Shown here in pieces: positions 1 through 64,000 of a stretch of 64,000 bases of DNA (position 1 is the stretch's first letter; every line of letters starts with the position of its first letter). The stretch covers positions 1 through 64,000 of the forward strand of contig NZ_JAATVY010000018.1 in NCBI RefSeq assembly GCF_011947195.1. Reading direction: 5' to 3'. The stretch comes from Planosporangium thailandense (GTDB taxonomy: Bacteria; Actinomycetota; Actinomycetes; Mycobacteriales; Micromonosporaceae). The position numbers were made by a program, and so were the translations under genes. The notes under the pieces were generated by a model that saw only the letters and a program-made list of their open reading frames with translations, was not told the DNA's origin and searched no databases.

Positions 1-1251
1 CTCGACGGTCAGCCCCGGCAGGACCACGCCGAACTCCTCCCCGCCGTAGCGGGCGAGCAGGTCACCGGGGCGAAGCTGCGAACCCCACGCCGCGACGGCC
101 GCCTTCAGCAGCTCGTCGCCGGCCTGATGACCGAACCGGTCGTTGTAGCGCTTGAAGTGGTCGATGTCCAACAGCGCGACACTGACCGGCGTACGACCCC
201 GGCGCGCCTTGGCCAGCTCCCGCGGCAGCTCCAGCTCCCACGCGCGCCGGTTCGGCACCCCGGTCAACCCGTCGTTGTGCGCCAACGCCGCCAACTGGGT
301 CGCCTGATCCTGCACCCGCGACACCAGACCCGAGATACGCGCCACCACCAGCAGGAACAGCGCGACCGAACCGGCACTGACCGCCAGCCAGTCGATGCGG
401 TGGTGGGTGGCGCCCTGCCAGAAGAGGATCGCGGGGGCGAACAGAGAGGTGCCCGCGAGCACCATCAGACGGACCCGGCTGATGCGCGGCGCCCGGTCGG
501 GCGCGACCTCCGACAGCGACCGCATGGACGGGTGCAGGGCACTGGCGCCGAGCAGCAGGTACGCGACGAGCCAGGTGGCGTCGAACGCCCCGGTCTCGTA
601 TCCGGTCGCGGTGTTGAGCACGCTGAAGCCCACGTCGGCGAACATCGTCATCCCCTGGGCCGCCGCCAGCAGCCAGTAGCTGGGCGTACGGGCGCCGGGC
701 GTGGTCAGCACCCGCGCCAGCATCGCCAGGAGCAGGACGTCGCCGGCGGGGTACGCCACGGAGATGATCCGGGCCGCGATGCCCTGTGACGAGTCGGTCG
801 CCAGCGGCTCCATCAGGAACACCCAGGACAGCAGGCCCAGGCCGGTGGAGATGATCGCGGCGTCGAGCAGGCCCGCCCGGTCCCGTCCGGACGTCCGGCC
901 CTTGATCAGAACGAACAGGCCGACCGCGGTCAGGGGGAACTGCAGCAGATAGAACACGTCCGCGACCGACGGGTACGGAGTGTCGTGCCGTACCAGCTCG
1001 TAGTAGTCGAACAGCGTGTCCCCGATCACCAGCGCAGCCTGGCCCGCCGCCAGGAAGTACCACAACGCGGGCCGGGAGGGGCGGTGCATCCGGACGCCGA
1101 CGAGGATCGCGACGACGGTCGCCGCCCCGATCCCCTCGTTCAGCGCGGCGTTGGCCAGGCTGGGCCGCGGGACGAGCAGGAACACGCCGATGGCGAGGGC
1201 GCCGACGACCGTCCACCGCGACCACGCCGACCAACCGGATCGGAGACTCAT
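1..1251 (-). CDS. Membrane-bound diguanylate cyclase (GGDEF), 3' end cut by window
   Basis: Predicted inner-membrane enzyme making cyclic di-GMP from two GTP. Reading leftward from the ATG at 1251 gives 417 codons without a stop up to the window edge. The N-terminal two thirds are hydrophobic with several membrane segments (starting MSLRSGWSAWSRWTVVGALA). The GGDEF domain follows, and its active-site loop RYGGEEF lies in the last 20 codons seen, so the end of the catalytic domain is outside the window. GGEEF is an accepted active variant. It is divergent from the GH5 gene. It is one of three GGDEF proteins in this window. Family is clear; the signal it senses is unknown. Confidence 0.9.
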   Translation of the reverse strand, partial: MSLRSGWSAWSRWTVVGALAIGVFLLVPRPSLANAALNEGIGAATVVAILVGVRMHRPSRPALWYFLAAGQAALVIGDTLFDYYELVRHDTPYPSVADVFYLLQFPLTAVGLFVLIKGRTSGRDRAGLLDAAIISTGLGLLSWVFLMEPLATDSSQGIAARIISVAYPAGDVLLLAMLARVLTTPGARTPSYWLLAAAQGMTMFADVGFSVLNTATGYETGAFDATWLVAYLLLGASALHPSMRSLSEVAPDRAPRISRVRLMVLAGTSLFAPAILFWQGATHHRIDWLAVSAGSVALFLLVVARISGLVSRVQDQATQLAALAHNDGLTGVPNRRAWELELPRELAKARRGRTPVSVALLDIDHFKRYNDRFGHQAGDELLKAAVAAWGSQLRPGDLLARYGGEEFGVVLPGLTVE

Positions 1252-1378
1252 ACCACCCCCATCGGCAGGCCGGGCACGGCATTTAGGAGTACGCCGCCCG
1301 GGGGTGAGCCACGGTATCCGGCCCCCGCCGGCGCGGGTAAGCAGAACACAGCCGGGTAGCTGCCGGCGAGGTCCACCG

Positions 1379-1405
1379 AGTCGAGTTCACCCCGTCGAGT
1401 TCACC
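1379..1405. repeat. Direct repeat TCGAGTTCACC x2 before the GH5 gene
   Basis: TCGAGTTCACC occurs at 1381-1391 and again at 1395-1405, a 14-bp period, about 30 bases before the GH5 start. It could be a tandem activator site or chance; there is no second locus in the window to compare. Confidence 0.35.
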
Positions 1406-1431
1406 TGCCGAGGCGCAACGTCGAGGTGCTT

Positions 1432-2664
1432 ATGAGAAGAGGATTTGCGGCGGTGGGAGCCACGGTTCTCGCGCTCCTCGCCTCGGGCATCGTCTTCACA
1501 CCACCCGCACGGGCCGACACCGGGATGCGGGTACGCGACGGCCGCCTCGTCGAAGCCAACGGCCACGACCTGGTCCTGCGCGGCATCAACCATTCGTACG
1601 CCTGGTACCCCAGCCAGACCGGCGTCTTCGCCGAGGTCAAGGCGGCCGGCGCAAACGCGATCCGGCTCTCGCTGATCATCGGCCAGCGCTGGAAACCGGC
1701 CACCACGGCGGCCGACCTGTCCGCGGCCATCGCGCTGTGCAAGCGGAGCCGGCTCATCTGCATCTTCGAGGCACAGGACACGATGGGCCAGGGCCAGCAG
1801 GACGGCGCCGCAACGATCGACCAGGCCGTCGACTACTGGATCAGTGTCCGCAGCGCGCTCGTCGGGCAGGAGAACTACGTCATCGTCAACGTCGCCGACG
1901 AACCGTTCGGCTACCACCGCGACGCGACCTGGACCCAGGACACGATACGGGCCATCGGCCGGCTGCGCGCGGCGGGCTTCCAGCACACCCTGATGGTCGG
2001 CGGGCCCGACTGGGGGCAGGACGACTCGTTCACGATGCGCGACAACGCCGCGAAGGTGGAGGCCGCCGACCCTGCCCGCAACACCGTCTTCGACGTCCAC
2101 ATGTACGGGATGTTCAACACGCCCGCGAAGGTCCGCGACTATCTCCAGTCGTTCATCAAGCGCCGGCTGCCGATCGTCGTGGGTGAGTTCTCGGCCAACC
2201 ACCCCTACGGCAGGCCCGCCGTCGACGCGGTGATGCAGTACTGCCAGGCGTATCGCATCGGCTTCCTGGGCTGGTCGTGGAGCGGCAACACCGAGGCGGC
2301 CTATCTGGACATGGTGAAGAACTTCAACCCGAGCCTCCGTACGCCCTGGGGGGTGCGGTTCCTCACCGGGGTCAACGGGCTGCGCACCAACTCGGACCAG
2401 GCGACCATCTTCGGCGGCACGGCGCAGCGGGTGCGGGCCCCGAAACGGTGGCAGTGGTCGGACCTGCTGCCCTGGGCGGCGGCGGCGTCGGCGGCGTCGA
2501 CGACGGCCCCTGCCGGCCGGTACCCGTCCTGGCCGCCGTCCACCGATGGACGCCCGCGGGTGCCGCACCTGGCGGCGGCCTTCGCGCCCGGGTACGGCTC
2601 CGGCCGGTCCGCGTCGACGCGGCCGGCGGGCCGCTGGCCGGCCTGGTCGCTCGGATCACGGTGA
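1432..2664 (+). CDS. Secreted glycoside hydrolase family 5 (mannanase/cellulase type)
   Basis: Predicted exported endo-beta-glycanase. The ATG at 1432 has GAGG at 1423-1426; an in-frame GTG lies two codons upstream. Residues 1-29 form a signal peptide (MRRG, hydrophobic core, ending PARADTG). The GH5 barrel follows with RGINHSYAWYP near residue 45. The acid/base region reads NVADEPFG with Glu157, and the nucleophile region reads VVGEFSANHP with Glu252. Most GH5 enzymes have Asn before the acid/base Glu; here it is Asp156. The last 75 residues are Ala/Pro/Arg-rich low complexity and match no binding module I recognise; a late frameshift is possible. Substrate is inferred: the mannan-type active site favours mannan, but cellulose cannot be excluded. 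Confidence 0.85.
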   Translation: MRRGFAAVGATVLALLASGIVFTPPARADTGMRVRDGRLVEANGHDLVLRGINHSYAWYPSQTGVFAEVKAAGANAIRLSLIIGQRWKPATTAADLSAAIALCKRSRLICIFEAQDTMGQGQQDGAATIDQAVDYWISVRSALVGQENYVIVNVADEPFGYHRDATWTQDTIRAIGRLRAAGFQHTLMVGGPDWGQDDSFTMRDNAAKVEAADPARNTVFDVHMYGMFNTPAKVRDYLQSFIKRRLPIVVGEFSANHPYGRPAVDAVMQYCQAYRIGFLGWSWSGNTEAAYLDMVKNFNPSLRTPWGVRFLTGVNGLRTNSDQATIFGGTAQRVRAPKRWQWSDLLPWAAAASAASTTAPAGRYPSWPPSTDGRPRVPHLAAAFAPGYGSGRSASTRPAGRWPAWSLGSR

Positions 2665-2700
2665 GGTCACGGTGAGGATCAGTGTCAGGGTCACGGTGAG
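2656..2700. repeat. Short tandem repeat TCACGGTGAGG at the GH5 3' end
   Basis: TCACGGTGAGG is at 2656-2666 and 2667-2677, with a diverged copy and TCACGGTGAG at 2691-2700. It covers the GH5 stop codon and the gap to the convergent MFS gene. The run may reflect slippage that moved the GH5 stop codon. Confidence 0.45.
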
Positions 2701-2737
2701 TCTCAGTCTGGGACGCGCCCAGCCATCGGGGCTACGT

Positions 2738-4444
2738 CTACTCGTCGTGGATGTAGACGCCACCACGGAAGAGCGAGACGACGGCGCCCGCCCCCGCCAG
2801 GACCGCGGCGAGGACGAAGACTACGACCAGGCCGTCGTGAAACGGCCCCGACAGCAGCGCGGGGAAGAACTTCTTGCTGGTCAGAGTCGCCACCGTTGAG
2901 GCCGGCAGCCGGTGCAGCACGCCGGCGGAGTTCAGCAGCGAGGCGATCGGGTTGCTGCCGAGGAACGCCGCGAACATCAGCCCGACCGGCGGCACGGCGG
3001 CGACGGCGGCCACCGCCGGACCCGGTACGCCCTGGGCGGCGAGCCCGGAGCGCAGCGCGCCCGGTAGCGAGCTCGACAGCCCCGCGACCAGCAGCGAGAA
3101 GAAGACCCCCATGGACAGCACCATGCCGGCGTTCTGGAACGTGGCCCGGATGCCGGAGGCCACGCCGCGCTGCCCGGCGGGCACCGCGTTCATCACGGCT
3201 GTGGTGTTGGGAGCGGAGAACAGCCCGGAACCGACGCCGTTGAAGAACAGCAGCACCGCGAACTCCGGGTAGCTGAAGTCGACCGGGATCAGCAGCAGCC
3301 CGATGAACGTCACGGCCATCATGATCAGACCACCGGTGGCGAAGATCTTGGCGCCGTACCGGTCGGACAGGTAGCCGGACACCGGCCCGGCGGCGACGAA
3401 GCCGATCGTGAGCGGCAGCAGGTAGATGCCGGCCCACAGCGGCGTGTCCTCGAAGTTGTAACCGTGCAGGGGCAGCCAGATGCCCTGCAGCCAGATGATG
3501 AGCATGAACTGCAGGCCACCGCGGGCGATCGCGTTGAACAGGGCGGCCGCGTTGCCGGCCCAGAACGCCTGGATGCGGAACAGGCCGAGATGGAACATCG
3601 GCTGCGCGACCCTGGTCTCGATCACGCAGAAGACGACCAGGAGTACCAGCCCGCCGGCGAGGCCGGCGACCACCCAGGGGTTGGTCCAGCCCTCGGTGTG
3701 GCCGCCGTACGGCTGGATGCCGTACGTGATCGCGGCGAGCACGGCGGTCAGTCCGGCCGCCAGGGTGAGGTTGCCCCACCAGTCGACGCGTACGCCGGCC
3801 CGCCGTGCCGCCGTCTCGCGCAGGTTGCGGTAGGCCCACCAGGTCCCCACGGCGCCGACGACGACGCTGACCCAGAAGATGGCCCGCCAGTGCCACGCCG
3901 ACAGGATGCCGCCGAGGACCAGCCCGATGAAGCTGCCGGCGAGGCCCGCCACCTGGTTGACCCCGAGCGCCGTACCGCGCTGCCGGGCCGGGAAGGCGTC
4001 GGTGAGGATCGCCGTCGAGTTGGCCATCATCATCGCGCCGCCGACGCCCTGGACCAGCCGCCACCCGATCAGCCAGAGCGCGCCGGCCTGGCCGCCGGCC
4101 GGGGTCAGCGCGAGGGCCACCGACGACGCGGTGAACACCGCGAACCCCGCGCTGTAGATGCGCACTCGCCCGTACATGTCGCCCAGCCGGCCCAGGCTCA
4201 CCACGAGCACCGCCGTGACCAGCATGTACCCCATGAGCATCCACAGCAGGTAGCCGACGTTGCCGGGCGCCAGCGGGTTGAGGTGGATCCCGTTGAAGAT
4301 CGCCGGTAACGAGATGATCAGAATGGAGGCGTTAACGGTGGCCAGAAGCATGCCCAGCGTCGTGTTGGACAGTACGGACCATTTGTAGGGCACCCGGCCG
4401 CCGGCCCGGGTCGCCGGCAGGGCTTCGGTCTTGGCGGTGGGCAT
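2738..4444 (-). CDS. MFS drug exporter, DHA2 (EmrB/QacA) type, 14 membrane segments
   Basis: Predicted proton-driven multidrug exporter of 568 residues, the usual length for the 14-segment DHA2 family. The conserved loop after the second segment reads [13 protein letters not shown]. Motif C-like [14 protein letters not shown] lies in the fifth segment. The start is the ATG at 4444, and the C-terminus is cytoplasmic. It is divergent from a dienelactone hydrolase across a 90-base gap holding a perfect 14-bp palindrome, so both are probably controlled by one repressor whose gene is not nearby. The exported compound is unknown. Confidence 0.9.
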
Positions 4445-4461
4445 GACACTCCCGAAAATAG

Positions 4462-4475
4462 TTAGCTTAAGCTAA
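4462..4475. promoter_or_regulatory. Perfect 14-bp palindrome TTAGCTTAAGCTAA, candidate operator
   Basis: The sequence is AT-rich against a strongly GC-rich background and perfectly self-complementary. It lies 18 bases from the MFS start and 74 bases before the hydrolase ATG. This resembles MarR or TetR operators between divergent genes. No regulator gene adjoins it. Confidence 0.65.
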
Positions 4476-4535
4476 GGATATGCCTGGCGGGTGGCCATCC
4501 CGCCACGTACCCACCTCACGGAGGCAGCGATCACG

Positions 4536-5279
4536 ATGTACGACGCGATGCTGGCGGAGACCGTCACCATCAGCGGCCACGGCGGGGACGAGATCGAGGC
4601 GTACCTCGCCCGTCCCCTGGGCCCCGGCCCCTACGGCGCGGTGGTGGTCATCCACCACATGCCCGGCTACGACGCCGCGACCAAGGAGATCACCCGCAAG
4701 TTCGCCGCCCACGGGTACCTGGCGATCTGCCCCAACCTGTACAGCCGGGAGGCGCCCGGCGCGAGCCCCGATGACGCCGCCGCCACGGCCCGGGCCAACG
4801 GCGGGGTACCCGACGAGCGGCTCGTCGGTGACGTCGGCGGGGCCGCGGCCTACCTGCGCGGCCTGAACTCCTCGAACGGCAAGGTCGGCGTCATCGGGTA
4901 CTGCTCCGGCGGCCGTCAGTCGTTCCTGGCCGCCTGCAACCTCGACCTGGACGCTGCCGTCGACTGCTACGGCGCGTTCGTCGTCGGCACCCCACCGGAG
5001 GGCTACCCGCTCCAGGTCAAGCCCCTGAACGACATCGCCGACCGGCTGTCCTGCCCGCTGCTGGGGCTGTTCGGCGGCGAGGACAAGTACCCGTCGCCGG
5101 AGCAGACCGCCGAACTGGACCAGCTGCTCACCAAGCTCGGCAAGGAGCACGAGTTCCACACGTACGACGACGCCGGGCACGCGTTCTTCGCCGTCAACCG
5201 GCCGAACTACCGGCCGGAGGCGGCCGTCGACGGCTGGAACAAGGTCTTCGACTTCTTCGGCCGCCACCTGAGCGCGTAA
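4536..5279 (+). CDS. Dienelactone hydrolase family alpha/beta hydrolase
   Basis: Cytoplasmic alpha/beta hydrolase of 247 residues related to carboxymethylenebutenolidase. The triad is visible: nucleophile Cys123 in GYCSGG, Asp183 in GGED and His215 in AGHAFF. I use the ATG at 4536 (MYDAMLAETV), preceded by GGAGG at 4520-4524. An in-frame GTG at 4491 would add 15 residues and needs a weaker site. A small DUF6295-like gene follows after 11 bases, so the two form an operon divergent from an MFS exporter. Together they look like a detoxification unit. The natural substrate is not known, and ring-cleavage genes are absent nearby. Confidence 0.88.
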   Translation: MYDAMLAETVTISGHGGDEIEAYLARPLGPGPYGAVVVIHHMPGYDAATKEITRKFAAHGYLAICPNLYSREAPGASPDDAAATARANGGVPDERLVGDVGGAAAYLRGLNSSNGKVGVIGYCSGGRQSFLAACNLDLDAAVDCYGAFVVGTPPEGYPLQVKPLNDIADRLSCPLLGLFGGEDKYPSPEQTAELDQLLTKLGKEHEFHTYDDAGHAFFAVNRPNYRPEAAVDGWNKVFDFFGRHLSA

Positions 5280-5290
5280 GGAGCGCCACC

Positions 5291-5569
5291 ATGTGCACCT
5301 ACCTGACCGAGAAGATCGAGATCGAGGGCAGCGGCAAGGGCCCACAGGGCTGGTTCGCGCTCAGCCACGCGACCGTGTACGTCGACCACCCGGTACACGC
5401 GCCGCAGGAACACACCCTCAACATCGACTTCCTCAACCCGGCGGCCGGCCCGTCCGCGCGGGTGGCCGTCGAGCTGACCGAGGAGGCGGCGCTGGCCCTC
5501 GCCGACGCCATCCGGGCGGCGCTGGCCAGCGCCCCGCCCGGCCTGGCCAGCGCCCGCCAGGGCGCGTAG
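5291..5569 (+). CDS. Small DUF6295-like protein
   Basis: A 92-residue soluble protein, starting MCTYLTEKIEIEGSGKGPQG, with AAGGAG at 5278-5283 before its ATG. It matches my memory of the DUF6295 family, which has no assigned function. It contains HATVYVDHPVHAPQEHTLNIDF followed by an Ala-rich helical tail. It lies 11 bases after the dienelactone hydrolase and is surely co-transcribed, so it may assist that enzyme. No cysteine pair or metal motif is evident apart from several histidines in the middle. Confidence 0.75.
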   Translation: MCTYLTEKIEIEGSGKGPQGWFALSHATVYVDHPVHAPQEHTLNIDFLNPAAGPSARVAVELTEEAALALADAIRAALASAPPGLASARQGA

Positions 5570-5582
5570 CGCACTTCGCGCG

Positions 5583-5630
5583 GATCTTGGACACTTGCGC
5601 GGGCTATAGGCCGCGCAAGTGTCCAAGATC
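5583..5630. terminator. 20-bp perfect inverted repeat, bidirectional terminator-like
   Basis: Arms 5583-5602 (GATCTTGGACACTTGCGCGG) and 5611-5630 are exact complements with an 8-base loop. It sits between the convergent DUF6295-like and cupin genes and has no T-run, as is common in actinomycetes. The outer sequence GCGCGGATCTTGG recurs at two other gene ends in this window. Confidence 0.8.
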
Positions 5631-5661
5631 GCCAGTCGCGGTCCGGGTGGAGGGCATCGGT

Positions 5662-6081
5662 TCAGCCGTCGACAATGGCTGCAAGCTGGTACCGCTGCGT
5701 GTCATCGGGGTCGTACTCGGTGGTCGAAAGTTCAACCGCGTGCGCGTGCTCCAGGACCCGGTAGACATGGGCGCACCGGGGCTCGATTGTCACCAGATCC
5801 CCCGCTGTCAATTCGACCGAGGACCGTTCGCCGGTATCCACGTCTTCGTACAGCGCCAGGAGACGGCCCTGGATCAGATACATGATCTCGGTCTTACGCT
5901 CGTGAAAATGGTTGCCGCGCAGCCTTGGGGCATCCGGACGGAACTCGACGTACGCCAAGAACCGGTACGCCACACCATTGACGATCTGTGCCAGCTCACC
6001 GGCCGACGACACGACGCGGCCTCCGCCGTCGGGAACAGGTGGCGACACCACTGGCAGGCGCCGGATCCTGACCTTGTCCAT
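5662..6081 (-). CDS. Cupin-domain protein
   Basis: A 139-residue single-domain cupin. The first cupin motif is visible as GNHFHERKTEIMYLIQG, with two His and a Glu fit to bind a metal. The second motif is weaker (LVTIEPRCAHVYRVLE). The fold resembles sugar-nucleotide isomerases and small-molecule dioxygenases, but no partner gene settles the role. It lies 27 bases after the DUF5919 gene on the same strand and is probably co-transcribed with it. Confidence 0.75.
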   Translation of the reverse strand: MDKVRIRRLPVVSPPVPDGGGRVVSSAGELAQIVNGVAYRFLAYVEFRPDAPRLRGNHFHERKTEIMYLIQGRLLALYEDVDTGERSSVELTAGDLVTIEPRCAHVYRVLEHAHAVELSTTEYDPDDTQRYQLAAIVDG

Positions 6082-6108
6082 CGAGCCATCCTAGGCGCGG
6101 ACGTCCGG

Positions 6109-6978
6109 TCACACCGCGATCGCGGCCAAGTCGACAGTCCGCGATCCTGCCCAGAGCCGCTCGACGGCAATGAAGTACTTGGCGATCAGCGGCGTGCGTC
6201 CGCCTGAGTCGAGCGCGAACTCGTACACCGGGGAGTCGGCAGCGTCGACCAGTGGCAGATACGGGATCAGGCGCAGCCATCCGTCGACGAGAAGTATGTT
6301 CATGCTCGGCGGACCCATGTAGACCCGTGCCTGGACATTCTCCTCGGGGTAGCCCGCATCAACAGCGGTAGCTCGGTGCCGCCCGCAGGTGAAGAGGACG
6401 TCTTCGATCTCACCGGCCTGACGAATGCTCGGGCACAAACGCGTCGTCAGCTCCGGCTCAGCCATCAGTGGACCGTCCGGGTCCGACACGACGACCCGCA
6501 GTCGCGCCCCGTTGGCGATCGCGCATCGCACTGCTGACTGGTACTGCGAAACCATCGCGGCGTAGCCGGTGTGCGCGGCAAAGAAGATCTCATCAGCACT
6601 GCGGATTCGCCGCGCGACCGCACGATTGTCCTCCTCGGCCAGGTCCGGGTGGATGGTTGGCGCGTCCGGGCTTCTGGCGGCGAAAGCCTGCCCGGTTGGC
6701 TCGTGCCTCGCAGGTAGGTCGATCGGCCCCACGGCGAAAAGCTCTTCGGCTCGCCAACCGGGGAACATCGCTTCAAGGATCCGACAGGCGTCCGGGTACG
6801 GAAGCCCTTTGAGCTCGCCCGACAGCCACCGATGGAACTGCGCCCGACTCGGCCACATGCCAACGAGAGACGAATCGATACACCGTGCCACACGGTCGTA
6901 CTCCTGGCAGAACGTCCGATACGTCTGCCAATGCCGATCCACCAACAGCGCTTTGAGTCTTGGCAGCTTGGCGGTCAA
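6109..6978 (-). CDS. DUF5919 protein, regulator-like
   Basis: A 289-residue protein whose first 80 residues contain a helix-turn-helix-like stretch (WPSRAQFHRWLSGELKGLPY) typical of DUF5919 proteins. The rest includes a segment reading SADEIFFAAHTGYAAM, followed by a possible ligand-binding part. I place the start at the TTG at 6978, which has GAGGAGG nine bases upstream. The open frame runs on to an ATG at 7128, but that extension looks unconserved. It is divergent from two small cysteine proteins and upstream of a cupin. DNA binding is inferred, not proven. Confidence 0.7.
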   Translation of the reverse strand: MTAKLPRLKALLVDRHWQTYRTFCQEYDRVARCIDSSLVGMWPSRAQFHRWLSGELKGLPYPDACRILEAMFPGWRAEELFAVGPIDLPARHEPTGQAFAARSPDAPTIHPDLAEEDNRAVARRIRSADEIFFAAHTGYAAMVSQYQSAVRCAIANGARLRVVVSDPDGPLMAEPELTTRLCPSIRQAGEIEDVLFTCGRHRATAVDAGYPEENVQARVYMGPPSMNILLVDGWLRLIPYLPLVDAADSPVYEFALDSGGRTPLIAKYFIAVERLWAGSRTVDLAAIAV

Positions 6979-7211
6979 GTCGCCAGCCCTCCTCGGAGAT
7001 AAGGAGAGCTGACCGTATCGCCTGACGAGACCAAGACGAGACGGCATAGGGGCGAGATGTTCGGGATGAGACAAAGCCGGTAATGCGGCGAGACAGGCCG
7101 ATACGACAGTCTTGGGCCATCTCCGCACGGTCCACCGGTGTCCGCCCGCTCGAGTATCGAGTGCCAGATTTCCGACCGCCCGTTTACCCCGTTATCTGCC
7201 GGAGCCAGACC

Positions 7212-7490
7212 ATGGTTTCACCGCCACTTTTCGACTCGAGCAAGCCACCGGTCGATCCCCCGGCCGGTTGTCCACGCCCGTTGGTATGGCGGCTGGCCCG
7301 CGCTCTCTGGCAGGCGCACCAGCCGGCCGCCGACGGCTTCTGCCAGCAGTGCGGACGGGCCAACCAGCTCTACCCGTGCCCGCTGTCGCGGCTGGCGCTC
7401 GCGGGGCTGGCGTACGCCTGCGGTGTACCGGCCGGCCGGGGCGGCTGGGCGATCTTCGTACGCCGGCGCCGGCAGTCCGGCCGGTGGTGA
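7212..7490 (+). CDS. Small cysteine protein (CxxC...PC), first of a coupled pair
   Basis: A 92-residue protein starting MVSPPLFDSSKPP with GGAG eight bases before the ATG. It carries FCQQCGRANQLYPC, a CxxC pair plus a Pro-Cys like a zinc knuckle, then a short hydrophobic stretch and a basic tail (FVRRRRQSGRW). Its TGA overlaps the GTG of the next gene, so the two are translationally coupled. No named family is recognised. Divergent transcription from the DUF5919 regulator suggests they are its targets. Confidence 0.65.
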   Translation: MVSPPLFDSSKPPVDPPAGCPRPLVWRLARALWQAHQPAADGFCQQCGRANQLYPCPLSRLALAGLAYACGVPAGRGGWAIFVRRRRQSGRW

Positions 7491-7720
7491 CGCCGGTGGG
7501 CGTGTACCGGTCACAGGTCGTCGCGTTCGCGCAGTACGCGACCAGCCAGGTCGCCCACCACCGGCAAGTCCTCGCGCTGCACCGGGCCGACGGTACCGGC
7601 TGCTGCCGGCACTGCGGCCGGGTCTGGCCGTGTGAACAAGTGGTTCACGGCAGGCACATGGTCGACCACTTCAGCGAGTGGGCCCTCGACGACGACGCCA
7701 CCCCAGCGCGCGACACGTAG
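7487..7720 (+). CDS. Small CxxCxxxWPC protein, second of a coupled pair
   Basis: A 77-residue protein translated from the GTG at 7487, whose GTGA overlaps the previous stop. Key motif: GCCRHCGRVWPCEQ, flanked by helices and followed by an acidic tail (EWALDDDATPARD). The same C-x2-C-x3-W-P-C pattern is found in the 81-residue protein at 51143-51388. The motif probably binds zinc or another metal; function is unknown. Confidence 0.65.
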   Translation: MTPVGVYRSQVVAFAQYATSQVAHHRQVLALHRADGTGCCRHCGRVWPCEQVVHGRHMVDHFSEWALDDDATPARDT

Positions 7721-7723
7721 TAC

Positions 7724-7927
7724 CTATGCCTGGTCCTCCTCGACCTCGATGGCCGCGGCCGGGCACAGCTCCGCCGCCTGCCGCACCCCTTCCCGCAGCG
7801 CAGCCGGTACTTCAGCAAGCCGCACGAGCACCAACCCTTCCGCGTCGTCCTGGTCGAACACGTCCGGGACGGTCATGACACAGTTTCCCGAGCCGCAGCA
7901 GCGGTCCCGGTCGGCGCGCACCCGCAT
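7724..7927 (-). CDS. Small ferredoxin, P450 redox partner
   Basis: A 67-residue ferredoxin of the short actinobacterial type that passes electrons to cytochrome P450. Cysteines lie in DRDRCCGSGNCVM and in ELCPAAAI. With no cysteine at the usual fourth position a [3Fe-4S] cluster is likely. It follows the P450 gene by 22 bases on the same strand, the standard pairing. No ferredoxin reductase is encoded nearby, so one must be supplied elsewhere. Confidence 0.92.
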   Translation of the reverse strand: MRVRADRDRCCGSGNCVMTVPDVFDQDDAEGLVLVRLAEVPAALREGVRQAAELCPAAAIEVEEDQA

Positions 7928-7949
7928 GAGGCCCCCCTCTCCAGCGCTG

Positions 7950-9167
7950 TCACCAGGTCACCGGCAGCTTCTGCAGGCCGTGGATGAACGAGGGGCGCAC
8001 CGCGACCTCGTCGGGTGGTACGGCCAGCCGCAGCGTGGGCAGCCGCTGCGCCAGCGCGGCCAGGGCGATGCGCAGCTCGGTGCGGGCCAGGGGCTGGCCG
8101 ATGCACTGGTGTACGCCGAATCCGAACGCGACGTGGTGCTGACCGCCGCGGTCGACGTCGAACCGGTCGGCGTCGACGAAGACCGCCTCGTCGCGGTTGG
8201 CTGCCGGCAGGAGCGCGATGACCCCTTCCCCGGCCCTGATCTGCTGGCCGCCGACCACGGCGTCCTCGACCGCGATCCGCGGCAGCCCGCTGCGCACGAT
8301 CGTGAGGTACCGCAGCAGCTCCTCCACCAGTGCCGGGGCGCGACCGGGATCGACGCCCAGCGCCTCGAACTGCTCGCGGTGCCGGAGCAGGACGAGCGTG
8401 CTCAGGCCGATCATGTTCGCGGTCGTCTCGTGCCCGGCAACCAGCAGGAGCAGGGCCATGCCGATGGCCTCGTCGTGGGTGAGCTGGCCGTCGCGCAGGC
8501 GGTGGGCGACGAGCCGGCCCAGCAGGTCGTCGCCGCCGTCGCGCTCCTTGGCGGTGACGAGCCGGCTGAGGTAGTCCTGCAGCTCGTCGGCGGCGGCCTG
8601 CGCGTCGGCCACCGAGGTGGTGTTGCTCAGCAGCACCCTGCTGCGGCTCTGGAAGAAGTCGTGGTCGTCGTAGGGCACGCCGAGCAGGTGGCAGATGACC
8701 AGGGACGGGACCGGGAGCGCGAACGACGCGACCAGATCGGCCGGCGGTCCGGCGGCGATCATGTCGTCGAGGAAGCCTTCGACCGTGCGCTGGATCAGTG
8801 GTTCGAGGCGACGCACGCTCTTGATCATGAATTCGGGGGTGAGCATGCGGCGGTAGCGGCCGTGCTCGGGCGGGTCCATCCGGATGAAGACGCCCGCCCG
8901 GTCGCGCGCGTCGCGCTGCGCCGGCAGCGGCCGCAGCAGCGGAAAGCCCGGCTTCATGATGTCGGCGCTGAACGCCGGGCTGCGCAGCACCTCACGCACG
9001 TCGGCGAGCTGTGTGAGCAGCCAGGCCCACCCGCCCGTCGGCAGCGCGACGCGGGTGATCGGTCCCTGTTCCGGCAGCCGCTCCTGGTAGGCCAGCGGAT
9101 CGAAGGGGTTGTCGTTGAGCTCCGGGAAGGGGAACGACGGAAGATCGGTAGCGGTGGTCCCTGGCAT
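7950..9167 (-). CDS. Cytochrome P450
   Basis: A 405-residue soluble bacterial P450. The I-helix oxygen-activation motif reads AGHETTANM, the ExxR motif lies in VEELLRYL, and the heme loop FGFGVHQCIGQPLAR gives axial ligand Cys355. The ATG at 9167 has GGGAGG seven bases upstream; the longer open frame to 9275 is not needed. It resembles CYP105/CYP107-type hydroxylases of secondary metabolism or xenobiotic turnover, but no biosynthetic cluster surrounds it. It is co-transcribed with the ferredoxin downstream. Confidence 0.93.
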   Translation of the reverse strand: MPGTTATDLPSFPFPELNDNPFDPLAYQERLPEQGPITRVALPTGGWAWLLTQLADVREVLRSPAFSADIMKPGFPLLRPLPAQRDARDRAGVFIRMDPPEHGRYRRMLTPEFMIKSVRRLEPLIQRTVEGFLDDMIAAGPPADLVASFALPVPSLVICHLLGVPYDDHDFFQSRSRVLLSNTTSVADAQAAADELQDYLSRLVTAKERDGGDDLLGRLVAHRLRDGQLTHDEAIGMALLLLVAGHETTANMIGLSTLVLLRHREQFEALGVDPGRAPALVEELLRYLTIVRSGLPRIAVEDAVVGGQQIRAGEGVIALLPAANRDEAVFVDADRFDVDRGGQHHVAFGFGVHQCIGQPLARTELRIALAALAQRLPTLRLAVPPDEVAVRPSFIHGLQKLPVTW

Positions 9168-9259
9168 GTCGACGCCTCCCTGGGGACGACAGTGCGGGTG
9201 CTCCTCGCAGTTCCCAAAGTTACCCCGAAGCCCTCCTCCGCCGGGCGATCCGGTCACCC

Positions 9260-9276
9260 TTTGCCATAACGGCAAA
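9260..9276. promoter_or_regulatory. Inverted repeat TTTGCC-N5-GGCAAA before the P450
   Basis: Six-base arms at 9260-9265 and 9271-9276 lie 93 bases upstream of the P450 start and just past the xylA stop. A candidate repressor site, seen once only. Confidence 0.35.
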
Positions 9277-9307
9277 ACTCCGGCTCAGGCGCGTTCCGAG
9301 CATCGCC

Positions 9308-10492
9308 TCAGCGGGCACCGAGCAGGTGCTCCACCGCGAGCTGGGTGAGGTGGACCGCCCCGAGCCCGCGCTCGCCCGCCGCATCGGCGTCGAAGTCCTC
9401 GTACGCGCTGCGATCGGCGAGCAGGTCGGCGTACGTCTCCCCGGCGGCGAGGGTCGGTGCCGACAGCGCCGCGACCCGGCTCGCCGCGCGGGCGGCCTGC
9501 ACCTCGGGATCGGCGCGGAACGCCGCCGCGCGCTCCTTGAGCAGCAGGTACGTGCGCATGTTCGCCGCCGCCGAGGCCCATACGCCGGCGGCGTTCTCGG
9601 TACGCGCGGGCTTGTAGTCGAAGTGCCGGGGTCCGTCGTAGGCCGGGCCGCCGTCGGACCCGTGCTCGATCAGGTCCACCAGGAAGAAGGCGTTGAGCAG
9701 ATCGCCGTGACCGAACACGAGATCCTGGTCGAACTTGATGCCGCGCTGGCCGTTGAGGTCGATGTGGAACAGCTTGCCCTGCCACAGCGCCTGCGCGATG
9801 CCGGCGGCGACGTTGAGCCCGGCCATCTGCTCGTGGCCGACCTCCGGGTTGACGCCGACGAGCTCACGGTGCTCCAACTCGGAGATGAACGCGAGCGCGT
9901 GGCCGACGGTCGGCAGCAGGATGTCACCTCGCGGCTCGTTGGGCTTGGGCTCGATGGCGAAGCGGATCCCGTACCCGCGGTCGACGACGTACTGGGCCAG
10001 CAGGTCGATGGCCTCGCGGTAGCGGTCGAGCGCGGCCCGGATGTCCTTGGCCGCGTCGGACTCCGCGCCCTCCCGCCCGCCCCAGAACACGTACGTCTGC
10101 GCGCCCAGCGCCGCGGCGAGGTCGAGGTTGCGCATCACCTTGCGGAGGGCGTACCGGCGGATGTCGCGGTCGTTGCTGGTGAACGCGCCGTCCTTGAACA
10201 CCGGGTGGGTGAACAGGTTGGTGGTGGCCATCGGCACGACCAGGCCCGTCTCAGCCAGCGCAGCCTGGAAGCGGAAGATCTGCTTGTCGCGCGCGGCGTC
10301 GTCGCTGCCGTACGGGACGAGGTCGTCGTCGTGGAAGGTCACGCCGTACGCGCCGAGCTCGGCGAGCCGGTGCACGGTCTCCACCGGGTCGAGCGGCGGG
10401 CGGGTGGCGTCGCCGAACGGGTCGCGCCCCTGCCAACCCACGGTCCACAGGCCGAACGAGAACTTGTCTACCTTGCTCGGACCGGTGGTCAT
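9308..10492 (-). CDS. xylA: Xylose isomerase
   Basis: Converts D-xylose to D-xylulose in the cytoplasm. The 394 residues match the usual actinobacterial length. Signature stretches are complete: [10 protein letters not shown] near the N-terminus with a catalytic His, YVFWGGREG, the metal-binding [24 protein letters not shown], and [17 protein letters not shown]. The ATG at 10492 follows GGGGAG. It is divergent from xylFGH and its ROK repressor; the matching kinase gene xylB lies 43 kb away at 53478. Confidence 0.97.
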
Positions 10493-10910
10493 TTCGTCAC
10501 TCCCCGGGGTGGCTGACGGTGTGCGGTGACCGTAGGTACGGCCCGATCCCGCCGTCAAGGCCGACGATCACGGCGATCCCGACCGTACAAGTCGGACTTA
10601 CCGGATCAACCGGTCGTTATATGTCCACCGAATGAAGGCGGGGTCGCCAAATTGTTATCGGCGGCAACAAACTCGTCCCGCCAGACCATTGCGCAAGAGC
10701 GATGGATCGGAATACGTTGCCGGGCACAACAAACCGCAACGACCGGGTTTGCCGAGGCCAGGACCTGCTTCGGTGGCCCGGTCTCCCCCGGTCCCGGCCG
10801 ACGGGTCGCACGGCGCCACGCTGCGTCGACCCGGATCCGGACACCAAGCAGCACACCGCACCCCCCGAACCGCCGCTTCCGCGGCAGCCCACCCGAAAGG
10901 ATCCGTGCCC
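10493..10910. promoter_or_regulatory. xylA/xylF divergent control region with two xylO-like sites
   Basis: 418 gene-free bases. Site 1, at 10652-10673, has TTGTT and AACAA arms nine bases apart and ends CAACAAACT. Site 2, at 10716-10735, has GTTG and CAAC arms and ends CAACAAACC. The shared CAACAAAC half-site matches the Bacillus ROK-family XylR operator as I remember it. The ROK regulator at 14278 is the obvious binder. No clear -10/-35 pair could be fixed. Confidence 0.6.
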
Positions 10911-12008
10911 ATGCGCAGAGGCATTCTTGCCCTCGCCGTCGCGGTCGTCGCGGCCGGCGGCATGGCCGCCTGCGGCAACAGCAACAAGTCGTCGAGCGGC
11001 AACGGCAGTTCCGAGACCAAGACGCCGAAGATCGGTGTCATCCTGCCTGACAGCAAGACGTCGGCCCGTTGGGAGACTGCGGACCGCAAGTTCCTCCAGC
11101 AGGCGTTCGACGCGGCCGGTGTCAAGGCCGACATCCAGAACGCGCAGGGTGACAAGACCGCGTTCCAGACCATCGCCGACCAGATGATCACCAACGGCGC
11201 GACCGTCCTGATGATCGTCAACCTGGACAGCGGCACCGGCAAGGCCGTCCTCGACAAGGCCAAGTCCCAGGGCGTGGCGACGATCGACTACGACCGGCTG
11301 ACCCTCGGCGGCGGCGCGCAGTACTACGTCAGCTTCGACAACACCAAGGTCGGCGAACTGCAGGGTCAGGGCCTGGTGAAGTGCCTGGCCGACAAGGGCG
11401 CGCAGAAGCCCGTCGTCGCGGAGCTCAACGGCTCGCCGACCGACAACAACGCCACGCTGTTCAAGAACGGCTACGACTCGGTCCTCAAGCCCAAGTACGA
11501 CTCGGGCGAGTACGTCAAGGGCCCCGACGTGGCCGTGCCCGACTGGGACAACGCCCAGGCCGCCACCATCTTCGAGCAGATGCTGACCCAGAAGCCCGAC
11601 ATCAAGGGCGTACTGGCCGCCAACGACGGCCTCGGCAACGCCGCCATCACGGTGCTCAAGAAGCAGAAGCTCAACGGGCAGGTGCCGGTGACCGGTCAGG
11701 ACGCCACCGTCCAGGGCCTGCAGAACATCCTCGCCGGCGACCAGTGCATGACCGTCTACAAGGCCGTCAAGAAGGAGGCCCAGGCCGCCGCCGACCTGGC
11801 CATCTCGCTCGCCAAGGGCCAGAAGAAGGCCGTTGACGGCAAGGTCACCGACCCGACCACCAAGAAGGACGTGCCGTCGGTGCTGCTGACCCCGGTCGCC
11901 ATCACCAAGGACAACGTCAAGGACGTCGTCGACGACGGCTACGTCAGCGCCGCCGACCTGTGCACCGGCGACTTCGCCGCCAAGTGCACCGCGGCCGGCA
12001 TCAAGTAG
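10911..12008 (+). CDS. xylF: Xylose ABC transporter, substrate-binding lipoprotein
   Basis: Captures xylose (or a similar pentose) outside the membrane and hands it to XylGH. 365 residues starting MRRGILALAVAV, with lipobox GMAAC and then a Ser/Gly/Asn linker. The periplasmic-binding-protein type I fold follows (IGVILPDSKTSARWE, DYDRLTLGG, VTGQDATVQG). The ATG at 10911 has AAAGGA upstream. First gene of xylFGH; a strong hairpin separates it from xylG, which should keep xylF expression above that of the membrane parts. Confidence 0.93.
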   Translation: MRRGILALAVAVVAAGGMAACGNSNKSSSGNGSSETKTPKIGVILPDSKTSARWETADRKFLQQAFDAAGVKADIQNAQGDKTAFQTIADQMITNGATVLMIVNLDSGTGKAVLDKAKSQGVATIDYDRLTLGGGAQYYVSFDNTKVGELQGQGLVKCLADKGAQKPVVAELNGSPTDNNATLFKNGYDSVLKPKYDSGEYVKGPDVAVPDWDNAQAATIFEQMLTQKPDIKGVLAANDGLGNAAITVLKKQKLNGQVPVTGQDATVQGLQNILAGDQCMTVYKAVKKEAQAAADLAISLAKGQKKAVDGKVTDPTTKKDVPSVLLTPVAITKDNVKDVVDDGYVSAADLCTGDFAAKCTAAGIK

Positions 12009-12051
12009 CCGCAGCCGAGCCCGACCCTGTCAGTACGCATCGATTCGGCTC

Positions 12052-12092
12052 GGCGCAGTGGCGGTGCCTCCCTCCGGCACCGCCACTGCGCC
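12052..12092 (+). terminator. 16-bp hairpin between xylF and xylG
   Basis: Arms 12052-12067 (GGCGCAGTGGCGGTGC) and 12077-12092 are exact complements around a 9-base loop. It has no T-run and lies inside the operon. It probably acts as a partial terminator or 3' stabiliser raising the binding protein over the ATPase and permease. Confidence 0.75.
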
Positions 12093-12113
12093 GCCTCACG
12101 GAAGGGAACCGGC

Positions 12114-12905
12114 GTGGCGGCCACCCCCCTGTTGGAAGTGCGCGGGATCAACAAAAGCTTCGGTCCCGTGCAGGTTCTGCGCGACGTCGACTTCGCCATC
12201 TACCCGGGCGAGGTCACCGCGCTCGTCGGCGACAACGGCGCCGGCAAGTCCACATTGGTGAAATGCATCGGCGGGATCCACCCGATCGACTCCGGCGAGT
12301 ACTACGTCGAAGGCCAGCCGGTCACCGTCCACTCCCCGCGCGACGCCGCGCAGCTCGGGGTGGAGATCGTCTACCAGGACCTCGCCCTCTGCGACAACCT
12401 CGACATCGTCCAGAACATGTTCCTCGGCCGGGAGCGCCGCAACGGCCTCGTGCTCGACGAGATCACGATGGAGCAGTTGGCCACCAACACCCTCGCCTCG
12501 CTCTCGGTCCGCACCGTCAAGTCGGTGCGCCAACTGGTGGCCAGCCTCTCCGGTGGGCAGCGCCAGACCGTCGCCATCGCCAAGGCCGTGCTGTGGAACA
12601 GCCGGGTCGTCATCCTCGACGAGCCCACCGCGGCGCTCGGCGTCGCGCAGACGGCCCAGGTGCTCGAACTGGTCCGCCGCCTGGCCGACACCGGCCACGC
12701 GGTCGTCCTGATCTCACACAACATGAACGACGTCTTCGCCGTCTCCGACCGCATCGCCGCGCTCTACCTGGGCCGGATGGCCGCCCAGGTGAAGGCGACC
12801 GACGTCACCCACGCCCAGGTCGTGGAGCTGATCACCGCCGGCCGCAGCGGTGACCTGGGGCTGGCGCCGACCGGCGCCGAGACCGTGAACGGAGTGCAGT
12901 CATGA
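12114..12905 (+). CDS. xylG: Xylose ABC transporter ATP-binding protein
   Basis: Energises pentose import. 263 residues with one ATPase domain: Walker A GDNGAGKST, signature LSGGQRQ, Walker B VVILDEP and the switch His in LISHN. E. coli XylG carries two such domains in about 510 residues, so this is the single-domain form common in actinobacterial CUT2 systems and must work as a homodimer. The GTG at 12114 has GGAAGGGAA upstream. Its stop overlaps the ATG of a 27-codon mini-ORF that leads into xylH. Confidence 0.93.
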   Translation: MAATPLLEVRGINKSFGPVQVLRDVDFAIYPGEVTALVGDNGAGKSTLVKCIGGIHPIDSGEYYVEGQPVTVHSPRDAAQLGVEIVYQDLALCDNLDIVQNMFLGRERRNGLVLDEITMEQLATNTLASLSVRTVKSVRQLVASLSGGQRQTVAIAKAVLWNSRVVILDEPTAALGVAQTAQVLELVRRLADTGHAVVLISHNMNDVFAVSDRIAALYLGRMAAQVKATDVTHAQVVELITAGRSGDLGLAPTGAETVNGVQS

Positions 12906-12985
12906 GCGAGCGAAGCGAGCGAATCATCAGACTCAGCGCGTGTGAGCCTCATGCCGCCGCCGAGCGCAGCGAGGTGGCGGCATGA
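12902..12985 (+). CDS. 27-codon mini-ORF linking xylG and xylH
   Basis: The ATG at 12902 overlaps the xylG TGA, and its own TGA at 12983-12985 overlaps the xylH ATG, giving ATGA junctions at both ends. The product starts MSERSERIIRLSACEPH. It is built from the repetitive GAGCGAGCGAAGCGAGCG element and uses AGA and CGA codons unlike its neighbours. It likely has no protein role; ribosomes crossing it would open the hairpin over the xylH start. It could also be plain inserted repeat DNA. Confidence 0.5.
   Translation: MSERSERIIRLSACEPHAAAERSEVAA
12950..12984 (+). promoter_or_regulatory. Hairpin enclosing the xylH start codon
   Basis: The arms 12950-12961 and 12973-12984 form 12 pairs (one G-U) around an 11-base loop. 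The 3' arm GGTGGCGGCATG includes the xylH ATG, so initiation should be blocked unless a ribosome from upstream melts the stem. Confidence 0.6.
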
Positions 12986-14253
12986 GCAACATCGTCGTCA
13001 CGTCCGAACAGCCGCCGGTCGACGCCGGGCAGCGGCCCCCGGCCGGGCTGGCCGCGTACGCGCGCAACTACGGCGCCCGGGTACGCGGCGGCGACATGGG
13101 CGCGCTGCCGGCACTCCTCGGGCTCGTCGTGCTCTGTGTCGGCTTCGGCATCGCCCGGCCGGTCTTCTTCAGCGCGACCAACTTCGCCAACCTGTTCACC
13201 CAGGGCGCCGCGGTCGTCGCCATCGCGATGGGCCTGGTCTTCGTCCTGCTGCTCGGCGAGATCGACCTGTCGGCCGGCTTCGCCAGCGGCGTCTGCGGAG
13301 CCGTCCTCGCGGTGCTGCTCACCGAGCACCACCTGCCCTGGTACGTCGCCGTCCTGGCCGCCCTCGTCACCGGCGTGGTGATCGGAACGATCATCGGGCT
13401 GCTCGTCGCCAAGGTCGGCATCCCGTCGTTCGTCGTCACCCTCGCCGGGTTCCTCGCCTTCCAGGGCGTCCTGCTGCTGCTGGTCAACAACGGCACCAAC
13501 ATCTCGGTCACCGACCCGACCATCAAGGCCATCGACAGCGACGGCCAGCTCCCGCCGGCCGTGAGCTGGGTGCTGCTGATCCTCACGGTCGTCGCCTTCG
13601 CCGCCGTGCGACTCACCCGGCGCGCGGGCCGCATCAAGCGCGGTCTCGTCGCGGAGCCGCTGTCGGTGATCATCCTCCGGGTCGGCGCGCTCGCCGTGAT
13701 CGGCGGCGTGGCGGTGTACGTGCTGAACCTGGAGCGCAGTCGCAACCCCGCCGTGGTCTCGCTGCGCGGGGTCCCGCTCGTCGTGCTCATCCTCGCCGTC
13801 ATCGCGGTGCTCTGGACGTTCGTGCTGAGCCGCACCGCGTACGGCCGGCACATCTACGCCGTCGGCGGCAACCGGGAAGCGGCCCGCCGCGCGGGCATCA
13901 ACGTCGACCGGATCCGGATCTCGGTGTTCGTCATCGGTTCGACGATGGCCGCCGTCGGCGGCATCATCGCCGTGTCCCGGGCCAACTCGGTCGACCCGAA
14001 CACCGGCGGCAGCAACGTGCTGCTGTACGCGGTCGGCGCGGCCGTCATCGGCGGCACCAGCCTCTTCGGCGGCAAGGGACGCGTCATCGACGCGGTGCTC
14101 GGCGGCGCGCTGATGGCGGTCATCGAGAACGGCATGGGCCTGATGGGGGTCAGCGCCGGGATCAAGTACGCCTTCACCGGTGCCGTATTGTTGCTCGCCG
14201 CCGGTGTGGACGCGCTTTCCCGTCGCCGGGCCGCCGCGGCCGGCCTGCGATAA
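12982..14253 (+). CDS. xylH: Xylose ABC transporter permease
   Basis: Membrane channel of the CUT2 pentose importer, 423 residues with about ten hydrophobic segments. Typical family stretches are visible: FVLLLGEIDLSAG, KVGIPSFVVTLAG and, near the end, AVGAAVIGGTSLFGGKG. A basic loop (RRAGRIKRG) sits mid-protein. The start is buried in a hairpin and coupled to the mini-ORF upstream. The regulator gene follows after 24 bases and is probably part of the same transcript. Confidence 0.94.
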   Translation: MSNIVVTSEQPPVDAGQRPPAGLAAYARNYGARVRGGDMGALPALLGLVVLCVGFGIARPVFFSATNFANLFTQGAAVVAIAMGLVFVLLLGEIDLSAGFASGVCGAVLAVLLTEHHLPWYVAVLAALVTGVVIGTIIGLLVAKVGIPSFVVTLAGFLAFQGVLLLLVNNGTNISVTDPTIKAIDSDGQLPPAVSWVLLILTVVAFAAVRLTRRAGRIKRGLVAEPLSVIILRVGALAVIGGVAVYVLNLERSRNPAVVSLRGVPLVVLILAVIAVLWTFVLSRTAYGRHIYAVGGNREAARRAGINVDRIRISVFVIGSTMAAVGGIIAVSRANSVDPNTGGSNVLLYAVGAAVIGGTSLFGGKGRVIDAVLGGALMAVIENGMGLMGVSAGIKYAFTGAVLLLAAGVDALSRRRAAAAGLR

Positions 14254-14277
14254 GTGGCGCGGGGAACAGAGAGCATC

Positions 14278-15462
14278 ATGCGCACCGGACCGAGCCAGGA
14301 CGAGATCCGGCGGCTCAACCTGGGCGCGCTCCTGCGCTATGTCCACCTCCACGGTCCCACCTCGCGGGCCGAGCTCACCGCCAACCTCGGCCTCAACCGC
14401 AGCACCATCGGGGCGCTCACCGCGGACCTGGTGGCCGCCGGGCTGGTGCGCGAGGAACTGCCCCGCGACCACGGCCGGGCCGGGCGACCGTCACTGGTCG
14501 TCCGGCCCGAGCCGAACGCGTACGTGTTCGCGTTCACCATCGAGGCCGACCGGGTCACCGCGGCGCGCGTCGGGCTCGGCGGGGAGATCCTGGACCGCCG
14601 GGACCTCCCACGTCCCCGCGGTGAGCTGCCGCCCGCCGAGGTCGTCGCGCCGCTCGCCGACGCCGTCCGTGCCATGCAGGGGTCGGTGCCGGCGAGCGCC
14701 CGCTACATCGGCAGCGGCGCGGCCGTCTCAGCAATGGTGCGTCGCGAGGACGGGCTCGTACGGCTCGCTCCGCACATCGGCTGGGTGGACGAGCCGCTGG
14801 GCGAGATCCTCGCCAAGGTGCTCGGTCCGGACCGCCCGGTCACCATCCGCAACGCCGCCGACCTGCGGGCCCTCGCCGAGTACACCCGCGGCACCGCGGT
14901 CGGCTGTGACAACGTCGTCTATCTGCACGGCGACGCCGGCCTCGGCGGCGGCATCATCGCCGGCGGCCGGCCGGTGACCGGGCACGGCGGCTACGGCGGC
15001 GAGGTCGGCCACATGGTCGTCAACCCGGCCGGCAAGCAGTGCGGGTGCGGGGCGCGCGGCTGCTGGGAGACCGAGGTCGGTGAGGCGGCCCTGCTGCGGG
15101 CCGCCGGGCGCGACGGGTACGGCCGGGAACTGGTCACGGCCGTCGTGGACGCGGCGGCCCGGGGCGACGCCGTCGCGCAGAACGCGATCCGCCAGGTCGG
15201 CGACTGGCTCGGGTTCGGCGTCGCCAACCTGGTCAACATCTTCAACCCGGAGATGGTCATCTTCGGCGGTGGCCTCCGCGAGGTGTACCTCGCCGCCGCC
15301 GCGCAGGTGCGCAGCAGGCTCAACCGGAACGCCCTGCCCGTCTGCCGGGAGCACGTACGGCTGCGTACACCCATGCTCGGAGACGACGCGGCGCTGCTCG
15401 GCGCGGCCGAGGTCGCGTTCGAGCCGCTGCTGACCGACCCGCTCGACGCCACAGCCGGGTAG
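14278..15462 (+). CDS. xylR: ROK-family xylose repressor
   Basis: DNA-binding repressor of 394 residues. An N-terminal winged helix (TSRAELTANLGLNRSTIGALTADL) is followed by a ROK sugar-binding domain. The ROK signature GDAGLGGGIIAGGRPV and zinc site CGCGARGCWE are intact, as in XylR and NagC rather than in the active sugar kinases. I use the ATG at 14278; a GTG at 14254 directly after the xylH stop is possible. Its position at the end of xylFGH, with xylO-like sites before xylF and xylA, makes xylose control the best inference. Confidence 0.88.
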   Translation: MRTGPSQDEIRRLNLGALLRYVHLHGPTSRAELTANLGLNRSTIGALTADLVAAGLVREELPRDHGRAGRPSLVVRPEPNAYVFAFTIEADRVTAARVGLGGEILDRRDLPRPRGELPPAEVVAPLADAVRAMQGSVPASARYIGSGAAVSAMVRREDGLVRLAPHIGWVDEPLGEILAKVLGPDRPVTIRNAADLRALAEYTRGTAVGCDNVVYLHGDAGLGGGIIAGGRPVTGHGGYGGEVGHMVVNPAGKQCGCGARGCWETEVGEAALLRAAGRDGYGRELVTAVVDAAARGDAVAQNAIRQVGDWLGFGVANLVNIFNPEMVIFGGGLREVYLAAAAQVRSRLNRNALPVCREHVRLRTPMLGDDAALLGAAEVAFEPLLTDPLDATAG

Positions 15463-15502
15463 CGGGCGGGCCTGCCGGACAGCGCATCAGGCGAGCCGGC
15501 CG

Positions 15503-16813
15503 TCACGACGTAGCCTGCGACCGCCGTCCGTCACCCCGGGCGCCGGTGGCGACCCAGTCGGGATGGGCGGCCAGGAACGCACCCACCTTGTCGCGCCGTA
15601 CCTGGTCGAACAGGTCCAGGCTCTCGTCGCTCAGGACCTCTGTGGACTGGCCGTCCACCTCCCGCGTATGGAACGCACCGCCGTTGGTGCGAACCAGCAC
15701 GGTCCGGTCCGACCGCAGGCCCTTGAGCGTGAACAGCCACTCCGCCACCGACACCCCGCCCGGGTCGAACGTCAGCGCCGGGCCGGTGGCGCGCAGTACG
15801 GCGTTGAGCTTGACCGGGTTGTAGATGAGCCCCGACCGGGTCGCCTGCTTCAGGACCGCCTGCAGGAACTGCTGCTGGTGGCGTTGCCGGCCGTAGTCGC
15901 CGTCGGGGATTAGCTCGCGCTGGCGTACGTAGTCCAGCGCCTGCCAGGGGGCCATATGCTGGCAGCCCACCGGGTAGACCTGGGGCGTGACGCCGGCCAC
16001 GGGTACCGGGCCGCTGTCGGTGATGTCGTACGGGGTCCGGAACGCGCCCTCGGCGTCCCTGCCGATGTGCACGGAGGTCACCGTCTCGTCGACGCACATG
16101 TCGACCCCGCCCAGGGCCTTCACGAGCGATTCGAAGCCGGCGAAGTTGGCGATCGCTCCCCCGTTGAAGGAGATACCGGTGAACCGCTTGACGGTCCTGG
16201 CCAGCAGTTCGAAGCCGCCCGCGCGTCCGCCGCCGTTCTGGGAGCCGTACTGGAACGCCGCGTTCACCTTGTTCCGCCCGCCGGGATAGCCGGTCTTCGG
16301 GTCGGCCGGGATGTCGACCAGCGCGTCGCGCGGCACCGACACCAGGTACGCCTTGGCGTGGCCGGCCGGGATGTGGACGATGATGATCGAATCGGCGCGA
16401 ACGCCGTCGGTGTTGCCGCCCGGCCGCTCGTCGAGCCCGAGCAGCAGCACGTTGATGGGCCCGGCGATCGAGGCGTGCCGGTGTTCGTCCCTGGCCGCCG
16501 CGTCCCCCAGCAGACTCACCAGGTGCAGCCCGCGCGAGGCACGGCCCAGCAGGTACGTGCCGCCCACCACCGTGACGGCGCTCAGCACCAGGAGGATGAC
16601 GCCGAACGTGAGGGTCGCCCTGACCCACAGTGGACGCTTGCGGCTCCACTTGCGGGCGTTGCGCGACCGGTACACCACCCCGGCCGGCCCGCCAGCCGGC
16701 GACTCGGCACGTGCCGGCCCGCCCTCCGGGAAGCCCTGTCGGCCTTCAGGAGCGCCCGACGGCCGCCACGGGGGAACCCGCGGCGATCGCCAGCCCGAAG
16801 GATTCGTCGACAT
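15503..16813 (-). CDS. LytR-CpsA-Psr (LCP) family wall-glycopolymer ligase
   Basis: Predicted to attach teichoic acid or arabinogalactan-type polymers to peptidoglycan outside the membrane. A Pro/Gly-rich cytoplasmic N-terminus precedes a single membrane segment (ATLTFGVILLVLSAVTVV). The LCP domain has NVLLLGLDER, the Arg/Asp-rich GVRADSIIIVHI, SVPRDALVDIP and, later, DYVRQREL. The start is ambiguous. An 18-bp tandem duplication repeats GGGAGAGCCG-ATG, giving ATGs at 16813, 16831 and 16843. The first two have identical ribosome sites and I use the innermost. No polymer-synthesis genes adjoin. Confidence 0.9.
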   Translation of the reverse strand: MSTNPSGWRSPRVPPWRPSGAPEGRQGFPEGGPARAESPAGGPAGVVYRSRNARKWSRKRPLWVRATLTFGVILLVLSAVTVVGGTYLLGRASRGLHLVSLLGDAAARDEHRHASIAGPINVLLLGLDERPGGNTDGVRADSIIIVHIPAGHAKAYLVSVPRDALVDIPADPKTGYPGGRNKVNAAFQYGSQNGGGRAGGFELLARTVKRFTGISFNGGAIANFAGFESLVKALGGVDMCVDETVTSVHIGRDAEGAFRTPYDITDSGPVPVAGVTPQVYPVGCQHMAPWQALDYVRQRELIPDGDYGRQRHQQQFLQAVLKQATRSGLIYNPVKLNAVLRATGPALTFDPGGVSVAEWLFTLKGLRSDRTVLVRTNGGAFHTREVDGQSTEVLSDESLDLFDQVRRDKVGAFLAAHPDWVATGARGDGRRSQATS

Positions 16814-16846
16814 CGGCTCTCCCGTCGACATCGGCTCTCCCATCGG
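16811..16846 (-). repeat. Tandem duplication of a ribosome site and start codon
   Basis: On the minus strand GGGAGAGCCGATGTCGAC is present twice in tandem, preceded by a further partial GAGCCGATG. All three ATGs are in frame with the LCP protein. Confidence 0.75.
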
Positions 16847-16973
16847 CTCGGACGCGGAACCTCCATCCCGGAGGACACCGCATCACTAGCCGCATCGCAG
16901 GCGGCCAAACCCACCGACGGCACGGACCTGGACCGGTCGCCGCGGCAGCGTACGGTACCGCCATCGCGGCACA

Positions 16974-17828
16974 ATGGTGACGATGCACATTCGACTGAGC
17001 TCCGAACCCGCCCCCGGCCGTCCGGTCAACGAGGACACCGCTTTCGCCGTCTCCGGTCTCGTCGGTGTGCTCGACGGGGTGACCGCACCGGAGGACGTCG
17101 ACAGCGGCTGTTCGCACGGGCCCGCATGGTACGTCCGGCAACTGGCCGCCCACCTCGTACGCGGCCACGACCGCTCGCCCGATGCACCGCTGGCCCACCT
17201 GCTCGCCGACGCTATCCGCACGGTCGCCGCCGACCACGGCGGGACGTGTGACCTTGCGCATCCCGGCACCCCGGCCAGCACGGTCTGCCTGCTCGCCGAC
17301 CGGGGCAACCACGTCGAGTACCTCCTCCTGTGCGACAGCCCGCTCGTCCTCGACCGGGGCGACGTCCAGGTCCTCACCGACGACCGGCTCGACCGGGCGG
17401 TCGCGACGCTACGCGCCGAGGCGCTGGCCGGCGGCGGCTCGTTCGACAGCGCGGGGTACTCCGCGCGCCTACGCCCGTTCATCACGAAGCGGCAGCAGTT
17501 GACCAACCGCCCCGGCGGGTACTGGATCGCCGCCGCCGATCCGGCCGCCGCGCACCACGCGGTCACCGGCACCGCGCCCTTGCACGGCCCGGATCGGGTA
17601 CGACGAGCGGCGCTGCTCACCGACGGCGCGTCCGCCGCCGTCGAACAGTTCGCGCTGATGGACTGGGCGGCCCTGCTCGACGTCCTCACCGACCAGGGGC
17701 CCCACGAGCTGATCCGCCGGGTCCGCGAGGCCGAGGCCGCCGACCACGACGGCCGCGTGCGGCCCCGCTACAAGCGCCACGACGACGCCACCGCCGCCGT
17801 GTGCCTGTTCGAGGAGGAGCCGGGTTGA
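16974..17828 (+). CDS. PP2C-like protein phosphatase domain protein, degenerate
   Basis: A 284-residue cytoplasmic protein with the outline of the PPM/PP2C fold. The metal-binding starts RPVNEDTAFAVS and GVLDGVTAP replace the usual R-x-x-NED and DGxGG. The closing KRHDDATAAVCLF fits the final DN/DD metal motif. The loss of the GG after DG means activity is uncertain. The ATG at 16974 has no clear ribosome site, and TACGGT lies about 20 bases upstream, so a leaderless or near-leaderless message is likely. It is divergent from the LCP gene. Confidence 0.65.
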   Translation: MVTMHIRLSSEPAPGRPVNEDTAFAVSGLVGVLDGVTAPEDVDSGCSHGPAWYVRQLAAHLVRGHDRSPDAPLAHLLADAIRTVAADHGGTCDLAHPGTPASTVCLLADRGNHVEYLLLCDSPLVLDRGDVQVLTDDRLDRAVATLRAEALAGGGSFDSAGYSARLRPFITKRQQLTNRPGGYWIAAADPAAAHHAVTGTAPLHGPDRVRRAALLTDGASAAVEQFALMDWAALLDVLTDQGPHELIRRVREAEAADHDGRVRPRYKRHDDATAAVCLFEEEPG

Positions 17829-17847
17829 CCGGGCCGTCCGGAGTGCG

Positions 17848-18357
17848 TCACACCGCGCCGGTCACCCCGTCGGTCAGCTCGCGGAGAATGTCCGCGTGAC
17901 CGGCATGGCGGGCGGTCTCGTCGATCATGTGTACGTAGACCCAGCGCAGCGAGACCACGCCCAGCTCCGGGTGTGAGCCCACGTCCTCCAGGGTCAGCCC
18001 CGCGGCGACCGCACGCGAGCGTTCGCACTCCTGTTCGTACTCGACGACCAGCTCATCGACGGTCACGTCGTCGACGGACCAGCCGCCGTCCCCGCCGTCC
18101 GCGGTGGCCGGCCGTCCCGCCAGGACATGCTGGAACCAGTTTCGTTCGACGATGGTCAGGTGCCGGAGCAGGCCGGCCAGGGTGGTCAGCGAGGGGACGA
18201 GCCGGCGCTTGGTGTCCTCGTCCGGCAGGCCGTAGACCTTGCTGACCGTCACTCTGCGGTAGAAGTCGAGGAAGCGCTCGAGCACGTCGCGCTCGCCAGC
18301 GGTGCCGACCAGTTCCGGACCGTACGGAGGGGTGAGCGGCAGCGTCTCCATCCGCAC
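17848..18357 (-). CDS. DinB-family protein
   Basis: A 169-residue four-helix-bundle protein of the DinB/DUF664 type common in actinomycetes. Putative metal histidines lie in LLRHLTIVERNWF and in YVHMIDETARHAGHADILREL. Relatives are thiol-dependent transferases (mycothiol or bacillithiol) or have no known role. It is convergent with the PP2C-like gene and not in an operon. The start ATG at 18357 is followed by MRMETLPL. Confidence 0.85.
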   Translation of the reverse strand: MRMETLPLTPPYGPELVGTAGERDVLERFLDFYRRVTVSKVYGLPDEDTKRRLVPSLTTLAGLLRHLTIVERNWFQHVLAGRPATADGGDGGWSVDDVTVDELVVEYEQECERSRAVAAGLTLEDVGSHPELGVVSLRWVYVHMIDETARHAGHADILRELTDGVTGAV

Positions 18358-18542
18358 ACCATAGTCTGATCCGGTCAGGACCGTGCCTGCCGAGCGTCGG
18401 CGCGTCCGCCGCGGTGATCGCCGCTACGGCCGCAGATCCTCGCCAGGCGGGGCGCGTCGCTCGTCACCCACATCAGCTACCGCGTACTCCGCTGACCGCA
18501 CACTGGTTCGACATCGCTCCCGACAGGATTTAGGTTCCGCTG

Positions 18543-19013
18543 ATGTATTCGATGCGAGTCTCTCAGCACGTGAACGCCGCACGTCCCGCTGTGTACCGGG
18601 CGCTTCTGGACGCGGCAGCGATCGCGAACTGGCGGGTGCCGGACGGCATGACCAGCCACGTACATGAATTCGACGGGCGCGAAGGTGGCGCTTTCCGCGT
18701 GTCGCTCACCTACGACGCGCCGACCGGCGGCGGCAAGTCCTCGCCGCACACCGACACGTACCACGGCCACTTCGCCAGGCTCGTGCCGAACGAGCAGGTG
18801 GTCGAGGTGCTGGAGTTCGAGACGGCGGACCCCGCCCTCCGCGGCACGATGACGATGACGACCACCCTCACCGACGCGGACGGCGGGACCGACGTCGCTG
18901 TCGTCCATGAGGGGATTCCCGACGGCGTGCCCGCCGCGGACAACGAGCTGGGTACGCGGATGGCGCTGGCCCGGCTGGCCCAGCTCGTCGAGGGGGGCGG
19001 GAGTACCGCCTGA
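18543..19013 (+). CDS. SRPBCC (AHSA1-like) domain protein
   Basis: A 156-residue START/Bet v1-like hydrophobic-cavity protein. It begins MYSMRVSQHVNAARPAVYRA, with the family pattern AAAIANWRVPDGMTSHVHEFD and a C-terminal helix (NELGTRMALARLAQLVE). Such proteins bind lipids or small hydrophobic ligands and are often stress-linked. It is followed by a GNAT gene 55 bases downstream, possibly in one transcript. Ligand unknown. Confidence 0.85.
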   Translation: MYSMRVSQHVNAARPAVYRALLDAAAIANWRVPDGMTSHVHEFDGREGGAFRVSLTYDAPTGGGKSSPHTDTYHGHFARLVPNEQVVEVLEFETADPALRGTMTMTTTLTDADGGTDVAVVHEGIPDGVPAADNELGTRMALARLAQLVEGGGSTA

Positions 19014-19068
19014 CCCTTACGTACAGTGGTGCGACCGATTACCGCGGTTGGATCACGGAGCCGATAGC

Positions 19069-19767
19069 ATGAGCACCTCGCACCCCCTGGACAATCCCGT
19101 CTGGTGGTCCCTGGCCGGCGCGCACGCCCACCTCGCCGAGCGACAGGGCAGAGCCCTGCGCTACCGGTCCGATGTGTCACCGTTCGCGGCGGTGCCGGAC
19201 GTGCCGGACGCCGCCGACTGGGCGGACCTCGCCGCGCTCCTCGGCCCCGACACGGTGCCGCTGACCACCGGCGCGGTCGCCGCGCCACCTCCGGGCTGGC
19301 AGACCATGTTCAGCGTCGACGGGGTCCAGATGGTGGACGAAGGGGTAGCGGCCGCCCCCGACGAGGAAGCCGTACAACTCGGTCCCGGGGACGTGCCGGA
19401 GATGCTGGATCTCGTCGCGCGCACGAAGCCCGGCCCGTTCCTGCCCCGCACCGTCGAGATGGGCACGTACCTCGGTATCCGGCGCGACGGAGCGCTGGCG
19501 GCCATGGCCGGCGAGCGGTTGCGGCCGGCGGGCTGGACCGAGATCAGCGCGGTCTGCACCGATCCGGCCTACCGCGGCCAGGGCCTGGCGACCCGGCTGA
19601 TCCACGCGATCGCGGCCGGGATCCGGGCCCGGGGCGAGACGCCCTTCCTGCACGCCGCCGCGGACAACACCACGGCGATCCGCCTGTACGCGTCGCTGGG
19701 CTTCCGGGTACGCCGGTCCACCCCTTTCATCGGCGCGCGCCCGCTCGACGGCGTCCCGGTCTCCTGA
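19069..19767 (+). CDS. GNAT-family N-acetyltransferase
   Basis: A 232-residue acetyl-CoA-dependent acyltransferase. The C-terminal half holds the GNAT fold: motif A VCTDPAYRGQGLATRLIHAI with the Q/R-x-x-G-x-G/A pyrophosphate loop, and motif B ADNTTAIRLYASLGFRVR. The N-terminal half (to about residue 110) is a divergent GNAT-like or lid region. The ATG at 19069 has GGAG upstream. Substrate cannot be told from sequence. Confidence 0.88.
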   Translation: MSTSHPLDNPVWWSLAGAHAHLAERQGRALRYRSDVSPFAAVPDVPDAADWADLAALLGPDTVPLTTGAVAAPPPGWQTMFSVDGVQMVDEGVAAAPDEEAVQLGPGDVPEMLDLVARTKPGPFLPRTVEMGTYLGIRRDGALAAMAGERLRPAGWTEISAVCTDPAYRGQGLATRLIHAIAAGIRARGETPFLHAAADNTTAIRLYASLGFRVRRSTPFIGARPLDGVPVS

Positions 19768-19853
19768 GCCGACGGGCCTAAGGTACCGCCGCCGCCGGCC
19801 GATCAAGGGTTTGGCGCAGTGTGCGCCCGTACCAGGGCTGGCAGGGGGTGGCG

Positions 19854-21461
19854 GTGGACAACGGCGCGGAGACCGACGTCCGGCTGCCCGTCCCGGTGTC
19901 GCCGTACGGGCCGCTGGATGCCCTGGCGGAACAGGTACACGCGCTGACGCAGACCAGCCGCGCCCAGGAGGCGCTGGCGGTGCTGGAGGTCTACGAGCCG
20001 CTGGCCCGCGCCTTCGGCGACGATAAGACCGTCGGTTTCCTGCTGCAGGCCCGGATGTTCGCCTATGTCAATCTCGGCCGGTTGCAGGAGGCGGTGGCGG
20101 CCGGCGAGCGGCTGTTGCGGCACAACGAGTCCGCCGGCTCCGTCATCGGCGTGGCGAAGGCGCTGGCCGACCTGGCCCGGGCGCACCTGTTCGCCGACCA
20201 GATCAGCGAGGCGATGCAGTGCCTGGCCCGGGCCGGTCTGCTGCTGGAGGAGACCAGCGTGCGCAACGAGCGGTACGTGGCTTCGCTGGGCTCGCTGATG
20301 GGGTCGGCCATCAACGCCGAACTCTACGAGACATCCCATGCCGCCTACCATCAGATCTTGGAGCTGTGGACCGCGACCGACCGGCCGGAGTCGTTCGCCA
20401 TCTATGACCTGATCCACGCGGAAATGCTGCTGGAGTGGGGGCTACGGCTGGATCAGCTCGGCGACCACGCGGCGGCGCGGGCAAGGCTGCGCACCGCCGC
20501 CGAGCTCTTCGCGCGCTGGTGCGACGTTCCCACCGGCCGCGATATCACCGCCGAGACACTGTCGGTCAGCGCCCCGTACGCGATGACGCTGGCCAAGCTC
20601 GGCGAGGTCGACTGGACGCTCGACCTCGCCGCGAGCATCGTGGTACCGCTGCGCGCGGCGGGCGACTGGTACCACGCCCGGCAGGCGCATCTGGCGCTCG
20701 GGATCGCCCTGCGGGCCACTGGCGATCTCCCGGCCGCGCGCCGGGAGATGGTCGCCGCCAAGCAGCTGGGCCCGGACAGCAGTGCCGGCTGGGGGCTCAC
20801 GGTCGGGTTCGAGCTGGCCGAACTCAACGCCCAGGAGGTCGGCGAGGACGCCACCCGCGACCTCCGAGCCATGATCCACGATCAGGCCCGGCAGCTCTGG
20901 CGGCGACGGTTGCAGCGCGTCGCCATGCTCCGCCAGGCCCGTCAACGCGAAGAACAGGAACAGGCCCGCCAGCGCGCGGAGGTCGCGTCGCTGCACGACC
21001 CGCTCACCGGCCTCGCCAACCGCCGCCGCTTCGACCAGGTCATGACCGAGCTCGACACCGGCGAGCGCGCCGTGCCGACGGTCCTGTTGATCGTCGACGT
21101 CGACCAGTTCAAGGCCATCAACGACACGTACTCGCACAGCGTCGGCGACCAGGTCCTGCGCGAGATCGCCACGATCCTGCGGGCCAACTGCCGCGGCGAC
21201 GACATCCCGGTTCGCTACGCCGGCGACGAGTTCGTCGTCTTCCTGCACACCGACGTCAACGGCGCCCGCCGCACCGCCGAGCGCATCCGCGCCGCCGTCC
21301 GGGACGCCGACCTGCGTCACCTCGCCGCGGGACTGCGCGTCAGCGTCAGCATCGGGGCCGCCGCCCTGCGCACCGGTGTGACCGCACACGACCTGTTCAA
21401 CGCCGCTGACGCCAACCTCTACCGCGCCAAGCGCGGCGGCCGCGATCGGGTCGCCACATAG
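19854..21461 (+). CDS. Soluble diguanylate cyclase with TPR-like sensor
   Basis: A 535-residue cytoplasmic GGDEF protein. Residues 1-340 are helical repeats resembling tetratricopeptide units (ALAVLEVYEPLARAFGD, LGRLQEAVAAGERLL). A charged coiled linker (RQAREEQEQ-type) follows, then the GGDEF domain from DPLTGLANRRRFDQVM. The active loop reads RYAGDEF; Ala in the first place is tolerated in active enzymes. The start is GTG 19854 after AGGGGG; GTG 19821 is an alternative. TPR-GGDEF proteins are frequent in actinomycetes and sense unknown partners. Confidence 0.9.
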   Translation: MDNGAETDVRLPVPVSPYGPLDALAEQVHALTQTSRAQEALAVLEVYEPLARAFGDDKTVGFLLQARMFAYVNLGRLQEAVAAGERLLRHNESAGSVIGVAKALADLARAHLFADQISEAMQCLARAGLLLEETSVRNERYVASLGSLMGSAINAELYETSHAAYHQILELWTATDRPESFAIYDLIHAEMLLEWGLRLDQLGDHAAARARLRTAAELFARWCDVPTGRDITAETLSVSAPYAMTLAKLGEVDWTLDLAASIVVPLRAAGDWYHARQAHLALGIALRATGDLPAARREMVAAKQLGPDSSAGWGLTVGFELAELNAQEVGEDATRDLRAMIHDQARQLWRRRLQRVAMLRQARQREEQEQARQRAEVASLHDPLTGLANRRRFDQVMTELDTGERAVPTVLLIVDVDQFKAINDTYSHSVGDQVLREIATILRANCRGDDIPVRYAGDEFVVFLHTDVNGARRTAERIRAAVRDADLRHLAAGLRVSVSIGAAALRTGVTAHDLFNAADANLYRAKRGGRDRVAT

Positions 21462-21537
21462 ACCCACTCCACGATGCCCACAAGGTGTCACATATTGCGG
21501 CCTCGTGGCTCGTCATAGCAGCAAGAAGTCACACTTT

Positions 21538-21579
21538 GCGCGGATCTTGCGGCGCGGATCTTGCGGCGCGGATCTTGGG
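21538..21579. repeat. Triplicated 14-bp unit GCGCGGATCTTGCG
   Basis: Units lie at 21538-21551, 21552-21565 and 21566-21579 (last one ends GG). They sit between convergent genes and share the core GCGCGGATCTTG with the hairpin at 5583. Confidence 0.85.
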
Positions 21580-21584
21580 CCGGG

Positions 21585-22202
21585 CTACGATCGCCCCGTC
21601 CAGCGTGGCTCGAACCGCCACCATGCCTCTTCCCACTGCGCCATCCGGCGGGCGTCGAGCGTCCTGCGTACGACCAGCCGGATCACCCCGGCCAGGCAGA
21701 GCGCGCCGACCCCGGCCAGGGCCCCGGCGGCGATGCTGTTGACCCAGGTCTGCACCCGCTGCTGCGGCGGATCGGTGAGGTCGCCGTGGGTGTCGGCCCA
21801 CACCGCGACCCACTGGCCGGCCCGTGCCCGCTCGTCAGCCAGTACGACGCCCCGGTGCTCGCTGCCGTCCGGACTCGTCCAACGCGCGGGGGTCCGTACG
21901 CCGGTGGTGGTCCCGGTCCTGGTCGGCGCCGCGCCGCGGACCGGCGCGTCGGTGACGGTGTCGGAGCCCGCGTCGGCCAGCAGCACGGCGTGGACCCGGT
22001 ACCGGTGCAGCCGTTCGACCTGTTCGTTGTGCAGCCCGGTGGTGTACGCCGTCCGCCCGGCCAGCCAGACCGTGGCCGGCACGATCAACAGGAAGGACAG
22101 CACGATCGCGACCACGATCCAGGCTTCGACCCGGTCGATGGGTCGGCGCAACGGGTTGTGGTCGAGACCGATCCGCCGCAAAGTTCCGCCAGCCAGCGAC
22201 AT
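21585..22202 (-). CDS. Rv1733c-like two-segment membrane protein
   Basis: A 205-residue membrane protein with one hydrophobic segment near residues 28-48 (WIVVAIVLSFLLIVPATVWLA) and one near 155-178. About 105 residues lie between them, presumably outside the cell. This matches the Rv1733c family of mycobacteria, a dormancy-induced antigen with no known activity. The short cytoplasmic tail is Arg/Trp rich. It is upstream of nothing on its own strand, so single-gene transcription is likely. Confidence 0.8.
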   Translation of the reverse strand: MSLAGGTLRRIGLDHNPLRRPIDRVEAWIVVAIVLSFLLIVPATVWLAGRTAYTTGLHNEQVERLHRYRVHAVLLADAGSDTVTDAPVRGAAPTRTGTTTGVRTPARWTSPDGSEHRGVVLADERARAGQWVAVWADTHGDLTDPPQQRVQTWVNSIAAGALAGVGALCLAGVIRLVVRRTLDARRMAQWEEAWWRFEPRWTGRS

Positions 22203-22319
22203 GGCTATCTCCAGGGAAACGTCGCACCTGGCACAGGGCTACCCAATTCCCGCCTCTGATACCCAGGTTGCCGGTCACGTCAACCACACGTACGGCAGAA
22301 AGCGCGCCGCGGATCATCC

Positions 22320-24257
22320 TCACGGGAACAGCGGGGCGCCCTCACGCTGCTCGACGTCGATCACATGGAACACCGCGTTGATCAGAGCCAGGTGGGTGAA
22401 CGCCTGCGGGAAGTTCCCGAGGTGCCGGCCGCTGCGCGGGTCGATCTCCTCGGCGTACAGGCCGAGTGGGCCCGCGAACGACAGCAGCTTCTGGCAGAGC
22501 TTACGCGCCCGCAGATGCTCACCGATCATGGTGAACGCCGACACCAGCCAGAACGAGCAGATCGCGAACGTACCCTCCGCCCCCACGTCGTCGAGCCCCT
22601 CGTCGGTCTTCCCCGGCTGGTAGCGCAGCACCATCTCGTCGACGGTCAGCTCGTCGGCGATGGCGAAGACGGTGGCCCGCACCCGGGGGTCGGTCGGCGG
22701 CAGGAACCCCATCAGCGGGATGAGCAGGACCGAGGCGTCCAGGGCATCGGTGTCGTAGTGTGCGGTGAACACGCCTCGACCGTCGACGGCGTGGGCGCAC
22801 ACGTCGGCGTGGATCTCATTGGCGATCTTCCGCCAGCGGTCGGCGAGCGGGTGGTCCTCACGGATGCGCGCCAGCCTGGCCCCCCGGTCGACCGCCACCC
22901 AGCACATCACCTTCGACGAGGTGAAGTGCTTGGGCTCGCCGCGCACCTCCCAGATACCCCGGTCGGGCTCCTTCCAGTGCACGATCGCGTTCTCCACCTG
23001 CCGTTTGAGGATCCGCCAGATCCGCTCGTCGAGCCGGTCGCGCGACTTGGTGTGCAGGTAAACCGCGTCGAGCACCGCGCCCCACACGTCGTTCTGGCGG
23101 TGCTCGTACGCGCCGTTGCCGACCCGCACCGGACGGGCGCCCTCGTACCCGTGCAGCCAGTCCAGCACCCGCTCGGTCAGTTCCCGCTCGCCGCCGACGC
23201 CGTACATGACCTGGAGGTCCTGGTCGCGCTCGGCGACGTCGGCGATGAAGTAGAAGAAGTCGTTGGCCTCCCAGTCGAAGCCCAGCGTGTACAGGCCCCA
23301 CAGGGCGAACGTGGCGTCGCGGATCCAGCTGTACCGGTAGTCCCAGTTGCGCTCGCCGCCGGGCTCCTCCGGAAGCGAGGTGGTCGCCGCGGCGGCGAGC
23401 GCTCCGGTGGGGGCGAACGTGAGGCCCTTGAGGGTGAGCGCACTGCGCTCCAGGTAGCTGCGGAAGCGGTGGTCGGGGAAGCGCCCGCGGGCCAGCCAGT
23501 GCTGCCAGTGGTGCGCGGTCCAGGTCAGGCGCGTCTGCGCCTCCTCGTAGGTGCGGGGCGGCGGGTGTTCGGTCCAGGTCAGCGCACAGAACCGGGTTTC
23601 GCCCTCCTTGAGCAGCGTCCGCGCGGTGGCGCGGCCGCCCTCGAAGCCGATGCGCATGTCCGTGGTGAGCACCAGCTCCAGGTCGGACCCCTCGGCGCGG
23701 GCCACGCCCTCGTGGTAGACGCGATCGGTGTACGACCAGCGCACCTGCCGCGCGCCGTAGTCGAACACCGGCTCGCAGTCCATGGTCACCTGCACCTCGC
23801 CGGACACGCACCGCACCGTCCGCAGCAGCACGTGGTCGGCGTCGTAGTCGGTGGGCGCCCGGCGATGACTCTTGGACAGCTCGTGCTCGTGATGCCACGG
23901 TCCGATGAGCAGCACGTCCCGCACGACGATCCAGCCGGTGGCGGTGCCCCAGCTCGTCTCGAGCACCATCGTGCCCGGAAGGTACCGCCGGTCGGCCGGC
24001 ACGAGCACGTCCGCCGGACCCAGCCGGAACCCGCCGGCGTCCCGGTCCAGGATCGCGGCGAACACGCTCGGCGAGTCCATCCGGGGCAGACACAGCCACT
24101 CGACGTTGCCGCTCGGCGCGACGAGCGCCTGGGTCTCGCAGTCCGACAGGAACCCGTAGTCCGCGATCGGCGGGAACGGTGACTGCAGCCCGGCTTCGCG
24201 GCGGGTGAAGGGTCTCGCCTCGATGAGTTCGTCGGCTGCGGCCTCGTACACGTGCAT
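22320..24257 (-). CDS. Glycoside hydrolase family 15 (trehalase/glucoamylase-like)
   Basis: A 645-residue cytoplasmic GH15 enzyme; no signal peptide. The N-terminal beta-sandwich begins with [21 protein letters not shown]. The catalytic barrel shows [19 protein letters not shown], the general-acid stretch [19 protein letters not shown] and the general-base stretch [20 protein letters not shown]. Intracellular actinobacterial enzymes of this layout include trehalases, so trehalose turnover is the favoured role; a glucoamylase remains possible. It lies 96 bases beyond the APC permease at the end of the leftward kdp run, which would connect it to osmotic stress. Confidence 0.88.
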
Positions 24258-24353
24258 CCCCCTGCCGACAGCAGAGCGTGCCTGGCCAGTTCCTTTTCGC
24301 CAATCACCGAATCCGGCGGCCCCAAACGTCGAGTGCGGCGGTGACCGCGCGGT

Positions 24354-26306
24354 TCAACCGACGTGGACCATGGGCCGGCGCCGGACGTCGTGTTCGGCCT
24401 CGCGCAGCACCTCGCGGGTCAGCGGCGCGATCTCGCCAGCTCCGAACACCAGGTAGCGCAGCAGGTCGACGACCGGGTTCCCCTCGGTCCAGCTGAAGTA
24501 GACGTGCGGCTTGCGCCCGGTCAGGTTGCGTATGCACAGCAGCAGCGCGGCGATGGCATTGGAGATCGATGGTCCCTCGAGCCGCAGGATCCGGAAACCG
24601 TACCGCTCCTCCCCGTACACCCGCAGCGGCGTCTCGAAGTCCGACGGGTCGGTCACCTTGACCTCGACGAACAGCACCGGAGCGTCGTCGGGAATGTGGT
24701 TGTCGCGGCGCTGCTCGGCCTCCTTCTCCCGGTACTCGCGCTCGTCACGCGTGTCGGGTTCGTTGGCGACGACGTGGATGTCGCCGTACGCCGCGGCGTC
24801 CTCGATGAACTGGCGGGCGACGTCGTCCATCTCGACACCCGTCGCCCGTAGCTCCATGGCGCGCACGAGCCGCGACAGCACGGAGAAGAAGATGATCCCG
24901 GCGATGAACAGCGACGCGATCTTCACGCCGTCGGGGCGCTGGATGATGTTGGCGATCGCGGTGTACACGAGAATGACCGTCACGACCGCGAACCCGATGG
25001 TCAGCCTGCGCCAACGGCGCCGGCGGACGGACAGGGTGACCGCGAACGCCGCAGACGTGATCACTACGAGGACACCGGTGGCGTAGGCGCCGCCCTGCCG
25101 GTTGACGTCGGCGTCGAAGAACGCCGTCACCGCGAACGCGATGATCGTGAGCACCAGCACGAGCGGCCGGACCGCCCGGGTCCACGCCGGCGCCATGCCG
25201 TAGCGGGGCAGGTACTGGGGGATGAGGTTGAGCAGGCCGGCCATCGCCGACGCGCCCGCGAACCACAGGATGAGCACCGTGCTGATGTCGTACGCGGTCC
25301 CGAAGATGTTGCCCAGGTGCTCGTGGGCCAGGTACGCCAGGGCCCGACCGTAGGCCCGGCCGCCCGGCTCGAACTCGCGCGGTGGGATCAGCAGCGTGGT
25401 CACGATGCTGCTGGCGATCAGGTACCCGCTCATGATGACCGCCGCAGTGGTCAGCAGCTTGTGCGCGCCTCTGATCCGGCCGTCGAGGTCGCCGGGGCGG
25501 CGGATGCGGATCAGCGGCATCACCGCGACGCCGGTCTCGAAGCCGGACAGGCCCAGCGCGAGCTTCGGAAACACCAGCAGCGCCACCGCCGCCATGGCGA
25601 GCGGGGTCGGGTACTCGCTGAACAGCAGGCCCCGCCAGGCCACCACCACGTGCGGGTGGGCGGCGACGGCCTGCAGCGCGGCGGCGACCACGATGAGGTT
25701 GAGGCTCAGATAGACCCCGACCAGCACGACCGCGATCGTGATGGCCTCCCGGAAGCCCCGCAGGAACACCGCCCCGAGCAGCGCGAGCAGCACCAGCGTC
25801 ACGACCATCTGGTGGCCGCGCAGCGCCTGCGGCGTGAACGGGTTCTCCAGGATGTGCGCGGTCGCGTCCGCGGCCGAAAGGGTGATCGTGATGATGAAGT
25901 CGGTGGCCGCGAAGCCCAGCAGCGCCAGGACGAACAGCTTGCCGGTCCATTTCGGCAGCACCCGCTCCAGCATCACGATGGAGCCCTGGCCGTGCGGGCT
26001 CTCGCGGGCCACCCACCGGTACACCGGCAGCGCACCGAACAGGGTCAGCGCCACGAGCACGAGCGTCGCGATCGGGGCCAGCGCGCCGGCGGCCAGCGCC
26101 GCGATGCCGGGCTGGTAGCCGAGCGTGGAGAAGTAGTCCAGGCCGGTCAGGCACATCACCTGCCACCACGGGCGCCGGTGCGCCGGCTCCTCGGCGGCGT
26201 GCGGTCCCTCGACCGGTGACTTGCCCTCGTTGAGGTCGTCGAGCAGCCAGCCCCGCAGGCCTGCCCGGTGTTCGGCCGGCTTCGCCTCGACAACCATCTG
26301 TTCCAT
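24354..26306 (-). CDS. APC-superfamily permease with cytoplasmic C-terminal domain, kdp-linked
   Basis: A 650-residue transporter. Residues 45-490 hold about twelve membrane segments, opening with [22 protein letters not shown] 160-residue soluble tail ([22 protein letters not shown]) follows. It lies 74 bases after kdpD on the same strand. Large APC permeases with soluble tails include potassium importers such as KimA, but I see no close match to KimA, so potassium transport is an inference from position. An amino-acid substrate is the other option. Confidence 0.75.
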
Positions 26307-26360
26307 TGCGGGATCCGCTCGTCGTGCCGGTTACAGCGGGCTCGATACCCGGCTCCGGGT

Positions 26361-26372
26361 CGGGTAACCGGG
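26361..26372. promoter_or_regulatory. CGGGTAACCGGG element before the APC permease
   Basis: It differs by one base from CGGGTTACCGGG at 34055-34066 in front of the kdp operon. It lies 55 bases before the permease start. A shared regulator site is possible, but short GC-rich matches can be chance. Confidence 0.35.
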
Positions 26373-26380
26373 TGCCGGAC

Positions 26381-29020
26381 TCACGACCGGTCCGCCGCCT
26401 CGTGCCGGGACCAGCTGTCGAGCCGGTCGAGGATGGCGGGGTCGGCCGGCTGGATCTCCACGTCCGACGGCGGCTCGGCACCGTCGAGGAGGTCGGCCGT
26501 GGGCAGGGTCAACGTCATCGTCATCCCGCCGCCCGGCGTTACGTCGGGGTTGAGGTCGCCGCCCATGGCCTCCGCGAGGCCCCGCGACAGCGCGAGCCCG
26601 AGACCGACGCCGGACCCGTCGTCGTACTCCCCCGGCGGCTGGATCGGCGGGGAGAACTGTTCCCGGTCGGCCACCTGGACACCCGACCCGTGGTCGGTCA
26701 CCCGTACCTCGACCTGCCCGCCGTGTTCACCGACGGTGAGGACCGGCGGCCGGTCGGCCGGGCTGAACCGCTGCGCGTTGGCGACGAGGTTCACCAGGAC
26801 CCGCTCGAGCAGGGCCGGGTCGGCGTACACGTCCGGCACCTCGTCCGGGATCTCGATGCGCAGCCGGTGTCCGGCCTCGCCGAGGTCGTCGACGGCGCGG
26901 GGCAGCACCTCGGCGACGCTGACGAGCTGCGGGTGCATGCCGAGCGCCCCGGCCTGCAGCCGGCTCATGTCCAGCAGGTTGTCGACCAGGCGGGCGAGCC
27001 GTTCCAGGGACTCCTCGGCGGTGGCGAGCAGAACGGCGCGGTCCGGCGCGTCGCGCTCGGCGTCGCGGCCACGCAGCCTCCGTACCGCCGCCCGGGCCGA
27101 CTCCAGCGGGGAACGCAGCTCATGACTGACGGCGCTGACCAGCGAGGTGCGCACCCGGTCCACCTCTTCGAGCGGCCCGACGGCGGCGGCCTGTTCGGCC
27201 AGCCGCTGCTGCCGCAGCGCGAGCGCGGCCTGCGCGGCGAACGCCTCCACGACCCTACGGTCCGCCGCGTCGAGCCCCCGGCCGCACAGCGCGAGCGACA
27301 GGTCCGCGCCGATCGGCACCTCGGCGTCGCCTTCGCCGGGTGCGGTGCACGGCGGCCCGCCGGCGGAGGCCACGACCCGCCACGCGGCCGGATCGTGGTG
27401 CCGCTCCGGCGTCAGCGGGGCGTCCGGCCGCAGCTCCAGCAGCGTGACGTTGTCCAGGGAGAAGGTCTCCCGTACCTGGTTGAGCAGCGCCTGCAGCGGT
27501 TGCTCACCGCGCAGGACGCTGCCGGCGACCGTGGACAGTGTTTCGGCCTCGGTGCGGGCGTGGATCGCCTCACCGGTACGGCGCGCGGCCAGCTGGACGA
27601 CGGTGCTGACCGCGCCGGCGACCACCACGAACGCCAGCAGCGCGTACATGTGCTCGCGGTCGTCGATCGCGAGCGAACGGACGGGTGCCGTGAAGTACCA
27701 GTCGAGCAGGAGGAGCCCCGCGGCCGTGGCGAGCAGCGCCGGGTAGAGGCCACCCACGAGCGCGACCGCGAGGACGGCGAGCAGGAACGACAGGACGTCG
27801 GTCGCGAGCGAGTACCGGACCGGCAGCCGGAGCAGCACCATGGCCAGCAGCAGCGGACCGACGACGGCCAGCGCGAAGCCCGCGAGACGGCGCCTCATGG
27901 TCAGCCCGGCGGTGATGCGGACCGGGCGACGACCCCGCTTGGCCTCCTCGTGGGTGACCAGGTGCACGTCGATGTGCCCGGATTCGGCCGTGGTGGTGGT
28001 GCCGACGCCCGGCGAGAGCATCTGCGCGAGCCGGCCGCGCCGGCTGGCGCCGAGCACGAGCTGGGTGGCGTTGACGCCGCGGGCGAAGTCCAGCAGCGCG
28101 GTCGGGATGTCCGAGCCGACGACCTGGTGGTAGGTGCCGCCCAGCTCCTCGACGAGCACCCGCTGCCGGGCCAGGTGCGCCGGGTCGGCGCCGGCGAGGC
28201 CGTCGCTGCGGGCGACGTGTACGGCCATCAGGTCGGCGCCCTTGGTTCGCGCGGCGATCCGGCCGGCGCGCCGGATGACGGTGTCGCCTTCCGGGCCGCC
28301 GGTGAGGGCGACGACCACCCGCTCCCGCGTCTCCCAGGTGGTGTCGATGTGGTGGCCGGCCCGGTAGCGGTCGAGCTGGTCGTCGACCTTGTCCACCACC
28401 CACAGCAGCGCGAGCTCGCGCAGCGCGGTGAGGTTGCCGACCCGGAAGTAGTTGCTCAGCGCGGCTCCGACGCGGTCGGCCTTGTACACGTTGCCGTGCA
28501 CCATACGGCGGCGCAGCGCCTCCGGGGTCATGTCGACCAGCTCGATCTGCTCGGCGCGGCGGACGACCTCGTCGGGGATGGTCTCCCGCTGCACCACGCC
28601 GGTGATCTGCTCGACGACGTCGTTGAGCGACTCCAGATGCTGGATGTTGAGCGTGGTCACCACGGTGATGCCGGCTTCGAGGAGCTGCTCGACGTCCTGC
28701 CAGCGCTTGGCGTTGCCGCTGCCCGGCACGTTGGTGTGGGCGAGCTCGTCGATCAGGGCGACCTGCGGGCGGCGCGCGAGGACGGCGTCGAGGTCCATCT
28801 CGGTGAACTCCGCGCCCCGGTAGGTCACCGTCTTGCGGGGCACGATCTCCAGGCCGTCCGCGAGGAGCCCTTCGATGACCCGCCGGCCGTGGGACTCGAC
28901 CAGCCCGATGACGACGTCGGTGCCCCGGCTGCGCCGGCGCTGGCCCTCCTCGAGCATCCGGTACGTCTTGCCGACGCCGGGCGCCGCCCCGAGGTAGACG
29001 CGAAGCTGTCCGCGCGCCAT
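26381..29020 (-). CDS. kdpD: Potassium/turgor sensor histidine kinase KdpD
   Basis: Membrane sensor kinase of 879 residues, the usual KdpD length. In order: KdpD domain with Walker A GAAPGVGKT at residues 10-18, a universal-stress-like domain (to about 350), four membrane segments (about 375-475), a GAF-like region and the kinase core. The phospho-acceptor lies in SAVSHELRSPLES and the ATP site in NLVANAQRFSP and GSGVGLGLALSRG. The ATG at 29020 begins MARGQLRVYLG. The response regulator KdpE, normally the next gene, is absent here; the following gene is an APC permease. Confidence 0.95.
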   Translation of the reverse strand: MARGQLRVYLGAAPGVGKTYRMLEEGQRRRSRGTDVVIGLVESHGRRVIEGLLADGLEIVPRKTVTYRGAEFTEMDLDAVLARRPQVALIDELAHTNVPGSGNAKRWQDVEQLLEAGITVVTTLNIQHLESLNDVVEQITGVVQRETIPDEVVRRAEQIELVDMTPEALRRRMVHGNVYKADRVGAALSNYFRVGNLTALRELALLWVVDKVDDQLDRYRAGHHIDTTWETRERVVVALTGGPEGDTVIRRAGRIAARTKGADLMAVHVARSDGLAGADPAHLARQRVLVEELGGTYHQVVGSDIPTALLDFARGVNATQLVLGASRRGRLAQMLSPGVGTTTTAESGHIDVHLVTHEEAKRGRRPVRITAGLTMRRRLAGFALAVVGPLLLAMVLLRLPVRYSLATDVLSFLLAVLAVALVGGLYPALLATAAGLLLLDWYFTAPVRSLAIDDREHMYALLAFVVVAGAVSTVVQLAARRTGEAIHARTEAETLSTVAGSVLRGEQPLQALLNQVRETFSLDNVTLLELRPDAPLTPERHHDPAAWRVVASAGGPPCTAPGEGDAEVPIGADLSLALCGRGLDAADRRVVEAFAAQAALALRQQRLAEQAAAVGPLEEVDRVRTSLVSAVSHELRSPLESARAAVRRLRGRDAERDAPDRAVLLATAEESLERLARLVDNLLDMSRLQAGALGMHPQLVSVAEVLPRAVDDLGEAGHRLRIEIPDEVPDVYADPALLERVLVNLVANAQRFSPADRPPVLTVGEHGGQVEVRVTDHGSGVQVADREQFSPPIQPPGEYDDGSGVGLGLALSRGLAEAMGGDLNPDVTPGGGMTMTLTLPTADLLDGAEPPSDVEIQPADPAILDRLDSWSRHEAADRS

Positions 29021-29028
29021 GACGCCCC

Positions 29029-29883
29029 CTATCCGCGGTACGGGTACGCCCGGTCGAGATCGAGGTTGAGGCCGACGACGTTGACGGCCGGCTCCCCCAG
29101 GAAGCCGAGCACCCGTCCGGTGGTGTTCCGGTCCACCAGTCTCACCACGTTGTCCACGGTAGTGCCACGGATCCTGGCGATCCGGGCGACCTGCAGCCTC
29201 GCGTACGCCGGACTGATGTCCGGGTCGAGGCCGCTGCCGCTGGCGGTGACCGCGTCGGGGGGTACGGCCGGGTGGGCGGGCGCGTCGCCGCGCACCGGCG
29301 TGACGACGCCCCGGGCGTAGTCCTCGCCGGTCCGGGCGCACTCGACGGGCACGTGGGCGTAGGTCGCGATGAACGGTTCCGTGGGGCAGGGCTGGTTGAG
29401 GCTGACCACACGGTGCTCCCCGCGGAACACGGCCAGCACGGCGCCGACCCCGTCCGGCGTGCAGTACGGCCGGCGGCCGTCGACGCCCTCCAGTTCACCG
29501 ACGGCGCGGCTGCGCGCGCAGACCTGCGTGAGCAGGCTCGGTCTGCCCGGGCCGTGGTCGACGACGTCGTTGGGACCGAGGTTGGAGCCGCCGCTCGCGG
29601 TCGGGTCGTAGCCGTTGCCGGTGCCGGCCGCCGACGGCCGCGACTGGAAGTACTGCGCGAGGGGTGCACCACCGGCAGCGGCGAACGACTGCCCGATCAG
29701 CCGGCTGCCGGCGACCCTGCCGTCGCGCGCGCGTACCAGCGACCCGTCGGCGTGGTACGACAGGCCGGGCAGCCGGGCGACGGCGACGATGACGAGCGGG
29801 TAGGCGATACCGGTGAGCACGGTGAGCACGAGCAGTACCCGCAGCGCGGCCACGTGCCGCGACAGCCAGTGCGGTAGGCGCAT
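29029..29883 (-). CDS. kdpC: Potassium-transporting ATPase subunit C
   Basis: Single-span subunit that stabilises the KdpFABC complex and aids ATP binding. It has one N-terminal membrane segment (VLLVLTVLTGIAYPLVIVAVA) and family motifs GSRLIGQSF, YFQSRPSA and, near the end, DISPAYARLQVARIA. At 284 residues it is clearly longer than the roughly 190 of E. coli. The extra length is an insert between about 110 and 190 with several cysteines (QPCPTEPF, VECARTG). It follows kdpB by two bases and precedes kdpD by eight. Confidence 0.95.
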   Translation of the reverse strand: MRLPHWLSRHVAALRVLLVLTVLTGIAYPLVIVAVARLPGLSYHADGSLVRARDGRVAGSRLIGQSFAAAGGAPLAQYFQSRPSAAGTGNGYDPTASGGSNLGPNDVVDHGPGRPSLLTQVCARSRAVGELEGVDGRRPYCTPDGVGAVLAVFRGEHRVVSLNQPCPTEPFIATYAHVPVECARTGEDYARGVVTPVRGDAPAHPAVPPDAVTASGSGLDPDISPAYARLQVARIARIRGTTVDNVVRLVDRNTTGRVLGFLGEPAVNVVGLNLDLDRAYPYRG

Positions 29884-29885
29884 GG

Positions 29886-32069
29886 TCAGACCCCGGGCAG
29901 GAAGTGGACGGCCAGGTCGATGAGCTTGATGCCGACGAACGGCGTGACGATCCCGCCCACGCCGTAGACGAGCAGGTTGCGCCGCAGCAGCGCCGCGGCG
30001 CTGCTGGGCCGGTACCGCACCCCGCGCAGGGCGAGGGGGATCAACGCGACGATGACCAGCGCGTTGAAGATCACCGCGGACAGGATCGCCGAGCTGGGGC
30101 TGGCCAGCCGCATGACGTTGAGCCGGTCCAGGCCGGGATACACCGCGGCGAACATGGCCGGGATGATCGCGAAGTACTTGGCGATGTCGTTGGCGATCGA
30201 AAACGTCGTCAGCGCCCCCCGGGTGATCAGCAACTGCTTGCCGATCTGCACGATCTCGATCAGCTTGGTCGGATCGGAGTCCAGGTCGACCATGTTGCCG
30301 GCCTCCTTGGCCGCCGACGTGCCGGTGTTCATCGCCACCCCGACGTCGGCCTGCGCCAGGGCCGGGGCGTCGTTGGTGCCGTCACCGGTCATCGCGACCA
30401 GCTTGCCGCCCTCCTGCTCCCGGCGGATCAGGTCCATCTTGTCCTCGGGCTTGGCCTCGGCCAGGAAGTCGTCCACCCCCGCTTCGGCCGCGATCGCCCG
30501 CGCGGTCAGCGGATTGTCACCGGTGATCATCACCGTGCGGATCCCCATCCGCCGCATCGCGTCGAACCGCTCCCGCATCCCCGCCTTCACCACGTCCTTG
30601 AGATCGATGACTCCCAGGGCGCGGGCCGGCTCGCCGCTGCGCGCCTCGGCCACCACCAGCGGCGTGCCGCCGCTGGCGCTGACCCCGTCGACGACCATCG
30701 CGACGTGGTCGCTGGTGTGCCCGCCGTGGTCGCGGACCCACTTCAGGACCGCGCTGGAGGCGCCCTTGCGGATGCGGCGCACCACCCCGGCGCCCTCGGT
30801 CAGGTCGACGCCCGACATCCTGGTCTGCGCGGTGAACGGCACCCACGTCGCGCAGTTGACCTGCCGTTCGCGCAGCCCGTACCGCTGCTTGGCGTGCACG
30901 ACGATGGAGCGCCCCTCCGGCGTCTCGTCGGCCAGGCTGGCCAACTGCGCGGCGTCGGCCAGCGCCTTCTCGTCCACCCCGTCCACCGGCGTGAACTCAC
31001 GCGCCTGCCGGTTGCCCAGGGTGATGGTGCCGGTCTTGTCCAGCAGCAGCGTGTTGACGTCGCCGGCGGCCTCCACGGCGCGACCGGACATCGCCAACAC
31101 GTTGCGCTGCACGAGCCGGTCCATGCCCGCGATGCCGATCGCGGACAGCAGCGCCCCGATCGTGGTCGGTATCAGGCACACCAGCAGCGACACCAGCACG
31201 ACGCCGGTCACCCCGTGGCTGGTCAGCGCCGCGTTGTCGGGCGCGGCCGGGGTCTGTGCCTTCGAGTAGACCGCCAGCGGCTGGAGCGTCGCGACCGCGA
31301 GCAGAAAGATGATCGTCAACGCCGCGAGCAGGATGTTCAACGCGATCTCGTTGGGCGTCTTCTGCCGGTTGGCGCCCTCGACGAGGGCGATCATCCGGTC
31401 GATGAAGCTCTCCCCCGGCCGCTGCGTGATCCGCACGACGATCCGGTCACTCAGCACCTTCGTGCCGCCGGTCACCGCCGACCGGTCCCCACCGGACTCC
31501 CGGATCACCGGCGCCGACTCACCCGTGATCGCCGACTCGTCGACGCTGGCGATGCCCTCCACCACGTCCCCGTCGCCCGGGATGGTCTGGCCCGCCTCGA
31601 TCACGACGATGTCGCCGAGGCGCAGCAACTGCGCCGGTACGGCCTCCTCGTCGGGGCGCTCGGCACCGGGCGTCCAGTCCCGCAGCCGTCGGGCCACGGT
31701 CTCCTTCTTCGCCCGGCGCAGCGTCTCCGCCTGCGCCTTGCCACGGCCCTCGGCGACCGCCTCGGCGAGGTTGGCGAACACCACCGTCAGCCACAGCCAG
31801 CACGTGGTCAGCCACGCGAACACTGTCGGGTGCACGATCGCGAGAACGGTGGTGAACGCCGATCCGATCTCGACGATGAACATGACCGGGTTGCGCCACA
31901 GCGCGGCCGGGTTGAGCTTGCGCAGCGCGTCCGGGAACGACCTGATGAGCTGTTTCGGGTCGAGCAGGCCGCCGCGCACCCGGGTGGGGCCGTGCGGCGG
32001 TGGCGGCTGGGCCACCCGTGGCGACTGCTGAGCGGCAATGGACATGGTCAACCGCACTCCATCGGTCAC
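29886..32069 (-). CDS. kdpB: Potassium-transporting ATPase ATP-binding subunit B
   Basis: P-type ATPase engine of the high-affinity potassium pump. Present are the TGES loop ([13 protein letters not shown]), phosphorylation site [12 protein letters not shown], and hinge [20 protein letters not shown] use the GTG at 32069, which overlaps the kdpA stop as GTGA. The ATG at 32045 ([11 protein letters not shown]) is an equally reasonable start with GGAG upstream. 727 or 719 residues, slightly longer than E. coli because of a Pro-rich N-terminus. Confidence 0.96.
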
Positions 32070-33724
32070 AGGCCTTCGGCGAGGGGGCCGAGCGCGAGGG
32101 CAGGCAGGTAGGTCAGCGCGACGGCGATCAGGACGACGCCGACGACCATGCCGGCGAACAGGGGCTGGTGGGTCCGCAGCGTGCCGGCCGACACCGGTAC
32201 GGGCCGCTGCGCCGCGAGCGCCCCGGCGAGGCCCAGGACGAAGATCATCGGTACGAAACGGCCGAGGAGCATCGTCACGCCGAGGGTCGTGTTGTACCAG
32301 GCGGTGTCGGCGTTCAGACCGGCGAACGCCGAGCCGTTGTTGTTGGCCGCCGAGGTGTACGCGTAGAGCACCTCGGACAGTCCGTGCGGGCCGGTGTTGA
32401 GCATCGACACCCGCGCCGCCTTCAGCGCCATCGCCGCCGCCGCACCAACGAGGACCAGCCCCGGCGTGGTCAGGAAGTACAGCGACGCGAACTTGATCTC
32501 ACGCGCGCTGATCTTCTTACCGAGGTACTCCGGGGTCCGCCCCACCATCAGGCCGGCCACGAACACCGTGATCACGGCGAGCACGAGGATGCCGTACAGC
32601 CCCGAGCCCGTCCCACCCGGCGCGACCTCACCCAGCATCATGTTGGCCATCGCCACCCCGCCGCCGAGCGCGGTGTACGAGTCGTGCACGGAATCCACCG
32701 CGCCGGTCGAGGTCAGCGTGGTGGCGGCCGCGAACGTCGCCGACTGCGGTACGCCGAACCGGGCCTCGACCCCCTCGGTCGCCGCGCCCACCGCCTGCGG
32801 CACGGTGCCCCGGTGGGCGAGCTGGAAACCGTTGATCGCGATGACACTGCCGAGCGCCAGGACGGCCATGACGAGCGCGATCGCGAGCCCCTGCCGCTTG
32901 TCGCCGACCATGCGGCCGAACGCCCGGGGCAGCGAGAACCCGATGACCAGCAGCAGGAAGATCTGCAGCCAGTTGGTCCAGGAGGTCGGGTTCTCGAACG
33001 GGTGGGCGCTGTTGGCGTTGTAGAAGCCGCCGCCGTTCGTACCGAACTCCTTGATGATCTCCTGGCTGGCCACCGGCCCACCGGGGAGGCGCTGCGCCGC
33101 GCCGGCGGGGGTGTGCGCGTCGTGGCCGGCCGACAGGTTGTCCACCGCGCCCGCAGCGACGAACACCAGCGCGCCGACCACCGCGACCGGAAGCAGGACC
33201 CGCAGGCAGACGCGGACCAGGTCGACCCAGAAGTTGCCCAGCCGCCCCGTGCGGCCCCGGGCGAAGCCGCGCACCAGCGCCACCGCCACCGCGATGCCGA
33301 CCGCCGCCGACGAGAAGTTCTGCACCGTCAGGCCGGCCATCTGCACCAGGTGACCCATCGTGGACTCACCGGAGTACGACTGCCAGTTGGTGTTGGTCAC
33401 GAAGCTGGCCGCCGTGTTCCAGGCCTGGTCAGGCTTTACCGGGGGCCGGCCGAGCGACAACCACAGGCGGTTCTGCAGCCGCAGGAACGCGTACAGGAAC
33501 AGGACCGACACCGCCGAGAAGGCCAGCACGCTCCGCGCGTACCCGCCCCAGTTCTGCTCGCCGTCGGGGTCGACCCCGACCAGCCGGTAGATGACGCGCT
33601 CCACCCGCCAGTGCCGCCGCCCGGTGAACACCCGGTACAGCCAGTCGCCGACCGGGCGGTACGCCGCCGCCAGCGCGACCACCAGGGAGACGATCAACAG
33701 CGCACCCGCGCCCGTCGAGCCCAC
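32066..33724 (-). CDS. kdpA: Potassium-transporting ATPase subunit A
   Basis: Potassium-channel-like subunit forming the selectivity filter of the Kdp pump; 552 residues with about ten membrane segments. Filter-region sequences are visible: [36 protein letters not shown] and [13 protein letters not shown]. It starts at GTG 33724, immediately before (upstream of which lies) the kdpF stop codon with no gap. The stop overlaps kdpB. Confidence 0.96.
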
Positions 33725-33814
33725 CTAGAACCGCTCCGGAAACAGCAGCGCCACGACCAGGTACCCCAGCAGCGCCACGGCGACAATCAGACCCGCCAGG
33801 TTCTCGGCGTTCAT
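33725..33814 (-). CDS. kdpF: Potassium-transporting ATPase subunit F (29 aa)
   Basis: A single-span stabilising peptide of the Kdp pump, 29 residues. It begins MNAENLAGLIVAVALLG and ends LLFPERF, close to the E. coli and mycobacterial KdpF pattern. The ATG at 33814 has a perfect GGAGG four bases upstream. The TAG directly abuts the kdpA GTG. It is too short for most gene finders. Confidence 0.9.
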   Translation of the reverse strand: MNAENLAGLIVAVALLGYLVVALLFPERF

Positions 33815-33820
33815 CTCGCC

Positions 33821-33862
33821 TCCTGTCTTCACCGCCGCTCCACCTGTCTTCACAGCCGCTCC
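33821..33862 (-). repeat. 21-bp tandem duplication upstream of kdpF
   Basis: On the minus strand a 21-base unit beginning GTGGAGCGGC and containing TGAAGACAG occurs twice in a row with one internal difference. The first copy encodes the last residues (VERL) and stop of the upstream microprotein; the second fills the gap to the kdpF ribosome site. Confidence 0.8.
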
Positions 33863-33933
33863 ACCGCGCGCAGCACCAGCGCCGCTACGGCGAAGACGGC
33901 GACCGTCAACAGCACGAAGAGCACGTCGGCCAT
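33850..33933 (-). CDS. 27-aa transmembrane microprotein heading the kdp operon
   Basis: An ORF of 27 residues starting MADVLFVLLTVAVFAVAALV and ending with a basic RAVERL tail: one predicted membrane helix and little else. The ATG at 33933 has GGAG eight bases upstream (cctGGAGtgtccgacATG on the minus strand). It is 35 bases from kdpF and read in the same direction, so it is the first gene of the operon. It is distinct from KdpF, which follows intact. It may be an extra Kdp subunit or a signalling partner of KdpD; no function is established by sequence. Confidence 0.7.
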   Translation of the reverse strand: MADVLFVLLTVAVFAVAALVLRAVERL

Positions 33934-34051
33934 GTCGGACACTCCAGGTTCCGGCCCCGGCGGACGCGTCGGCGCGCCCCCGTCGGGAACAACTCACCGA
34001 ACCGGTCGACCGGAAACCACCCGCGGGCCGCCAACCGACAGTGTTTGATGC

Positions 34052-34067
34052 GCCCGGGTTACCGGGC
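34052..34067. promoter_or_regulatory. Inverted repeat GCCCGG-gtta-CCGGGC in the kdp divergent region
   Basis: Six-base arms with a four-base centre lie between the divergent kdp operon and DUF1345 gene. It contains CGGGTTACCGGG, near-identical to a site before the APC permease. I saw no ydaO-type cyclic di-AMP riboswitch pattern in this leader. Confidence 0.4.
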
Positions 34068-34112
34068 ACATGGGTCGTGGCCGTACGTCGATCACCGTTG
34101 GAGACCGTCACG

Positions 34113-34790
34113 ATGTTGCGCGAAGCCGGAGAGAGCCGCGACAGCGGCGGGCGCACCGGGCACGGTGTGTCCGCCCGGCGGCGGGTGGCCGTCGCGGGCG
34201 CGGTCGGCGTCGTCGTGGCCGCGCTGTCACCGCTGGTCCTGCCGGTGGCGCTGGCCCCGTTGACCGGGTGGGACGTCGCGGCGGTGACGTTCGTGCTCTG
34301 GGTCTGGCTGAGCATCTGGCGCCTGGACGGCCAGCAGACCGCCCGGCACGCCGAGCGGGAGGACCCGACCCGGGCCGCCTCGGACGCCGTCCTGCTCTCG
34401 GCGGCCGTGGTCAGCCTCGCCGCGATCGGCTTCGTGATCGTGCAGAGCGGGTCGGGCGGCGGTCTGCAGCGCGGCGTTCAGATCGGCTTCGGCATCGCGA
34501 GCGTCGTGCTTTCCTGGTCGGTGATCCACACCGTGTTCACGCTGCGGTACGCGCGGATGTACTACGAGGGTGGCGACGGCGGGATCGACTTCCACGACCG
34601 GGCCAAGCCCCGGTACTCCGACTTCGCCTACCTGGCCTTCACCGTCGGCATGACCTTCCAGGTCTCCGACACCGAGGTCAACGCCTCCGCCATCCGCGCC
34701 ACGATCCTGCGGCACGCGCTGCTGTCGTACCTGTTCGGCACGGTCATCATCGCGTTGACGATCAACCTGGTGGCCGGGCTGACGAAGTAG
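34113..34790 (+). CDS. DUF1345 membrane protein
   Basis: A 225-residue membrane protein with about five hydrophobic segments, matching the DUF1345 family. Key stretch: YYEGGDGGIDFHDRAKPRYSDFAYLAFTVGMTFQVSDTEV, of which the acidic and Asp/Thr residues are family hallmarks. ATG 34113 has GGAG nine bases upstream; the frame is open back to 34041. It is divergent from the kdp operon. The family has no known function. Confidence 0.85.
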   Translation: MLREAGESRDSGGRTGHGVSARRRVAVAGAVGVVVAALSPLVLPVALAPLTGWDVAAVTFVLWVWLSIWRLDGQQTARHAEREDPTRAASDAVLLSAAVVSLAAIGFVIVQSGSGGGLQRGVQIGFGIASVVLSWSVIHTVFTLRYARMYYEGGDGGIDFHDRAKPRYSDFAYLAFTVGMTFQVSDTEVNASAIRATILRHALLSYLFGTVIIALTINLVAGLTK

Positions 34791-34812
34791 GCCGGCCACC
34801 AGGCCCCGTCCC

Positions 34813-37191
34813 TCAGCCGGCCCGACTCGGCTCGCCGGCGGCCAGCGGCCGCAGCCCCTCCAGCGCGGCGGGCAGCGGGCGGGTGTGCAGCACGCCGAGG
34901 CGCTGCGTCGCCCGGGTCAGCGCCACGTACAGGTCGCTGCGTCCGCGCCGGGACTCGGCCGCGATCAGCCCCGGCTCGACGACGATGACGGAGTCGAACT
35001 CCAGGCCCTTGGCCTGCCGTACGGTCAGCACGACGACCCGGCGCTCCAGGTCGGGCTGGTCGCCCACGGCCGCCTCGGGCAGCGCCTTCGTGACCGACCG
35101 GCCGAGCTCGTACTCGCGTCCGGCGGGCACGATCACCCCGATCCTGCCGTCGGCCACCTCGGCGACCTCCCGCGAGACGACGTCGACCAGGCACTCGTCG
35201 AGCCGGGTCGGCTCCACCCGCAGGCGCCACGGCTCGACCCCGCTGTGCCGTACCGAGCGCGGCGGCCGCAGCGACGGGTCGATGCCGGCGAGCACCTCGG
35301 CGCCGACCGCCATGATCTCGGCCGGGGTGCGGTAGTTGACGCTCAGCTCCGCCAGCCGCCAGCGGTGGTCCACGTACGGCTCGAGCGCACGCTGCCAGGA
35401 TGTGGTGCCGGCCAGCTCACCGGTCTGTGCCACGTCACCGACCACGGTCATCGAGCGGCTCGGGCAGCGGCGCATCAGCAGCCGCCACGCCATCGGCGAC
35501 AGCTCCTGCGCCTCGTCGACGACGATGTGCCCGAAGGCCCATTTGCGGTCGGCGGCGGCGCGCTCGGCCGGGGTCAGCCGGGCCTCCTCGGCGTGCCGGT
35601 CGGCCAGCCGCTCGGCTTCGATCAGGTCGGTGGCGGCCAGGATCTCCGACTCGGCCTCGTCTTCGAAGTCGAGCGAGGCCGAGCCGGACATGATCTCCAA
35701 TGCGCCCTCGGCGTACGCGATCCGGGCCCGCCGCCGCTTCTCCGCGAGGGCGTCGACCGGCCGGTTGTCCTCGCCGAGCAGCTCGGCCGCCTCGTCGAGC
35801 AGCGGCACGTCCGCCGGGGACCAGCCACCGCCGGGCTCGCGCCGCAGCAGCGCCCGCTCGGCCTCGGTCAGCTGCGGCGCCGCCGTGGCGAGCCGGTCGT
35901 CGGAGGCGTACAGGCCGCGGAGCAGTTGCCGCGGGGTGAGGATCGGCCACATCCAGTCCAGCGCGGCCTGGATCTCCGGCTCCTCCCGCAGTTCGCGCCG
36001 GATCTCGGCCAGGTCGGCCTCGGCCAGGATCTGCGGGTCGCCGGGCGCGTCGTCGCCGCCGAGCGGGTCGTCGGCGTACGGGTCGCTGCCGATGCGGTCG
36101 GCGAGCTGCAGCGACAGCGCGTGAATGATCTCGGTGTCGAAGATGGGGCGGGCCAGGTTGTGCAGCTTTCCGGAGCGCCGCGCCACCGCTCGCGCGTCCT
36201 CGCAGACGGCTCGGTCCAGCCGGAGCACGTCCCCGTCGATGGCGAGGTCGAAGCACTTGTCGGGCACCCGCTGCTGGTCGCGGATCGCGGCCGCGAGCAC
36301 CTCGGTCATGACCTCCCGGCCCTTGATCTCGGCGACCTCCGGCGGCTCGAGCCGGCGGGCGGTGATGCCCGGGTACAGGTCGCCGAGGGTGCACAGCAGC
36401 ACGCCCGTCTCGGCCAGCGACGGCAGCACCTGGGAGATGTAGCGCAGGAACGTCTCGTTCGGTCCCACCACCAGCACCACCCGCGTGGAGAGCTGCTGGC
36501 GGTACGTGTAGAGCAGGTACGCGACGCGGTGCAGCGCGACGGCGGTCTTGCCGGTGCCCGGGCCGCCCTGCACCACGAGCACGCCGCCCGGCTCGGACCG
36601 GATCACGCGGTCCTGTTCGGCCTGGATGGTCTCGACGATGTCCTTCATCCGCCCGGTACGGCGGGCGTCGAGCGCGGCGAGCAGCGCCGCCTCGCCGGTG
36701 ACCTCTTCATGGGCGCCGGGCCGGGCGGCGTTGAGGTCGAGCACCTCGTCGTCCAGGCCGACCACGGTCCGGTTCCGGCTGCGGATGTGCCGGCGCCGCG
36801 TGACGCCTTCGGGCGAGGCCGCCGTCGCCAGGTAGAACGGGCGGGCTGCCGGCGCCCGCCAGTCGATCAGGAGCGGCTCGTAGTCGCCGTCGTCGTCGAA
36901 GATGCCGATCCGGCCGATGTACCGGCGCTCGTCGGAGTCGAAGTCCAGCCGGCCGAAGCACAGGCCGTTCTCGACCGCGCTCAGGTGGGCGAGCTGGTCG
37001 GTGTACATGGTGATCGCGGTCTCGCGCTCCGAGCGCGCCTGCGGAGTGCCGCCGGTCGCCCGCAGCGCGGTGTCCAGCCGCTCCGACGACTGCGCCCGCA
37101 GCTCGTCGAGCCGCCGGTACAGCTTCGATACGTATTCCTGCTCCCGGCCCAGCTCCGGATGGTCGGCCCGAACGCCGCCAGCGCTTGACAA
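34813..37191 (-). CDS. helD: HelD-like UvrD-type helicase (RNA polymerase recycling)
   Basis: A 792-residue superfamily 1 ATPase of the HelD type, which pries stalled RNA polymerase off DNA; some relatives protect it from rifamycins. An N-terminal coiled-coil arm (EQEYVSKLYRRLDELRAQ) precedes Walker A GGPGTGKTAVALHR. Also visible are Walker B HIVVDEAQELSPMAWRLL, motif III VVGDVAQTG, motif V TVRQAKGLEFDSVIVVEP and motif VI YVALTRATQRLGV. The TTG at 37191 has GGGGAG five bases before it. I did not recognise a rifamycin-associated element upstream, so resistance is only a possibility. Confidence 0.88.
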   Translation of the reverse strand: MSSAGGVRADHPELGREQEYVSKLYRRLDELRAQSSERLDTALRATGGTPQARSERETAITMYTDQLAHLSAVENGLCFGRLDFDSDERRYIGRIGIFDDDGDYEPLLIDWRAPAARPFYLATAASPEGVTRRRHIRSRNRTVVGLDDEVLDLNAARPGAHEEVTGEAALLAALDARRTGRMKDIVETIQAEQDRVIRSEPGGVLVVQGGPGTGKTAVALHRVAYLLYTYRQQLSTRVVLVVGPNETFLRYISQVLPSLAETGVLLCTLGDLYPGITARRLEPPEVAEIKGREVMTEVLAAAIRDQQRVPDKCFDLAIDGDVLRLDRAVCEDARAVARRSGKLHNLARPIFDTEIIHALSLQLADRIGSDPYADDPLGGDDAPGDPQILAEADLAEIRRELREEPEIQAALDWMWPILTPRQLLRGLYASDDRLATAAPQLTEAERALLRREPGGGWSPADVPLLDEAAELLGEDNRPVDALAEKRRRARIAYAEGALEIMSGSASLDFEDEAESEILAATDLIEAERLADRHAEEARLTPAERAAADRKWAFGHIVVDEAQELSPMAWRLLMRRCPSRSMTVVGDVAQTGELAGTTSWQRALEPYVDHRWRLAELSVNYRTPAEIMAVGAEVLAGIDPSLRPPRSVRHSGVEPWRLRVEPTRLDECLVDVVSREVAEVADGRIGVIVPAGREYELGRSVTKALPEAAVGDQPDLERRVVVLTVRQAKGLEFDSVIVVEPGLIAAESRRGRSDLYVALTRATQRLGVLHTRPLPAALEGLRPLAAGEPSRAG

Positions 37192-37222
37192 ACTGACTCC
37201 CCGTCCACTATTCTTTGGCGAC

Positions 37223-37250
37223 AGAACGGCATTTGCGCCGTTCTTTTTTT
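37223..37250 (+). terminator. Intrinsic terminator-like hairpin with T-run, upstream of helD
   Basis: Stem AGAACGGC / GCCGTTCT (37223-37230, 37237-37244), loop atttgc, followed by six more T. As read it would stop plus-strand transcription. On the minus strand it lies in the helD leader, 32 bases before the start. True T-tract terminators are unusual at this GC content. Confidence 0.65.
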
Positions 37251-37304
37251 ATGCCCGAACCACCAAAGATAGCGTGTCCACCGCGCTCCGGTGACATTCA
37301 TGCA

Positions 37305-37320
37305 CGGCAATTGATTGCCG
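37305..37320. promoter_or_regulatory. Inverted repeat CGGCAAT-tg-ATTGCCG
   Basis: Perfect seven-base arms around two bases, between helD and the disordered-protein gene. Candidate operator for helD. Confidence 0.4.
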
Positions 37321-37348
37321 GCCGCGCGTCCGACCGGGAGTCCTCGCC

Positions 37349-37837
37349 TCAGCCGCCGTACTCACCGCCGCCGGTCCGGTCGGCGCCGGCGCCCTCCTCG
37401 GGGTTGTACGCGCGGTCCGGGTCGGTGTCCGAGCCGCCGACGAGCGAGCCGCCGACGCTGCCGGCGGTCGTGGCGTCGCTGGTGCCGCCGCCCACCGGGG
37501 TGCCCATACCCCCGCTCGTCGCGTCGCCCGTGGTCGTCGGGGCCACGCCGGGCCCCTGCCGTGCGGCGCGGTGCACGCTCGCCGGGCCGGCCTTACCGCC
37601 GGTCGTCGTCACCATGCCCGGTGTCTCGGTCGGTCCGCCGTCGCGGTAGGTCTGCGGGTCGATCGGGTGGTCGGCCACGTCGTCACGTTCGGCCGCCTCC
37701 CTTGCCTGCCGTGCCTCGTCCTCCGGCTCGGTGATCTCGTCCAGGTAGCCGGGGCCGTACAGTCCTCGCTGGTCGAGCGCCTCCTCGGCGCCGCGCTGCG
37801 CGGAGTTCCGGTCCTGGGGGTCGCCCACGTCGCTCAC
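37349..37837 (-). CDS. Disordered acidic protein, function unknown
   Basis: A 162-residue protein predicted to lack a fold. The first 75 residues are acidic and charged (DEITEPEDEARQAREAAERDD), the rest is Gly/Thr/Ala low complexity (TTTGDATSGGMGTPVGGG). There is no membrane segment or cysteine. It starts at GTG 37837. No family is recognised. It is divergent from a SepF paralogue across a pair of identical palindromes. Codon bias supports coding only moderately because of the repetitive composition. Confidence 0.6.
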   Translation of the reverse strand: MSDVGDPQDRNSAQRGAEEALDQRGLYGPGYLDEITEPEDEARQAREAAERDDVADHPIDPQTYRDGGPTETPGMVTTTGGKAGPASVHRAARQGPGVAPTTTGDATSGGMGTPVGGGTSDATTAGSVGGSLVGGSDTDPDRAYNPEEGAGADRTGGGEYGG

Positions 37838-37882
37838 CTCACCACACTCGATCTCTTACCGCCGGGGGTACCACCTGTCTGC

Positions 37883-37917
37883 TTGCCCCTGGCAATCTGA
37901 CTGGTTGCCCCTGGCAA
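37883..37917. promoter_or_regulatory. Two identical TTGCC-CCT-GGCAA palindromes, 22 bp apart
   Basis: Copies at 37883-37895 and 37905-37917 lie inside a 15-base direct repeat (TTGCCCCTGGCAATC). The 22-bp spacing is two helical turns, so both face the same side of the DNA. They lie in the 289-base divergent region and are likely a regulator site. Confidence 0.65.
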
Positions 37918-38126
37918 TCCGGGCGAAACCTCGCGGCCGTGGCCGGCTGAACACCGCCTGCGACACCGGCGCGTTGCCGCACGTAGAGGGCCGTTTCGGC
38001 GTACCGTCAGAGAGCCGCCCATCGGCTGTCGTCGAAAAACCTCGCTGCAGGCGCACCCGGCGCTCACCGGACGGGCCACTCGCCGACGTCAGTGGGACGG
38101 GCACGGCACGAGCGAGAGGACGTTGC

Positions 38127-38663
38127 ATGGGATCGCTTCGTAGGACCGGCGCCTGGCTCGGCCTTGCCGAGGACGACGACGACCTGGACGCCGACGTCGA
38201 AGACGACTACGCCGACGGCCGCTACTCCGCCGACAGTCACTACTCCGACGACCCGGGCCGGCCCGCCGGCCAGCGGTACCGGCGTCGCCCCGCGCTGGAC
38301 CGGCGGACCGCACGTGACCCCCGGGACGCGCGGACGCCCCGGAGCGCACCCGAGCGCGACAGCGCCGGGGACGCGGAGGCCGACAGTTTCCAGATCGCCA
38401 CGATCCACGCACGCGGCTTCCGCGACGCCCGGACCATCGGGGAGTACTACCGCCAGGACATCCCGGTGGTCATCGACCTGTCCGGGCTCGAGGATCCGGA
38501 CGCGCGCCGTATCGTCGACTTCGCAGCCGGCCTGATCTTCGGCCGGCGCGGCGGCATCCACCGCCTCGCCCGTGGGGTCTTCCTGCTCTCGCCGCTGGGC
38601 ACCGGCATCCTGTCCGGCGACCGGGCGCCGTCGACCAGCGGCGACTTCTTCGACCAGTCCTAA
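38127..38663 (+). CDS. SepF-family cell division protein (paralogue)
   Basis: A 178-residue SepF-like protein that in relatives anchors and aligns FtsZ at the membrane. MGSLRRTGAWLGLAED is an amphipathic membrane-targeting helix. An acidic and Arg-rich linker (to about 95) precedes the SepF domain with FQIATIHARGFRDARTIGEYYR and a final LARGVFLLSPLG. The ATG at 38127 has AGAGGA six bases upstream. It stands alone, away from the ftsZ cluster, so it is one of the extra SepF-like proteins actinomycetes carry. Confidence 0.85.
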   Translation: MGSLRRTGAWLGLAEDDDDLDADVEDDYADGRYSADSHYSDDPGRPAGQRYRRRPALDRRTARDPRDARTPRSAPERDSAGDAEADSFQIATIHARGFRDARTIGEYYRQDIPVVIDLSGLEDPDARRIVDFAAGLIFGRRGGIHRLARGVFLLSPLGTGILSGDRAPSTSGDFFDQS

Positions 38664-38700
38664 CTTGGTGTGTCCCCGTTAGGACCGAAGTGCACTCATC

Positions 38701-38858
38701 TGGCTCCCCTCTACGTCAAGAGACGGCGAGAAGGGGTGTTCTAGGTGGGTGTCGGCAGGCCCGGGAAGTGACTGTTCCAGAGAACCGACCGTGGGGATTG
38801 GGTCAGCCGCGCTGGATTGCAGAACCGGTCCCCGGTGTCCTCCCGGGCCCGTCCCGGC
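38701..38858 (-). mobile_element. IS110 relic, right-end fragment only
   Basis: About 158 bases match the right end of the intact IS110 element at 40395-40554 in the same orientation, at roughly 85% identity by eye. They include the TGGCTCCCCTCT tip and the tail of the transposase frame (LQSSAADPIP, SLPGPADTH). The fragment begins beside the sepF paralogue and stops inside the next membrane-protein gene. Confidence 0.85.
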
Positions 38859-39807
38859 CGCCTGACGACAGTCGGCCCCGCGCCGCGATTGCCAGCGGCA
38901 TCGAAAGCAGGCCGACCACCAATACCAGCACGGACGCGGCCACCATGGATGACCACGCCGGGGTGACGGGCCTGCCGGGGCCGCTGTCGTCGAGCATCGC
39001 ACCGAGCGAGTTCAATGCCAGCATTCCGATCGGCGTGAGCAGGATCAGCAGCGCCCAGACGCCGCGGTAGTCGTGCCGGGCGGCCAGGCCGAGCGCGAGC
39101 AGCGCCCCGCCGATCAGCAGTGTCACCGCAGCCGCCGGCAATGCCGTTGCGGCGGCATCGTAGTAGTAGCCGCCGGAGAAGACGAAGCGCGGCGCGGTGC
39201 TGGCGGCGACCGGCACGCTCGCTGCCGCGGCGGCGAGCGGTATCAGCCGAACCCACCAGGGTTGCCATCCTATCGCGCCGAGCGCGACGATACCGAGCAC
39301 GAGCTGGGGCAGCAGCACGAACAGCGGCGGCCGGTGCATTCCGGTCACCATCGCAGCCAGCACGACGCTTCCCGCAGTCACCAGCACGGCGAGGCCGACC
39401 GCCCACCGGAACCACCGGCCGGGCGCGACAACGTGCACGACGACGGCCAGCAACCAGGCTGCCCACGCTGGGACGCCGAGCGACAGGAAAGGCCCGCGCT
39501 GCGGAAACCACGGTGCCGTGGACGCCACCGCCTCGAAGATCGCCCACCCGGTCGCGAACGCGGCTAGCGTGGCCAGCGCGAGCAGGCCGGCGAGCCGGAA
39601 ACCGGGACCGAGGCCTTGCGCGATCCGCAGGTGCTGGCGCAGCCCACCGGCCGCGAGGTCCGCGACGTCGGCGGCCGAAGGTCTCTTGCGGTCGGGCGTG
39701 GCCAGGGACAGGTAGGTGTCCACCAACTCCGAACCACGCTCACGCCGATAGTCGGCCGGATAGAACAGCGCCGTCCAGCGCGCATAGCGGCGTTCCAGAT
39801 CGGTCAT
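38803..39807 (-). CDS. PadR-linked membrane protein with IS-derived C-terminus
   Basis: A 334-residue membrane protein. It opens MTDLERRYARWTALFYPADYRRERGSELVDTYL, as in PadR-partner proteins, with six or seven membrane segments from about residue 65. The ATG at 39807 has GGGAGG upstream. An in-frame ATG at 39867, overlapping the padR stop as ATGA and with GGAGGGG before it, is an alternative that adds 20 residues. The last 18 residues (GRDGPGRTPGTGSAIQRG) are encoded by the IS110 relic, so the native end was lost. Probably part of a stress or drug-response pair with padR. Confidence 0.8.
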   Translation of the reverse strand: MTDLERRYARWTALFYPADYRRERGSELVDTYLSLATPDRKRPSAADVADLAAGGLRQHLRIAQGLGPGFRLAGLLALATLAAFATGWAIFEAVASTAPWFPQRGPFLSLGVPAWAAWLLAVVVHVVAPGRWFRWAVGLAVLVTAGSVVLAAMVTGMHRPPLFVLLPQLVLGIVALGAIGWQPWWVRLIPLAAAAASVPVAASTAPRFVFSGGYYYDAAATALPAAAVTLLIGGALLALGLAARHDYRGVWALLILLTPIGMLALNSLGAMLDDSGPGRPVTPAWSSMVAASVLVLVVGLLSMPLAIAARGRLSSGGRDGPGRTPGTGSAIQRG

Positions 39808-39863
39808 GGTCGAGCCTCCCTGGTTTTGCCCTTCCGGGCGGTCACGCCGGCGTTCCGCCGGGC

Positions 39864-40214
39864 TCATGCGACCCCTCCACTGAGGCGGGGCGCGGCCTGG
39901 ATGGCGCGCAACCGGGCGGTTGCGGCATCGACGTTGCGGCGCATGCGTTCGGTTTCGGTGGCCAGCACCTCGCCGCCGGGCTCGGTGAGCTGGTAGTAGC
40001 GGCGCCGCCGGCCTTCGACGATCTCCTCGTGGTCAACGCGCACCAGGCCGGCGTCGACCAGCCGGTCGAGCGCCCCGTACAGCGTGCCGGGTCGCAGCGA
40101 GATGTGGCCGCCGGACAGCCGGTCCACCTCGGCGATCAAGCCGTACCCGTGCAAAGGCTCGCCGGCCAGGGCCGTGAGGATCAAGAACGTGGGTTCTCGC
40201 AGCGGGGTCTCCAC
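39864..40214 (-). CDS. PadR-family transcriptional regulator
   Basis: A 116-residue winged-helix repressor: EPTFLILTALAGEPLHGYGLIAEV is the DNA-binding part, RPGTLYGALDRLVDAGLV the recognition wing, and an Arg-rich RRRRYYQLT strand plus C-terminal helix dimerise. The start is GTG 40214 with TATATT about eight bases before it and no ribosome site, so the message is probably leaderless. It is coupled to the membrane-protein gene by an ATGA overlap. The ligand is unknown. Confidence 0.88.
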   Translation of the reverse strand: METPLREPTFLILTALAGEPLHGYGLIAEVDRLSGGHISLRPGTLYGALDRLVDAGLVRVDHEEIVEGRRRRYYQLTEPGGEVLATETERMRRNVDAATARLRAIQAAPRLSGGVA

Positions 40215-40409
40215 GCGAGCCAATATATCGGCTGCGAAGGTATGACGGAAGATTGCCACCGCCGGACACAACCCGGATACAGATGCGTCGTCACCGCATC
40301 CGGAACCTTGTCCCAGCGACACGCCGACGGCGGTGCCCCCGGATGGAGGCTCGATCCACGGCGCATCGGGGCGTGGAAGCTCAGCATCCGCTCATGGCTC
40401 CCCTCTGTG

Positions 40410-41573
40410 TCAAGAGGCGGCGAGGAGGAGTGTTCTAGGGTGGGTGTCGGCGGGTCCGGGAAGTGACTGTTCCGAAGAGCTGACCTTGGGAATTGGGTCA
40501 GCCGCGCTGGATTGAAGAGCCGCTCCCGCTTGTCCTCCCGGGCCCGTCCTCGCCGCGTTGGCATCTCTGATCATCTGCTTGTAGACCAGGTCGGACAGTC
40601 GGCGTTTGAGGGCGCGTATGGCTTCCATGGGGGTTTTGCCGGCGGCGAGTTTGCGCCGGTAGTAGGCGCGGCCTTCGGTGTCGTTGCGCAGTTGGACGAT
40701 GGCCATGATGTGCAGGACGCGGTTGATGCGCCGGTTGCCGGCGCGCGAGAGCCGGTGGCGTTCCTGGTCGCCGGAGGAGGCGTCCAGCGGTGCGGTGCCG
40801 TTCCAGGAGGCGAAGTGGCCGCGGCTGGCGAAGCGGGTGATGTCACCGATGTCGCCGAGTAGCCGGGCGGCACCGGACGGGCCGATGCCGTTGAGTTCTT
40901 GCAGGCTGCTGCCGGTGGTGGTGACGAGTTCGGTCAGCTGCGCGTTGGCCGCTTTGATCTTCTTGTCGATGACGGCGAGTTCGGTGATGAGCTCGGAGGC
41001 CAGTTGGCGGCGGGTGCGGCCGACGATGTCGCGGGGGCGGACCGTGTTGAGTAGTGCGCGGGCTTGGGGTGCGGACAGGTACTTCTTTGCCCCGCCCGGC
41101 ACCAACTCCAGCAGCAGGTGGTGCAGCCGGCTGATGGTCTCGGTGCGGGCCCGGCCGAGGCCGTCGCGGCGGTCGACCAATAGTCGCAGCGCCACGGTGG
41201 TGTCATCGACGGCGACCTGCCGCAAACCGTTGGTGCGTAAGGCGACCACGGCCACTGAGTGGGCGTCGACGGGGTCGGTTTTGCGGCCCTGGCCGGTGGC
41301 GAACACCCGGGCCCGAGCGGACAGTTTCGCCGGCACGTCGAGTACGGTTTCGCCGTCGGCGACCAGGCGCTGGGCGATGTGGCGGCCGATGCCGTTGCAG
41401 CCTTCCACCGCCCAGGTGCGATCCGGATACGTTCGGCCGACCTTGAGCATCGCCTGGTAGCCGACGGTGTCGGTGCCGAACCGGCCCTGGGCCAGTACCT
41501 TCTCGCGGTCGTCGATGACCTCGATGGTGGCCGAGCGTTTGTGTGGATCCATCCCGATGATCACACGCCGCAC
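40410..41573 (-). CDS. IS110-family transposase
   Basis: A DEDD transposase/recombinase of 387 residues. The N-terminal RuvC-like domain shows IGMDPHKRSATIEVID, AVEGCNGIGR and GRKTDPVDAHSVA, giving the Asp, Glu, Asp, Asp set. The C-terminal Tnp20 domain carries ELNGIGPSGAARLLGDIGD and the serine region NGTAPLDASSGDQERHRLSR. GTG 41573 follows GAGGAGGG, which a 10-bp stem can hide. The reading frame ends 15 bases from the element tip. Confidence 0.95.
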   Translation of the reverse strand: MRRVIIGMDPHKRSATIEVIDDREKVLAQGRFGTDTVGYQAMLKVGRTYPDRTWAVEGCNGIGRHIAQRLVADGETVLDVPAKLSARARVFATGQGRKTDPVDAHSVAVVALRTNGLRQVAVDDTTVALRLLVDRRDGLGRARTETISRLHHLLLELVPGGAKKYLSAPQARALLNTVRPRDIVGRTRRQLASELITELAVIDKKIKAANAQLTELVTTTGSSLQELNGIGPSGAARLLGDIGDITRFASRGHFASWNGTAPLDASSGDQERHRLSRAGNRRINRVLHIMAIVQLRNDTEGRAYYRRKLAAGKTPMEAIRALKRRLSDLVYKQMIRDANAARTGPGGQAGAALQSSAADPIPKVSSSEQSLPGPADTHPRTLLLAAS

Positions 41574-41576
41574 GGT

Positions 41577-41617
41577 GCCCTCCTCGATCAGACTGAGCTG
41601 ATGTCGGCGAGGAGGGC
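41577..41617 (-). promoter_or_regulatory. Hairpin masking the transposase ribosome site
   Basis: Exact 10-base arms (CGAGGAGGGC nearest the gene at 41577-41586, its complement at 41608-41617). The inner arm is the ribosome site itself, three bases before the GTG. Likely represses translation of read-through messages. Confidence 0.7.
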
Positions 41618-41858
41618 ATCGCTACTTTGAGCTGGGCAAACCCCTCTGGAGCCTCTCCGCGCCACGGTGACCGGCGGGGCGCATGCCAAAAGAGAGCCAC
41701 ACCAACCTACGGCGGGCAGCCGATGAGAGAGCTATCCCGCCGGTCACCTCGACCTAGCCTGGCCGGGCTGCGGTCGTAACACCAGTAGATAAGTAGCCGC
41801 TGACAGCGCGCTGGAGACGACCGGATCTGCCGATGGGTGGACGTTGTGCTTCGGTTCG

Positions 41859-42851
41859 TCAGGAGATGGGTTCTGCGCTTCCCCCGAACGTCGCGCGGTA
41901 GTCCCGCGGCCGGTGCCCGGTCAGGCGGGTGAAGACGGCGCTGAACGTCCCGGGGTCGCGATAGCCGACATCGGCGGCGATGCTGGCGACTGTCCGCTCG
42001 GTGGCCTCGAGCAGGTGTTTCGCCGTGCGCACCCGTTGCGCCTGCAGGTATCCGAGCGGGGTCTGGCCGGTCTCGCCGCGAAACCGCCGCAGGAGGGTTC
42101 GTGTGCTGACGTGGAACGTCGCGGAGAGCAGCCCGAGGTCGTAGCGCTCGCGCACGTTCTGGTCCAGCCAGCGTTTGACGCCTTGCGAGAACTGGCTGCC
42201 GGTGGCCGGCAACAGCTCCGCGTCGACGTACGGAGCCTGGCTCGACCGCGCGTCGTCGACGAGCGCGACACGCGCGGTGGCGCGGGCGACGCGGTTGCCG
42301 TTGTGCTCGCGGATGAGGCCGAGGGCAAAGTCGTACATCGCGCTGAACGCGCCTGTCGTGGTCACCCCGCTGTCGGTGACGACGAGTTTCTCCGGTCTGA
42401 CGTCGGTGCCGGGGCAACGGTCTGCCAGCCGGTCGGCAAACAGCCACGCGGTCGTCGACTCTCGCCCGTCAAGCAGGCCGGCGTCGGCCAGCAGGAACGC
42501 GCCGACACAGATCGACACCAGCGCGACTCCCGATTGCGAGCTGGACCTGATGGTTTCGATCTCCGGACCGAGCGACGTGAGCGTCGCGTGCAGGTCGAGT
42601 CCGGGGCACAGCTCGAACCCGGGTACGACGAGGACATCGACCTGCCGCACCGGCACGACTGTGATCGCCACACCGCCGGAGGCGACCACGCGCCGCCGCG
42701 GCGACAGGATCGACACGTCGTACAGCGGATCCCTGGTCGCGTTGGCCGCGGCGATGTGCGAGGCCATCGTGAGGAGGTCGGGAACCCCGAAGACCTCCGA
42801 CGCGAAGCATCCTGGATACGCGAGCACACCGACACGAAGCGGGGTCACCAT
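41859..42851 (-). CDS. GlxA-family (DJ-1/PfpI + AraC) transcriptional activator
   Basis: A 330-residue regulator. Residues 1-190 form a DJ-1/PfpI-like domain (RVGVLAYPGCFASEVFGVPD, with VALVSICVGAFLLADAGLLDG around the nucleophile elbow Cys). The C-terminal AraC module has two helix-turn-helices, LSATFHVSTRTLLRRF and ADVGYRDPGTFSAVFTRL. The ATG at 42851 has TAATCT about seven bases upstream, suggesting a leaderless message. It is divergent from a dienelactone-hydrolase-like gene, its probable target. Confidence 0.88.
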   Translation of the reverse strand: MVTPLRVGVLAYPGCFASEVFGVPDLLTMASHIAAANATRDPLYDVSILSPRRRVVASGGVAITVVPVRQVDVLVVPGFELCPGLDLHATLTSLGPEIETIRSSSQSGVALVSICVGAFLLADAGLLDGRESTTAWLFADRLADRCPGTDVRPEKLVVTDSGVTTTGAFSAMYDFALGLIREHNGNRVARATARVALVDDARSSQAPYVDAELLPATGSQFSQGVKRWLDQNVRERYDLGLLSATFHVSTRTLLRRFRGETGQTPLGYLQAQRVRTAKHLLEATERTVASIAADVGYRDPGTFSAVFTRLTGHRPRDYRATFGGSAEPIS

Positions 42852-42925
42852 GGTGGCGAGATTACCCGGACATGTGGCGATCTCGCCCCTGGCCGAACCA
42901 GACACTCCCGCCCGACGATACGGCT

Positions 42926-43771
42926 ATGGCGATCACTGAACCGCAAGCGGACGACGCTCTCGCGGACTTCTCGACACGGCTTATCGACATCGAGGGCGTC
43001 ACCAAGACCGTCTACGTCGGCGGGTCCGGGCCGGCTGTCGTGCTGATGCCGGAGATGCCCGGCATCAGCCCGGACGTCGCCCGCCTGGCGCGCTGGATTC
43101 GAGACGCGGGATTCACGGTCTACCTTCCGTCGCTGTTCGGTATCGACGGCGCCTTCCCCAGCACCGCCGACGGGGAGAAGGTCGTCCGCCGCGCCTGCGT
43201 CAGCGCCGAGTTCCGCGCGTTCGCCGGTGGCGGCACAAGCCCGATCACGGCCTGGCTTCGCGGGTTGGCCAGGACGGCGCTGGCCGAGTGCGGCGGGCCC
43301 GGCGTGGGAGCGATCGGGCTGTGCTTCACCGGCAACTTCGCGCTCACCATGACACTCGAACCGGCCGTCATCGCGCCTGTGGTCAACCATCCCTCGCTGC
43401 CACTGGACGACCCCGCCGGGCTGGAGATCAGCGACGAGGACGCCGCGATGGTGCGCGAGCGCATCGAGCGTGATGGGCTGACGGTGCTCGCCTACCGTTT
43501 CGACAACGACCGGTGGTGCACCGGCCAACGGTTCGCCGCCTACCGGGCGCTCCTCGGCGACGCGTTCGACGGACGCGTCGTCCCGGGCGAGACGGCCAAC
43601 CCCGAGCCACCCCCGTTCTTCCGTGATGTCGTCGGCTGCCCCCACAGCGTCGTCACAGCCCATCTCGTCGACCAGCAGGGACACCCCACACTGCGCGCCC
43701 GAGACGAGATCCTGGCCTTCCTGGCCGAACGGCTCGGCCACGACGATCCAAGGGGGCATGAGACGCATTGA
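42926..43771 (+). CDS. Dienelactone hydrolase family protein
   Basis: A 281-residue alpha/beta hydrolase. The nucleophile elbow is IGLCFTGNF (Cys), the likely acid is in RFDNDRWC, and the base is the His of DQQGHPTLRA. The ATG at 42926 begins MAITEPQADD; the frame is open back to 42872. A GlxA-type regulator is divergent across 74 bases and probably controls it. It is not closely similar to the dienelactone hydrolase at 4536. Substrate unknown. Confidence 0.82.
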   Translation: MAITEPQADDALADFSTRLIDIEGVTKTVYVGGSGPAVVLMPEMPGISPDVARLARWIRDAGFTVYLPSLFGIDGAFPSTADGEKVVRRACVSAEFRAFAGGGTSPITAWLRGLARTALAECGGPGVGAIGLCFTGNFALTMTLEPAVIAPVVNHPSLPLDDPAGLEISDEDAAMVRERIERDGLTVLAYRFDNDRWCTGQRFAAYRALLGDAFDGRVVPGETANPEPPPFFRDVVGCPHSVVTAHLVDQQGHPTLRARDEILAFLAERLGHDDPRGHETH

Positions 43772-43825
43772 CGTACTCTCATGCCGCATTCCGCGCGGTT
43801 CTTGGCGGGCGGGCGCTCACGCCCG
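43756..43825 (+). terminator. Two small hairpins after the hydrolase gene
   Basis: GCATGAG/CTCATGC (43756-43762, 43778-43784) spans the stop codon. CGGGCG-ctca-CGCCCG (43810-43825) follows. Neither has a T-run; together they may end the transcript. Confidence 0.45.
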
Positions 43826-43925
43826 ACCGCGACTCTGCGCTGACGAGCCCGTTCGTGTGACATGCCTCGCACGGTGACCACCCGGCTGGCCACGGCAATA
43901 GGGACACACTCAGTAAGCACGGCTG

Positions 43926-44924
43926 TCACGGGGTCGGTGGCCCCACCTGGACCTTGCGGCCGACGCCGGCCCGGAACTGCGCGAGGGCGTCGGCGTACGC
44001 CTCGAGCGGGAACCGGTGGCTGATGAAGACCTCGGGCCGCAACACGCCGCCGACGAACAGCTCGCCGGCCCGCTCGTAGCTGTGCAGCACCGCCATCGAG
44101 CCCGTAATCGTGATCTCCTGGTTATAGATCTTGTACGGCTCGACGGTCACCCGCGCTCCGTAGTCGGCCACGCCAAACTGCAGGAACGTGCCGCCCCGGC
44201 CGACACGCCGCAGCCCGTCGGAGATGGCCGCCTCGACGCCAGTGCAGTCGATGACGACGTCCCAGCCGCGCGGCGCCTCCAGTTCGTCGGCGCTCGTCAC
44301 CGCGGCGGTGCAGCCCAGCAGCTTCGCCGTCGCCAGCCGCTCCGGGTTGAGGTCGACCATCGACACGCTGGCCGCCCCCGCCCGCTTCGCCAGCTCCATC
44401 ATCATCAGGCCCATCGTGCCGGAGCCGTAGATGAGGTAGTGGTCGGCCATCCGGCGCGGCAGCACGTCGAAGCCGCGTACCGCGCACGACAGCGGCTCGA
44501 TGAGCGCCGCGTCGGCGACGGCGACCCCGGCCGGCAGCCGGTAGCAGTTCTTCACCGGCGCGAGCGCGTACTCGGCGGCGCCGCCCGGCACGCTGATGCC
44601 GATGCCGCCCCAGTTCTCGCACAGGTTGCCGCGGGCCCGGCGGCAGTAGTAACACTCTCCGCAGTGCAGCGACGGGTCGACGGCGACCGCGTCGCCGACG
44701 CGCACCTCGGTGACGTCGGCGCCCACCTCGACGACCTCACCCGCGAACTCGTGGCCGGGCACGATCGGGTACGCGGGCGCGAACTCGCCGTCCATGATGT
44801 GCAGGTCGGTGCCGCAGATCCCGCAGCCGGCGACGCGGACGACCACGTCCCGTGGGCCGGGCGTCGGATCCGGAACGGTCTGGATCTCGATTAGACCGGG
44901 CTCGACGATGACGGCTGCTTTCAT
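43926..44924 (-). CDS. Zinc-dependent polyol/sugar alcohol dehydrogenase
   Basis: A 332-residue medium-chain dehydrogenase that probably oxidises an imported sugar alcohol with NAD. The catalytic zinc site is GCGICGTDLHI with PGHEFAGEV. The structural zinc site has four cysteines in HCGECYYCRRARGNLC, and the NAD fold shows IYGSGTMGLMMMELAKRAGA. The ATG at 44924 overlaps the stop of the upstream permease as ATGA. Being the last gene of a polyol importer operon points to sorbitol, mannitol, xylitol or arabitol. Confidence 0.92.
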   Translation of the reverse strand: MKAAVIVEPGLIEIQTVPDPTPGPRDVVVRVAGCGICGTDLHIMDGEFAPAYPIVPGHEFAGEVVEVGADVTEVRVGDAVAVDPSLHCGECYYCRRARGNLCENWGGIGISVPGGAAEYALAPVKNCYRLPAGVAVADAALIEPLSCAVRGFDVLPRRMADHYLIYGSGTMGLMMMELAKRAGAASVSMVDLNPERLATAKLLGCTAAVTSADELEAPRGWDVVIDCTGVEAAISDGLRRVGRGGTFLQFGVADYGARVTVEPYKIYNQEITITGSMAVLHSYERAGELFVGGVLRPEVFISHRFPLEAYADALAQFRAGVGRKVQVGPPTP

Positions 44925-45724
44925 TTGACGGCTCCCATTGACAGTCCGCGTACCAGCTTGTTCTGCGCCAGCCAGCCGGCCAGCAGCACGGGGAGGGACA
45001 CCAGCGTCGCGGCGGCGCACAGCCGGGCGAGGAACAGCCCCTCCGAGGAGATGAACCCGACCAGGAAGATCGGCGCCGTACCGGATCGGGTGGCGGTCAG
45101 GTTGACGGCGAAGAAGAACTCGTTCCAGGCGAAGATGAAGCAGATCAACGCCGTGGCGGCGATTCCGGGCGACACGATCGGCCCGATCACCTTGCGGATC
45201 GTCAGTCCGAGCCCGGCGCCGTCGACCGCGGCCGCCTCGACGACCGAGCGCGGCACCTCCAACAGGAACGAGCGCATCATCCACACCGCGAGCGGCAGGT
45301 TCATCGCGGTGTAGAGGATGACCATCGTCCAGATGTTGTCGAGCATCCCCAACTGCTTGACCACGAGATAGATCGGCAGCAGCGCGGCGACGGCCGGCAG
45401 CATCTTCGTGGAGATGAAGAAGAACAGGGCGTCGCGCCACTTGCCGACCGGCCGCATCGACAGCGCGTACGCCGCCGGCGTGGCCAGCACCAGCACCAGC
45501 AGCGTGGAGAACCCGCTGGCCATCAGTGAGTTCAGCAGGTACGGCGTGACGTTGCGGCCGAAGATCTGCCGGTACTGGTCCAGCGTCGGGTGGAACAGCC
45601 AGGCCGGCGGGTTGCTCGCCGCGTCCTGCTCCCGCTTGAACCCGGTCAGCACCATCCACAGCACCGGGAAGACGAAGACGATGCCGACCGCCCACGCGGT
45701 GACCGTCCAGGCCGCCTTTCTCAT
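44921..45724 (-). CDS. Polyol ABC transporter permease (SmoG/MalG type)
   Basis: One of two membrane subunits of the CUT1 importer, 267 residues with six hydrophobic segments. The EAA loop that docks on the ATPase reads EAAAVDGAGLGLTIRKVIGPIVSPG. The ATG at 45724 overlaps the stop of the first permease and the gene's own stop overlaps the dehydrogenase. No ATPase gene lies in the cluster, so a shared MsiK-type ATPase elsewhere is expected. Confidence 0.93.
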   Translation of the reverse strand: MRKAAWTVTAWAVGIVFVFPVLWMVLTGFKREQDAASNPPAWLFHPTLDQYRQIFGRNVTPYLLNSLMASGFSTLLVLVLATPAAYALSMRPVGKWRDALFFFISTKMLPAVAALLPIYLVVKQLGMLDNIWTMVILYTAMNLPLAVWMMRSFLLEVPRSVVEAAAVDGAGLGLTIRKVIGPIVSPGIAATALICFIFAWNEFFFAVNLTATRSGTAPIFLVGFISSEGLFLARLCAAATLVSLPVLLAGWLAQNKLVRGLSMGAVK

Positions 45725-46656
45725 CGCCCCTCCTCCATCCGGAACAGGCTGGAGATGACCCGCAGCGCGAACGTGGCCACGACGATCGTGCCGATGACCA
45801 CCACGACCCCGGCCGCGGCCGCCTCGCCGTACTCGAACTTGCGGAACGTGGTCAGGTAGATCTCGTACGGCAGGTTGGTCGTCGCCGTACCCGGGCCACC
45901 CTGGGTGATGGTGAAGACCGCGTCGAACGTCTGCACCAGGTAGATCGAGCCGAGCAGGGCGCCCAGCTCCAGGTACTGCCGCAGGTGCGGCAGCGTCATG
46001 TGGGTGAAGACCTGCCGCGCCGACGCGCCGTCCACCCGGGCCGCCTCGAGGACCTCCTCGCTCTGGCTCTGCAGCCCGGCCAGCAGGATCAGCATCATGA
46101 ACGGGGTCCACTGCCAGACGAGGGTCGCCACCACGGCCACCATCGGGTAGCTGGACACCCAGTCGGTATGCCCACCCAGCAGGCCATTGATCAGACCGTA
46201 CGCCGGGTTGTAGATGGCGTGCTTCCACAGCAGCGCCGCGGCCATCGGCATCACCAGGAACGGCGTGATGAGCAGCGTCCGCACGACGCTCCGGCCGGGG
46301 AACCTGCGGTCGAGCAGGACAGCCAGGCCGAGGCCGAGGAGCAGTGACACGAGTACCGCGCCGGCCGTCAGCACGATCGTGTTGACCAGCGCGGCGCGCA
46401 GCCGCGCGTCGGTGAGGACGCTGGCATAGTTGGCGAGACCCACGAAGTGGCGCTCGCCGGGACGCAGCGCGTTCCAGCCGAGCGTGGACAGATAGAGCGT
46501 GACGAGGAACGGCACCTGCGTCACGATGATCGCGAAAATCAGTGCCGGCAGCAGCGGCAGCCGGCGTGCCCAGCGGTCCCGCGCGTCGGCGCGCTTCGGT
46601 TGCGTCACCGCGCGGGCACCGGCCGGCGCGGCGCCGGTGGCAATCGCCTGAGTCAC
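45721..46656 (-). CDS. Polyol ABC transporter permease (SmoF/MalF type)
   Basis: Second CUT1 membrane subunit, 311 residues with six hydrophobic segments after a basic N-terminus. EAA loop: EAARVDGASARQVFTHMTLPHLRQ. The substrate-facing half has FDAVFTITQGGPGTATTNLPYEIY. GTG 46656 has GGGAGG ten bases upstream, spaced from the binding-protein gene by 61 bases. Confidence 0.93.
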   Translation of the reverse strand: MTQAIATGAAPAGARAVTQPKRADARDRWARRLPLLPALIFAIIVTQVPFLVTLYLSTLGWNALRPGERHFVGLANYASVLTDARLRAALVNTIVLTAGAVLVSLLLGLGLAVLLDRRFPGRSVVRTLLITPFLVMPMAAALLWKHAIYNPAYGLINGLLGGHTDWVSSYPMVAVVATLVWQWTPFMMLILLAGLQSQSEEVLEAARVDGASARQVFTHMTLPHLRQYLELGALLGSIYLVQTFDAVFTITQGGPGTATTNLPYEIYLTTFRKFEYGEAAAAGVVVVIGTIVVATFALRVISSLFRMEEGR

Positions 46657-46717
46657 GTACCCGGCCCTCCCATCCGGTGGTGGGGCGCGCCACCGTGCGG
46701 CGGCGCGCCCACTGCCC

Positions 46718-48097
46718 TTATTTCCGGTACTTCTTCGCGACGTCCTCGGCCAGCTTCTGGCCGTTGGCGAGGGCCTGGTCGACCGGTGTTCCGTTCGCGA
46801 TGCACGCGGCGACGTCCTGGGACACCTTCGTACCGAGGTCGGCGAACTCCGGGATGTCGACGAACTGCACGCCGACCGTCGGCCGCGGCTGCACGCCGGG
46901 GTTGACCGGATCAGCCTCCTCGATGGCCTTGAGCGTGACGTCGGAGAACGCCTTGGCCGAGTCCGTGTACTGCGGGATGTCGTACGTGGACTTCCGCTTG
47001 CCGGCCGGCACCCGCGACCAGCCCAGCTTCTCGCCGACCAGCTTCTCGTAGTCCTTGCTCGTCGCCCAGGAGATGAACTTCCAGGCGGCGTCGGCCTTCT
47101 TGGTGGTCTTGGGCATCGCCCAGGCCCACGCCCACAGCCAGCCCGAGGACTTGGTCTTCACGACCGGGGCGTACACGTAGCCGACCTTGCCGGCGACCTT
47201 GCTCGCGTTGGGGTCCTCGAGGGTACCGGCGGCCGAGGTGGCGTCGTACCACATCGCGGCCTTGCCCTGGCCGAAGGTGTTGAGGCACTCGGTGAACCCG
47301 GCCTGCGATGCGCCGGACTCCCCGTGCTGGCGGATCAGGTCGACGTAGAACTTCACCGCGTCGGTGAACTCCGGCGCGTTGACCTTCGGGGTCCAGTCCT
47401 TGTCGAACCAGGTGCCACCGAAGGTGTTGACCACCGTGGTGAGCGGGGCGAACATCTCGCCCCAGCCGGGCAGGCCGCGCAGGCAGATGCCCGCGACGCC
47501 GGCCGTCTTGTCCTCGGCCTTGGCGGCCAGGTCCGCCACCTGCTGCCAGGTGGGCCGCTCCGGCATCGTCAGGCCCTTCGCGGCGAAGATGTCCTTGTTG
47601 TACATGAGGAACGACGACTCGCCGTAGAACGGAGCGGCGTACATCTTGCCGTCCTCGCCCGACAGTGACTTCACCATCGGATCGAGCAGGTCGCCCTTGT
47701 CGTAACCGCTGTCGGAGTCGGCGTAGCTGGACAGCTCGTGCAGCCAGCCGTTCTTGGCCCAGATCGGCACCTCGTACGCGCCGATCGTCGCCACGTCGTA
47801 CTGCCCGCCCTGGGTGGCGACGTCCTGGGTCACCTTGTCGCGCAGTTCGTTCTCGGGCAGGATCGTGAACTTCACCGTGATGCCGGTCTGCTTGGTGAAG
47901 TTGTCGGCCGTGAGCTTGGCGATGTCTTCCATCTGCGGGTTGCCGACCATCAGCGCTGTGATGGTCTTGTCGCTACCGCTGCCCGAACCGGTATCGCCGG
48001 CGCCCGAGCAGCCACTGAGCGCGAGGGCGACCGTGGCCGCGCCGGCCAGGAACGCTAAGGCGGGCGCGGAGCGCCTTCTTCTCCCCATTTTTCGCAC
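46718..48097 (-). CDS. Polyol ABC transporter substrate-binding lipoprotein (SmoE type)
   Basis: Extracellular binding lipoprotein of 459 residues. The basic start MRKMGRRRRSAP is followed by a hydrophobic core and lipobox ALSGC, then a Gly/Ser linker and the type 1 binding fold (ITALMVGNPQMEDIAKL, MYAAPFYGESSFLMYNKDIF, AAMWYDATSAAGTLEDP). The GTG at 48097 has GGAGG six bases upstream. First structural gene of the operon; the DeoR regulator lies 86 bases upstream on the same strand. Binding-pocket residues do not let me choose between sorbitol, mannitol and xylitol. Confidence 0.92.
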   Translation of the reverse strand: MRKMGRRRRSAPALAFLAGAATVALALSGCSGAGDTGSGSGSDKTITALMVGNPQMEDIAKLTADNFTKQTGITVKFTILPENELRDKVTQDVATQGGQYDVATIGAYEVPIWAKNGWLHELSSYADSDSGYDKGDLLDPMVKSLSGEDGKMYAAPFYGESSFLMYNKDIFAAKGLTMPERPTWQQVADLAAKAEDKTAGVAGICLRGLPGWGEMFAPLTTVVNTFGGTWFDKDWTPKVNAPEFTDAVKFYVDLIRQHGESGASQAGFTECLNTFGQGKAAMWYDATSAAGTLEDPNASKVAGKVGYVYAPVVKTKSSGWLWAWAWAMPKTTKKADAAWKFISWATSKDYEKLVGEKLGWSRVPAGKRKSTYDIPQYTDSAKAFSDVTLKAIEEADPVNPGVQPRPTVGVQFVDIPEFADLGTKVSQDVAACIANGTPVDQALANGQKLAEDVAKKYRK

Positions 48098-48183
48098 AGC
48101 AGACCTCCACGTGGGGGTGTTGGAACGGTGGTGGGTGTGAACGATGAGCGGACTGGTGGTGTCGCCCGGTCAGCCGGGCGCGG

Positions 48184-48945
48184 TCATACCCGGATCACGT
48201 TGGGTCCGAGAAGCGAATAGCGGTGCGCCTCCAGAGCGGGCAGCGCGGAGTCGGTCACGATCGTGTCGAAGTCGGTGACCTCCGCGAACCGGCAGAAGGT
48301 GCTCACCCCGAACTTGGTGTGGACGCCGGCGAACACCCGGCGGCGGGCGACCCGGACGACCTGCGACTTCACGTCCGCCACCGCCGGGTCGGGGGTGGTC
48401 AGTCCGTGTTCCCGGGAGATTCCGTTGGCGCCGACGTACGCCAGGTCGATGACGAAGCCGGCCAACATCCTGGTGGCCCAGTGATCAACGGTGGCGAGGG
48501 TGCGGCCGCGTACCCGCCCGCCGAGGAGGAGCACGGTGTTGGAGGTCGAGGTCGACAGCGTCGCTGCCGTGCTCAGCGACGCCGTGACCACCGTCAACTG
48601 CCGGTCGGTCGGCAGCGCCTCGGCGATCAACTGCGGCGTGAACCCCTCGTCGATGAAGACCGTCTCGGCGTCCCCGAGCAGTTCGGCGGCTGCCGCGGCG
48701 ATCCGCCGCTTCTCGGGTACCTGACGCGTGGTCCGCATGGCGAGGGTCGTCTCGAACCTGGCGGTCTCCACCGGGTACGCGCCGCCGTGGGTGCGCCGGA
48801 CCAGCCCGTGCTTTTCCAGCACGCGCAGATCACGCCGGATGGTCTCCGGCGCCACCGCCAGGTCGGCGGCGAGCTTGGCCACGTCGACGGCGCCGTCCCG
48901 GCGGGCCTGGCTCAGGATCCGGTGCTGTCGCTCCTCCGTGTTCAC
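48184..48945 (-). CDS. DeoR-family regulator of the polyol operon
   Basis: A 253-residue repressor. The helix-turn-helix spans VDVAKLAADLAVAPETIRRDLRVLEKHGLVRRTHGGA, the classic DeoR signature. The C-terminal sugar-phosphate isomerase-like domain has VFIDEGFTPQLIAEAL and TVVTASLSTAATLS. It heads the polyol operon, so the effector is probably a phosphorylated sugar from that path. A short inverted repeat ATGT-cta-ACAT lies 53 bases upstream. Confidence 0.92.
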   Translation of the reverse strand: MNTEERQHRILSQARRDGAVDVAKLAADLAVAPETIRRDLRVLEKHGLVRRTHGGAYPVETARFETTLAMRTTRQVPEKRRIAAAAAELLGDAETVFIDEGFTPQLIAEALPTDRQLTVVTASLSTAATLSTSTSNTVLLLGGRVRGRTLATVDHWATRMLAGFVIDLAYVGANGISREHGLTTPDPAVADVKSQVVRVARRRVFAGVHTKFGVSTFCRFAEVTDFDTIVTDSALPALEAHRYSLLGPNVIRV

Positions 48946-49451
48946 CCCGCACCTCCCTCCGGCGCCGCGCCGTCATCCGGCGTTGATCGGTGACCAAATG
49001 TCTAACATCTGTACGACGATGTGAGTGGGCTCACAGGGAGATCATCCTCGCCTGCTTTTGCCCGTTCGGACAGTCCGCGGTGAGGGCTCGAATCGCCACA
49101 ATGCGGGCAACACGACATGAACCGCATGCCCGATCGGGCACGCCTCGCGCCCGGTTAGCGCCCGGTTCTCCCGTGTGGGCGAATGGAGGGCCACGCGACA
49201 ACGGGGCACCCCGCGTGATGGTCACGGGCGGGGACGACCACACGGGACGATCGGTGATCGCCTTGCCACCGACACACCGCACTCAATCCCGCGTTTGCCG
49301 TGCTCAGCTTGGTAACGTGCGGCCAATCCTGGGCCGTATCCCCTCCGTGGCGCAGGGCTGACAACGGAAACGCCCAACGTCTGCTCGCTCGGGAACGACG
49401 TCCCGTCGGCGGGAAGCCGCGCGTACGTGCCCGAACTTACGGAGGCGATCC
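48946..49451. promoter_or_regulatory. Divergent region between DeoR and the DivIVA-like gene
   Basis: 506 bases with no credible gene; a 123-codon open frame inside lacks typical coding composition. ATGT-cta-ACAT at 48998-49008 is a possible DeoR site. A run of A/T-bearing sequence at 48985-49030 probably holds the DeoR promoter. I see nothing else. Confidence 0.5.
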
Positions 49452-50159
49452 GTGACAGACAACCGGATCAAGGATGGTGTCACAGCGATGTTCAACGGAA
49501 GGGTGACTCCGGACATCACCGTCCTGGAGCCTCCACGGGTCGCGCTGGAGCCCGGCCACCCGAACCAGGCCGTTCAAGTGCTGGCCATGGCGCAGCGCAC
49601 GGCTGACGAGTATGTCCAGAACGCGCAGCGGCGCGCGGACAACATCCGCGCGGATGCGCTGGCGGCCGCCGAGCAGATCGTCCACGACGCCGAGGTGCAC
49701 GCTGACAAATTGCGGCATGAGGCGGACAAGGTGCTCGGCGCGGCGCGCGAGGCCGCCGAGCAAACGGCGCGGGAGGCCCGGGCGCGCGTGGAGGAGTCGC
49801 AGCGGGACTCCGACACCATCGTGGCGAAGGCACGGGCGCAGGCGGCGACGATAGCGGCCAAGGCGGAGGAGTACGCGCTGGAGCTGAAGCAGCAGGCCCA
49901 GCGGCGCTACGACGACGTCGTGGGCAGCCTGGCCTTCAGGCGCGAGGCCCTGCAGCAGCAGATCGAGGCTCTGGAGCGGTTCGACCGCGAGTACCGGGCT
50001 CGGCTGACGGCGTTCATGCAGGGTCAGTTGCGCGCCCTCTGGGTCGACCAGCCCCAGGTAACCGGTGAGTTCGACTCTCCTCGCGCGGAGATGTCGGACA
50101 GGTCCGTGGTACGGGACCAGCCGGCGCCCGAAACGTCGACCGCGTCCGGATCCGTGTGA
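49452..50159 (+). CDS. DivIVA-like coiled-coil protein
   Basis: A 235-residue, mostly helical cytoplasmic protein. Residues 40-200 form a continuous Ala/Glu/Arg-rich coiled coil (QRRADNIRADALAAAEQIVHD), as in DivIVA/Wag31-type scaffold proteins of polar growth. The N-terminal DivIVA membrane-binding motif is not clear, so it is a relative rather than Wag31 itself. GTG 49452 has GGAGG six bases upstream. A 12-bp terminator hairpin follows. It is a lone gene. Confidence 0.75.
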   Translation: MTDNRIKDGVTAMFNGRVTPDITVLEPPRVALEPGHPNQAVQVLAMAQRTADEYVQNAQRRADNIRADALAAAEQIVHDAEVHADKLRHEADKVLGAAREAAEQTAREARARVEESQRDSDTIVAKARAQAATIAAKAEEYALELKQQAQRRYDDVVGSLAFRREALQQQIEALERFDREYRARLTAFMQGQLRALWVDQPQVTGEFDSPRAEMSDRSVVRDQPAPETSTASGSV

Positions 50160-50191
50160 CGCCAGGGCCGGGAGCCCCGCAACGGCCGCCC

Positions 50192-50228
50192 TACACGTCG
50201 CGGAGACCTGCTGTCCCCGCGACGTGTA
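50192..50228 (+). terminator. 12-bp hairpin terminator after the coiled-coil gene
   Basis: TACACGTCGCGG (50192-50203) and CCGCGACGTGTA (50217-50228) are exact complements around 13 bases. It lies 33 bases past the stop codon. The next 130 bases to the convergent gene hold nothing I recognise. Confidence 0.8.
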
Positions 50229-50359
50229 AGGCTCCAGCGCCCCCGCCACTTGCCGGGCCGCGCACAGCTGCGTCTGAGCACGGCAGCACGGTGCGGTGGT
50301 GGGTATACATGCCGATGAACGTGCGGATCGGCGGCATTCTGGGAGTGGCGGGTCGCCGT

Positions 50360-50950
50360 TCAGGTTTGGGCTATGGGGCGACCGACCGTGAGCGCATCGC
50401 GGATCGTTGGGTCCAGGGAGTGGAAGGCGGCGTCGGGCTCGGCGCCCACCGCGTCGAGCACGCTGCTGAAGAAGCAGCGGGCCGCTGCGGCGAGGATGAC
50501 GTCGAGGATGTCCCCGTCGTCCACACCGAGGTCGCGGAGTTCGGCAAGGTCGTTCTCGGTCATGTGGGCCGCTCCGGCGGCCACCTTGTCCGCCAGCGCC
50601 ATGACCGCCCGATCAACCGGTGCCAATGTGGCCGCAGCGGGTGCGGTGACGATGGTCGAGACGGCTGCCGGACCGTCGAACTGCTCGGCGAGCACCTTGC
50701 CGTGGGCGAGTGAGCAGTAGCTCGACCGCAGCCGGAGTGCCGCTGCGACGGTGGCCAACTCGTAACGGCGCGGATCCATCGACGCCTTGATTGCGCCATT
50801 GAGGGCGCGCCACGCCTCCAGCACCGCCGGTCGGTTGGCGAAGACCCGCGTGTAGTTGGCGACGTAGCCGAGAGTTTCCCGGTCGCGGTCGTAAACAGCC
50901 GCCACTTCTCCGGTGGCACCATCGTCGGGCGGCGTCCGAATCCAGCTCAT
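50360..50950 (-). CDS. AhpD/carboxymuconolactone decarboxylase-like protein
   Basis: A 196-residue all-helical protein of the AhpD-like (CMD) superfamily. The active-site region reads SSYCSLAHGKVLAE, giving Cys-x3-His but only one cysteine in place of the CxxC of AhpD, so a peroxidase-linked role with a single thiol is likely. ATG 50950 begins MSWIRTPPDD, the standard opening of peroxidase-related members. It is a lone gene convergent with the coiled-coil gene. Confidence 0.85.
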   Translation of the reverse strand: MSWIRTPPDDGATGEVAAVYDRDRETLGYVANYTRVFANRPAVLEAWRALNGAIKASMDPRRYELATVAAALRLRSSYCSLAHGKVLAEQFDGPAAVSTIVTAPAAATLAPVDRAVMALADKVAAGAAHMTENDLAELRDLGVDDGDILDVILAAAARCFFSSVLDAVGAEPDAAFHSLDPTIRDALTVGRPIAQT

Positions 50951-51142
50951 CCGCCGACCATAGACCCGAACCGCGACCGCGAGAAGGCGCCAGCCGCGCC
51001 GGTGTCGGTGCAGGCCAAGCGGGCAATGGTCCCTGCGACTCCACACCGACCGATTTGTACCCACTAACTCATCTCGCTGCCGCACTCAACTGCGCCGGTG
51101 TGAGCGACGAGGTGTCACGGCGGTCAACGGCGCACGGCATCG

Positions 51143-51388
51143 TCATCGCTCGCACCTTTCCGATGGACGGGACAGCCAGCCGAGAAATCGGTTATGCAGC
51201 GTCCCGGCCGGCGCGTCGTGCAGGTCGTCGGCTGCCTCGACGACGTAGGACGACATGAGCAGTGACAGGGAGGCCGGGGCGCGGTCGTACTCGGCAATCA
51301 ATTGACGCCGCCGGCTGAGGCACGGCCAGGACTGGTAACAAACGGCACAAGCCCAGCTCGGACGTAGCGGTACGTGCAGTGTCGTCAT
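51143..51388 (-). CDS. Small CxxCxxxWPC protein
   Basis: An 81-residue protein starting MTTLHVPLRPSWACAVC. It carries the motif WACAVCYQSWPCLSRRRQL, a likely zinc knuckle, then helices (LSLLMSSYVVEAADDLHD) and a closing RFLGWLSRP. Such small proteins are common beside regulators in actinomycetes; some are wrongly named flavin reductase. AGGAG lies seven bases before the ATG at 51388, which overlaps the previous stop as ATGA. It shares C-x2-C-x3-W-P-C with the protein at 7487. Confidence 0.75.
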   Translation of the reverse strand: MTTLHVPLRPSWACAVCYQSWPCLSRRRQLIAEYDRAPASLSLLMSSYVVEAADDLHDAPAGTLHNRFLGWLSRPSERCER

Positions 51389-51540
51389 GGGAGGCTCCTG
51401 CCCTGGCCGCATCCGGCGGGGCACCGGAGTGTCGCGCCGCATATGACGCACCAGCAACGTGACTGGCGGTACGTGACGAGCCCGGCAAGAAAGCCAACCG
51501 CTAACGCGGCGATGATCCCTGCGATCAAGCCATAACCCAT
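51385..51540 (-). CDS. 51-aa membrane protein with Cys-rich tail
   Basis: It begins MGYGLIAGIIAALAVGFLAG, one membrane helix with the N-terminus probably outside. A cytoplasmic tail CWCVICGATLRCPAGC follows, with five cysteines as two CxxC-like pairs, fit for a zinc ribbon. GAGG lies six bases before the ATG. It is coupled by ATGA overlap to the CxxCxxxWPC gene, so the two products may meet at the membrane. No family recognised. Confidence 0.65.
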   Translation of the reverse strand: MGYGLIAGIIAALAVGFLAGLVTYRQSRCWCVICGATLRCPAGCGQGRSLP

Positions 51541-51906
51541 GTTTCGCCTCAGCCCTTGATCCCCGCGATCGACTCGGTCACCACAGTGGCGACGCTCTAT
51601 CTCCACTGCGGCGACGCTCTGCAACGATGTTGCGATTACGACACGAGCTCGAATGGCACTGATGCCATAGCTGCACCAGCGATCGGTACCCCTACCGCCG
51701 TGGACCGTCACCCGCGATGCGCCGACGACACCCGCTCCCCGGTCTCCAGCGGTAGCTCCTTGCGACCTGTACAGGACCGTATGTCGATGCCATCTAGGTC
51801 CTCAAGTCCTCTATAGGACTTGAGTTTCAGATGACGCCATCGAATACCGGTACGGTGTTCAACACGAGTAGTCCTTCATAGGACAGCGCCCAGGATGGGA
51901 CAGGCC
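51541..51906. promoter_or_regulatory. Divergent control region with three GTCCT-N4-AGGAC operators
   Basis: 366 gene-free bases. Operator O1 (51801-51824) has 10-base arms CTCAAGTCCT and AGGACTTGAG around ctat. O2 (51871-51884) is GTCCT-tcat-AGGAC, 22 bases before the regulator ATG. O3 (51764-51777) is GACCT-gtac-AGGAC. The centres are 42 and 65 bases apart. This is the form of a GntR-type autoregulated promoter able to loop. Confidence 0.8.
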
Positions 51907-52692
51907 ATGAGTGACGACCTCGGTGCCAAGGCACCCAAGTACCTGCAGATCGCGGCGCAACTCCGCCGTGACATCGGCGACGGCAAGTTCAAGCCCGACA
52001 ACCGTCTCCCTGCCGAGACTGCCCTCGCCGAGCGCTTCCGGGTCAGCCCAATTACGTTGCGGAGCGCCATGGCGGTACTGCGAGCCGAGGGCCTGATCGA
52101 GTCGCGGCACGGGGTCGGTACGTTCGTCCGCGAAAGCCGGCGGTTGCAGCGCAGGTCACGCGATCGTTACGGCCGCGCCCGCAAAGACCATCAGCTCCTC
52201 ACCTCGCACCTTCGACACGAGATCGTGTTCGCCGGAAGGGCGTCCCTTCCGGCGGAGATCGCCGCAGTCATGGATCTTGAATCCGGCACCGAGGTGGTCG
52301 TCCGACGCCGTCACCTTTACAGCAAGGAAACCGGCCGGCCCGAGGAGATCGGCGCAAGCTACATCCCGCTGGAGATCGCTGGTGGCACGTTCCTCGAAGA
52401 GCCGACCGTCGTGCCCAAGGGCCTGTTCCTGTGCATCGAGGAGCTGAGCGGCAAGCGATACACCACCGCACGCGATCACTGGGTCGCACGCCTACCGACG
52501 GCCGAAGAGGCCGCCGCCCTCGAACTCCCGACAGGCGCACCGGTTATGCATGTCATCCACGCGGCTCGCGCCGAGGACGGCAGCATCCTCGAAGTCTCAG
52601 AATCAGTGTGGCCGGCCGACCGGATCATGGTCATCGACGACTACGAGGTCGAGTCGACCGCAACGGAGCCCGCAGCACCGTCCGAGGTCTGA
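51907..52692 (+). CDS. GntR-family (HutC/UTRA) regulator
   Basis: A 261-residue regulator. Winged helix: YLQIAAQLRRDIGDGKFKPDNRLPAETALAERFRVSPITLRSAMAVLRAEGLIE. The UTRA ligand domain spans about 90-250 and ends VWPADRIMVIDDYEV. ATG 51907 begins MSDDLGAKAPKY; an in-frame ATG at 51895 is possible. Three matching palindromes upstream point to autoregulation and control of the divergent small-protein genes. It is 16 bases from the 2H phosphoesterase gene and surely co-transcribed. Ligand unknown. Confidence 0.92.
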   Translation: MSDDLGAKAPKYLQIAAQLRRDIGDGKFKPDNRLPAETALAERFRVSPITLRSAMAVLRAEGLIESRHGVGTFVRESRRLQRRSRDRYGRARKDHQLLTSHLRHEIVFAGRASLPAEIAAVMDLESGTEVVVRRRHLYSKETGRPEEIGASYIPLEIAGGTFLEEPTVVPKGLFLCIEELSGKRYTTARDHWVARLPTAEEAAALELPTGAPVMHVIHAARAEDGSILEVSESVWPADRIMVIDDYEVESTATEPAAPSEV

Positions 52693-52708
52693 CTTGGAGG
52701 AACCGACA

Positions 52709-53356
52709 ATGTCACTCGTCGACCTGGCACCCGGACAACACGCCAGCCGGGTACGTGACCACTGGTGGTGGCGGCCCGGCTGGCGCATCGGTCGCCGCTT
52801 CTACGCCTTCCACGTCACCTTCGAAGAACAACCCGACCTGTACCGGCTCGCCGACAACTACCGGGTCGGCCTGGCCGCCATGCCAGCGCTAACGCTGATC
52901 CCCGACCAGTGGCTACACCTGACCATGCAGGGCATCGGCTTCACAGACCAGGTCAGCGATGCGACTGTTACGGCGATCGTCGACGAAGCACGCGACATCC
53001 TCGCAGACGTTCCGGAGTTCGAGGTCGAATTCGGCGAGGTCATCGTCACCGACGAGGCCATCGTCATGCCCGCCGAGCCGGCCGCGCCGGTCCGTCACCT
53101 GCGCGCCGCCGTCCGCGGTGCGATCGGCAGGGTTTTCGGTGAGGACCAGGTCCCCGAGAACGCGGACCGGTTCCGGCCGCACGTCAGCGTCGCCTACCTC
53201 ACCGCCGACGGCCCGGCAGCGCCGTACGTCGAGGCGCTCCAAGCCGCCAAACTTGAGCCTGCGCGTGTCCGAATCAGCCATATCGACCTGATCGAGATGC
53301 ACCGCGACCGGTATATGTACGAGTGGACGGTTCTCGCCCGACTCCCCCTCAGCTAA
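52709..53356 (+). CDS. 2'-5' RNA ligase-like 2H phosphoesterase
   Basis: A 215-residue protein with the two H-x-T/S motifs of the 2H phosphoesterase fold: HLTMQGIGF and RPHVSVAYL. Family members open or close 2',5' or cyclic phosphates on RNA or nucleotides. A Trp-rich start (DHWWWRPGWRIGRRFYAFHV) precedes the fold. The ATG at 52709 has GGAGG eight bases upstream. The link to a GntR regulator suggests a small nucleotide or RNA-end substrate controlled by that regulator, but this is inference. Confidence 0.85.
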   Translation: MSLVDLAPGQHASRVRDHWWWRPGWRIGRRFYAFHVTFEEQPDLYRLADNYRVGLAAMPALTLIPDQWLHLTMQGIGFTDQVSDATVTAIVDEARDILADVPEFEVEFGEVIVTDEAIVMPAEPAAPVRHLRAAVRGAIGRVFGEDQVPENADRFRPHVSVAYLTADGPAAPYVEALQAAKLEPARVRISHIDLIEMHRDRYMYEWTVLARLPLS

Positions 53357-53477
53357 GCGATTTCGAGATTGGACTGCCGCACCAAGCACCGAGGCGATTG
53401 AAGACCAGATGCCTCCGGTGCCGGCTTCAGCTCGGGAGAGGCGCCTTCCGCCGCCGTCTCCGGGCATGGAGCTTCGA

Positions 53478-54878
53478 TCAGCGGCCGTACATCGCGACCC
53501 TCGCGGCGGCGTACGCCCCACGGATCCGCTCCCCCGCCTCCGCATCACCGCTCTCCCCGACCTCGGTACCCTCCCGGGAGGCGTCCCAGTGCGGGGGCTC
53601 GGCGGCCCCGGCGAGGGCCCAGGCCGCCTGCCTGGCCGCGCCCAGCGCGACGTACTCGCCGGGCTCGGGTACGACGACCGGCGCGCCCAGCACGGTCGGG
53701 GCGATCGCACGTACCGCCCGCGAGCGCGCGGCGCCGCCGATGAGCAGGATGCGCCGCGCCCGCACCCCGAGGTCCTGGAGCGCGGCCAGCCCGTCGGCCA
53801 GCCCACAGAGCATGCCCTCGACGGCGGCGCGCGCGAGGTTCTCCGGCGTCATGTTGGTGCGGCGCAGCCCGGCGAGGGTACCGGTGGCGTCGGGCAGGTT
53901 GGGGGTGCGCTCCCCCTCCAGGTACGGCAGCAGCACCAGGCCCTCGGCGCCGGGCGGCGCGTCGAGGGCGAGCCGGTCGAGGCCGGCCAGGTCGGTGCCG
54001 AGCAGCCGCGCCGCGGCGCCGAGCACGCGGGCGGCGTTGAGCGTGCACACGAGCGGCAGGTACCGGCCGGTGGCGTCGGCGAACCCGGCGACGGTGCCGG
54101 ACGGGTCGGCGACGGGATGCGAGTGCACGGCGAACACCGTGCCGCTCGTACCCAGCGATACCACCACATCCCCGGCCCGGGCGTCGAGGCCGAGCGCCGC
54201 GGCCATGTTGTCGCCGGTACCGGCCGACACGAGCACCCCGGAGCGGGTCTCGCCGGCCGCCTCCCAGGGCGGGAGCACCCGGGGCAGCCGGGGCCCCCGG
54301 CCGAACGCACGTTCCACGATGTCCGAGCGGTACTCGCCGGTGGCCGGCGACCAGTAGCCGGTGCCGGAGGCGTCGCCCCGGTCGGTCACGGGTGACCCTT
54401 CACGACCGAGCAACTGCCAGGTCAGCCAGTCGTGGGGCAGCATGACGTCGCTGACCCGCTGCGCGTGGTGCGGTTCGTGCTCGGCGAGCCAGCGCAGCTT
54501 GGTGACGGTGAAGCTCGCGACCGGCACCGAGCCGACGGCGTCCGCCCAGGCGGCCGGCCCGCCGAGGTCGCGGACGAGATCCTCGGCGGCCACGGCCGAC
54601 CGGGTGTCGTTCCACAGCAGGGCCGGCCGGACGACCTCGCCGGTCTCGTCCACGGCGACGAGCCCGTGCTGCTGGGCGCCGACGCCGATCGCCGTGACGC
54701 CGTCGAGCAGGCCGCCGGCGGACGCCGCTTCGAGCGCGGACCACCAGGCGGACGGGTGGACCTCGGTGCCGTCCGGATGCGCGGCGCTGGCCTCGGCGAG
54801 CACCGTGCCCGTCTCGGCGTCGCAGACCACGATCTTCGTCGACTGGGTGGAGGAGTCGATCCCGGCGACCTTCGTCAT
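53478..54878 (-). CDS. xylB: Xylulokinase
   Basis: Phosphorylates D-xylulose to xylulose 5-phosphate, the step after XylA. 466 residues of the FGGY kinase family. Key parts: [15 protein letters not shown] (phosphate loop), [14 protein letters not shown] and [15 protein letters not shown] in the first domain, [11 protein letters not shown], and the second-domain [14 protein letters not shown]. It is not beside xylA but next to a beta-glucosidase/ABC operon, separated by a long hairpin. Xylose genes are therefore split over two loci 43 kb apart. Confidence 0.94.
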
Positions 54879-54910
54879 GCCGACAGGCTAGTGCCCGGTC
54901 CGCTCACGAA

Positions 54911-54956
54911 ATCTTGGGGAGTTTGACATCGAATACGGTGTCAAAATCCCCAAGAT
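54911..54956. terminator. 18-base-arm inverted repeat between bgl operon and xylB
   Basis: Arms 54911-54928 and 54939-54956 pair with a single mismatch around 10 bases. The outer edge reads CAAGATCCGCG, the complement of the GCGGATCTTG core seen at 5583 and 21538. It lies just past the beta-glucosidase stop and should end that operon. Confidence 0.75.
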
Positions 54957-54967
54957 CCGCGAAGCGC

Positions 54968-56410
54968 TCAGCCCACGGGTACCCCACCACCCGCGATCAC
55001 GTCGCGGTACCAGCGCGCGCTGTCCTTGAGGGTGCGCCGCTGCGTGGCGTAGTCGACGTGCACGATACCGAACCGCTTCGAGTAGCCCCACGCCCACTCG
55101 AAGTTGTCCAGCAGCGACCAGACGAAGTACCCCCGCAGGTCCACGCCTTCGCGCAGCGCCTCGTGCGCCGCGGCCAGGTGCCCGCGCAGGTACTCCACCC
55201 GCTCCGGGTCGTGCACCTGCCCGGCCGGGTTCGGCTCGTCCGGGTAGGCCGCGCCGTTCTCGGTGATGACCAGCGGCACGTCGCCGTAGTCGCGGTGGAT
55301 CCGGCTGAGCAGCTCGCGCAGCCCGGTGGGGTCGACCGACCAGCCCATGTCGGTGAGCGGGCCCGGCGGCTGGAGGAACCGGACGTGCTCGCTGCCCGGC
55401 CAGGCCGACGGCGCGGGGACCGCGTCCGGCGAACCGACCGGCACCGGCCCGGGCGGCTCGCCGGCGCCGACGAGCATCGGCTGGTAGTAGTTGACGCCCA
55501 GCAGGTCGATCGGCCTGGCGATGGTGTCGAGGTCACCGTCGCGCACGAAGTCCCAGCCGGTCAGGTGGGAGGTGTCGGCCTGCACGTCCGCCGGGTACTG
55601 CCCGCGCAGCACCGGGTCGAGCCAGATCCGGTTCATCAGGCCGTCGATGCGCCGGGCGGCGTCGACGTCGTCGGCCGCGGCGCTGGCCGGCCGTACCGTG
55701 GTCGGATTGATCACGAACCCGACCTGGGCGTCGGCGGCGAGGCGCGAGGCGCGCAGGGCCTGTACGCCGAGACCGTGCGCCAGCAGCAGGTGGTGCGTCG
55801 CGGTCAGGGCCGCGACCGGATCGGTACGGCCGGGGGCGTGCTCGCCCGAGCCGTGCCCCAGCATCGCCGAGCACCACGGCTCGTTGAGCGTGGCCCACAC
55901 GCCGACCCGGTCACCGAGCCGGTCGGCGACCAGGCTCGCGTACTCGGCGAACCGGTACGCGGTGTCCCGGTTGGTCCAGCCACCGGCGTCCTCGAGTTCC
56001 TGCGGCAGGTCCCAGTGGTACAGCGTGAGCACCGGCCGGATCTGCGAGGCGAGCAGGTCGTCGACGAGCCGTTCGTAGAACGCCATGCCGGTGGGGTTGA
56101 CCGGACCGCTGCCGGCCGGCCGTACCCGCGGCCAGCTCACCGAGAACCGGTACGCGGAGAGCCCCAGCTCCCGCATGATCGCCACGTCCTCGACGACGCG
56201 GTGGTAGTGGTCGGCGGCCACCGCGCCGGTGTCGCCGTGCAGCACCTTGCCGGGGGTGGCCGAGAAGGTGTCCCAGATGGACGGGGTACGCCCGCCCTCG
56301 GTCGCGGCGCCCTCGATCTGGTACGCCGCGGTCGCCGCTCCCCACATGAACTCCGGTGGGAACCGCAGCCTGCCCTCGGTGGCCGCCTCCGTCTTCAACG
56401 AGGAAGTCAC
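54968..56410 (-). CDS. GH1 beta-glucosidase (cytoplasmic)
   Basis: A 480-residue retaining beta-glucosidase that cleaves imported cellobiose-type sugars. Signature stretches: [21 protein letters not shown], acid/base Glu in TLNEPWC, nucleophile Glu in [12 protein letters not shown] and aglycone stretch [17 protein letters not shown]. No signal peptide. GTG 56410 overlaps the permease stop as GTGA, so it is the last gene of the importer operon, as bglC is in cebEFG-bglC of Streptomyces. Confidence 0.95.
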
Positions 56411-57267
56411 CCTTTCACCGCCCCCTGCATGATTCCTCCAAGGATCTGCCGGCCCATCAGCGCGAAGACCACCAGGATCGGCAGCGTCGAGACGAGAGCC
56501 CCGCAGAGCACCAGCGAATAATCCCGAACGTACCCACCCTGGAGCGCCGACAACGCCACCTGAACCGTGGGATTCTGCTGGGTCATCGCCACCAGCGGCC
56601 AGAAGAAGTCGTTCCAGGTGGCCATGAAGGTCAGCATGCCCAGTACGGCGGCTGCCGGCCGGGCGACCGGCAGCACGACGTGCCAGTACAGCCGCCAGGT
56701 GGAGCAGCCGTCGAGCCGGCCGGCCTCCAGCAGTTCGGTCGGCAGGGCGGTGGCCAGGTACTGGCGCATGAAGAACACGCCGAAGGCGCTGACCGCCGCC
56801 GGCGCGACGAGCGCCTGGAGGTGCCCGGCCCAGTGCAGCCAGTTGGCCATCATGATGTACAGCGGGATGATGCCCAGCTGCGGCGGCACCATCATCGTGG
56901 CCACGACGACGCCGAGCAGGGCACCCTTGCCGCGGAAACGCAGCTTCGCGAAGGCGAACCCGGCGAGCGTCGAGGTGAACACGACCGAGATCGTCACCAG
57001 GGTGGACACGACGAGCGAGTTGGTCAGGGCGAGCCGCATGTCGGTGCGGGTGAACACCGCCCGCAGATTGTCCAGCAGCCGGCTGCCGGGGACCAGCACG
57101 GGCGGCGTCCGGCTGATGTCGCCGGTGTCGTGGGACGCGGCGACGAGCGTCCAGTACAGCGGAAACATCGACAACAGCAGGACCACGCCGAGCACGGCGT
57201 AGGTTCCCCAGCCGGCGGACAGCTGGCTGTTGCGGCCACGGCGCCGGGGCGTCATCAACACCGTCAT
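56407..57267 (-). CDS. Sugar ABC transporter permease (CebG type)
   Basis: CUT1 permease of 286 residues with six segments. EAA loop: [24 protein letters not shown]. Both ends overlap neighbours (ATGA at the start, GTGA at the end). The product is one half of the membrane channel for an oligosaccharide, likely cellobiose or cellodextrins. Confidence 0.93.
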
Positions 57268-58226
57268 GATGCGTCAACCCCTCGCATCCGGCGGGCGGCG
57301 ACCAGGTTGACCGCGACGAACAGGGCGATGATGCCGAACATCGCCCACGAGATCGCGGCGCCGTACCCGTACTTGAACTTCTGCCAGAACTGGTCGTAGG
57401 TGTAGAGGGCGAGCGTCTGGAACTGGTGTTGGGAGCCTCCGGTTGTCGGCGTCTGACTGGTGTTGAACAGCAGTGGCTCGCCGAACAGTTGCAGCGAGCC
57501 GATCGTCGACACGATGACGGTGAACAGGATCGTCGGGCGCAGCATGGGTACGGTGATCGTCCGGAACTGTCTCCACCGGCTCGCGCCGTCGAGCGCGGCC
57601 GACTCGTACAGCTCGAACGGGATCGCCTGCATGCCGGCCAGGTAGATGAGCGCGTTGTAGCCGGTCCAGCGCCAGGTGACGATCACCGAGATGGCGATCC
57701 AGGACGTCCAGGTGCCGGCCTGCCAGTCGACGTGGTCGACCCCGACGAGGCCGAGCAGCCAGTTGACCATGCCGTAGTCGCGCCCGAACAGCTGGACGAA
57801 GATGATGGTGACGGCGGCGACCGACGTGACGTTGGGCAGCAGCACGCCCATCCGGATGAGCGTGCGGCCGCGGAGCTTGTAGTTGAGCAGGTGCGCGACT
57901 CCGAGCGCCAGCAGAAGCTGCGGCACGGTCGAGATGAGCCCGATGCCGATCGTGTTCTTGACGGCGTTCCAGAAGAAGGGGTCGTGCCAGAGGGCGACGT
58001 AGTTGCGCCAGCCCACGAACGCGCTTTCGCTGCCGGGTGTGTCGGCCCGCCAGCCGGTGAGCGAGACGTAGCCGGTGTACACGAGCGGGAACAGCCCGAA
58101 CACCCCGAACACGACGAAGAACGGCGCCACGAACGCGTACGGCGCGCCCTTGGTGTCGAGCCGGTACCGCCGGACCGGTAGGGCGGCGTGCGCGGCGGCG
58201 GGGCGGGGTCTGGTCATCACGGCCAT
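57264..58226 (-). CDS. Sugar ABC transporter permease (CebF type)
   Basis: CUT1 permease of 320 residues with six segments after a basic N-terminus. EAA loop: [25 protein letters not shown]. The motif [17 protein letters not shown] marks the substrate-facing region of oligosaccharide permeases. It starts at ATG 58226, 29 bases after the binding-protein stop. No ATPase gene is present; a shared MsiK-like ATPase must serve. Confidence 0.93.
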
Positions 58227-58255
58227 GGCGGGTCCGTCCTGGGTCGGGTCGCCGG

Positions 58256-59548
58256 TCAGGAGACGATGTTCCGGACGTCGGCGACGGCCTTCTTCCAGGC
58301 CGCGTCAGGGGTGGCGGTGCCCTGCTCGACGGTGGTGAGGGCGTTGCCGATGGCGTTGCCGATGTCGCCCTGGTGCGGGCCGAGGATCTGCGGCTTCAGG
58401 CTCTTCACCGACTCCGAGAAGATCTTTCCGGCGGGCGCGTTGTTGAAGAAGGGGTTGTCGTATCCGGCGACCTCCGGCTGGCTCCACAGCGCCTGGTCGG
58501 ACGGGAAGTTGCCCTTGTTGGTGAACAGCCACTTCTCCTGCTCGGGGGCGGTCAGCCACTTCGCGAGCTCGATGGCTTCCTTCTGGTGGCGGCTGGCCCT
58601 GGGCACCGTGAGGTAGGAGCCGCCCCAGTTGCCGCCACCGGTGCCGGGGATCCGGGCGATGTCCCACTTGCCCGCGGTGTCCGGAGCGTTGTCCTTGATG
58701 TAGGCCATCATCCAGGACGGGCAGGTGACGGTGGCGAACTGCCCCTTGGCGAAACCGGTGTTCCACTGCGGGCTGAACGCGGCGAGCCCGGCCGACTCGC
58801 CGGCCTGGATCGCGGCGACCGTGGTGTCCCACGCCTGCTTGACCGCCGGGTTGGTCTCGACGATGACCTTGCCGGAGGCGTCGTAGGCGTTCCGGGTGGA
58901 CTGGCCGATGATCGCGTTGTAGAGGTTGCTGCCGGCGTCGAACCATTTCACGTTCTTGTCCGGGCTCTTGGCCTGGAACTGCTTGCCGACCTCCACGTAC
59001 GAGTTCCAGTCGGTGAACAGCGCGGACACCGCGTCCCGATCGCTGGGCAGGCCGGCGGCCTTGAGCAGGTCGGAGCGGTAGCACAGGGCGAGCCCGCCCA
59101 CGTCGGTGCCGAGGCCGAAGAGCGCCTTGCCGTCCTGACTGGTCGCCGGCTGCCACTTGGAATCGACCCACTGGTCCTTGCGGACGCCCTGGCCGAGGAA
59201 GTCCACGAACTTCGCGGCCTGCGGCCGGAACCCGGCGATCTGCCCGATCTCGATGGCTTCGATGTCGGCGGTGCCGGCGCCGCTGAGCAGGTGGGCCTGC
59301 AGGTTCTTGTGGTGGGCGCCGTAGTCGGTCACGTTCTGCTTGACCGTGATGTTCGGGTGGCTCTCCTTGTACCTGGCGTACAGGTCCTGGTAGCCGAAGT
59401 CGCCGAACAGGTTGACGGTCAGGGTGACCGGGCCGTTGTCGCCGGCCGGTCCGTCCGAGCTGCTGCCACAGCCGGCGAGCAGTGAGCCCACCAGCATGGC
59501 GCCGACCCCGAACAGCAGGGCCGGTCGCCGGGTCATCGCGACGCGCAT
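58256..59548 (-). CDS. Sugar ABC transporter binding lipoprotein (CebE type)
   Basis: Captures an oligosaccharide outside the cell. 430 residues; MRVAMTRRPALLFGVGA, lipobox SLLAGC and a short Ser/Gly linker. The solute-binding fold has FGDFGYQDLYARYKESHP, LGTDVGGLALCYRSDLL and KGQFATVTCPSWMMAYIKD. The ATG at 59548 has GAGGAG six bases upstream. It heads the operon and faces the LacI regulator. The CebEFG-BglC order supports cellobiose; other beta-glucosides remain possible. Confidence 0.92.
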   Translation of the reverse strand: MRVAMTRRPALLFGVGAMLVGSLLAGCGSSSDGPAGDNGPVTLTVNLFGDFGYQDLYARYKESHPNITVKQNVTDYGAHHKNLQAHLLSGAGTADIEAIEIGQIAGFRPQAAKFVDFLGQGVRKDQWVDSKWQPATSQDGKALFGLGTDVGGLALCYRSDLLKAAGLPSDRDAVSALFTDWNSYVEVGKQFQAKSPDKNVKWFDAGSNLYNAIIGQSTRNAYDASGKVIVETNPAVKQAWDTTVAAIQAGESAGLAAFSPQWNTGFAKGQFATVTCPSWMMAYIKDNAPDTAGKWDIARIPGTGGGNWGGSYLTVPRASRHQKEAIELAKWLTAPEQEKWLFTNKGNFPSDQALWSQPEVAGYDNPFFNNAPAGKIFSESVKSLKPQILGPHQGDIGNAIGNALTTVEQGTATPDAAWKKAVADVRNIVS

Positions 59549-59996
59549 GAAGACTCCTCGGTTCTGTTCGCGCCTGCGGTGGGCGCGCTCGCCACGGGGA
59601 CGACGCGCTCGCCGACGGCGGGACGGGCGCACCCCGCCGGACCGGCGGGAATCACGGAATGAGAGAGCGCTCTCTCATGTGGCGTAGAGCGTGCATCTGA
59701 AACCTACGGATGTCAATATCACCGGGGAAAACGCAGCGGAATCGAGCCCGATACCCGGACCGGGTGAGCGGCTAGGTCGCCCCCGAGAGAGCGTTCCCGC
59801 AGGTGGGCCGGGCGCCGCCACCCCGGCGCGGGCACGGCGACGCGCCGGTCCCGGATCGCGCGACCGGCGCGGAGAGCGCTTTCTAGATCAGTACACTGAG
59901 CGGGCCCGTCCGCCGCCCGGCCGGATCGCGCGCCGCACGGCACGATGGGGTCAGAAGGTGTCGGGCGGACCGCGCCCGGACGAGCGGGAGGACAGC
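59549..59996. promoter_or_regulatory. Divergent control region with CebR-like operators
   Basis: 448 gene-free bases. A perfect 20-bp palindrome ATGAGAGAGCGCTCTCTCAT lies at 59659-59678, 111 bases before the binding-protein start. Its core GAGAGCGCTCTC resembles the TGGGAGCGCTCCCA box bound by CebR in Streptomyces (recalled). Degenerate copies are at 59787-59798 (GAGAGCGTTCCC) and 59871-59884 (GGAGAGCGCTTTCT), nearer the regulator. Confidence 0.8.
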
Positions 59997-61016
59997 ATGG
60001 GCCCTGGTGCGCCCGGCCGCGAGCGGCCAACCTTGGAGAGCGTCGCCGCGCGGGCCGGGGTGTCACGTGCGACGGCCTCCCGGGTCGTCAACGGCTCGCC
60101 GACCGTCGCGCCGCACATCCGGGAAGCGGTGCTGCGCGCGATCACCGATCTCGGGTACGTCCCCAACCAGGCCGCCCGCAGCCTGGTCACCCAGCGCACC
60201 GACTCGTTCGCCCTCGTCCTGACCGAGTCCGCCGGCCGGGTCTTCTCCGACGACCCGTTCTTCCCCAGCATCGTGCAGGGCGCCAGCCAGGTGCTCGACG
60301 CCGCCGGCAAGCAACTGGTGCTCATGATGGTCAACTCAGGCGCCAGCCACGAGCGCGTCGAGCAGTACACGCTCGGTGGGCACGTCGACGGCGTCATGGT
60401 GGCCTCGCTGCACGGCGCCGATCCGCTGCCCGGCACGCTCGCGCGCCGGAACATCCCGGTCGTCGTCAACGGCCGACCGCTGGGCCGGCCGACCGTGCCG
60501 TACGTCGACGTGGACAACGAAGACGGCGCCCGGCTCGCGGTACGGCATCTGCTCGACACCGGCCGCCGCCGGATCGCCACCATCGCCGGCCCGCAGGACA
60601 TGGTCGCCGGGATCGACCGCCTCAACGGGTACCGCGCCGAGCTGAACGACTCCGACCGGCGCTCGATCATCGCCACGGGCGACTTCACCCGGGAATCGGG
60701 CATCGCCGCCATGCGGCAACTGCTCGCCGACGACCCGGAGCTGGACGCGGTGTTCGCCGCCTCCGACCTCATGGCCGCCGGCGCCCTGCGCGCGCTGCGC
60801 CAGGCCGGCCGGCGGGTGCCCGACGACGTAGCCGTGATCGGCTTCGACGACAACGAGATAGCCCGCTACACCGAACCGCCGCTGACCACCGTCCGCCAAC
60901 CGATCATCGACCTCGGCCGTACGATGGCCCGCCTCCTGCTGCGGATCGTCGACGGTGGCGGCGTCGACCCCGCCACCGTGCTCCCCACCGAACTGGTCGT
61001 ACGCGAATCCGCGTGA
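59997..61016 (+). CDS. LacI-family regulator (CebR-like)
   Basis: A 339-residue repressor. The DNA-binding head reads TLESVAARAGVSRATASRVVNGSPTV with the hinge LGYVPNQAARSLV, then a periplasmic-type sensing domain (FFPSIVQGASQVLDAAGKQ, NEDGARLAVRHLLDTGRRRIATIAG). The ATG at 59997 has GGGAGGA upstream. Divergent placement and three palindromic sites make it the regulator of the transporter/beta-glucosidase operon and of itself. Cellobiose as inducer is inferred. Confidence 0.92.
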   Translation: MGPGAPGRERPTLESVAARAGVSRATASRVVNGSPTVAPHIREAVLRAITDLGYVPNQAARSLVTQRTDSFALVLTESAGRVFSDDPFFPSIVQGASQVLDAAGKQLVLMMVNSGASHERVEQYTLGGHVDGVMVASLHGADPLPGTLARRNIPVVVNGRPLGRPTVPYVDVDNEDGARLAVRHLLDTGRRRIATIAGPQDMVAGIDRLNGYRAELNDSDRRSIIATGDFTRESGIAAMRQLLADDPELDAVFAASDLMAAGALRALRQAGRRVPDDVAVIGFDDNEIARYTEPPLTTVRQPIIDLGRTMARLLLRIVDGGGVDPATVLPTELVVRESA

Positions 61017-61066
61017 CCGGCACGTTTCGTCCGTGACCGCACGGTCGGGACCGTACCGTGGCACCC

Positions 61067-61816
61067 GTGAGCAACGAGACGAGCGCCGACGCGCGGTCGA
61101 TGGCGCAGCTGGCCGGCCTGCTGGCCGACGGCACCCGCGCGACGTTCTGCCTGGCCCTCCTCGACGGCCGGGCGTGGACCGCCGGCGAGCTGGCGCGGCT
61201 GGCCGGCGTCGCCCCGTCGACCGCGAGCGCGCACCTGACCCACCTGGTCGGCGGCGGGCTGCTCGCGGAGGAGCGCCAGGGTCGGCACCGCTACGTGCGG
61301 CTGGCCGACCCGGGCGTGGCCGAGCTGATCGAAGACCTCGCCGCGTACTCCCCCCGCGTGCCGGTCCGGCCGAACTCACTGCGTACGGCGAACGCCACGG
61401 CGGCGCTCGCCTGGGCGCGCACCTGCTACGACCACCTCGCCGGTCGGCTGGGCGTGCTCCTGGTCGACGCGATGACCGACCAGGGGCTGCTGGAGGCCGG
61501 GTGGGGCTTGAGCGACCACGGCCTGCGCTGGTTTGCCGACCTGGGCATCGACGTGGCGGCGCTGCGCTCGCCGCGGCGCCCGCTGGTACGCCACTGCCTG
61601 GACTGGACCGAGCGCCGACCGCACCTGGCCGGCGCCGCCGGGGCGGCCCTGTGCCGGCACTTCTTCGACCGTGGCTGGGTCACCCGCGCCGGCGGCCAGC
61701 GGCGGGCCGTGCGCGTCACCGAGTCCGGCCGCGCTGCGCTGCACGACGTCCTCGGCGTTCCGGTGGCCGACCTGACCCCGCCCACCCGGTCCGCCGGCCG
61801 GGGCGGCCGGGCCTGA
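61067..61816 (+). CDS. ArsR-type winged-helix regulator with extended C-terminus
   Basis: A 249-residue regulator. Residues 10-85 form an ArsR-like winged helix (FCLALLDGRAWTAGELARLAGVAPSTASAHLTHLVGGGLL). The rest has a conserved ALCRHFFDRGWVTRAGGQRRAVRVTESGRAAL end. No metal-binding cysteine set, so a non-metal effector is likely. GTG 61067 has TACCGT about ten bases before it and no ribosome site (leaderless-looking); GTG 61058 is an alternative. It is 50 bases past the LacI gene. Confidence 0.82.
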   Translation: MSNETSADARSMAQLAGLLADGTRATFCLALLDGRAWTAGELARLAGVAPSTASAHLTHLVGGGLLAEERQGRHRYVRLADPGVAELIEDLAAYSPRVPVRPNSLRTANATAALAWARTCYDHLAGRLGVLLVDAMTDQGLLEAGWGLSDHGLRWFADLGIDVAALRSPRRPLVRHCLDWTERRPHLAGAAGAALCRHFFDRGWVTRAGGQRRAVRVTESGRAALHDVLGVPVADLTPPTRSAGRGGRA

Positions 61817-61921
61817 CCAGCGAGGCGGAACCTCTCAGTACTCCGTGACGTCGGCCGATGACACGCCTAGATTGTCAATGTCTGCGTCGGCGCGCCCTGC
61901 GCATGGAGCCCCGGGGGGCGT

Positions 61922-63448
61922 ATGAACAGGATCGGGGTACGTGACCCCTTCCTGCCGTGCGTCACCGGGACGGCGGCGGTCCTGGTCGGCATGTACCTGC
62001 TCGACCTCGGCGGCCTCACCTTCCGGGTGCTCAGCTGCTGGCTCGCCGTCGCGCTGTGCGCCTCGACGATGGCCTGGTACGCCTACCGGGCGAGCCGGCT
62101 GATGGAACCTACCGACCCGCAGCGGCGGTTCTGGACGACGTTCGGTATCTGCGGAGTCGTGTGGGCCTCCGGCGAATGGGCCCAGCTGTACAGCTCCGTG
62201 ATCAACCCCCGTTCGATCGCCGCGCAGACCGGCACCGGGATCGTCCGAACCGCCACGCTCGGCATCGGCTGCGTCGTGCTGAGCGCGGTGGTGCTCACGT
62301 ACCCGATCCCGCACCGGTCGGCCCGCGAACGGGTCTGCTACTGGCTGGACCTCGCAACGCTGATCGTCGCGGCCGGCGCCTACGGCCTTTACTGGACCGT
62401 CTCCGGCATCCAGCTCAGCCGGGGCACCCTCGCCCGGGAGCTCGGTGTTCGGGCGCTGGGCCCGCTCACCACCATGCTGATCGCGTTCGCGCTCGGCCGG
62501 CTGTTCATGAGCGGCGCGTCGCCGTTCAACTGGCATGTCGGGGTGGTGAGCCCGATCGCGGCTGCCACGGAGGGCGCCTCCCGGGTGCTCGGGCCCGCGA
62601 TGGCCCGGGCCGACCGGGCGTCGTGGATCCTAACGTCGACGTTCATCGTCCACGTGCTGCTGCTGCTGGTGGCGTGGGCGCAGTACAAGCGGTACGTTTC
62701 CGGGCCCGGCATGCGGCGCAGAACCCGCAAGCGACCGTACAGTCTCGCGCCGTACGTGGCGATCGCCTCCACCTACGTCCTCCTGACCGCCACCCTCGCC
62801 ATCGACGGGCTCGACGTGCGGGCATGGGTCGTGCTGGTCGGCGCGATCACCTGCACCGGCCTGGTGGTGGCCCGCCAGCTCGCCGCGTTCGCCGACAATG
62901 CGCAGCTGTTGCACGAGCGCGACGCTCTGGCGGCACGGCTGCATGAGCTGGCCTTCTCCGACAGCCTGACCGGGCTGGCGAACCGGGCCATGTTCCTCGA
63001 CCGGCTCGACGAGGCGGTGCGGCGCGCCCGCCGGGACGGCAGCGACGCCGCGGTTCTGCTCGTGGACCTCGACGACTTCAAACCGGTCAACGACCGCTTC
63101 GGGCATGCGGCCGGCGACGCCGTCCTGACGGAGGTCGCGGCCCGGCTGCACGGTTGCGTACCGGAGACCGATGTCGTGGCCCGGCTCGGCGGCGACGAGT
63201 TCGCGATCCTGCTCGAGCAGGTGCCGGCCGGCGGATTCTCCGCCATGGCCGACCGCGTCGTACGGGCGCTGGACGTCCCGTGCCGGGTCGCCGGGACCGA
63301 GGTCCGGGTGGGCGCGAGCGTGGGCGTGGCGGTGATCCGGGCGGGCGACGACGCCAGCGCGCTGCTCCAGCGCTCCGACGCGGCGATGTACGCTGCGAAA
63401 TGCCGCGGCAAGGGCACGTTCGAGATCGCGACGGCACCGGTCGCCTGA
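61922..63448 (+). CDS. Membrane diguanylate cyclase (GGDEF)
   Basis: A 508-residue membrane enzyme that makes cyclic di-GMP. Residues 1-330 hold about nine membrane segments, an architecture shared with the cyclase at the left edge. The GGDEF domain starts at DSLTGLANRAMFLDRLDEAV, with active loop RLGGDEFAILLEQ and metal Asp in LVDLDDFKPVND. No EAL domain follows. ATG 61922 begins MNRIGVRD with GGGGGG upstream. Single gene. Confidence 0.93.
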   Translation: MNRIGVRDPFLPCVTGTAAVLVGMYLLDLGGLTFRVLSCWLAVALCASTMAWYAYRASRLMEPTDPQRRFWTTFGICGVVWASGEWAQLYSSVINPRSIAAQTGTGIVRTATLGIGCVVLSAVVLTYPIPHRSARERVCYWLDLATLIVAAGAYGLYWTVSGIQLSRGTLARELGVRALGPLTTMLIAFALGRLFMSGASPFNWHVGVVSPIAAATEGASRVLGPAMARADRASWILTSTFIVHVLLLLVAWAQYKRYVSGPGMRRRTRKRPYSLAPYVAIASTYVLLTATLAIDGLDVRAWVVLVGAITCTGLVVARQLAAFADNAQLLHERDALAARLHELAFSDSLTGLANRAMFLDRLDEAVRRARRDGSDAAVLLVDLDDFKPVNDRFGHAAGDAVLTEVAARLHGCVPETDVVARLGGDEFAILLEQVPAGGFSAMADRVVRALDVPCRVAGTEVRVGASVGVAVIRAGDDASALLQRSDAAMYAAKCRGKGTFEIATAPVA

Positions 63449-63473
63449 ATCACCGCGACCGCACCGGTCGCGG

Positions 63474-64000
63474 TCAGAACACGGGCGCGCGGCGCTCCAG
63501 GAACGCGGCGAGGCCCTCCCGTACGTCCGGCGCGTGCCGGGAAGCGCGCTCCCACGGCTCGACGGCCCGCTGCGGGTCGTCCCCGACGGCGACCGCGTCG
63601 ATGACGTCCTTGGCGGCGCCGAGGGTCTGCGGCGAGCGCCCGGCGATGGTCCGCGCCATCGTGAGCGCCCGGTGCTCCAGCTCCCCGGCCGGGACCACCT
63701 CGTCGACCAGGCCGAAGCCGGCGGCCTGCGCGGCGTCGACCAGGTCGGCGGTGAACAGCAGATACTTGGCTCGGGCCGGGCCGACCAGCCGTACCAGCCG
63801 CGCGGTCGGCACCGCCGGGTACACCACGCCCAGCTTCGCCGGCGTGATGCCCAGCCGGGCGCCCGACTCGGCCAGGCGCAGGTCGCAGGCGGCCGCCAGC
63901 TGGCAGCCGCCGCCCACGCAGGCTCCGGCGATGACCGCGATCGTCGGCCGGGGAAACGCGGCGAGCGCCTCCTCCGCCGCCACGTTGGTCGCGTGGTAGG
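63474..64000 (-). CDS. Enoyl-CoA hydratase/isomerase, 5' end cut by window
   Basis: C-terminal 170 residues of a crotonase-fold enzyme acting on acyl-CoA. The oxyanion-hole motif IAGACVGGGCQLAAACDLRLA is intact, with Glu/Ala near GITPAKLGVVYP. The frame runs without a stop to the window edge (YHATNVAAEEAL), so the start lies beyond. Role could be beta-oxidation or a specialised acyl-CoA path; neighbours to the right are unseen. Confidence 0.88.
   Translation of the reverse strand, partial: YHATNVAAEEALAAFPRPTIAVIAGACVGGGCQLAAACDLRLAESGARLGITPAKLGVVYPAVPTARLVRLVGPARAKYLLFTADLVDAAQAAGFGLVDEVVPAGELEHRALTMARTIAGRSPQTLGAAKDVIDAVAVGDDPQRAVEPWERASRHAPDVREGLAAFLERRAPVF

Follow-up and report, generated by a model that had tools for sequence, protein, structure and literature searches.

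A GntR-2H gene pair with conserved candidate operators in Planosporangium thailandense, probably an orphaned control module of a pSAM2-type AICE

The window, that is, the whole stretch of DNA analysed here, comprises 64,000 nucleotides of Planosporangium thailandense (contig NZ_JAATVY010000018.1). A first-pass annotation had placed a regulatory cassette at 51143-53356, and these coordinates are correct. The features are given below; L and G numbers denote loci and genomes of the compared set.

49070..53474, no strand: 4.4-kb segment absent from G003, with DivIVA-like, peroxidase-related, WPC81/TM51 and GntR-2H genes
51143..51388, minus strand: WPC81, small protein of 81 aa with CxxCxxxWPC (CAVCYQSWPC), of a Micromonosporaceae family without a model
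51385..51540, minus strand: TM51, one-helix membrane protein of 51 aa with CxxC; single hydrophobic stretch, by eye
51764..51777, no strand: candidate operator O3, GACCTGTACAGGAC, with one mismatch; overlaps the -10 box predicted for the divergent promoter
51776..51781, minus strand: -10 box TACGGT predicted by eye for the divergent promoter; toward TM51/WPC81 here, toward pra in AICEs
51801..51824, no strand: candidate operator O2, 24-nt palindrome CTCAAGTCCTCTATAGGACTTGAG, containing the exact site GTCCTCTATAGGAC at 51806-51819
51851..51856, plus strand: -10 box TACGGT predicted by eye for the GntR-2H promoter; TACnGT in 7 of 7 aligned
51871..51884, no strand: candidate operator O1, GTCCTTCATAGGAC, exact GTCCT-N4-AGGAC, proximal to GntR; the predicted GntR -10 box lies upstream of it
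51895..52692, plus strand: GntR/HutC-type regulator with UTRA effector domain (Pfam), placed as KorSA is in AICEs; start probably at 51907
52709..53356, plus strand: 2H phosphoesterase of 215 aa with N-terminal HWWWRPGW motif (PF13563/LigT), second gene of the presumed operon

The proposal of a single divergent promoter region with candidate operators is borne out, and the sites cluster more than chance would allow: three sites with at most one mismatch were observed in 250 bp, compared to a shuffle mean of 0.01, and none of 200 shuffles reached three. Two of the three GTCCT-N4-AGGAC palindromes named in the annotation are exact, while the third has one mismatch. Exact sites in the 64-kb window are confined to the cassette promoter. 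A loose pattern (2 mismatches) showed no enrichment over the whole 64-kb window (16 sites vs 31.5 expected), and genome-wide the exact pattern gave 6 sites vs 5 for the reversed control. Since the window-wide and genome-wide counts were near or under control, the operator signal consists of the local cluster and its conservation. On the divergent side, the claimed translational coupling of TM51 and WPC81 agrees with the overlap of the TM51 stop and the WPC81 start as ATGA; GAGG and AGGAG precede the two starts, and the TM51 start lies ~235 bp away from the predicted divergent -10 box.

The regulator matched PF00392 (68.1 bits, cut-off 27, E 5e-19) and PF07702 UTRA (66.5 bits, cut-off 23.8, E 3e-18) in Pfam; it has the N-terminal GntR winged helix and the C-terminal UTRA domain of the HutC/UTRA subfamily. 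The second ATG, at 51907, is the alignment start in several GntR relatives. The AF2 model (pLDDT 75.7) had structural matches to YvoA, DasR and PhnF. Strong matches of this GntR were found in six of 300 family genomes (own included), with one copy per genome among the best 8 candidates scored in each, and a 2H gene follows in 6/6. A weaker class (~40% identity) occurs in 4 family genomes, 2H being absent in 3/3 examined. Carriage of the ortholog by plasmids was rejected: 9 plasmid records matched at E 1e-15, the best with just 36% identity.

The second protein matched PF13563 (E 1e-21) and LigT_PEase (E 3e-6) in Pfam. It has the 2H fold and the two HxT/S motifs of the 2H superfamily, H70-L-T72 and H158-V-S160; H70, T72 and H158 are present in all 81 aligned rows, and position 160 is Ser in 68 and Thr in 13. 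The AF2 model (pLDDT 94.3) matched TT0787, PH0099 and LigT in Foldseek (E 5e-9 to 1.2e-8). E. coli LigT has the fold and the two motifs in common with it but is only 16-18% identical in the Foldseek alignments, and the window protein adds the HWWWRPGW motif and a score of 19.5 bits, under the cut-off of 65.7, for TIGR02258, the RNA 2',3'-cyclic phosphodiesterase equivalog. Six peptide patterns yielded 155 relatives, of which the best 80 were used; HWWWRPGW was one of the patterns, so the conservation of that motif among the relatives is partly built in. A GntR or XRE-like gene lies just upstream of 67 of the 80 2H genes. There were 2H matches in 35 plasmid records and none in phages.

The annotation had staked its reading on a recurring neighbourhood, and a GntR-2H neighbourhood does recur: in 14 of the 80 fetched relatives the gene immediately before 2H encodes an orthologous GntR (GntR identity 56-85%). 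The wider claim, of GntR, 2H and CxxCxxxWPC genes together, holds for the GntR-2H part, while WPC joins in some orphan copies alone. In the 250 bp upstream of the 14 GntR-2H relatives we found 18 exact sites (0.005 expected) and 30 with at most one mismatch (0.275 expected). The remaining 132 kb of these loci had 0 exact and 3 one-mismatch sites, and the upstream regions of the other 66 2H genes, 130 kb in total, had 0 exact and 2 one-mismatch sites; the operators go with this GntR, as had been supposed. Among Micromonosporaceae relatives, O3 is conserved in the form GACCT-N4-AGGAC. The window, L006, L008 and L197 retain O1, O3 and the divergent box, O2 being lost in L006 and L008. Of five orphan copies, 4 retain O1 and O3, the alignment leaving out L063, which is without the O3 layout. 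Conserved candidate operators lie in both the GntR and the divergent promoters of the module.

AICE genes neighbour GntR-2H in 9 of 16 relatives, L007 being counted on its Pra-like gene alone, and two relatives have a complete AICE core gene set. L018 has genes of the SCO3933/Pra family (135.8 bits, cut-off 80), FtsK/SpoIIIE (109 bits, cut-off 24) and RepSA (827.7 bits, cut-off 700). In L194 and L195 the pair lies opposite a Pra-like gene, with TraB-like, RepSA (above the Pfam cut-off) and integrase genes. The Pra family score of L040 was 63.7, under the cut-off of 80, and L074 and L083 resemble L040; the Pra-like genes of L005, L007 and L013 matched no NCBIfam or Pfam model, and the L194 type is also without one. 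The proteins used as AICE queries were taken from L005, L007, L013, L018, L024 and L040, where matches are self-hits, so the independent matches are those of L074, L083 and L194, plus RepSA and integrase of L195. Genes of relatives were called with a home-made codon-usage caller that missed some genes, WPC81 included, and the divergent-side flank differs (1 kb in L007, 3.9 kb in L063). A tRNA attachment site was rejected, tRNA genes being absent from the window and from all but one (L044) of the 17 loci that were scanned; the CRISPR spacers of L196 gave 16-21 nt matches alone to loci in the set. In these relatives GntR-2H and its candidate operators head predicted AICEs, opposite a gene for a putative Pra-like activator.

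At the window, by the same kind of evidence, no recognizable AICE gene remains, and the predicted TM51/WPC81 operon occupies the divergent side. The set that marks an AICE (integrase, Xis, RepSA-type or other replication, FtsK/TraB) is missing: ten AICE query proteins other than Xis had no match below E 0.05, and possible pra remnants were dismissed as chance-level among the matches listed. RepSA had no match in the own genome, compared to matches in 8 of 10 genomes tested alike; this search was repeated with positive genomes because the own-genome search gave no control match. In the Pra family search of the own genome no control genome matched either. The sister genome G003 has ~160 bp in place of the 4.4-kb segment, with window positions 44087-49069 and 53475-54898 nearly abutting (blastn to L177). 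The 15 window proteins scanned with Pfam, from 44924 to 59548, comprise the four cassette proteins, two more from the insertion and nine of sugar transport and metabolism. A common DivIVA link was discarded, the window DivIVA-like protein having no match at E 1e-4 in 120 loci (L006 and L008 included). The four cassette proteins had 0 matches in PADLOC-DB up to E 0.01, and a PADLOC defence system was rejected.

AICE and orphan copies are interleaved on the tree. The dN/dS ratios were 0.02-0.14 for GntR (9 finite of 10 pairs) and 0.10-0.36 for 2H (10 pairs), with dS near saturation in several pairs; for the orphan pair L006-L008 they were 0.065 and 0.26, respectively. Orphan copies are under purifying selection. 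They occur in four lineages, and a WPC operon stands on the divergent side in three of these vs 0 of 4 Micromonosporaceae AICE copies; the chance of a WPC neighbour, by post hoc arithmetic at 14 WPC genes per 7 Mb, is ~0.003 per locus. In L197, a weak integrase-like match is the sole remaining trace of an element.

The small proteins rich in Cys are members of a family of their own, a much larger one, with 161 matches spread over 23 of the 37 family genomes and up to 21 in one genome. For WPC81 and TM51, Pfam gave nothing up to E 1, and NCBIfam gave chance-level matches alone (E 0.16 and 0.027, far under cut-offs). Scans of WPC members found no family model covering them and no match to DUF397, and searches of plasmids and phages gave no WPC match in either. 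Forty loci, mostly high-scoring, were fetched out of the 161 matches; the divergent gene was obtained in 37 of them and scanned in all 37. As a control, 39 downstream genes were taken, one was dropped (L158, 1-3990) and 38 were scanned; this control is given for 25 of 81 families and may lack single-member family matches. At 20 or more of these 37 loci the WPC gene faces a divergently transcribed regulator of the GntR or XRE kind, and WPC operons are often opposite XRE-DUF5753 genes. The XRE/DUF397 pairs of Streptomyces likewise have a many-copy small protein beside a regulator, but downstream of it, whereas WPC is divergent (excerpts of PMC10364602). Among the matches listed, TM51-like short matches lie near WPC in L131 (E 8e-3), L138 (E 2e-6) and L139 (E 2e-10). 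Upstream Cys proteins, as mechanical ORFs chosen by pattern without a chance control, were noted at 18 of 40 loci. The cluster alignment holds 26 of 47 members, 41 having passed the length filter.

In known AICEs a regulator is paired with a Nudix enzyme, in reg-nud and mdp-nud-xre clusters and with Pif (excerpts of PMC3218068 and PMC3364876). These systems, like GntR-2H, join a regulator to a small nucleotide hydrolase, but the hydrolase is Nudix there and 2H here; the cassette proteins had no Nudix match of the kind expected for a Pif-like conjugal immunity factor. KorSA of pSAM2 and SCO3932 are GntR-HutC proteins with UTRA, like the window GntR, and have sites in their own and the divergent promoter, where the candidate sites lie here; SCO3932/SCO3933 has the same divergent layout as GntR opposite the Pra-family or Pra-like gene in relatives (excerpts of PMC8584621, which give the KorSA effector as unknown). 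The L018 GntR has a KorSA-like setting, divergent from a Pra-family gene and beside FtsK/TraB-type and RepSA genes. The differences are the SCO3932 motif, AC[TC]T[AG]TT[GC][TG][GT]ACG, compared to GTCCT-N4-AGGAC, the 2H gene next to the window GntR, and its orphan state. A KorSA-type repressor lies in an AICE, beside or divergent from pra; the window GntR does not, and its likeness to KorSA is one of position and family alone.

Several other readings deserve weighing. The annotation saw an RNA/nucleotide-repair or signalling unit, in which 2H would open 2',3'-cyclic phosphate RNA ends and GntR would sense damage. Both catalytic motifs and the fold are intact, known 2H enzymes open such phosphates (excerpts of PMC9503650), and in L196 the orphan pair has a Macro-domain gene ~3 kb away. 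Yet the 15 scanned window proteins include no RNA-repair partner and the TIGR02258 cut-off was not reached, for which we discarded the repair unit as very improbable; the neighbours in 9 of 16 relatives, moreover, are AICE genes (the repair-gene scan covered window proteins). Control of the adjacent carbohydrate kinase and sugar transport genes by an ordinary metabolic GntR is hardly credible: the closest matches by fold, DasR and YvoA, contain sugar phosphates in their crystal structures and sugar genes neighbour the cassette, but in G003 the segment is missing and the sugar genes nearly abut, for which a chromosomal sugar regulator was rejected, the exact sites of the window are confined to the cassette promoter, and the relatives have other neighbours.

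It is also unlikely that the pair is a functionless, decaying remnant of AICE excision or deletion with WPC neighbours by chance. The AICE genes are all gone from the window, constraint is weaker on 2H than on GntR, O2 is gone in L006 and L008, and L197 is down to its weak integrase-like match; against this, both frames are open, dN/dS is low also between two orphans, O1 and O3 persist in the aligned orphan copies, and the WPC association exceeds the post hoc chance figure. Possible, though doubtful, is an immunity device: the orphan would be retained to silence incoming AICEs with the same operators, as Pif, a Nudix protein, gives pSAM2 immunity by a mechanism described as unknown in excerpts of PMC3218068, which weakens the precedent. 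The window GntR is 82-85% identical to the AICE copies of L005, L013 and L194, with matching operators, strong copies are single in the 6 genomes, and the own genome has no RepSA match. But the orphan-bearing G288, G309 and G244 carry 2 to 4 RepSA matches, therefore the orphan is no general AICE barrier, and G003 (86% complete), which has no orphan, likewise gave no RepSA match.

From these comparisons, the window GntR-2H pair is very probably an orphaned control module of a pSAM2-type AICE; its part in AICE control is read from the relatives because the window has no AICE gene. The best explanation as a whole, the orphaned module with the switch proposed below, has a probability of roughly 0.65. 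The promoter, the coupled pair and GntR-2H of the annotation are retained in it, while its repair unit gives way to AICE control. A GntR-UTRA dimer would bind the three operators and repress both the operon that encodes it and the promoter facing it, in the way that pra is repressed by KorSA; divergent repression we consider reasonably likely. The UTRA domain would bind a small effector, for which nucleotides, plain, cyclic or 2'-phosphorylated, are the likeliest candidates, and GntR would thereby come off the DNA; the co-transcribed 2H enzyme would destroy the effector or its precursor, resetting the switch; such turnover is a tentative element. The output of the orphan would be the TM51/WPC81 pair, and the repressor could additionally silence any AICE that arrives with the same operators. 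More speculatively, there may be a new class of one-component switch, with an interchangeable GntR-UTRA or XRE-TPR regulator co-transcribed with a 2H enzyme that destroys its own nucleotide effector; AICEs would gate transfer with 2H instead of Nudix, and hosts would have captured the switch repeatedly and re-targeted it to WPC membrane/cysteine small proteins, perhaps silencing incoming elements.

With a small enzyme beside the repressor, well-defined operators and cyclic or 2'-phosphorylated nucleotides as plausible substrates, the module opens the effector question to testing, and the WPC family deserves a name and a function. Our observations suggest that the host has kept the module's switch for its own use, and the orphans of four lineages, their operators conserved, offer a natural experiment on the domestication of a mobile-element switch.

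We found the four-gene cassette as the first-pass annotation had described it, with the same coordinates, a GntR regulator and a 2H phosphoesterase facing two small-protein genes:

51143-51388, leftward: WPC81, an 81-aa CxxCxxxWPC protein, its start overlapping the TM51 stop
51385-51540, leftward: TM51, a 51-aa one-helix membrane protein, its stop overlapping the WPC81 start
51895-52692, rightward: GntR-UTRA regulator
52709-53356, rightward: 2H phosphoesterase

Three operators of the form GTCCT-N4-AGGAC had been proposed for the intergenic region (O1, proximal to the GntR gene, O2 and O3); all three sites are present, two exact and the third with a mismatch. Allowing up to one mismatch, 250 bp hold three sites, a density equalled in 0 of 200 shuffles. 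At two mismatches the pattern was not enriched over the whole 64-kb window, nor was the exact pattern genome-wide (6 sites vs. 5 for the reversed pattern). We conclude that the cassette is real and that its GntR-2H pair is a recurring system. Judged from sequence, the pair is most likely a control module of the type of KorSA, the GntR-HutC repressor of pSAM2-type self-transferring elements (AICEs), with 2H in place of Nudix, and orphaned in the window. No title or abstract linking 2H or RNA ligase to AICE, pSAM2, KorSA or GntR was among the matches listed in the open-licence literature.

The expectation that the neighbourhood recurs in other genomes held for GntR-2H. We detected 155 relatives of the 2H protein and took the best 80 as loci; in 14 of these 80 an orthologous GntR, 56-85% identical to that of the window, lay directly 5' of the 2H gene. 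The hosts were Micromonospora, Streptomyces, Nonomuraea, Kribbella, Goodfellowiella and one metagenome-assembled genome. The upstream 250 bp of the 14 loci held 18 exact operator sites (0.005 expected) and 30 sites with at most one mismatch (0.275 expected); every locus had one or more sites at this looser setting. The remainder of these loci (132 kb) had 0 exact and 3 one-mismatch sites, and the 66 other 2H loci (130 kb) had 0 and 2. The predicted operators go with this GntR type. In an alignment of seven Micromonosporaceae copies, all had O1 and O3, and five had O2. By eye, a predicted TACnGT box lies 5' of O1 in 7/7 copies, and an opposite-strand TAC(G/A)GT box overlaps O3 in 6/7 (TATAGT in L197), an arrangement consistent with repression at both promoters. 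A GntR-led search matched 10 of 300 family genomes, six strongly (own included), each with 2H next, and four weakly (about 40% identity), with no 2H in the three examined. In 396 genomes drawn from the phylum, the own genome was the sole match.

Judged by its predicted genes, the divergent side of the module in relatives is AICE-like. In locus L018 it carries genes of the SCO3933/Pra family (Pra is the activator facing KorSA), FtsK/SpoIIIE and RepSA, each above the curated cut-off. L040 has an FtsK-like gene and a Pra-like gene, the latter short of the cut-off of 80 at 63.7 bits; L074 and L083 resemble L040. L005, L007 and L013 have a second Pra-like type without a family model; L005 and L013 also carry TraB-like genes, and an integrase gene lies near the pair in L024. 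L194 and L195 each combine 2H, GntR, Pra-like, TraB-like, RepSA (above cut-off) and integrase genes; L195 is the contig of L005. Altogether, AICE genes occurred in 9 of 16 distinct relatives (the 14, L194 and L197), with L007 counted by its Pra-like gene alone. The AICE query proteins had no match in the 66 other 2H loci or in L027, L044 and L068.

In the window, too, these queries matched nothing, and L006, L008, L063 and L197 had no AICE genes within the DNA covered (a 10.8-kb contig for L063), with one weak integrase-like match in L197 (E 2.5e-5). In the sister genome G003 the genes flanking a 4.4-kb stretch nearly abut, with about 160 bp in its place; the remaining two sister genomes have different genes there. 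The stretch also includes:

49452-50159: DivIVA/Wag31-like coiled-coil protein
50360-50956: carboxymuconolactone decarboxylase/peroxidase-related protein, at the TIGR01926 cut-off

The window GntR is absent from the three sister species compared, where only one 39% identical GntR was found. The GntR and 2H tree placed orphans at four positions: the window, L006 with L008 adjoining the AICE-borne L005 (100/99), L197 adjoining L013/L194 (99/99), and L063 adjoining L074 (100/98). This implies four orphaning events, or back-and-forth movement of copies.

In the 2H protein, H70, T72 and H158 were kept in 81/81 aligned rows, and position 160 was Ser in 68 and Thr in 13. HWWWRPGW, itself one search pattern, was kept in all rows but for one W-to-Y change. 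Structural matches of the AF2 model (pLDDT 94.3) include TT0787, PH0099 and E. coli LigT. Directly 5' of 2H in the best 80 of 155 loci, 50 had an XRE-like gene (within 75 bp in 45), 14 the GntR ortholog, 3 a different GntR and 13 other genes. Support for the XRE-like label is weak: of 26 proteins scanned, 8 matched HTH_31 and up to 6 matched TPR models. Such interchangeable regulators are the best argument that 2H may have a regulatory job. Within L005-L084, pairs of an XRE-like, TPR-containing regulator and 2H were common among the Streptomyces loci.

The WPC family, to which WPC81 belongs, is the least known component. WPC81 had 7 matches in its own genome. A search of 61 genomes gave 161 matches in 23, each of which belongs to the 37 of its own family (median 4 per genome, maximum 21); in the phylum sample 2/396 genomes matched, both of that family. 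Cys14, Cys17, Trp21, Pro22 and Cys23 were invariant across 41 sequences. Searches with 25 members gave no NCBIfam match and one weak Pfam match (DUF6629, E 0.007). Of 37 loci where WPC has a divergent neighbour, this was a regulator in at least 20 (GntR 11, HTH_31 9, DUF5753 9, overlapping); downstream (n=38), DUF5753 occurred in 1, and GntR and HTH_31 in at most 1 each among the matches listed. WPC operons are therefore regulator-facing modules in their own right. An ORF with a Cys-Pro-Cys-like motif lay directly 5' of WPC in 18/40 loci. The WPC operons of L130-L169 encode small C-x(1-2)-C...PC proteins divergent from GntR or XRE/DUF5753 regulators. In G018, WPC genes adjoin integrase genes (L160 2901-7468, L159), and RepSA, Xis-like, TraB-like and Nudix genes lie near WPC in L160 (Xis and Nudix named by eye). 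A WPC operon stands opposite the orphan pair in the window, L006/L008 and L063, in the latter loci at 34-43% identity to WPC81 and behind other small ORFs; none does so in L197 or in the four Micromonosporaceae AICE copies. By post-hoc arithmetic (14 WPC genes per 7 Mb in G006), about 0.003 of genes would have a WPC gene no more than 1.3 kb away by chance.

Near the orphan pair of Micromonospora sp. MW-13 (L196) we observed:

12635-12961, divergent side: Macro-domain protein (PF01661, E 4e-23)
3879-7619, 0.9 kb 3' of the 2H gene: CRISPR-like array, 47 repeats of about 37 nt, period about 74

The Macro-domain gene raises a possible link to ADP-ribose or RNA ends. The spacers had no convincing match to the loci in comparison.

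Conservation, the positions of genes and predicted operators, and selection are the directly supported part of the mechanism that we propose. GntR would repress both promoters, a small effector on its UTRA domain would release it, and 2H would remove that effector. The DasR and YvoA structures contain sugar phosphates; the KorSA effector is called unknown in PMC8584621. AICEs pair a regulator with a Nudix protein (PMC3218068, PMC3364876), and Pif, the Nudix protein of pSAM2, belongs to such a pair and confers conjugal immunity (PMC3218068). The GntR-2H module is alike in joining regulator and enzyme, whereas 2H replaces Nudix. The RepSA-type replication gene had no match in the own genome, although 1 to 5 matches each turned up in 8 of the 10 genomes tested. 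Three orphan-carrying genomes have several matches each, so any immunity would be limited to elements with these operators. The dN/dS was low in every finite comparison of GntR and 2H (0.065 and 0.26, respectively, for the orphan pair L006-L008), and the orphaned module is apparently still in use by the host.
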